Virus record (IMG/VR): IMGVR_UViG_3300021354_000039
Span: 1 to 20,220 of that record
Source of the DNA: a virus
Length of the DNA: 20,220 nt
Direction: 5' to 3' (one strand)
This document shows, one piece after another, positions 1-20,220 of the stretch. The notes beneath the pieces were generated by a model. The model saw nothing but the letters and a program-made list of their open reading frames with translations, made no database searches and was not told where the DNA came from. The position numbers were made by a program, and so were the translations under genes. Positions within the stretch are counted from its first letter, which is position 1. Each line of letters opens with the position of its first letter.

Positions 1-123
1 TCATCAAATAGTCTTTATTCTCATAAACAACCTTTTGACCACTATGCTCACCAAACAATCATGTATTGTTTGGTGAGCATAGTGGTCAAAAGGTTGTTTA
101 TGAGAATAAAGACTATTTGATGA
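1..123. repeat. Perfect 59-bp inverted repeat, 5-base loop, at the window edge
   Basis: Bases 1-59 are the exact reverse complement of 65-123; the unpaired centre is 60-64 (catgt). The right arm is ordinary coding sequence for the GroES C-terminus, so the left arm is a mirror copy of that coding sequence on the minus strand and ends with the window. No mismatch exists over 59 pairs, whereas a natural palindrome inside a coding gene would normally have diverged. The likeliest reading is a strand-switch or fold-back chimera, or an assembly error, at a contig end. A closed-hairpin telomere is a less likely alternative because it would truncate the gene. Confidence 0.95.
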
Positions 124-158
124 TGCGCGCAACAGACGTTATTGGAATTTTAGATTGA
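63..158 (+). CDS. groES: Co-chaperonin GroES (cpn10), C-terminal fragment
   Basis: The open frame ending at the TGA 156-158 reads VLFGEHSGQKVV followed by YENKDYLMMRATDVIGILD. This matches the GroES C-terminus, where bacterial proteins read VLFGKYxGxEV...GEEYLVMREDDILGVL. It covers the strand leading to the last beta strands of the barrel. GroES caps GroEL during folding; phage versions (such as T4 gp31) adapt the host chaperonin for capsid-protein folding, which fits a place just upstream of head genes. The mobile loop and N-terminus are missing: the frame runs into the inverted-repeat centre at 60-64 and meets a stop at 36-38, so the gene is cut by the fold-back and the cut is probably not biological. 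The TGA overlaps the next gene's TTG start. Family assignment is from pattern recall, not a search. Confidence 0.8.
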   Translation, partial: VLFGEHSGQKVVYENKDYLMMRATDVIGILD

Positions 159-652
159 GTCTACGTCAAGACGCCCTTTTTCAAGGCTTAACTCGGTATT
201 TTACGGGTAAGCCATGTAAGCATGGGCATTTAGCTGAAAGATACGCAAAAGATGGTAATTGTGTAAATTGCACAAAAATTAAGCTTAACAAGTATCGTGA
301 GTTAAATCATAGCCTTGTTAATGAACGACGCCGCGCAAGCAAAGAAACTAACCGTAAAAGCACCGCACGATGGATAAAAGCCAATGCAGGTGTAGTTAAT
401 GCGTGGAATATGAAACGATACGCAGCCAAAAAACACCGCACTCCAGCATGGTTAACAAAAATAGACGCGGAAAGAATTGAAAATGTTTACAAACTTGCTA
501 CACTACAGTCTAAAATAACTGGGACAATTTGGCACGTTGACCATATAATTCCGTTACAAGGTAAATATGTATCGGGCTTACACGTTCCTGCTAACTTGAG
601 AGCTATTCCAGGTGCGGACAACATAAGAAAGCGTAACAGTTATGGGCTATGA
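155..652 (+). CDS. HNH endonuclease with N-terminal zinc-binding motif
   Basis: The 165-residue protein is probably a nicking or double-strand endonuclease of the phage HNH type. Residues 127-161 hold the core: HVDHIIPL (H127, D129, H130), a short loop, then VPANLRAIP (N147) and DNIRKRN (N156, N161), the usual phage HNH spacing. Near the N-terminus, C21, H23, H25, C36 and C39 could bind zinc, and residues 40-100 are strongly basic. The start is a TTG at 155 that overlaps the GroES stop (TTGA), with GGA at 144-146 as a weak ribosome site; no ATG precedes the zinc motif, and the frame upstream closes at 107-109. The gene overlaps the portal start by 11 bases. Freestanding HNH genes like this are usually mobile or assist packaging; the sequence does not say which. 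Confidence 0.88.
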   Translation: MSLRQDALFQGLTRYFTGKPCKHGHLAERYAKDGNCVNCTKIKLNKYRELNHSLVNERRRASKETNRKSTARWIKANAGVVNAWNMKRYAAKKHRTPAWLTKIDAERIENVYKLATLQSKITGTIWHVDHIIPLQGKYVSGLHVPANLRAIPGADNIRKRNSYGL

Positions 653-2909
653 CCAGTCGTCTATGAATATTGTTGGCAAAGTAGCCGATGTTGGTAGTAA
701 CCCTACATCTATTCCTGAAGATAAATCAGATATTTTATCGACCATGCGTCATCGTTTCCAGATGGCGATGTCTGCTTACTCCGAGTCCCGTGAGGACGAG
801 TTAGATGACTTACGCTTTATGGCTGGATCTCCTGACAACGGTTGGCAATGGCCCGCAGACGTTCTAGCTACGAGAGGCGCTGTTCAAGGACAGACTATCA
901 ACGCAAGACCTTGCCTTACTATCAATAAGCTGCCACAGCACGTCAAACAAGTAACAAACGAACAGCGTCAGAATCGACCTTCTGGAAAAGTGATCCCTGC
1001 GGACGATAAAGGCGACATTGAAGTAGCGGAAGTGTTTGAAGGTATGGTTCGCCATATCGAGTATATGTCTGACGCCGATGTGGTCTATGACACTGCTTGC
1101 GAAAACCAAGTAACGTATGGTGAAGGTTATTTCCGCATTTTGACCGAGTTTTGCTATGACAATAGCTTTGACCAAGACATTCGTCTAGGCCGTATTCGCA
1201 ACGCATTTAGCGTTTATATGGATCCGATGATCCAAGACCCTGCTGGTTGCGATGCTGAATGGTGTTTTATTAGCCAAGACATTGAAAAAGATGAATACGA
1301 GCGTCAGTTCCCTGATGCCGCGCCCATCACATCCATTATGTCCCAAGGTGTAGGTGATGATTCCCTAAGCCAATGGATTAACGAGAACACTATTCGTATT
1401 GTTGAGTATTTCTACTACACGCATACCCCAACTAAGCTCAATTTGTATCCAGGCAATCAATCGTTTTACAACGGCAGCCCTGAAGATAATCAAATGAAAG
1501 AGATGGGTTTAAAACCCATTAAAACTCGCACCGTTGATGTTAAAAAAGTCATGTGGATGAAATCCAATGGCTACGAAGTGTTACAAGAGCAAGAATGGGC
1601 AGGCAAATGGATACCTGTGATTCGTGTAATTGGTAATGAATTTGAAGTAGATGGTCGCATTTATGTGTCTGGCTTGGTTCGTAATGCCAAAGATGCACAA
1701 CGTATGTACAACTACTGGGTATCTCAAGAAGCCGAAATGCTTGCCTTGGCTCCAAAAGCACCGTTTATCGGTTATGGTGGTCAGTTTGAAGGCTATGAGA
1801 ACCAATGGAAAACTGCTAACACGACCAATTGGCCGTATTTGGAAGTTAATCCCGATGTAACTGATGGAATGGGCGCAACGCTGCCACTACCGCAGCGCGC
1901 CCCACCGCCTTTGGCACAAACTGGACTTATCCAAGCCAAAATGGGTGCAAGTGACGATATTAAGTCTACAACTGGTCAATATGACTCTAGTCTTGGACAA
2001 ACATCTAACGAGCGTTCAGGTAAAGCAATCCTTGCGCGTGAGCGTCAAGGCGACGTAGGTACTTTCCACTACGGCGATAACTTGACTAAAGCAATTCGCT
2101 TTGCTACCCGTCAGTTAATTGACCTGATTCCTAAGATTTACGACACCGAGCGTATTGCTCGTATCGTAGGTGTAGATGGTGAAGTGTCGATGGTCAAGTT
2201 AAACCCTGAACAGCCTGAGCCAGTTAAGAAAATTGTTGACCAACAAGGCATTGTGATTGAAAAAATCTACAATCCGAGCGTGGGTATATATGATGTCGTG
2301 GCTACTACAGGCCCAGGCTACATGACTAAGCGCCAAGAGGCTATGGAAGCGATGGCGCAGATTTTGCAAGGCAATCCTCAGTTGTGGGCAGTTGCTGGCG
2401 ATCTATTTGTTAAGAATATGGATTGGCCTGGCGCTCAAGAGATGGCTAAACGCTTAGAAAAGACAATTGATCCTAAGCTTATGTCTAGTACAGACGAAGA
2501 TCCAGCCTTGCAAGCTGCACAGCAGCAGATTCAAGCAATGGGTCAAGAAATGGAACAAATGCACACAATGCTTCAAAATGTTGGTCATTCGATTGAGATG
2601 CAGGACTTGGAGCGTAAAGACTTTGAAGCCCAAATTAAGCTATTTGATGCGGAAACTAAACGTTTATCGGCAGTTCAAGCTTCTATGTCACCTGAACAGA
2701 TCCAAGATATTGTCATGGGAACTGTGCATGGCATGATGGTGAATGGCGATCTTGTAACCGAAATGCAACGTGACACAAGCATGGATATGCAAGAAGAAGA
2801 TCAAAGAGAAGCGCAGATGGAACAACCGATGCAACCTCAAGGTCAACCAATGCCACCTCAAGGCGTTATGCCTGAACAAATGCCACCACAAGGGATGCCA
2901 CCACAATGA
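642..2909 (+). CDS. Portal protein, P22 type
   Basis: At 755 residues it is close to P22 gp1 (725). As the dodecameric vertex ring it would form the DNA entry and exit channel, bind the terminase during packaging and carry the gp4-type adaptor. Recognisable family stretches include ARPCLTINKLPQHVKQVTNE near residue 90, followed by QRQNRPSG, and TYGEGYFRI near residue 157. Residues about 625-680 are rich in Q, E and M and look like a coiled coil, where P22-like portals have their C-terminal barrel. The last 35 residues are a low-complexity run of M, Q and P. The ATG at 642 overlaps the HNH gene; there is no clear ribosome site, so coupling or a start at 663 (MNIVGKV) is possible. HNH genes lie on both sides. 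Confidence 0.93.
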   Translation: MGYDQSSMNIVGKVADVGSNPTSIPEDKSDILSTMRHRFQMAMSAYSESREDELDDLRFMAGSPDNGWQWPADVLATRGAVQGQTINARPCLTINKLPQHVKQVTNEQRQNRPSGKVIPADDKGDIEVAEVFEGMVRHIEYMSDADVVYDTACENQVTYGEGYFRILTEFCYDNSFDQDIRLGRIRNAFSVYMDPMIQDPAGCDAEWCFISQDIEKDEYERQFPDAAPITSIMSQGVGDDSLSQWINENTIRIVEYFYYTHTPTKLNLYPGNQSFYNGSPEDNQMKEMGLKPIKTRTVDVKKVMWMKSNGYEVLQEQEWAGKWIPVIRVIGNEFEVDGRIYVSGLVRNAKDAQRMYNYWVSQEAEMLALAPKAPFIGYGGQFEGYENQWKTANTTNWPYLEVNPDVTDGMGATLPLPQRAPPPLAQTGLIQAKMGASDDIKSTTGQYDSSLGQTSNERSGKAILARERQGDVGTFHYGDNLTKAIRFATRQLIDLIPKIYDTERIARIVGVDGEVSMVKLNPEQPEPVKKIVDQQGIVIEKIYNPSVGIYDVVATTGPGYMTKRQEAMEAMAQILQGNPQLWAVAGDLFVKNMDWPGAQEMAKRLEKTIDPKLMSSTDEDPALQAAQQQIQAMGQEMEQMHTMLQNVGHSIEMQDLERKDFEAQIKLFDAETKRLSAVQASMSPEQIQDIVMGTVHGMMVNGDLVTEMQRDTSMDMQEEDQREAQMEQPMQPQGQPMPPQGVMPEQMPPQGMPPQ

Positions 2910-3385
2910 TACAAAGTGAAGCTTTAACTTTATTTGCGTATCAAAACGGCAATTTATATTGGCGGGTAAAACCTTCTCGTGGGGTGCATATCGGCGATGA
3001 AGTAGGAACTATTTGTTCTACTGGACATCGTCGAGCTATGTATAAACGTAAACTTTATGCAGTACATAGATTAATTTGGCTTATGCACTATGGCGATATG
3101 CCTGCTGAAATAGATCATAAAGATACAAATAAGCTAAATAATAGGCTAGAAAATCTACGTATTGCAAAAGGTAAAAACCAACAAAATGTTGGCTTTAGAA
3201 AAGACAACACATCAAAAGCTAAAAATGTTTACTGGCATAAACCGACTATGCGTTGGAGTGTTATTGTCACTGCAAACAAGCAAAGGCATAATGTAGGCTA
3301 TTTTGACGATTTTGAACTCGCAGATTTAGTAGCTACTGAAGCTAGAGTTAAATACCATAAGGAGTTTGCTAATCATGGCCTATAA
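2906..3385 (+). CDS. HNH endonuclease with AP2-type DNA-binding domain
   Basis: This 159-residue protein has the classic phage HNH/AP2 layout. Residues 7-60 form the lead-in (LFAYQNGNLYWR, then VHRLIW with H54 and R55). The HNH core is EIDHKDTNKLNNRLENLR, with D70, H71, N79 and N83. From about residue 103 an AP2-like domain follows (VYWHKPTMRWSVIVT ... VGYFDDFELADLVA), which in relatives binds DNA. The ATG overlaps the portal stop as ATGA, so translation is probably coupled. Such genes commonly home into phage genomes. Its position directly after the portal, with another HNH gene directly before it, is notable. The two HNH proteins belong to different subfamilies and are not duplicates. Confidence 0.9.
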   Translation: MIQSEALTLFAYQNGNLYWRVKPSRGVHIGDEVGTICSTGHRRAMYKRKLYAVHRLIWLMHYGDMPAEIDHKDTNKLNNRLENLRIAKGKNQQNVGFRKDNTSKAKNVYWHKPTMRWSVIVTANKQRHNVGYFDDFELADLVATEARVKYHKEFANHGL

Positions 3386-3743
3386 AGCCGCTGATTTTGT
3401 AGGAATTTTATTCTTAGCCCGGGATGTAACCCATTCGGTTCATCTCAATACGCGTAGCTACGCAAAGCATAAAGCTTTGCAAAAATTTTACGAAAGTATT
3501 ATTGACCTTGCAGATTCATTTGCCGAGGCATATCAGGGACGACACGGTTTAATTGGCCCAGTTAGTTTAATGTCTGCCAAAAAGACTAGCAATGTCGTTG
3601 AGTTTTTAGAGTCACAACTTGCAGAGATTGAATCCGTAAGATACGATGTTGTCGATAAAAGTGATAGCTCAATGCAACAATTGATTGACAATATTATTGA
3701 GTTATATCTTTCAACCTTGTATAAATTAAGGTTCTTAGCATGA
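3375..3743 (+). CDS. Short Dps/ferritin-like helical protein (DUF5856-like)
   Basis: The 122-residue protein looks like four helices (roughly 7-25, 30-56, 71-92 and 98-119). I recognise it as the phage family probably called DUF5856 (name recalled, unchecked). H20, H32, D47 and E51 have spacings of 12, 15 and 4, identical to the Dps ferroxidase ligands of E. coli Dps (H51, H63, D78, E82); the run DLADSFAEAYQG resembles the Dps helix-B motif DxxxE followed by LGG. A Dps-type role in iron oxidation or DNA protection is an inference. The protein is shorter than Dps (about 150-180 residues) and lacks a basic tail. The ATG at 3375 has AAGGAG at 3359-3364; a TTG at 3366 in frame is less likely. The stop overlaps the fibre start as ATGA. 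Confidence 0.78.
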   Translation: MAYKAADFVGILFLARDVTHSVHLNTRSYAKHKALQKFYESIIDLADSFAEAYQGRHGLIGPVSLMSAKKTSNVVEFLESQLAEIESVRYDVVDKSDSSMQQLIDNIIELYLSTLYKLRFLA

Positions 3744-5887
3744 CCGTTACTATAACGCACAGCACACCTTCAGATAGTAGTTTTAGCGCTACTGGTGCAA
3801 CCGCTTGGGATGCAAACCATACCTTAAGTGGTCTTGGAACAATGGCAGAGCAAAATGCCAATGCAGTAGCAGTTACAGGCGGTAGTGTTGATGGCACGAC
3901 CATTGGTGCTACCACAGCTTCTAATGCTGCGTTTACTTATGCTTCTACTAATAGCTCAACTAGCACAACTCCTGCCTTAAGTTATAACGCTTCTAATTCT
4001 TCATTTGTAAATGGGGCTACTGTTTCAGGTAGTTACCTGCAAAACATTATGCAGAACAAGAGTGGTACAGCAGGTGCTTCTACCAACTTTGCGGTTAGTA
4101 ACGACTTAGGCACAGATTCTACCTATTATGGTGAGTTTGGTATGAACTCCTCTGTATTTTCAAGTGGAACGCCTGCCGACTTTTTTAGTCTTAATAACGG
4201 AGTTTACTATTCAGGACACGATGGCGATATAAGTATTGGGTCAGGTAATGGCTATAAGACTTATTTAGCATGGGGAACTACTGGTCAATCTGCCCATGTG
4301 ATTAATGCTAGTGGTGCTATTGGTTTAAATACCAACATCACAGGAACTACTAACTTTGGTACTGCTGGTCAAGTATTAACTTCTGCTGGTTCTGCCGCAA
4401 CTCCTACATGGGGTACACCTTCTGCTGGTGCTGGTGGCTCTAACACTCAAGTTCAATATAACTCTAGTGGTGTATTAGCTGGCTCTGCCAACATGACCTT
4501 TAGTGGTACAGCATTAACATTAGCTAATGATGCAAGTATTTCAGGATTAACTGTTGGTAAAGGTGGTGGTGCTGTAGCAACAAATTCTGCGTTTGGTTTA
4601 GGTGCAATGGCTGCAACTGCTACTGGAACAAATAACACAGGGTTAGGAAATATTGCTTTAGCGGCATTAACTTCAGGTGCTAATAATACTGGCGTTGGTT
4701 CTTTTGCATTAACAGCAAATACAACAGGAATACAAAATACAGCAGTAGGTGCGGCAGCATTAAGACTTAATATATCAGGGGGTTCTAATACTGCGGTTGG
4801 TTATGTTTCACTTTATAGTAATACTGGCAGTAATAACTCTGCCATTGGAAATTCGTCTTTAAATGCAAATACTTCTGGTGCTGGTAATTGTGCTTTAGGA
4901 GCTAGTTCACTTTTATCAAACACAACTGGAAGCAATAGTGTTGCTATTGGTTTAAATGCCGCTAACAGAGCAACAGGCTCTAGCAATATATCTATTGGAG
5001 TTGAAGCATTATATTGGGGAATAAACTCCAGTAATAATGTGGCTGTAGGACATCAAGCTGTAGCCAATTCTTCTAATATATCAGGGCTTACTGGAGTAGG
5101 GTATAACGCCCTTTATAACAATACTACTAACATAGCAACACTAGGTTCTATTACTGGTGGTAGTGGTTACACCGATGGAACTTACAATGGCGTAACAATG
5201 AGTACCGTTAGTGGGGCAACATTTAATCCTAGCCCTACAGCTAATGTCACGGTAAGTGGTGGTGCAGTTACAGCAGTTACTTTGGTTAATCGTGGAGTAG
5301 CAGCAACAGTTACAACAGCAACAGTCCTTACGGTTACAGCCGCACAACTTGGTGGTACGGGGTCAGGGTTTTCTATTCCAGTAGCTACTTTTGCAAGCGG
5401 TACAGGCAACACAGCCGTAGGTTATCAAAGTTTATATACAAACAGTACAGGCGGTTCAAATACGGCTCATGGATACCAAGCTGGTTATGCAGTAACAACA
5501 GGCTCTAACAATGTATTTTTGGGACAAGGTTCAGGTTATACATCAACATTAACAACTACAGGATTTCAACTTGTTTATATAGGGTCTGGCTCAAGAGGCT
5601 CTGCTGCAACAAATCAAAACGAAATAGCCATTGGTTATAACGCAGTCGGATTGGGAACAAATACAAGTGTTATTGGTAATAGCTCAACTACACTAACTAA
5701 ATCATTTGGTGTATTCCGTCAAACTACTTATACAGTAGCTCAAGCAAACGCATTAACAGGTTTAGTTGCTGGAGATAGAGCATTTGTAACAGATGCTTTA
5801 ACTCCTGTATTTGGTTCTGCTGTAGTTGGTGGTGGTGCAATTAATGTGCCCATTTATTACAACGGCGCTGCTTGGTATGTTGGTTAA
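3740..5887 (+). CDS. Large tail fibre/adhesin with YadA-head-like repeats
   Basis: This 715-residue, Gly/Ser/Thr/Asn-rich protein has the composition of a trimeric phage fibre. About residues 290-465 and 550-645 consist of repeats of the type NTAVGxxAL..NTTGxN, which resemble the left-handed roll of YadA-type adhesin heads. A different beta-rich segment (about 466-550, starting ITGGSGYTDGTYNG and ending GSGFSIPVATF) splits the repeat array. The last 60 residues end AFVTDALTPVFGSAVVGGGA and a terminal aromatic strand; the same tip ends the protein at 14692-15681. The N-terminus (MTVTITHSTPSDSSFSATG) would attach it to the virion. Its job is presumably host adsorption. The start overlaps the upstream stop (ATGA). 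Placement between portal and scaffold is unusual for a fibre. Confidence 0.85.
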   Translation: MTVTITHSTPSDSSFSATGATAWDANHTLSGLGTMAEQNANAVAVTGGSVDGTTIGATTASNAAFTYASTNSSTSTTPALSYNASNSSFVNGATVSGSYLQNIMQNKSGTAGASTNFAVSNDLGTDSTYYGEFGMNSSVFSSGTPADFFSLNNGVYYSGHDGDISIGSGNGYKTYLAWGTTGQSAHVINASGAIGLNTNITGTTNFGTAGQVLTSAGSAATPTWGTPSAGAGGSNTQVQYNSSGVLAGSANMTFSGTALTLANDASISGLTVGKGGGAVATNSAFGLGAMAATATGTNNTGLGNIALAALTSGANNTGVGSFALTANTTGIQNTAVGAAALRLNISGGSNTAVGYVSLYSNTGSNNSAIGNSSLNANTSGAGNCALGASSLLSNTTGSNSVAIGLNAANRATGSSNISIGVEALYWGINSSNNVAVGHQAVANSSNISGLTGVGYNALYNNTTNIATLGSITGGSGYTDGTYNGVTMSTVSGATFNPSPTANVTVSGGAVTAVTLVNRGVAATVTTATVLTVTAAQLGGTGSGFSIPVATFASGTGNTAVGYQSLYTNSTGGSNTAHGYQAGYAVTTGSNNVFLGQGSGYTSTLTTTGFQLVYIGSGSRGSAATNQNEIAIGYNAVGLGTNTSVIGNSSTTLTKSFGVFRQTTYTVAQANALTGLVAGDRAFVTDALTPVFGSAVVGGGAINVPIYYNGAAWYVG

Positions 5888-5901
5888 TTTTAAGGATAGA
5901 T

Positions 5902-6225
5902 ATGAACACATACACATGGACAGTAACGGCATTATCAACCATGCCAACCCCAACACCTGATTATGTCGTGTACGCACAATACACAGTAACAGGCACAAAC
6001 GGAACAATCACAGTAGAAACTCAAGGCACAAGCCAGTTTTCAGTTAATCCTGACCAAACAGACTATGTACCCTATGCTGATTTGACAGAAGCTATCGTAT
6101 TAGGCTGGATTCAAAGCGAACAAAACTTGGTAGTCAATACACAGGCTAACTTGGATGGGCAGATTGATTCTATTTTAAATCCGCCTGTAAGCCCACAAAA
6201 CACACCACTTCCTTGGTCTAAATAA
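5902..6225 (+). CDS. Small tail-associated protein, DUF7936-like, copy A
   Basis: The 107-residue protein starts MNTYTWTVTALS at 5902 behind AAGGAT (5892-5897); an in-frame ATG at 5872 lies inside the fibre gene and has no ribosome site. It shows an N-terminal beta-sandwich-like half (VVYAQYTVTGTNGT), then a helix motif (YADLTEAIVLGWIQSE) and a C-terminus that ends PLPW. The protein at 15696-16046 shares the plan: NTYxW, QYxVxxTxG, LTExxVLxW, NPP and LPW. I recall this as a common phage family next to fibre genes (DUF7936; unchecked). A role as a fibre partner or chaperone is inferred from the fact that both copies directly follow a fibre gene. Confidence 0.75.
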   Translation: MNTYTWTVTALSTMPTPTPDYVVYAQYTVTGTNGTITVETQGTSQFSVNPDQTDYVPYADLTEAIVLGWIQSEQNLVVNTQANLDGQIDSILNPPVSPQNTPLPWSK

Positions 6226-6240
6226 AAAAGATAGCTAAAT

Positions 6241-6357
6241 ATGGGAAACTTTTTTAGTGGATATTTCTTTTCTGGTGGCTTTTTTGGTAGTATTATCGAA
6301 GCTAGCATACAAGTTTTAATTAAAATTCGGTCTTTTACCGAACGAAGGAGAATTTAA
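6241..6357 (+). CDS. 38-residue Phe/Gly-rich small protein
   Basis: The frame reads MGNFFSGYFFSGGFFGSII followed by EASIQVLIKIRSF and a basic end, and stops at TAA 6355-6357, one base before the next ATG. Repeated FFSG/GGFFG units recall short phage proteins with the same FFGGGFFG pattern. The first 27 residues are hydrophobic, so it could insert in a membrane or in the virion; I cannot assign a role. No good ribosome site is visible (only aaaaaagata at 6226-6234), so translation would depend on coupling with the gene that ends at 6225. The 3' part overlaps the hairpin and ribosome site of the next gene. Confidence 0.5.
   Translation: MGNFFSGYFFSGGFFGSIIEASIQVLIKIRSFTERRRI
6326..6350 (+). 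promoter_or_regulatory. Hairpin directly upstream of a strong ribosome-binding site
   Basis: TTCGGT (6326-6331) pairs perfectly with ACCGAA (6337-6342) around a 5-base loop (CTTTT), and AAGGAG follows at 6345-6350, seven bases before the ATG at 6358. The stem has only six pairs and no U-run follows, so a terminator is unlikely. It may keep the ribosome site exposed or mark an mRNA processing point. The role is inferred; the pairing is seen. Confidence 0.5.
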
Positions 6358-6663
6358 ATGTCAGTAAATTTAAAAGCAATTACCACCCGTTTAGGGTATC
6401 AGCAGATCACTTCTTTAAGTTCGGCGACCAATTTAACTGTCCCTGTTAAAGATGTAAATGGCTTAAACTGCAAGCCTTCAATTGCTTTAATTACCCCCGA
6501 AACGCAAGCGGTGCGGTGGCGTGATGATGGCATTGCTCCTAGCGCTACTGTCGGTATGCCTCTTGCAACCGGGGTAACACTTCAGTATGACGGCGATTTA
6601 ACCAAAATTCAATTTTTTGAACAAGCTGGTAGTGCCAAGTTAAATATCAGTTACTACGCTTAA
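6358..6663 (+). CDS. Conserved phage protein of unknown function, 101 aa
   Basis: A beta-rich 101-residue protein without Cys-based motifs or membrane segments. It has the features I recall from a widespread small phage family: an N-terminal GYQQITSLSSATNLTVP, a middle AVRWRDDGIAPSATVGMPL and an end SAKLNISYYA. Its usual position is among head and tail genes, so a minor structural or decoration role is plausible, but this is inference. The start has the best ribosome site in the block (AAGGAG, seven-base spacer), which suggests high expression. It is followed after nine bases by the coiled-coil gene. Confidence 0.75.
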   Translation: MSVNLKAITTRLGYQQITSLSSATNLTVPVKDVNGLNCKPSIALITPETQAVRWRDDGIAPSATVGMPLATGVTLQYDGDLTKIQFFEQAGSAKLNISYYA

Positions 6664-6672
6664 AGGTGATAT

Positions 6673-7191
6673 ATGAACATTTCAAATGATGCTGGCGGTA
6701 TTGATTCAAGTCGATTTATAGACTACTTTACCAAGCAAATGCCTTTAGACCTAGCTCAAATGGCTGCTTTGCGCGATGAATTAGAACGTAGACAAGGTGC
6801 TTTAACTGCGGTAGATGAAGCTAATAGAGCTAAAACTGACGCAGAAGCCATTTTAGCTAAAACAAAAATTGAAGCCGCCGATTTGGTCACACGCGCAAGC
6901 GCTCAAAAACAAGCCGTTGATGCTCAATTAGCTGATATTGCTAGCCAAAAAACGGCACTTGCAGACCAACAAAGCACCTTTGTTGATAATGTAAAAGCTC
7001 AAAATTTGGATTTGCAATCTCGTAAAAATTCAGCCGATGCGTTAGATGCCGTATTAGCTAAACGTGAGGCAGATGTAAAAGCCCGTGAAGCAACCGCTTC
7101 GGCAACCGAAGCAAAACTAGCTAGTTATCAGCTTGAATTAGATGGTCGTATTAAAGCTTTTCAGGCTAAAGTAGCGTCTATTAGCGCTTAA
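6673..7191 (+). CDS. Coiled-coil protein of unknown function
   Basis: The 172-residue protein is almost wholly helical, with long Ala/Lys/Glu/Gln/Asp stretches from about residue 30 to 170 (for example ELERRQGALTAVDEANRAK and VLAKREADVKAREATAS) in heptad-like spacing. The N-terminal 30 residues (DSSRFIDYFTKQMPLDLAQM) form a short separate segment. There is no signal peptide or catalytic motif. It might be a structural spacer or an assembly factor; the function is unknown. AAAGGTGA at 6662-6669 is a fair ribosome site for the ATG at 6673. The stop is one base from the next ATG. Confidence 0.75.
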   Translation: MNISNDAGGIDSSRFIDYFTKQMPLDLAQMAALRDELERRQGALTAVDEANRAKTDAEAILAKTKIEAADLVTRASAQKQAVDAQLADIASQKTALADQQSTFVDNVKAQNLDLQSRKNSADALDAVLAKREADVKAREATASATEAKLASYQLELDGRIKAFQAKVASISA

Positions 7192-7192
7192 T

Positions 7193-7471
7193 ATGACAGT
7201 CAACTTATCTATCTTAGCTGGCGCTGGAGGTCAATTTTTTGACGATACAGGTATTCCTTTGTCTGGTGGATTGATATACACCAACGCCTCAAGAAATAAG
7301 CAAAGAAAAAGCAATGGGTTATTATCCGAATCCGATTTTTCGGTTTTACTCGATGTTAATTTAACCAATAAAGCCGCTTGGGAAACTTATAGGGCTAATA
7401 TAAGAGCAATTGCAATTAATCCAACTATCGACCCTACTTGGCCAATAAAGCCACCAGAGTTGTGGAGTTAA
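7193..7471 (+). CDS. Chimeric small protein: tailspike N-terminal anchor joined to a tail-chaperone-like end
   Basis: Residues 1-31 (MTVNLSILAGAGGQFFDDTG, IPLSGGLIYTN) match the N-terminus of the tailspike at 16043 almost position by position. After a short basic linker (RNKQRKSNG), residues about 42-92 change to LLSESDFSVLLDVNLTNKAAW, an ETYRANIRAI stretch and a WPIKPPE end. That is the pattern of the phage tail-assembly-chaperone-like family (LLxxSDWxxLxDxxL..aWxxYRxxLR..WPxxP). The 60-odd anchor residues that normally follow YTY, and any receptor-binding domain, are absent. This looks like a deletion or recombination remnant. Whether it is still functional is unknown. No clear ribosome site is seen; the start is one base after the upstream stop, so coupling is likely. 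Confidence 0.75.
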   Translation: MTVNLSILAGAGGQFFDDTGIPLSGGLIYTNASRNKQRKSNGLLSESDFSVLLDVNLTNKAAWETYRANIRAIAINPTIDPTWPIKPPELWS

Positions 7472-7538
7472 TTTAATATTTAATATAGAATTGTTGTAAA
7501 TGTACTAGCCATTAGCTAGGGTTCTTAAAGGAACGAAA
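7472..7538 (+). promoter_or_regulatory. Longest gap of the window: AT-rich leader of the scaffold-coat genes
   Basis: The 67 bases hold an AT-only start with a possible -10 (TATAGA 7484-7489, 18 bases after a poor -35 TTGTGG at 7460-7465), then a small hairpin CTAGC/GCTAG (7505-7509 with 7515-7519), then GTTC/GAAC (7521-7524 with 7531-7534) that wraps the ribosome site AAAGGAA (7527-7533). It could be a late promoter or an mRNA processing point that lifts scaffold and coat expression. The promoter match is weak and unproven. Confidence 0.35.
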
Positions 7539-8327
7539 ATGTCAGACGAACAAGAAGTAGTCTTAGCGGACTCAAATGCCGCGCCAGAACAGGTGGCAAC
7601 GGTTGCCCCTGAAGCTGAAGTAGTTGCGCCGGAAGCAGAAAATACCGCAGAAGCGGCTAAAACATTCTCTCAAGAGGATGTGGATGCGCTGATCGGGAAA
7701 CGACTTGCTAGAGAACAACGTAAGTGGGAAAGAGAACAGACCGCTAAAGCTGCTGAAATGCAGACTAGACGCGCTCCAGCCGAAATCCCGTCGATTGAGC
7801 AGTTTAATTCACCTGATGAATATGCTGAAGTATTGGCAGAACGTAAGGCAGAAGAACTCCTTGCTAGGCGTGAACAAGCAAAAGCACAGTCTGCAATCGT
7901 TGAGTCTTATCACGACCTTGAAGAAGATGCACGGAATAAGTACGATGACTTTGAACAAGTTGCGTATAACCCCAAGCTCCCTATCACGGATGCGATGGCT
8001 CAAACAATCCAATCTTCGGATGTTGGCCCCGATATGGCTTATTACCTGGGGTCTAATCCAAAAGAAGCGGAGCGTATTTCTCGTTTATCGCCACTTTCGC
8101 AAGCCAAAGAATTAGGGAAGATTGAAGCTAAATTAAGCGATAATCCTCCTGTAAAAAAGACTTCGAACGCACCAGCACCAATTGCACCTGTTACGGCACG
8201 ATCCTCTGGGTCGCCTAGCTTTGATACAACTGATCCTCGCTCAATTAAGAGCATGAGTACTTCAGAATGGATTGAAGCAGATCGCCAAAGACAGGTCAAA
8301 AAGTGGGAAGCGCAGAGAAACCGCTAA
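7539..8327 (+). CDS. Scaffolding protein
   Basis: The 262-residue acidic-to-basic protein lies directly before the coat gene, where P22 gp8 lies. Residues 1-45 are acidic and Ala/Pro-rich. Residues 45-130 are helical and highly charged (VDALIGKRLAREQRKWERE; YAEVLAERKAEELLARREQA). A middle part has DVGPDMAYYLGSNPKEAERI near 170. A disordered Pro/Ser linker (about 205-240) and a short basic C-terminal helix (WIEADRQRQVKKWEAQRNR) follow; P22-type scaffolds bind coat through a basic C-terminal helix-loop-helix. It would guide procapsid assembly and then leave. AAAGGAA at 7527-7533 gives a good ribosome site. It is close to P22 gp8 in size (about 300 residues). Confidence 0.88.
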   Translation: MSDEQEVVLADSNAAPEQVATVAPEAEVVAPEAENTAEAAKTFSQEDVDALIGKRLAREQRKWEREQTAKAAEMQTRRAPAEIPSIEQFNSPDEYAEVLAERKAEELLARREQAKAQSAIVESYHDLEEDARNKYDDFEQVAYNPKLPITDAMAQTIQSSDVGPDMAYYLGSNPKEAERISRLSPLSQAKELGKIEAKLSDNPPVKKTSNAPAPIAPVTARSSGSPSFDTTDPRSIKSMSTSEWIEADRQRQVKKWEAQRNR

Positions 8328-8348
8328 TTATTTTTTAAAGGAACTACC

Positions 8349-9563
8349 GTGTCTAATAGCTTATTAACGATCGACATGATCACACGCAAGGCACTCGAAA
8401 TTCTCGAGAATAACCTTGTACTCACACGCAACGTCAACCGTGCTTATGATGACTCCTTTGCTGTTGAAGGTGCCAAAATTGGTTCTACTTTGCGTATCCG
8501 TTTACCAGACCGCGCTTTGGTAACTGACGGCGCCGCCTTGCAAGTTCAAGACGACAACGAACAGTACACCACATTGGCTGTTTCTAGCCAAAAGCATATT
8601 GGCGTAAACTTCACTTCTGCTGAATTAACAATGCAGTTAGATGATTTCGCTGAACGTGTATTAAAACCTCGTATTAGCCAACTGGCGTCATCTATTGACA
8701 ATGATGTAGCTAACGCTTATCAGTCAATTTTTAACTCTGTTGGCACACCTGGTACAACTCCTTCAACTTCTTTGGTCTTGCTACAAGCTAACCAAAAGTT
8801 AAATGAGTATGCTTCCCCAATGAACAATCGTTACGCTACTGTTAACCCAGCAGCCAACGCAGGTTTAGTTGAAGGCATGAAAGGCTTTTTTAATCCAACT
8901 GGAACTATCAGCAGCCAATTTAAGTCTGGCATGATGGGTACTGGCGTATTGGGCTACGATGAAGTAAATATGAGTCAATCTATTGTGAGTTTTACAACAG
9001 GTTCCCGCGTAGTTGCTGATTCTGCGGCAATTAAAACCACCATTTCTGTTCAAGGCACTGCAAAGGTAACTATTAAAGCAGTTACTAGCGCTAAAACTTT
9101 GGCTGTTGGTGATGTATTTACTATTGCTGCCGTTTACTCTGTAAACCCACAAACCCGTCAATCTACAGGTTCATTGCAACAGTTTACCGTTACTGCATTG
9201 AATACTTCTGTAGCTACCGAGTTTGTTGATGTGGCTATCAGTCCTGCGCTTTACACACCTGCAAATGCTTTGGCAACTGTAGATGCGTTTCCTTTAGCTG
9301 ATGCTGTTGTAACTTATCTAGGCGCTGCTTCAACGGTATACCCACAAAACTTAGCATACCAAAAAGATGCTATCACTTTTGCTACCGCTGATTTGCTGTT
9401 ACCACAAGGTGTAGATATGGCTTCACGTCAAGTTCACAACGGAATTTCATTGCGTGTTGTACGTCAGTATGATATCAATAATGACCGTTTGCCTTGCCGT
9501 ATTGACGTTCTATACGGATATAGCGTAATTCGTCCACAAATGGCTTGCCGGATTTGGGGTTAA
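8349..9563 (+). CDS. Major capsid protein, P22 coat (gp5) type
   Basis: The 404-residue protein (P22 gp5 has 430) forms the icosahedral shell. The N-terminus (LLTIDMITRKALEILENNLV), the DDSFAVEGAKIGSTLRIRLP stretch near residue 35 and the NFTSAELTMQLDDFAERVLK stretch near 87 match P22-like coat proteins. The region of about 220-330 is beta-rich, with TIKAVTSAKTLAVGDVFTI, and sits where P22 coat has its inserted telokin-like domain. The end PCRIDVLYGYSVIRPQMACR is the family C-terminus. The start is GTG at 8349 behind AAAGGAA (8337-8343), a five-base spacer. The preceding gene is the scaffold. A phage-encoded GroES nearby would fit, since P22 coat variants depend on the chaperonin. Confidence 0.93.
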   Translation: MSNSLLTIDMITRKALEILENNLVLTRNVNRAYDDSFAVEGAKIGSTLRIRLPDRALVTDGAALQVQDDNEQYTTLAVSSQKHIGVNFTSAELTMQLDDFAERVLKPRISQLASSIDNDVANAYQSIFNSVGTPGTTPSTSLVLLQANQKLNEYASPMNNRYATVNPAANAGLVEGMKGFFNPTGTISSQFKSGMMGTGVLGYDEVNMSQSIVSFTTGSRVVADSAAIKTTISVQGTAKVTIKAVTSAKTLAVGDVFTIAAVYSVNPQTRQSTGSLQQFTVTALNTSVATEFVDVAISPALYTPANALATVDAFPLADAVVTYLGAASTVYPQNLAYQKDAITFATADLLLPQGVDMASRQVHNGISLRVVRQYDINNDRLPCRIDVLYGYSVIRPQMACRIWG

Positions 9564-9566
9564 ACC

Positions 9567-9881
9567 ATGAGCTACGTCATTGGTAATATACCCAAGCAAT
9601 CGGTTATCAGTGTAACGCTGTCGCCTGCTTTAATTGCCGCAAACACTTCTGCTGAACAAACATTCACAGTAAATGGGCTATTAACAGGGGATCATGTATC
9701 AGTTAACAAACCTACAGCCCAAGCGGGATTAGCGATTGTTGGCAACCGCGTGTCGGCAGCAAATACATTGGCAATCACATTTGGCAACTTCACTGGTTCT
9801 AATATCACTCCAACTGCAACCCAAGTCTACACAGTTTTGGTTACACGGCCTGATAGAACTATCAGCGATGGCAACATTTAA
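9567..9881 (+). CDS. Small head protein candidate after the coat gene
   Basis: The 104-residue protein is a predicted all-beta domain: SVTLSPALIAANTSAEQTFT, then GLLTGDHVSVNKPTAQAGLA, then an end rich in Thr and Val (TPTATQVYTVLVTRP). This pattern is widespread directly after P22-like and other coat genes in environmental phages. A decoration or head-fibre role is plausible but not shown by any motif. It starts three bases after the coat stop and has no clear ribosome site (ggggttaaacc upstream), so coupling to coat translation is likely. Confidence 0.7.
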   Translation: MSYVIGNIPKQSVISVTLSPALIAANTSAEQTFTVNGLLTGDHVSVNKPTAQAGLAIVGNRVSAANTLAITFGNFTGSNITPTATQVYTVLVTRPDRTISDGNI

Positions 9882-9900
9882 CATTTAAGGAAATAAAATC

Positions 9901-10176
9901 ATGGCACTACCTAAAGTTGGTGATGGCGAACAAGTTGGTGATGGCAATACGGGTGAAGTACTGAATGTAGGTCGTTCAGGACAATCACTTCAAGTTGGCG
10001 GAACCGCAGCTACAACGCTTGGTTTTTATGGCGCAACACCTGTAGTACAGCGCGCTACTGCAACAACCCATACCACCACTAATGTGGTTACTTCAGCATC
10101 TTTTGGCACACTTCAAGTGGCTCAAATGCAAGAAGTAATGAATACATTGGCTGGTTTAGGCCTCTGGGCGTCGTAA
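9901..10176 (+). CDS. Small conserved phage structural-type protein
   Basis: A 91-residue protein of unknown function with a Gly/Val-rich front that repeats VGDGxxG (VGDGEQVGDGNTGEVLNVG) and a middle TLGFYGATPVVQRATA, seen by recall in many phage genomes next to coat or fibre genes. The end is a helix (QMQEVMNTLAGLGLW). The motif GFYGxTPVxQ suggests a virion surface or tail-fibre-tip family, but I cannot assign it. AAGGAAAT at 9888-9895 is the ribosome site. The stop TAA shares its last base with the methyltransferase ATG. Confidence 0.68.
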   Translation: MALPKVGDGEQVGDGNTGEVLNVGRSGQSLQVGGTAATTLGFYGATPVVQRATATTHTTTNVVTSASFGTLQVAQMQEVMNTLAGLGLWAS

Positions 10177-10685
10177 TGGATCGGGGTTCGTTGTTGCACG
10201 TTGGGTGTGGCAACGAATCCCTACCTGTTTGGATGGATGGTTTTACCGAAACACGATTAGACATTAATAAAGCTAGTTCACCTGATATCGTAGCGTCTAT
10301 GCTAGATATGGGCGATATTGGCGAATACGATGTAATCTATTGCAGCCATGCTTTAGAACATTTATCCCCTTTTGAAGTCCCTGTAGCAATAAGCGAATTT
10401 TTACGTCTATTAAAGCCTGGTGGATATGCAATGGTTTTTGTCCCCGATTTAGAAGATGTTAAAGCAACCGAAGATGTTGTATTGGAATCGCCAAGTGGCC
10501 CAATCACCGGTTTGGATATGATCTATGGGTATGCTAAAGCATTACGTGAAGGCAATCATTATATGGCTCATAAGTGTGGCTTTGTTAGTGATACGCTTAA
10601 AAAAGCGTTTATTAATGGTGGTTTTTCTACTGTTAAAACGCAGCGAATTGTACCTTTTAATCTTATGGCAATAGCGATCAAATGA
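10176..10685 (+). CDS. Class I SAM-dependent methyltransferase
   Basis: The 169-residue protein has the order of a small Methyltransf_11/UbiE-like fold: motif I LLHVGCGN (6-13), the acidic end of strand 2 RLDIN (27-31), the D/E-rich DMGDIGEYDVIYCSHALEHL (44-63) with the HALEHL signature, and LLKPGGYAMVFVPDL (78-92). The substrate is unknown; HALEHL proteins in phages often pair with glycosyltransferases and may modify a sugar or a protein. No DNA-methylase motif IV (DPPY/NPPY) is present. The ATG overlaps the preceding stop by one base, and its stop overlaps the glycosyltransferase start (ATGA), so the two enzymes are translated together. Confidence 0.85.
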   Translation: MDRGSLLHVGCGNESLPVWMDGFTETRLDINKASSPDIVASMLDMGDIGEYDVIYCSHALEHLSPFEVPVAISEFLRLLKPGGYAMVFVPDLEDVKATEDVVLESPSGPITGLDMIYGYAKALREGNHYMAHKCGFVSDTLKKAFINGGFSTVKTQRIVPFNLMAIAIK

Positions 10686-11359
10686 AAGTAGTCCTGTGCG
10701 TACCCACGCTGACAAGACCCTATCAGCAAACATTAAATAGTATTGCAGGCTCAATTGCCGCTTTAGATAGCGCAAATATTGAACACTTTATGGTATCCGA
10801 AGTTGGATGCCCCTATATTAGCGCTGCTCGGTCAACCATGCTTCGTAAGGCGCTAGACGCAAAAGCAGATGTAATTGTCTTTATTGACCACGACGTTAGT
10901 TGGAAACCTCAAGATTTAGTAACCCTTATCCAAACTGAGGGCGATGTAGTAGCAGGCTTATATCGGTTTAAAAAAAATGAAGAACTTTATATGGGTGTAA
11001 TCTGCGATGGTGAAAATGCTTTGCCAATCACTAGACCTGATGGCTCTATTGCCGCTACCCGTGTCCCGGCTGGATTTTTAAAGATAACTAAAGAAGCGGT
11101 TAATCGTTTTATGACCGCTTACCCTGACCTAATGTACGGCCCCAAATACGCGCCGTCCATTGATTTATTCCATCATGGCGCACACAAAGGCGCTTGGTGG
11201 GGTGAAGATTATGCCTTTAGCCGTAATTGGATTGACTGCGGGGGTGAAATATGGGTTGCGCCAAATCTTGATTTAAGCCATCATTCAAGTGAAAAAGAAT
11301 ATAAAGGTAACTTTCATCAATTTTTAAGGCAACAACCAGGCGGAGATTTACATATATGA
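10682..11359 (+). CDS. Glycosyltransferase, GT-A fold (GT2-like)
   Basis: The 225-residue protein begins with a nucleotide-binding strand (KVVLCVPTLTRP, 2-13), has an AARSTML motif (48-54) where GT2 enzymes carry AxARN, and then ADVIVFIDHDVSW (62-74), whose DHD (69-71) stands for the metal-binding DxD. VPAGFLKITKEAV and WWGEDYAFSRNW, which resembles the GEDxxFC acceptor motif, follow. It should transfer a sugar from a nucleotide-sugar, in the host cytoplasm. The acceptor is unknown: virion protein, host glycan or DNA base are all possible. Two-gene coupling with the methyltransferase (ATGA) suggests one pathway, for example a methylated sugar cap. The next gene overlaps by four bases. Confidence 0.82.
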   Translation: MKVVLCVPTLTRPYQQTLNSIAGSIAALDSANIEHFMVSEVGCPYISAARSTMLRKALDAKADVIVFIDHDVSWKPQDLVTLIQTEGDVVAGLYRFKKNEELYMGVICDGENALPITRPDGSIAATRVPAGFLKITKEAVNRFMTAYPDLMYGPKYAPSIDLFHHGAHKGAWWGEDYAFSRNWIDCGGEIWVAPNLDLSHHSSEKEYKGNFHQFLRQQPGGDLHI

Positions 11360-11541
11360 TTATTTATCTTAAGCATCCTACACATGGCGTTAAAGTAGCC
11401 ACAATGGAAGCAGAAGCAGAATATGATGAACAAAATGGTTGGATACGTTATACTTTGGATACGCCTTCTGTGGCAGTAATCGAAGATGCGGCTCCTGTAA
11501 ATAAACTGGATGTTACTCAACGCCGCCGTAGAACTGCATAG
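11356..11541 (+). CDS. Small conserved phage protein of unknown function, 61 aa
   Basis: The start MIIYLKHPTHGVKVATMEAE and the block EYDEQNGWIRYT are seen by recall in many phages between coat and head-tail adaptor genes. A basic C-terminus (QRRRRTA) follows a variable linker. No known function; its position just before the gp4-like adaptor suggests a head-completion role, but that is inference. The ATG overlaps the glycosyltransferase stop by four bases. Confidence 0.72.
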   Translation: MIIYLKHPTHGVKVATMEAEAEYDEQNGWIRYTLDTPSVAVIEDAAPVNKLDVTQRRRRTA

Positions 11542-11555
11542 TAAAGGATTAATTA

Positions 11556-12272
11556 ATGACCACCTATACTGCTGGGGATCAAATTAATGGCGCATTGCGC
11601 CTAATTGGGATGCTTGCTGAAGGCGAAACCCCATCAGCTTCTACATCTCAAGACGCGTTGACGGCTTTGAATCAAATGATTGATTCATGGAATACTGAGC
11701 GCCTGTCTGTCTTTTCTACCCAAGATCAAGTTTTTACTTGGACGCCTAATCAAATTCATAGAACGCTTGGCCCAACAGGTGATTTTGTAGGTAATCGTCC
11801 TATTTTGCTTGACGATTCTACTTATTTTAAAGACCCTACTAATGGAATTTCGTTTGGTATCAAAATCATTAACCAACAGCAATACGATGGTATTGCGGTT
11901 AAAACGGTAACTTCTACTTATCCACAAGTAATGTGGATTAATATGGATTACCCAAATATTGATATGTATGTATACCCAGTGCCTACAAAAGCATTGGAGT
12001 GGCATTTTATTTCGGTTACTGAGTTAGACCAGCCAGCCACACTTGCAACTAATCTAGCTTTCCCGCCAGGGTATTTAAGAGCGTTTAAATACAATTTGGC
12101 TTGTGAAATTGCTAACGAATTTGGTGTTGAGCCGCCGCCTAATGTGGCTCGTATTGCGATGACTTCTAAGCGTAATTTGAAACGTATTAACAATCCTGAT
12201 GATATTATGTCGTTACCATACAGCATTGTTGCTACACGCCAACGCTTTAACATCTTTGCAGGTAATTATTAA
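11556..12272 (+). CDS. Head-tail adaptor / tail accessory factor, P22 gp4 type
   Basis: The 238-residue protein would bind below the portal and start the tail. The N-terminal part DALTALNQMIDSWNTERL (28-45) and QVFTWTPNQIHRTLGPTGDF (near 60) are typical of gp4-type adaptors; a middle YPQVMWINMDYPNIDMYVYP and an end helix LACEIANEFGVEPP also fit. P22 gp4 has 166 residues, so this copy has extra length in the middle, as is common in environmental phages. AAAGGATTAA (11543-11552) is the ribosome site. In P22 the order is gp4, gp10, gp26; here a fibre-like gene separates gp4 and gp10. P22 gp4 can hydrolyse peptidoglycan; no such motif is evident here. Confidence 0.87.
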   Translation: MTTYTAGDQINGALRLIGMLAEGETPSASTSQDALTALNQMIDSWNTERLSVFSTQDQVFTWTPNQIHRTLGPTGDFVGNRPILLDDSTYFKDPTNGISFGIKIINQQQYDGIAVKTVTSTYPQVMWINMDYPNIDMYVYPVPTKALEWHFISVTELDQPATLATNLAFPPGYLRAFKYNLACEIANEFGVEPPPNVARIAMTSKRNLKRINNPDDIMSLPYSIVATRQRFNIFAGNY

Positions 12273-12281
12273 GGATAAATT

Positions 12282-13052
12282 ATGTCAAATGTAGCTATTT
12301 CCGCGTTACCTGTAGCGCTATCAACTTCAGGTGCAGATGTTCTTCCGATTGTTCAAGGCGGCGTTACTAAGCAATTAAGCAATACGCTTTTGTTTACTAG
12401 TCCTACTTTAGTAACCCCAGCGTTAGGTACTGTAGCTTCAGGTAATATTTCAGCTTGTACTAGCACAGGTTTAGTTTTAGTAACCCCTGTATTAGGAACC
12501 CCAACAAGCGGTAATTTAACTAATTGCACAGGTTTGCCAATTGCAAGCGGCGTAGCTAATTTAGGTTCAAATGTTGCTACTTTTTTAAGCACTCCAACTA
12601 GCGCCAATTTACGCGCTGCTTTGACTGATGAAACTGGAACAGGCGTGGCTGTATTTGCTACTAGCCCAACCATAACATCCCCTACACTTGTTACACCTGC
12701 TTTAGGCACCCCAGCTAGCGGTGTTTTGACTAACTGTACAGGTAGCCCTACTTTTACTGATGTTAAACATTCAGCTTTAATTGCTAATACCGCTGCCGCC
12801 CCTACAGTTGCAAGCGCTACAACTATTGCTCCTACAACAAGCATTGTTTTTATTAGCGGCACAACAGCTATTGCTACTATTACTGCTCCAAGCCCTATTT
12901 CTGCTGGTGGCGGTCAAATTACCCTTATTCCTACTGGAATATTTACAACTACTACGGCAGGTAATATTGCTTTAGCTAGCACCGCTGTAGTGGGTAAAGC
13001 ATTAATAATGACTTACGACGCTACAACAGGTAAATGGTACCCAAACTACTAA
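12282..13052 (+). CDS. Repeat-rich fibre-like virion protein
   Basis: The 256-residue protein starts with an anchor-like MSNVAISALPVALSTSGADV, then has imperfect repeats of about 25 residues of the form SPTLVTPALGTPxSGNLTNC with TG, at about residues 38-65, 65-85 and 128-155. A C-terminal beta domain, rich in Thr/Ala/Ile, ends DATTGKWYPNY. These repeats occur in many environmental phage fibres and neck proteins; the exact role is unknown. It is expected to be a thin appendage near the neck. AAGGATAA (12272-12279) is the ribosome site. The DNA of the repeats has diverged at third positions, so the array is old. Confidence 0.75.
   Translation: MSNVAISALPVALSTSGADVLPIVQGGVTKQLSNTLLFTSPTLVTPALGTVASGNISACTSTGLVLVTPVLGTPTSGNLTNCTGLPIASGVANLGSNVATFLSTPTSANLRAALTDETGTGVAVFATSPTITSPTLVTPALGTPASGVLTNCTGSPTFTDVKHSALIANTAAAPTVASATTIAPTTSIVFISGTTAIATITAPSPISAGGGQITLIPTGIFTTTTAGNIALASTAVVGKALIMTYDATTGKWYPNY
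12399..12743 (+). repeat. Imperfect coding repeats (SPTLVTPALGTPxSG) in the fibre-like gene
   Basis: Three copies are visible, at about 12399-12460, 12475-12540 and 12680-12743. Each encodes a LVTPxLGTxxSG core, and most continue with a NxTNCTG-like end. Copies differ mainly at third codon positions, which shows selection on the protein and no recent slippage. The longer spacing before the third copy holds an intervening segment (SNVATFLSTPTSANLRAA). Confidence 0.6.
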
Positions 13053-13058
13053 GCCGCC

Positions 13059-14699
13059 ATGAGAACCCCTATACTTGGCCAATCTTATGTAGCTAGGTCG
13101 GTTAATGCTGCGGACAACCGCATGATTAACTTATTTCCTGAAGCTACACCTGAAGGCGGTAAAGATTCTGGCTTTCTTAACCGCGCCCCAGGGCTGCGTA
13201 AGTTAGCCACAATTGGCACTGGCCCTATTCGTGGTCTTTGGACACACCAAACAGGTGGTACAGACGCTTATGTAATATCTGGTAATGAGTTTTATAAAAT
13301 AGACACTAGCTATAACGCTACTTTAATAGGCACCGTTAACGGCGTTGGCCCTGTATCTATCGCCGATAGTGGCACTCAAATATTTATTGCTTGTAATCCT
13401 TCAGCGTTTGTTTATACCGAAGCTAGCAATACTTTTGAGCAAATTTTAGATCCTGATTTTGCTGGCGCTAAAACCGTATCTTACATTGACGGTTATTTTG
13501 CTTTCAATCAACCTGATAGCCAAATTATTTGGGTTACTGAAGTATTAAATGGTACTTCTATTAATCCATTAGCATTTGCGGCGGCCGAAAGTTCTCCTGA
13601 TTTAGTTCAAGCGATTGTTACTAATAATCGTGAAGTTTGGGTGTTTGGTACAGGTACAACTGAAGTTTGGTACGATGCAGGTACTACTCCTTTCCCTTTA
13701 GCCCCTATTCAAGGTGCGTACAATGAAATTGGTTGCTTGGCTGCGTTTTCTATTGCTAAATTGGATAACAGCATATTTTGGCTTGGCGCTGATCCTCGTG
13801 GCTACGGTATTGTTTATCGTAATCAAGGTTACACAGGCAAACGTGTATCTACCCATGCCATAGAGTACGCAATTCAAAGCTATGGCGACGTTTCAGATGC
13901 TATTGCATACACATACCAGCAAGAAGGTCATGCTTTTTATGTATTGACTTTTCCTACGGCGGGTAAAACTTGGGTATATGACGTATCTACTAATGCTTGG
14001 CATGAACGTGCCGGTTTTAACGAAGGTGAGTTAACTCGCCATCGTAGTCAATGCCAAATGAGTTTTAATAGCCAAACTATTGTTGGCGATTATGAAAACG
14101 GCAATTTGTACGCTATGGATTTAGACGTATACGCTGATAATGGTCAAACTCAAAAATGGCTTCGTTCTTGGCGTCCTATTCCATCTGGGCAAAACAATCT
14201 TAATCGCACCGCACAGCATAGTTTGCAATTAGATTGCGAAACAGGTGTTGGTTTAAATGCTTATCCTGAATATTTTGCCCAAGATTTAATTACAGAAGAT
14301 GGTCGTATTATTGTGGCTGAGTTTACTCAAGGCTATTTAGTAACTAATTCAAATAATCAACTAACAACAGAAATTAATGATGGTGGTGAGCCATTAGTAA
14401 CTGTTAATTGGCCTGAACCTTACCCAGATGGTTACGCTATAACTACGACCCCATACGAAGCTACGGCAGGGTATGATCCACAAGTAATGCTTCGTTGGTC
14501 AGATGACGGCGGTCATACATGGTCAAATGAACATTGGGTTTCAATGGGCAAAATAGGTGAACATGGTCGCCGTGCCTATTGGCGCCGTCTTGGAATGACT
14601 ACTAAATTACGCGACCGCGTATATGAAGTATCTGGTACTGACCCTGTTAAAATAGCTATTATTGGGGCAGAACTTCATGTAAGTGGCACAAATGCTTAA
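13059..14699 (+). CDS. Tail hub / packaged-DNA stabilisation protein, P22 gp10 type
   Basis: At 546 residues it is longer than P22 gp10 (472). The start MRTPILGQSYVARSVNAADN and the following RMINLFPE are the family signature. The middle has LNRAPGLRKLATIGTGPIRG, GNEFYKID and NREVWVFGTGTTEVWYDAGT; the latter is typical of the gp10 beta-propeller. The last 90 residues (VMLRWSDDGGHTWSNEHWVS, GRRAYWRRLG) are a beta domain present in long environmental homologues. In P22, gp10 follows gp4 below the portal, closes the head and supports the tail spikes. No strong ribosome site is seen (only a weak purine run before the ATG at 13059). Its last codons overlap the next gene. Confidence 0.88.
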   Translation: MRTPILGQSYVARSVNAADNRMINLFPEATPEGGKDSGFLNRAPGLRKLATIGTGPIRGLWTHQTGGTDAYVISGNEFYKIDTSYNATLIGTVNGVGPVSIADSGTQIFIACNPSAFVYTEASNTFEQILDPDFAGAKTVSYIDGYFAFNQPDSQIIWVTEVLNGTSINPLAFAAAESSPDLVQAIVTNNREVWVFGTGTTEVWYDAGTTPFPLAPIQGAYNEIGCLAAFSIAKLDNSIFWLGADPRGYGIVYRNQGYTGKRVSTHAIEYAIQSYGDVSDAIAYTYQQEGHAFYVLTFPTAGKTWVYDVSTNAWHERAGFNEGELTRHRSQCQMSFNSQTIVGDYENGNLYAMDLDVYADNGQTQKWLRSWRPIPSGQNNLNRTAQHSLQLDCETGVGLNAYPEYFAQDLITEDGRIIVAEFTQGYLVTNSNNQLTTEINDGGEPLVTVNWPEPYPDGYAITTTPYEATAGYDPQVMLRWSDDGGHTWSNEHWVSMGKIGEHGRRAYWRRLGMTTKLRDRVYEVSGTDPVKIAIIGAELHVSGTNA

Positions 14700-15681
14700 T
14701 ATAACCTTACTACCTTCCGCTAAAGTACCGCTGATTTACGACGGCGATACTGTAATGACGACAGAATGGTATCGTTTTTTCTGGAATGTCTATGGTTTTA
14801 CTGGTGATTCTACTGGCGCTATCCCTGTTAACAAAGGCGGTACTGGGATAACAAGTATTGGTGAGCATCAACTTATTATTGGCACTGCTAATAATACTTT
14901 TGAACCTGCCATTTTGACAGGTAGTGGTATTGCTATTACTTACACCGCAGGGCAAGTTAATCTTGCTATCGGCGCTTCTGGTGTTACGCCTGGCACTTAT
15001 GGTTCATCTTCAAGTGTTGGCCAATTTACAGTTAATCAATACGGCGCCATAACCGCAGCTACAAATGTATCTATTGGTATTAATGCGTCGCAAATTATTA
15101 GCGGGACTATTAATCCTGCTCGTATTTCTGGCTCTTATACGGGTATTACAGGTGTTGGTATATTAACCGCAGGTACATGGAACGCTAGTGTTATAGAAGC
15201 TATTTATGGTGGTACAGGTCAATCTAGCTATACAACTGGTGATCTTTTATATGCTTCAGCGCCAGCTACTTTATCTAAATTAGCTGATGTAGCTACGGGA
15301 AATGCTCTTATTTCAGGTGGCGTAGGTGTTGCGCCTAGCTATGGAAAAATTGGCCTTACAACTCATGTATCTGGCACTTTACCTGTAACTAATGGCGGTA
15401 CAAACCTTACTGCATTTACGGCTAATGGCATTATGTACGCAAGCTCTACTTCAGCACTTGCTACTAGTTCGGCTTTAACTTTTGATGGCACAAATTTTGC
15501 TACAACAGGAACAATTAAAACAGGCGGGTACACCGTAGCTACATTACCTGCTGCTGGAACAGCGGGCCGTAGAGCGTATGTAACTAATGCTTTAGCTCCT
15601 ACTTATGGCTCGGCTGTAGTAGGCGGCGGCGCTGTAGTAATACCTGTATTTGATAATGGAACTATTTGGATAGTAGCTTAA
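14692..15681 (+). CDS. Fibre-like protein with a shared C-terminal tip, locus B
   Basis: The 329-residue protein (from ATG 14692; GTG 14683 is an alternative) starts MLNITLLPSAKVPLIYDGDT with a TTEWYRFFWNVYGF anchor, a familiar phage fibre start. The body has Gly/Thr beta repeats (GGTGITSIGEHQLIIGTANN, GGTGQSSYTTGDLLYAS, NGGTNLTAFTANGIMYASS). The last 50 residues (ATLPAAGTAGRRAYVTNALA, then YGSAVVGGGAVVIPV, IWIVA) match the end of the fibre at 3740-5887, position for position. It fills the gene position of the P22 gp26 needle but shows no long coiled coil. The ATG overlaps the gp10 stop (ATGCTTAA). The presumed role is adsorption or tail tip; inferred. Confidence 0.78.
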   Translation: MLNITLLPSAKVPLIYDGDTVMTTEWYRFFWNVYGFTGDSTGAIPVNKGGTGITSIGEHQLIIGTANNTFEPAILTGSGIAITYTAGQVNLAIGASGVTPGTYGSSSSVGQFTVNQYGAITAATNVSIGINASQIISGTINPARISGSYTGITGVGILTAGTWNASVIEAIYGGTGQSSYTTGDLLYASAPATLSKLADVATGNALISGGVGVAPSYGKIGLTTHVSGTLPVTNGGTNLTAFTANGIMYASSTSALATSSALTFDGTNFATTGTIKTGGYTVATLPAAGTAGRRAYVTNALAPTYGSAVVGGGAVVIPVFDNGTIWIVA

Positions 15682-15695
15682 TTAAAAGTTAAAAA

Positions 15696-16046
15696 ATGAC
15701 AAATACATATAAATGGTCAATTAAAAACATTTTTTGTTACCCTAATGTAGAGGGTAAAGAAAATGTTATATTTAATGTTCAATATAGCGTTTCCGCAACG
15801 GACGGCGTAAACAGTTTTTCCGCAGAAAAATCGCAAGAACTTGAATTAAATTCAAGCAAAAACTTTACGCCTTTTGACCAACTTACAGAAGAACAAGTCC
15901 TTGATTGGGTAAAAGCCGCCGTAGGCGACAATAATATTAATCAAATTCAATCTAGTCTTGACGAAATCGTGACTAAACTATCTAATCCACCTATAATCAA
16001 CCCAACATTACCTTGGGTCAAGAACCCTAGCCAGGAGCCTTTATGA
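15696..16046 (+). CDS. Small tail-associated protein, DUF7936-like, copy B
   Basis: The 116-residue protein resembles the product of 5902-6225: NTYKW at the start, VQYSVSATDG in the middle, FDQLTEEQVLDWVKAAVG, then LSNPP and LPW near the end. It follows a fibre gene just as copy A does. AAAAGTTAAAAA (15684-15695) is only a poor ribosome site. The stop overlaps the tailspike start (ATGA), so it is coupled to that gene, which fits a fibre/tailspike partner role. The function is unknown; identity to copy A is low (perhaps a quarter to a third by eye). Confidence 0.75.
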   Translation: MTNTYKWSIKNIFCYPNVEGKENVIFNVQYSVSATDGVNSFSAEKSQELELNSSKNFTPFDQLTEEQVLDWVKAAVGDNNINQIQSSLDEIVTKLSNPPIINPTLPWVKNPSQEPL

Positions 16047-17728
16047 CTGTTAATTTATCCCTTTTTGCTGGTGCGGGGTCACAATTCTTTACCGATGACG
16101 GTGTGCCTTTAAGCGGCGGTTTGCTTTATACCTACGTTGCTGGATCTACAACACCACTAACTACTTACACTTCTAATGTTGGTGTTGTTACTAATAGCAA
16201 CCCTATTGTTTTGGACTCGGCGGGCCGTGTTCCTTATGAAATATGGCTATTAGAAGGCACCGTAGCTAAGTTTATTCTTCAAGACGCGCAAGCAGTGCAA
16301 ATCGGTTCTTGGGACAATATTGCTGGCGCAAACGACCTTACCACTACAAATGCTGCTATTACTGCTGTTTACGCTAATTTAGCCAATACAACTGACGCTG
16401 CCAAAGGCGATGCTTTAATTGGTTTTAGACAATCTAATAACTCAGGTCTTATTGCTAATGCTGTGGCTAAAACAGTCCATCAAAAATTTCAAGAATTGGT
16501 ATCTGTAAAAGATTTTGGTGCAATAGGTGATGGCACAACCAATGATTACAACGCTATTCAAAACGCTATTTATTACGCTCAGGATAATAACGGTTGCGTA
16601 TATTTCCCTTCTGGTAACTATAAAGTTAATACAGGCTTAGTATTTACTGAAATTTGCGGTATTGATTGCGCTAGCGGTGCAACAATTACAGGTAAAGACA
16701 ATACGATCGACGTTGTTACGCTCAATCCTTCAGGCGTTAACTACACTAATCAAGTTCTTAATATCCCCGCTATTTATACGGGCAAAATAGGCTTACATCT
16801 TAAAGGCGTTACTTTAGCCAATTTAACAATTTCATCTATTACTAATTGCGTAGATGGTTTAGTATTATCAATAGATGATAACAATAAGGTTTGTGCTGAC
16901 AACATTGTTAACTTTACAGTTATTAGCCAATGTTCTGCTGCGGGGCTTAAATTTAATTATTTAGCCACTACAACTAGCGGTACATTGATGCAAGGTAATG
17001 AAATTTACGGTAATTTTATTACCGGCAGTAAATATTGCGTTCATTTTTATGACGTTAATAATGGTGCATTGCAAAATTTACCTTGGGACGATACTTTAAT
17101 TGATATTTTTGCTTTAGATAACGCTGTTCCCGATTCTATTGTTCTCTACGGCGAGCCATCATTCCCACCTGCTAGAACCACTTGGAACCATAAAGGATTT
17201 TTTGGCGGTGCTACAGATGCGTTAATTAAAGGCAGTTGCAACGCAAATATTTTTAATATCGCTTTGGCAACGGCGGCGCCGTATGACCAAATGCAATTAG
17301 CTGGCACTGCCAATTTAATATTTAATAATTCTGGCGGTTGGGAAGGTACAGTAGGTGTTACTACAGCAATTCCTTTGACTACCGCTGTAAATACACAATC
17401 TACTTTTAATAGCGGAAATCCAGTATTTTCTAATCGTTTTTACGCTAGTATGACCGTTCCTACTGGGGGTTGGGTAGCAGGCGATAACGCTATATTTTAC
17501 TTTTACAGCCCTTTAATAACGCAGTACGGCCCTCCAGTTATGGTTGAACCAAGATGGAACGTACCTATGATTTGTATGTACGCTGTTGAAAATAATACGC
17601 CTGGCGTTGGTGGCCCAAGTAGTGAAGCTCCATACCCGTTCCAAGGTGCGGTAAAGTTCCAAGCCATTGGCGTTGTACCTGAAGGCACATATAACTTTTT
17701 TATTACTGTTCACGGCGTTCCACATTAA
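16043..17728 (+). CDS. Tailspike with pectate-lyase-type beta-helix
   Basis: The 561-residue protein has an N-terminal anchor (1-95) with AGSQFFTDDGVPLSGGLLYT, AGSTTPLTTYT, NPIVLDSAGRVPYEIWL and GSWDNIAG, a domain common to tailspikes of P22-like and other podoviruses. A helical neck (about 96-150) leads to VSVKDFGAIGDGTTND (153-168), the standard start of a Pectate_lyase_3 beta-helix, with the usual FPSGNYKV at about 188. The beta-helix (about 190-400) is followed by a beta-rich C-terminal module ending EGTYNFFITVHGVPH. It probably binds and cleaves host surface polysaccharide; catalytic residues cannot be placed by eye. It starts within the preceding stop (ATGA). The same anchor start recurs in the 92-residue gene at 7193. 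Confidence 0.9.
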   Translation: MTVNLSLFAGAGSQFFTDDGVPLSGGLLYTYVAGSTTPLTTYTSNVGVVTNSNPIVLDSAGRVPYEIWLLEGTVAKFILQDAQAVQIGSWDNIAGANDLTTTNAAITAVYANLANTTDAAKGDALIGFRQSNNSGLIANAVAKTVHQKFQELVSVKDFGAIGDGTTNDYNAIQNAIYYAQDNNGCVYFPSGNYKVNTGLVFTEICGIDCASGATITGKDNTIDVVTLNPSGVNYTNQVLNIPAIYTGKIGLHLKGVTLANLTISSITNCVDGLVLSIDDNNKVCADNIVNFTVISQCSAAGLKFNYLATTTSGTLMQGNEIYGNFITGSKYCVHFYDVNNGALQNLPWDDTLIDIFALDNAVPDSIVLYGEPSFPPARTTWNHKGFFGGATDALIKGSCNANIFNIALATAAPYDQMQLAGTANLIFNNSGGWEGTVGVTTAIPLTTAVNTQSTFNSGNPVFSNRFYASMTVPTGGWVAGDNAIFYFYSPLITQYGPPVMVEPRWNVPMICMYAVENNTPGVGGPSSEAPYPFQGAVKFQAIGVVPEGTYNFFITVHGVPH

Positions 17729-17737
17729 GGATCTAAC

Positions 17738-17836
17738 ATGACTACTCCTACACCATTACCTTTTCCTGAGCCTTTAACACCTGAGCAAATTAAAGCGCAG
17801 CGTCAGCCTTTGTATGACCTGTTAAAGAAAAAGTAA
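17738..17836 (+). CDS. 32-residue small protein
   Basis: The frame MTTPTPLPFPEPLTPEQIKA, then QRQPLYDLLKKK, starts at 17738 with AAGGAT (17727-17732) as ribosome site and stops at TAA 17834-17836. A Pro-rich front is followed by an amphipathic helix (EQIKAQRQPLYDLLKKK). It is too short to match to a family with confidence; the short spacing and ribosome site suggest it is translated. The next start lies two bases after its stop. Confidence 0.5.
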   Translation: MTTPTPLPFPEPLTPEQIKAQRQPLYDLLKKK

Positions 17837-17837
17837 T

Positions 17838-17888
17838 ATGCAATTAGCCGCCAATACCGAACAAAAAGGCGCCGTCGCATGGCTATAG
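17838..17888 (+). CDS. 16-residue upstream frame overlapping the acetyltransferase start
   Basis: MQLAANTEQKGAVAWL starts one base after the upstream TAA and stops at TAG 17886-17888, ten bases into the acetyltransferase gene. It has no ribosome site of its own apart from coupling. It could be a leader that couples translation into the acetyltransferase, or the scar of a lost gene. Low certainty. Confidence 0.25.
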   Translation: MQLAANTEQKGAVAWL

Positions 17889-18328
17889 AGTATAAAGTCG
17901 ATGATTGGCTTGCTAATCTACCTGCGTTAAAAGAAGTGATTACTTATCATTATGATGAATTAACGGCTTCTAAAGCGTATCCGCTTGACCCTGTATGGGA
18001 AAACTATGAAAATTTGTGGAATAGTAAAGGGTTACATTTCATCACTTGTAAAGATGACGGCGTATTAGTTGGGTATATTATTTTTTTTATTGGGCCACAT
18101 TTGCATTACAGAACTTGTTTAACCGCTTTTGAGGATATTTACTTCTTGAAAAAAGAGTACCGAAAAGGTAGAGTAGGGTTAAAAATGTTTCAATTTGCTG
18201 AAAAGCATTTAAAAAATGAAGGCGTTAACCGTGTAATTTATAACACTAAAATAAAATCAGATAACAGTAGCTTATTTGAATATTTAGGTTACACATTAGT
18301 TGACAAAGTATTTACTAAATTGCTGTAA
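17879..18328 (+). CDS. GNAT-family N-acetyltransferase
   Basis: The 149-residue protein has the plan of a phage GNAT family: helices at LPALKEVITYHYDELTASKA (14-33), DGVLVGYIIFFIGPHLHY (60-77) and the acetyl-CoA motif A DIYFLKKEYRKGRVGLKMF (86-104) with RKGRVG in place of the QxxGxG/A consensus, then a helix and LFEYLGYTLVDKVFTKLL (132-149). It would transfer acetyl from acetyl-CoA to an amine; the target is unknown. It lies between the tailspike and the ejection genes; phage GNATs in this position might modify a virion or host protein. AAAGG at 17865-17869 precedes the ATG at 17879 by nine bases. The gap 18329-18361 that follows holds only the next ribosome site. Confidence 0.85.
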   Translation: MAIEYKVDDWLANLPALKEVITYHYDELTASKAYPLDPVWENYENLWNSKGLHFITCKDDGVLVGYIIFFIGPHLHYRTCLTAFEDIYFLKKEYRKGRVGLKMFQFAEKHLKNEGVNRVIYNTKIKSDNSSLFEYLGYTLVDKVFTKLL

Positions 18329-18361
18329 AAGGGCGATAATTAGCCTTATATTGGAGAGATC

Positions 18362-19159
18362 ATGGGAATATCTGCGGGTACTGGATTAGCAATTGCGGGC
18401 GGGGCGACCTTACTAGGCGGTGTACTTGGATCTAATGCGGCTAAAAGCGCTGCAAGTACGCAAGCCGATGCCGCAAATAACGCTACTGCGGCTAATCAAG
18501 CATCGTTAGAACGTCAAATTGCTATTACTGAACCTTGGCGTACAGCGGGTACAACTGCTGTAAATCAATTATCGGCTATGACTCAACCAGGCGGCGCGTT
18601 AACTAAAGAATTTACTTATGATCCTTTTAGTTATAAACAATATCTTGACCCAGGCTATGCTTTTAGACTTAGTGAAGGTAATAAACAACTGAATGCTACA
18701 GCGGCAGCTAGAGGTGGTTTAATTTCTGGTAACGCTTTAAAAGCAGGCGAAGATTATGGTCAAGCCGCCGCGTCACAAGAATATAGCAACGCGTATAGCC
18801 GTTATTTAAGTAATTATGGTAATGCCCAAAATACATTCCAAATGAACCGTAACAATTTGGTTAACCCGTTGCAATTTTTAAGTGGCCAAGGTCAAGCTTC
18901 AGCCACAAACACTGCGTCTAACATTGGCGCTAATGCTGCTAACAACGCCGCTTTATCTACAGGAGCCGCTAACGCTACTGCCGCGGGGCAAGTTGGATCT
19001 GCTAATGCTTATACTAATGCTATTGGTCAAGGTATAGGCGCATATCAAACTAACAATTTAATGAATTTAATTGCTGGTCAAAATAAAACAGCTTACGGGA
19101 CTAATCCTGGTGCGGGCGGCGTAAGTTCGTTAAACGCTGCTGGACTTCAATACGGTTAA
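18362..19159 (+). CDS. Internal virion / DNA ejection-type protein
   Basis: The 265-residue protein has a Gly-rich hydrophobic N-terminus (GTGLAIAGGATLLGGVLGSN) that could cross a membrane as a glycine-zipper helix, an Ala/Gln-rich helical body, and a conserved block near residues 97-130: YLDPGYAFRLSEGNKQLNAT followed by AARGGLISGNALKA. I recall this block from phage 'DNA transfer' or internal virion proteins, in the gp7-like position of P22. It would be packed in the head and injected with the DNA. GGAGAG at 18353-18358 is the ribosome site. The C-terminal 90 residues are low-complexity (Ala, Asn, Gly). The assignment rests on recall and gene order. Confidence 0.75.
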   Translation: MGISAGTGLAIAGGATLLGGVLGSNAAKSAASTQADAANNATAANQASLERQIAITEPWRTAGTTAVNQLSAMTQPGGALTKEFTYDPFSYKQYLDPGYAFRLSEGNKQLNATAAARGGLISGNALKAGEDYGQAAASQEYSNAYSRYLSNYGNAQNTFQMNRNNLVNPLQFLSGQGQASATNTASNIGANAANNAALSTGAANATAAGQVGSANAYTNAIGQGIGAYQTNNLMNLIAGQNKTAYGTNPGAGGVSSLNAAGLQYG

Positions 19160-19168
19160 GGAATAATT

Positions 19169-20220
19169 ATGCCAATCGATCCAAGTATTCCCCTACAAGT
19201 TCAGCCTTTAAAGCTAGAATCAGGCGTTAATCAGTTAGCGATGTTAGAGTCCGCTACTAAAATGCAAGAAATGACGCGGCAAAGAGAAGTTAGAAATATG
19301 CTGAGCAATGTAGACCCTAATTCACCTGATGCAATGAAACAAATATGGGCTTATGATCCTTCTATGGCGATGGATTTTGCTAGTAAACAAGCGGCGTTAA
19401 AAACAGCCGCATTAACACAGCAAAAAACACAAGGTGATATTTTCGCTAATAATGTAAAACAAGCTAAAGATGCGTTGCCAGGCGTAACGGATCAAGGAAG
19501 TTATGACGTTTGGCGTGAAAATTTTAAGGATAAAATGCCTCCTGGCTATACTTTGCCCAATCAATATTCGCATCAAGTAAAAACGGGGTTATTGTATGAT
19601 GCCAAATCGTATATAGATGCTAATGTTGTAAATGCTAATACTAAAGCTACGTTAGCCCAAGGTGCATCTCAATTTCAACAAACGCTTAATAAACCTACTT
19701 TTGCACCTGAGTATGGTGGTTATGTACAACCACCAACAAAAGACAATCCTAAAGGTAGCTTTACACCTATTACAAATGCTGAAGGTACGCCTTTACAAAG
19801 TATTAAATCGTTAAGCCCACAAGAAACAGCCGTACTTTCTCAAGCAATTGTTGAAGGTAGACTAGATCCAAACGCCGTAAACAGTCGTAATCAAAAGACG
19901 TTAGCAGCAACTTTATTAGCTAATCCTACCGCTAATTTAGTTAATTTACATTCTGATGTTGTTGGTACAAACGCTGAAGCAAGAACAACAGGAACACAAG
20001 GCGCTAAGATAACAATGTCTGCTACAGAAGCTAGTAACATGATTGGGTTAGTAAATGATTATTCAAGTAAAGTAGACCGCACTCAATACCCATCTCTTAA
20101 CGCCGTTCAAAATGCGGTTAGTAAAGGTACTGGCGGCGAAGATATTGTTCGTTTTAATAATTCTATTAATGCTTTAATTAATACTTACGCAAGGGCAATT
20201 AATCCAAACGGTGTAGCTAC
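19169..20220 (+). CDS. Internal virion / ejection-type protein, N-terminal part, runs off the window
   Basis: The frame opens with MPIDPSIPLQVQPLKLESGV behind AAGGAATA (19158-19165) and has no stop in 350 codons. Residues 20-110 are helical and rich in Met/Lys/Gln (QLAMLESATKMQEMTRQREV; DPSMAMDFASKQAALKTAAL). From about 210 a second helical domain begins (LSPQETAVLSQAIVEGRLDP, NSRNQKTLAATLLANP), ending in view with INALINTYARAINPNGVAT. The latter pattern occurs in large phage structural proteins, where NxYARAxxPNG is a recognised block; some continue into a lytic domain, which cannot be judged here. Position and content suggest a gp20/gp16-like ejection protein. Confidence 0.72.
   Translation, partial: MPIDPSIPLQVQPLKLESGVNQLAMLESATKMQEMTRQREVRNMLSNVDPNSPDAMKQIWAYDPSMAMDFASKQAALKTAALTQQKTQGDIFANNVKQAKDALPGVTDQGSYDVWRENFKDKMPPGYTLPNQYSHQVKTGLLYDAKSYIDANVVNANTKATLAQGASQFQQTLNKPTFAPEYGGYVQPPTKDNPKGSFTPITNAEGTPLQSIKSLSPQETAVLSQAIVEGRLDPNAVNSRNQKTLAATLLANPTANLVNLHSDVVGTNAEARTTGTQGAKITMSATEASNMIGLVNDYSSKVDRTQYPSLNAVQNAVSKGTGGEDIVRFNNSINALINTYARAINPNGVA

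Follow-up and report, generated by a model that had tools for sequence, protein, structure and literature searches.

Chaperones of the Tfa type (Mu Tfa and Pam3 gp25; Pfam Phage_tail_APC / Caudo_TAP) combine a non-conserved N-terminal domain, which grips the tail fibre, with a conserved C-terminal helical domain, which trimerises and, in Pam3 gp25, also assembles the fibre (PMC9608196). The head-binding domains of Pam1 (PDB 7eeq), Pan3 (9vyg), and P22 (1lkt) form a second reference group. A third consists of stand-alone anchor proteins of 99–170 aa, which were common among the loci compared here (L006, L075, L081, L204, L230, and L319, the last being WJZ48168 of phage DSL-LC05), often followed by a spike lacking an anchor; this arrangement suggests split tailspikes whose anchor is an adaptor protein of its own. 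An ORF of 92 aa (7193–7471, + strand, ATG to TAA) in a 20,220-base IMG/VR record, the whole of which is hereafter called the window, bears a likeness to all three groups. It possesses the conserved C-terminal helical domain of the Tfa chaperones, but 30 anchor residues stand where the variable fibre-binding domain would be at the N-terminus, and the gene immediately upstream does not encode a fibre. These 30 residues are homologous to the start of the head-binding domain as found in the resident tailspike, but approximately two thirds of that domain and the entire β-helix are missing. The anchor-only proteins start in the same way, and three of their genes (L230, L075, and L081) also occupy the position of the chimera, directly after a coil gene; they differ in keeping the complete anchor domain and in lacking a chaperone domain. 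We consider it likely that the ORF is a recombination scar in a site that gains and loses receptor-binding cassettes, and it is probably young and of little function.

The window belongs to a P22-like phage, as indicated by matches of its portal, scaffold, head, closure, tailspike, and DNA-ejection genes; its head protein is 76% identical to that of environmental phage MW202483 and 71% identical to that of DSL-LC05. The features discussed below are as follows.

642–2909, + strand: P22-like portal protein, bounding the variable site on the left (PHROG 156, 5e-123)
6358–6663, + strand: conserved 101-aa gene within the variable site; the coil gene usually comes next (comparison with relatives)
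6673–7191, + strand: coiled-coil-like gene; 1 nt separates its end from the start of the chimera (ORF list; a scaffold or anchor gene comes next in relatives)
7193–7282, + strand: anchor remnant, codons 1–30 of a tailspike/anchor head-binding domain (identity to the window's own spike, anchor HMM)
7283–7291, + strand: junction, residues 31–33, N-A-S (alignment)
7292–7471, + strand: Tfa / Phage_tail_APC-like C-terminal domain, residues 34–92 plus stop (PHROG 4697 and 4912, sub-threshold PF16778, 2kz6, model)
7472–7538, + strand: intergenic leader of the scaffold gene, 67 nt (hairpin CTAGC-CATTA-GCTAG at 7505–7519, and AAAGGA)
7539–8327, + strand: scaffolding protein, bounding the variable site on the right (PHROG 8865, 8e-29; 88% identity in L004)
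8349–9563: major head protein
13059–14699: head closure protein
16043–17728, + strand: resident intact tailspike, anchor (residues 1–110) plus pectate-lyase-like β-helix (PF12708, 2.8e-12; 7eeq, 4.6e-16)
18362–19159: DNA-ejection protein

Several other genes of the window were recorded. In each of two similar modules (3740–6225 and 14683–16046), a gene for a fibre-like protein precedes one for a DUF7936 protein; the fibre-like proteins have a common C-terminal segment (..GSAVVGGGA..), and the second module adjoins the tailspike gene. A methyltransferase-like gene (PHROG 6636) and a gene of PHROG 1574, which gives the impression of a glycosyltransferase, lie between the head and connector genes (10176–11359). 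The portal gene is preceded by an endonuclease VII-like gene (PHROG 1035, 155–652) and followed directly on its 3' side by one with the look of a homing endonuclease (2906–3385, an impression only). A GNAT acetyltransferase gene (17879–18328; PF00583, 1.3e-9) comes after the tailspike.

The anchor of the resident tailspike is a real head-binding domain. Its alignment matched the tailspike head-binding domain of 7eeq (4.6e-16), and a model of the first 115 residues of the spike (mean pLDDT 90) superimposed on 7eeq with TM scores of 0.71/0.79 and a deviation of 2.1 Å, with a weaker match to the P22 head-binding domain. The first-pass annotation had described residues 1–31 of the chimera as a repeat of this tailspike N-terminus. 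The homology was borne out, with 23 identities among residues 1–30 (E = 1e-13) and a match to an anchor HMM built from 79 relatives (E = 9e-10, profile positions 1–32 of 112), but the piece comprises 30 residues rather than 31 and is a homologue, not a recent copy. Only 60 of its 90 nt are identical to the resident spike gene, and more than 10 anchors from other contigs are closer to it at the DNA level; a recent duplication of the 5' end of the resident gene was rejected on these grounds.

The chaperone-like character assigned earlier to residues 42–92 also held, with the boundary displaced to approximately residue 34. Residues ~34–89 matched PHROG 4697 (2e-6) and PHROG 4912 (3e-6), which are tail-assembly-chaperone / tail-fibre-assembly families, and a family-specific alignment placed the domain at residues ~34 to 92 with 39–55% identity to clear members. 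The match to PF16778 (Phage_tail_APC; 6e-4, 20 bits) was below the curated cut-off of 26.6. A profile match was obtained to PDB 2kz6 (E = 5e-5), to which HHpred also linked a putative tail fibre assembly protein of phage JG068 (PMC3765740). Both halves of the chimera thus have homologues and share one frame, with approximately three residues (~31–33, N-A-S) assigned to neither parent; the peptide across the junction is GGLIYTNASRNKQRKSNGLL. A true linker at residues 32–41 was rejected, since the chaperone homology covers this stretch from ~34; the residues of the supposed linker are mostly the first helix of the chaperone domain. A sequencing frameshift was rejected as well, since no change of frame separates the halves and the window has just one anchor besides this one.

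The statement that the β-helix and most of the anchor are missing proved correct. The complete head-binding β domain (~95 residues) is absent, and there is no C-terminal β-helix receptor-binding domain within the 92 aa, whereas 16043–17728 has one (PF12708). The N-terminal fibre-binding domain of Tfa / Phage_tail_APC is likewise absent. In the chaperone domain, most of the conserved residues are kept (both Arg, Tyr, three Pro, and the terminal Trp). Three of the 14 strongly conserved positions are changed, namely the near-invariant K to Q, A to S, and W to F, all of them in the junction-proximal first helix, and the C-terminal half is intact.

In the AlphaFold model of the chimera, residues 1–13 and 25–27 had pLDDT values below 50, and the chaperone part formed two helices (28–46 and 60–75). 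A fold search with this model gave no match, as expected from its low confidence. Two of the five predicted anchor strands are present (3–6 and 27–32), and homology to the solved head-binding domains spans anchor positions 18–95, of which the chimera keeps only 18–30. These results bear on the suggestion that the product is a decoy occupying tailspike sites, or a retargeted adaptor, in which the anchor residues would attach to either the tail hub or the anchor trimer, with three such peptides displayed there on trimerising helices. The first 30 residues hold many of the best-conserved anchor positions, and fusion of a trimerising domain to a part of a trimeric anchor is conceivable. With 30 of ~95 anchor residues, two strands of five, very low AlphaFold confidence in an anchor piece predicted to be unfolded, and no second example, however, the chimera can hardly compete for the tailspike site, and we regard this reading as very improbable. 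A related reading, in which a newborn chaperone-adaptor would act on the anchor domain through the Tfa trimerisation helices and three anchor peptides, is very improbable, and the same holds for particular roles such as nucleating anchor trimers or protecting the tail hub. If it were true, one recombination event would have redirected a chaperone that acts at the fibre tip towards the spike's virion-proximal end.

The expression signals of the chimera are poor. Its start has the weakest Shine-Dalgarno pairing of the 22 window genes tested (+0.6 kcal/mol), and its ATG lies 1 nt after the stop codon of the coil gene, which leaves translational coupling as the only plausible route. The anchor genes at the same place in L230, L075, L081, and L080 have a ribosome-binding-like sequence. 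A scan for sigma-70 promoters around the chimera gene found nothing above chance.

For comparison, approximately 390 loci were fetched, mostly from IMG/VR, and chaperone sequences were collected from two IMG/VR scans (the best 80 of 183 and the best 80 of 208 relatives) and HMM searches. The chaperone domain was found in at least 161 ORFs encoding at least 96 distinct proteins. The C-terminal domain is common to the family, and the N-terminal parts of at least 25 aa fall into at least 19 unrelated clusters; the shared C-terminal domain and varied N-termini indicate that the family has the architecture of Pam3 gp25 and Mu Tfa. The N-terminal part of the chimera, which is anchor sequence, is the sole member of its cluster. 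Of the 96 distinct proteins, 83 had an identifiable upstream neighbour; in 49 cases the neighbour overlapped or lay no more than 5 nt away, and many of these close neighbours end like tail fibres. Unlike most of the family, the chimera is preceded directly by the coil gene and not by a fibre gene.

Some family members are short, with first-Met lengths down to 54–88 aa, and the domain naturally takes many different N-termini. The chimera may accordingly be viewed as a retained minimal chaperone, whose Tfa C-terminal helices still trimerise, as the corresponding domain of Pam3 gp25 does (PMC9608196), and help to fold a fibre or spike of the phage; the open frame and the conserved residues fit this view. 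Its difficulties are the missing fibre-binding N-terminal domain present in Pam3 and Mu (PMC9608196), the lack of a fibre gene directly upstream, the start without a Shine-Dalgarno sequence, and the replacement of K, A, and W in the first helix. We therefore judge a retained chaperone unlikely, and there is a similarly small chance that the 30 anchor residues do no more than provide it with a start, or that they serve as its new N-terminal tentacle.

The search for homologues with the same junction, which the first-pass annotation had recommended, returned none within the coverage described below. Among the at least 161 ORFs with the chaperone domain, only that of the window matched the anchor HMM, and phage records, viral contigs, plasmids, and bacterial and archaeal genomes yielded no further anchor-chaperone fusion within the coverage of the pattern scans. 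A single-protein scan of bacterial genomes, of a kind that reaches close relatives only, detected no relative of the chimera. A first fusion pattern gave zero matches in IMG/VR, a result of little weight as the pattern covers only 12 of 104 anchor-bearing loci. A second pattern, covering 41 of 85 anchors and 89 of 94 chaperone domains, gave one match over all IMG/VR, a chance hit with in-frame stops. Within the limited pattern sensitivity for the collections searched, the chimera is a singleton fusion without a conserved family. The idea of a dedicated chaperone that copies the anchor loses its footing here, as there is no fusion family, the resident spike was not the source of the anchor piece, and no Shine-Dalgarno sequence precedes the start.

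In this freshwater P22-like group, the stretch that separates the portal gene from the scaffold gene is a receptor-cassette site of hypervariable content. Across the window (642–8327) and loci L001–L238, its content ranges from short genes up to a 974-aa anchored spike with a fibre-chaperone pair. Some relatives have only short conserved genes there, or the 101-aa and coil genes; others have full anchored spikes (L009, L021, L023, L035, L036, and L060), anchor-only genes (L006, L054, L230, and DSL-LC05), or fibre-chaperone genes (L006, L023, L036, L051, and L053). Whichever gene precedes it, the scaffold gene of nearly all inspected relatives has a short hairpin (CTGGTG..CACCAG or CTAGCC..GCTAG) on its 5' side, with a Shine-Dalgarno-like stretch after the hairpin.

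Each flank of the chimera occurs separately in relatives. In L230, L075, L081, and L080, the coil stop is followed 8–14 nt on by an anchor ATG, and in L051 and L053 a chaperone gene lies directly 5' of the scaffold gene. The 67-nt leader between the chimera and the scaffold gene best matched those of L036/L315, L035, and L023 (scores 79–80), and L036, L035, and L023 have a chaperone and/or an anchored spike just 5' of the scaffold gene. L107, L018, and L009 came next, and nearly all top matches have anchored spikes just upstream, whereas relatives with the coil gene directly before the scaffold gene scored 50 or less. The left end of the chimera therefore resembles a coil-anchor flank and the right end a cassette-scaffold flank. 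Alternatively, a metagenome assembly artefact may have fused reads from two strains, in which case the gene would not be real; the record is a fragment of an uncultivated virus, and IMG/VR contains no second copy. The reading frame continues across the join, however, the homology on either side comes within a few residues of it, and both flanks are of the same phage type, syntenic, and found in these arrangements elsewhere; such an artefact is quite unlikely.

A scar of receptor exchange, one of the origins proposed in the first-pass annotation, is the reading best supported by the singleton fusion, the cassette site, and the separate flanks. The site would have started with the order coil, anchor/tailspike gene, fibre chaperone, and scaffold. 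An illegitimate in-frame event, most simply a deletion within the cassette or an equivalent illegitimate recombination, would have joined codon 30 of the anchor-bearing gene to the C-terminal domain of the Tfa-type chaperone, with loss of the remaining anchor, of any receptor domain or fibre that lay in between, and of the N-terminal domain with which the chaperone binds the fibre. Left over would be a short protein made up of the two helices of the Tfa C-terminal domain and an unstructured tail of 30 residues. Stop-start coupling with the coil gene would allow weak translation at best, and the protein would have no fibre left to serve. The two halves, their site, the lack of other fusions, and the separate flanks in relatives are observations, and the single-deletion route, the low expression, and the lack of function are inferences.

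Some observations count against a scar. The order anchor, chaperone, scaffold required of the precursor was not found at the site among the relatives examined: the chaperone is ahead of the anchored gene in L006, L023, and L036, and the anchor is ahead of the chaperone only in L245, at another site and with other genes between. The codon-position composition of the chimera is not unusual, and a maintained gene would show the same intact frame and conserved chaperone residues. The frame is indeed intact, as had been pointed out, but maintenance does not follow from this, because a young in-frame deletion would also be intact and no orthologue was found with which to gauge selection.

The chimera appears to catch one step in the turnover of host-recognition genes in the abundant, little-studied freshwater P22-like phages, in which a cassette site fills, shuffles, and empties. 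Mosaic evolution is expected to produce small in-frame fusions along the way, and open frames with partial domain matches in phage genomes should therefore not be taken for function.

Follow-up and report, generated by a model that had tools for sequence, protein, structure and literature searches.

Gene content of the coat-to-gp4 interval

The window, a complete IMG/VR contig of 20,220 bases, carries a P22-like phage head operon with a portal gene (642-2909; PF16510, E 2.4e-170), a scaffold gene and a gene for a P22-like major coat protein of 404 aa (8349..9563, + strand; PF11651, E 1.4e-38; phrog_283, E 5.6e-74). The first ORF after the coat encodes 104 aa (9567-9881) and is followed, all on the + strand, by the gene of a small GFYG protein of 91 aa (9901..10176), a class I SAM-dependent methyltransferase (MT) of 169 aa (10176..10685), a GT-A glycosyltransferase (GT) of 225 aa (10682..11359), a 61-aa ORF (o61; 11356..11541) and a gp4-like head-tail adaptor (11556..12272; phrog_12985, E 1.4e-45; phrog_637, head-tail adaptor, E 3.1e-10), which forms the right border of the cassette slot. 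Neighbouring genes overlap: the stop codon of the 91-aa ORF (TAA, 10174-10176) overlaps the ATG of the MT at 10176 by one base, the MT stop and GT start share an ATGA at 10682-10685, and the GT stop shares another with the start of the 61-aa ORF at 11356-11359. As such, the MT and GT genes, their place in a P22-like head operon and all three junctions are as a preliminary description of this DNA had proposed. Its placement of the two genes between a coat-adjacent protein and the gp4-like adaptor was right as to the slot, although the 91-aa and 61-aa ORFs also intervene. The 61-aa ORF is found between coat and gp4 both with and without the cassette, and the 104-aa ORF sits where many relatives have the first of two GFYG proteins. 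The coat-to-gp4 interval is hypervariable, with different ORFs, some of 500-590 aa, beside close coats (e.g. loci L103, L107 and L141). Elsewhere in the operon, the portal gene is flanked by two ORFs (155-652 and 2906-3385) that have the look of HNH-type endonucleases when judged by eye; homing endonucleases often flank genes in this manner.

Relatives among viral contigs were found for both the GT (240, of which 80 were kept for locus analysis) and the MT (11), so that neither reading frame is due to chance. The GT belongs by profile to phrog_1574 (E 2.1e-16), a PHROG that carries no function, and scores 17.2 bits against Glycos_transf_2, below the cut-off of 23.3. It has a DxD motif, D69-H-D71 (10886-10894), and an xED motif, G174-E175-D176 (ED at 11204-11209), with D69, D71, E175 and D176 invariant in 38 relatives, as well as a C-terminal histidine, either H200 or H201 being invariant depending on the alignment (38 and 37 relatives). 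Together these residues make up the GT-A core features as defined in PMC7185993. The DHD had been described as standing in place of DxD, but it is an ordinary DxD in which x is histidine, and the idea of an unusual motif was dropped. According to the same source, xED holds the catalytic aspartate of inverting enzymes, although its conservation is no proof of inversion, as one retaining family keeps the xED aspartate (PMC7185993). The AlphaFold2 model of the GT (pLDDT 94.2, pTM 0.91) adopts a GT-A fold whose nearest neighbour is A197 of the archaeal virus STIV (2c0n; Z 16.5 over 163 residues, 2.5 A, 19% identity), also ranked first by Foldseek, followed by the GT domain of the lysyl hydroxylase LH3 (Z 16.0), Mnn9 (14.7), mimivirus R699 (14.4) and procollagen galactosyltransferase 1 (ColGalT1; 14.3). 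Profile searches gave weak matches to A197 (E 0.016) and to a procollagen galactosyltransferase (E 0.08). By motif and predicted fold, which agree, the GT is thus a GT-A enzyme, as the preliminary description had held, and glycosyl transfer is its predicted activity.

The MT scores above the curated cut-offs of two Pfam families, Methyltransf_23 (38.7 against 27 bits) and Methyltransf_11 (33.2 against 21.2 bits). For the comparison of loci, we distinguish GT1, the type of the window's GT, from GT2, a second group about 25-29% identical, which a scan for the DNA pattern of GFYG brought to light and which was then searched with its own GT. An MT lies near the GT in 40 of the 80 GT1 loci versus none of the 80 GT2 loci. 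The MT is thus an optional accessory of the GT and no obligatory partner, and the earlier view of MT and GT as a unit was given up; the invariant companion of the GT is instead the GFYG protein. There is nevertheless a hint that the two steps belong together, in that the GT of locus L091 (MW202691, 6956-8233), 31% identical to that of the window, continues into a fused C-terminal region that weakly resembles a methyltransferase (Methyltransf_4, E 0.0035, below the cut-off). Long C-terminal extensions, of no clear family, are likewise present in the GTs of L237, L259 and L265.

The GFYG protein as constant companion of the glycosyltransferase

The 91-aa protein belongs to a family of small proteins of about 70-110 aa whose N-terminus varies and whose C-terminal tail bears the motif GFYGxTP. 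We divide it into an N-terminal segment (residues 1-40), a putative anchor, and a GFYG tail domain (residues 41-91; 10021..10173, + strand) that contains three candidate modified or recognised residues, namely R51 (10051-10053), T60 (10078-10080) and W89 (10165-10167). In GT1-linked tails (n=86) the arginine is kept in 99%, a Ser/Thr at the T60 column in 99% and the tryptophan in 94%. A tblastn search with the 91-aa protein against phages returned one record, a genome scan found one relative, on a short MAG contig, and a PDB profile search with the family gave one match at E 0.22. AlphaFold gave a poor monomer model for the 91-aa protein (pLDDT 63.2, one helix). Among 64 members, one each matched the head-fiber PHROGs phrog_6994 (E 7.7e-4) and phrog_4366 (E 0.011), both weakly, and no PHROG head-fibre match was found for the window's own protein. 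The motif also caps long ORFs away from coat and GT, where it lies 33-74 residues from the end in 22 of 24 cases; a scan of eight such ORFs gave two clear tail or tail-fibre PHROGs, one mixture of tail and structural matches, one structural match, one unnamed PHROG and three ORFs without a match.

The association of the GFYG protein with the GT was assessed on loci anchored on the GT. The GT2 loci that came from the pattern scan itself (120 stretches, 118 loci read) had been chosen for GFYG and were left out. Where at least 1.5 kb of upstream sequence was available, a GFYG ORF adjoins the GT in 57/57 GT1 and 68/68 GT2 loci. Over all GT-anchored loci it stands beside the GT in 75 of 80 GT1 and 79 of 80 GT2 cases, the other six being short of upstream sequence. 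Every locus with at least 2.5 kb ahead of the GT has a P22-type coat gene in that upstream stretch (47/47 GT1, 50/50 GT2). The commonest GT1 arrangement is coat-GFYG-GFYG-GT-o61-gp4 (19/80), next to coat-GFYG-GFYG-MT-GT-o61-gp4 (14/80) and coat-GFYG-GT-GFYG-MT-o61-gp4 (9/80). The GT was found with the coat in every locus long enough to tell, and its pairing with the MT is not constant. The late, virion-linked role that had been suggested for it is supported by the linkage to virion genes, a linkage of the kind known from mycobacteriophage virion glycosylation.

The reverse association is looser. None of 80 loci found through their coat (75-81% identical to that of the window, among the matches listed) has a GT, and this list contains none of the GT-bearing contigs, such as L002 with a coat identity of 87%, so that it tells us that the cassette can be absent in close relatives and gives no frequency of absence. 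By the common rule, a GFYG ORF lies downstream of the coat in two of these 80 (L102 and L170, among the matches listed); L113 has one as well, cut at the contig end, and the match in L152 looks like a chance reading frame. Of the small coat-linked GFYG ORFs in the pattern scan, 20/80 are without a GT, one of which, L246, is a cut contig with an Arg/Trp tail. Hence, on contigs of sufficient length, these GTs were not seen without a GFYG ORF, while GFYG ORFs sometimes occur without a GT, which indicates that the GT needs the small protein and not the reverse. Such an asymmetry is what one would predict for an enzyme and its substrate. Among more distant phage GTs, with identities of about 24-32% to the GT1 or GT2 query, a GFYG ORF was found nearby in 0/6.

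Covariation of tail, N-terminus, enzyme and coat

The tails of the GFYG proteins differ sharply with the class of the neighbouring GT. Counted over distinct combinations of GT and tails, arginine follows glutamine (QR) in 129/129 GT1-linked copies and a C-terminal tryptophan is present in 123/129, as compared with 1/93 and 0/93 of the GT2-linked copies, respectively, the single GT2 arginine being that of L278, which lacks the tryptophan; the patterns behind these counts were widened after the rows had been seen, to take in QRT and AVGLW. Rows without copies (six GT1, four GT2) are not counted here: all six GT1 contigs, and likewise L353, start at the GT or shortly ahead of it, and L311, L244 and L245 (GT2) were left out because their GFYG ORF is too long, too distant or off-pattern. 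L091, which scores as GT1 only as a training member of the profile (31% identity), was kept apart in these counts and treated as GT2 in the coat tree. Four N-terminal types are each seen with both tail types and always with the matching GT class, apart from L091 with its uncertain class, L278 (GT2 with Arg) and a small number of copies with a cut-off or missing GT. Additional copies occur outside the usual positions: L253 has an extra GFYG copy of Arg/Trp type (10805-11068) 7.5 kb from its GT, L285 and L292 have similar copies on contigs with no GT in view, and L083, L085, L086, L214, L260 and L304 each have one copy that has the arginine (QRT) and has lost the tryptophan.

This matching is seen independently of the coat. 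On a quick tree with long branches, built from 93 coats after near-copies were dropped and with 30 of the 43 rows of class 'none' sampled, the cassette class (GT1, GT2 or none) changes at least 20 times, and changes between GT1 and GT2 number at least 10. On the starred branches of this tree, tail and GT change together in 7/7 independent pairs (sign test, p 0.0156). In loci where the coat is only 32-39% identical to that of the window, the small ORF still reaches 66-85% and the GT 71-74% (coat/small ORF/GT of 32/66/71 in L003, 39/85/73 in L013 and 36/72/74 in L008).

Partial rank correlations were calculated on 89 of 178 loci after near-copies were dropped, with label permutations that ignore shared ancestry. 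The tail correlates with the GT given the coat (r 0.65) and hardly with the coat given the GT (0.06), and the N-terminus tracks both (0.40 and 0.50). Within GT1 alone (n=41) the N-terminus goes mainly with the coat (0.64, versus 0.20 with the GT); within GT2 (n=48) it goes with both (0.43 with the coat, 0.47 with the GT). The 24 two-copy loci, 22 of them GT1 and two GT2, separate the two halves most clearly: given the coat, the tails track the GT in the near copy (0.77) and in the second copy (0.65), their correlations with the coat given the GT being -0.16 and -0.05, and the N-termini track the coat (0.67 and 0.66) and not the GT (-0.01 and -0.15). Because the GT2 N-terminus also follows the GT, the double dissociation is clean only in the two-copy loci and nearly so in GT1. 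As a control in a smaller set of 36 loci, the adaptor gave 0.73 with the coat and 0.32 with the GT. The tail end of the near copy lies physically beside the GT or MT, so that linked transfer explains part of the signal; that of the second copy is hardly explained by physical linkage, although gene conversion between copies is possible. The simplest account of an N-terminus that tracks the coat and a tail that tracks the GT is that the former fits the coat and the latter is the substrate of the GT.

A putative swappable virion-glycosylation cassette

Taken together, the patterns of linkage and covariation lead us to propose, with reasonable though far from complete confidence, that the region constitutes a swappable virion-glycosylation cassette, its GT adding sugar to the tail of a small fibre anchored in the capsid. 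The change of the tip of a fibre-like protein along with the enzyme suggests a phage that puts a sugar coat on its own particle. In this model, the GFYG protein (9901-10176) would be produced along with the head proteins; the N-terminal segment would fit the phage's own coat, and the C-terminal tail would be displayed. The GT-A enzyme (10682-11359) would then glycosylate this tail with a host nucleotide-sugar, the candidate sites being the near-invariant Ser/Thr (T60), Arg51 or Trp89. Alternatively, the arginine and tryptophan may serve as a recognition mark that separates GT1 from GT2 acceptors. The MT (10176-10685), when present, would probably O-methylate the sugar or the same tail. A bolder version, which we regard as distinctly unlikely, is that the GFYG tail of about 50 residues is by itself a specific GT substrate, a portable tag exchanged together with its enzyme, and that GT1 would attach a rare N-arginyl or C-tryptophanyl sugar that is then O-methylated by the MT.

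The preliminary description had suggested modification of virion proteins, with capsid or fibre as examples. A GT that, alone or with the MT, glycosylates the coat or a large tail protein, with the GFYG protein an unrelated neighbour travelling by linkage, would account for the constant proximity of the coat (47/47 and 50/50 loci) and of the near GFYG tail, which physically adjoins the GT or MT, and it would have a precedent in the mycobacteriophage GTs that modify capsid and tail-tube subunits (PMC11600133). We nonetheless consider it unlikely, and not the first place to look for the acceptor, since the GT class switches at least 10 times on the coat tree while the GT tracks the GFYG tails independently of the coat. 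Linkage would also have to explain the second, non-adjacent copy, whose tail goes with the GT (0.65) as its N-terminus goes with the coat (0.66), and the Arg/Trp copy that L253 carries 7.5 kb away from its GT. The matching of tail and GT would also fit a lectin-glycan pair, in which the GT would act late in infection on a glycan of the host surface, masking the receptor, and the GFYG tail would be the tip that matches this glycan; serotype-changing phage GTs are indeed known (PMC12619734). Such a role is very unlikely in our view, as every sufficiently long GT-anchored locus has the GT within the head operon, between coat and gp4, and the cassette shows no partner gene for an acceptor lipid. 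Several of its nearest folds, moreover, belong to enzymes whose substrates are protein side chains (LH3, ColGalT1), although an acceptor cannot be proved from a fold.

DNA-modifying GTs of phages have likewise been described (Pyle 2024, cited in PMC12619734), and one distant relative, gp05 of HTVC027P (about 24% identity), is encoded between primase and helicase. This is an exception to the virion-linked position: close relatives stand beside coat genes rather than genes of DNA modification or replication, with a coat neighbour in 97/97 of those with enough sequence, and the early-gene placement that had been named as speaking against a virion role was thus not seen in them. The invariant partner of the GT is furthermore a small protein of structural type and no nucleotide-modifying enzyme, and a part in DNA hypermodification appears highly improbable.

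A virion-glycosylation cassette of the kind proposed here has parallels in several known systems. In mycobacteriophages of clusters O and F1, phage GTs with an O-methyltransferase gene beside them modify virion proteins (Freeman 2023, as cited in PMC11600133, PMC12619734 and PMC12363180), and those of cluster O are tandem GTs downstream of an O-methyltransferase gene that act on capsid and tail-tube proteins (PMC11600133). There the major capsid and tail-tube subunits are reported as acceptors, whereas here we infer a dedicated small acceptor, the GFYG protein, which, unlike those, is exchanged together with its GT, in P22-like podoviruses. STIV A197, the best fold match of the window's GT, is likewise a minimal viral GT-A enzyme; it is described as essential, with the major capsid protein B345 as its proposed target (PMC10551542). 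It differs in belonging to an archaeal virus and in that the account cited describes no MT or GFYG partner, its acceptor being likewise putative. The proposed architecture of the GFYG protein agrees with that of the head fibres phi29 gp8.5 and phi-crAss001 gp21/gp29, in which a short N-terminal segment anchors in the capsid (residues 1-38 of gp21 in a hexon pocket; PMC10172136) and the rest projects, and the weak matches of single family members to two head-fiber PHROGs are in line with this likeness. GFYG proteins are much smaller, however, their homology to such fibres and their trimeric state are putative, and the sources used here mention no GT partner for the fibres.

To our knowledge, many phage GTs are without a known target. 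Phage virion glycosylation as such is already known, but a dedicated, swappable acceptor is unexpected; in a literature search of titles and abstract openings, with subscription papers mostly outside its reach, we found no GT paired with a small head-fibre-like protein. In the present case the sequence data are by themselves enough to point to one target gene, whose product has one half that matches the coat and one that matches the enzyme and falls into two classes with opposite tail residues, and one branch of PHROG 1574 can now be linked to GFYG proteins. The GFYG protein is hence the first protein to test, and the question of the target could be addressed with two co-expressed small genes. 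If the model is true, the cassette would represent a swappable surface-glycan display unit on the heads of environmental phages and, in addition, a candidate minimal glycosylation tag.

Two further features of the window deserve mention. A GNAT acetyltransferase gene (17879-18328; PF00583, E 1.3e-9; phrog_1249, E 3.5e-15) follows the tailspike-like gene and may encode a third modifying enzyme; it was not seen in the relatives that were compared for coat, small ORF and GT identity. In addition, a 92-aa ORF (7193-7471) resembles the N-terminus of the 561-aa tailspike-like protein (16043-17728), with which it shares the pattern MTVNLS..AGAG.QFF.D.G.PLSGGL.Y, and is perhaps a duplicated head-binding segment or a remnant.
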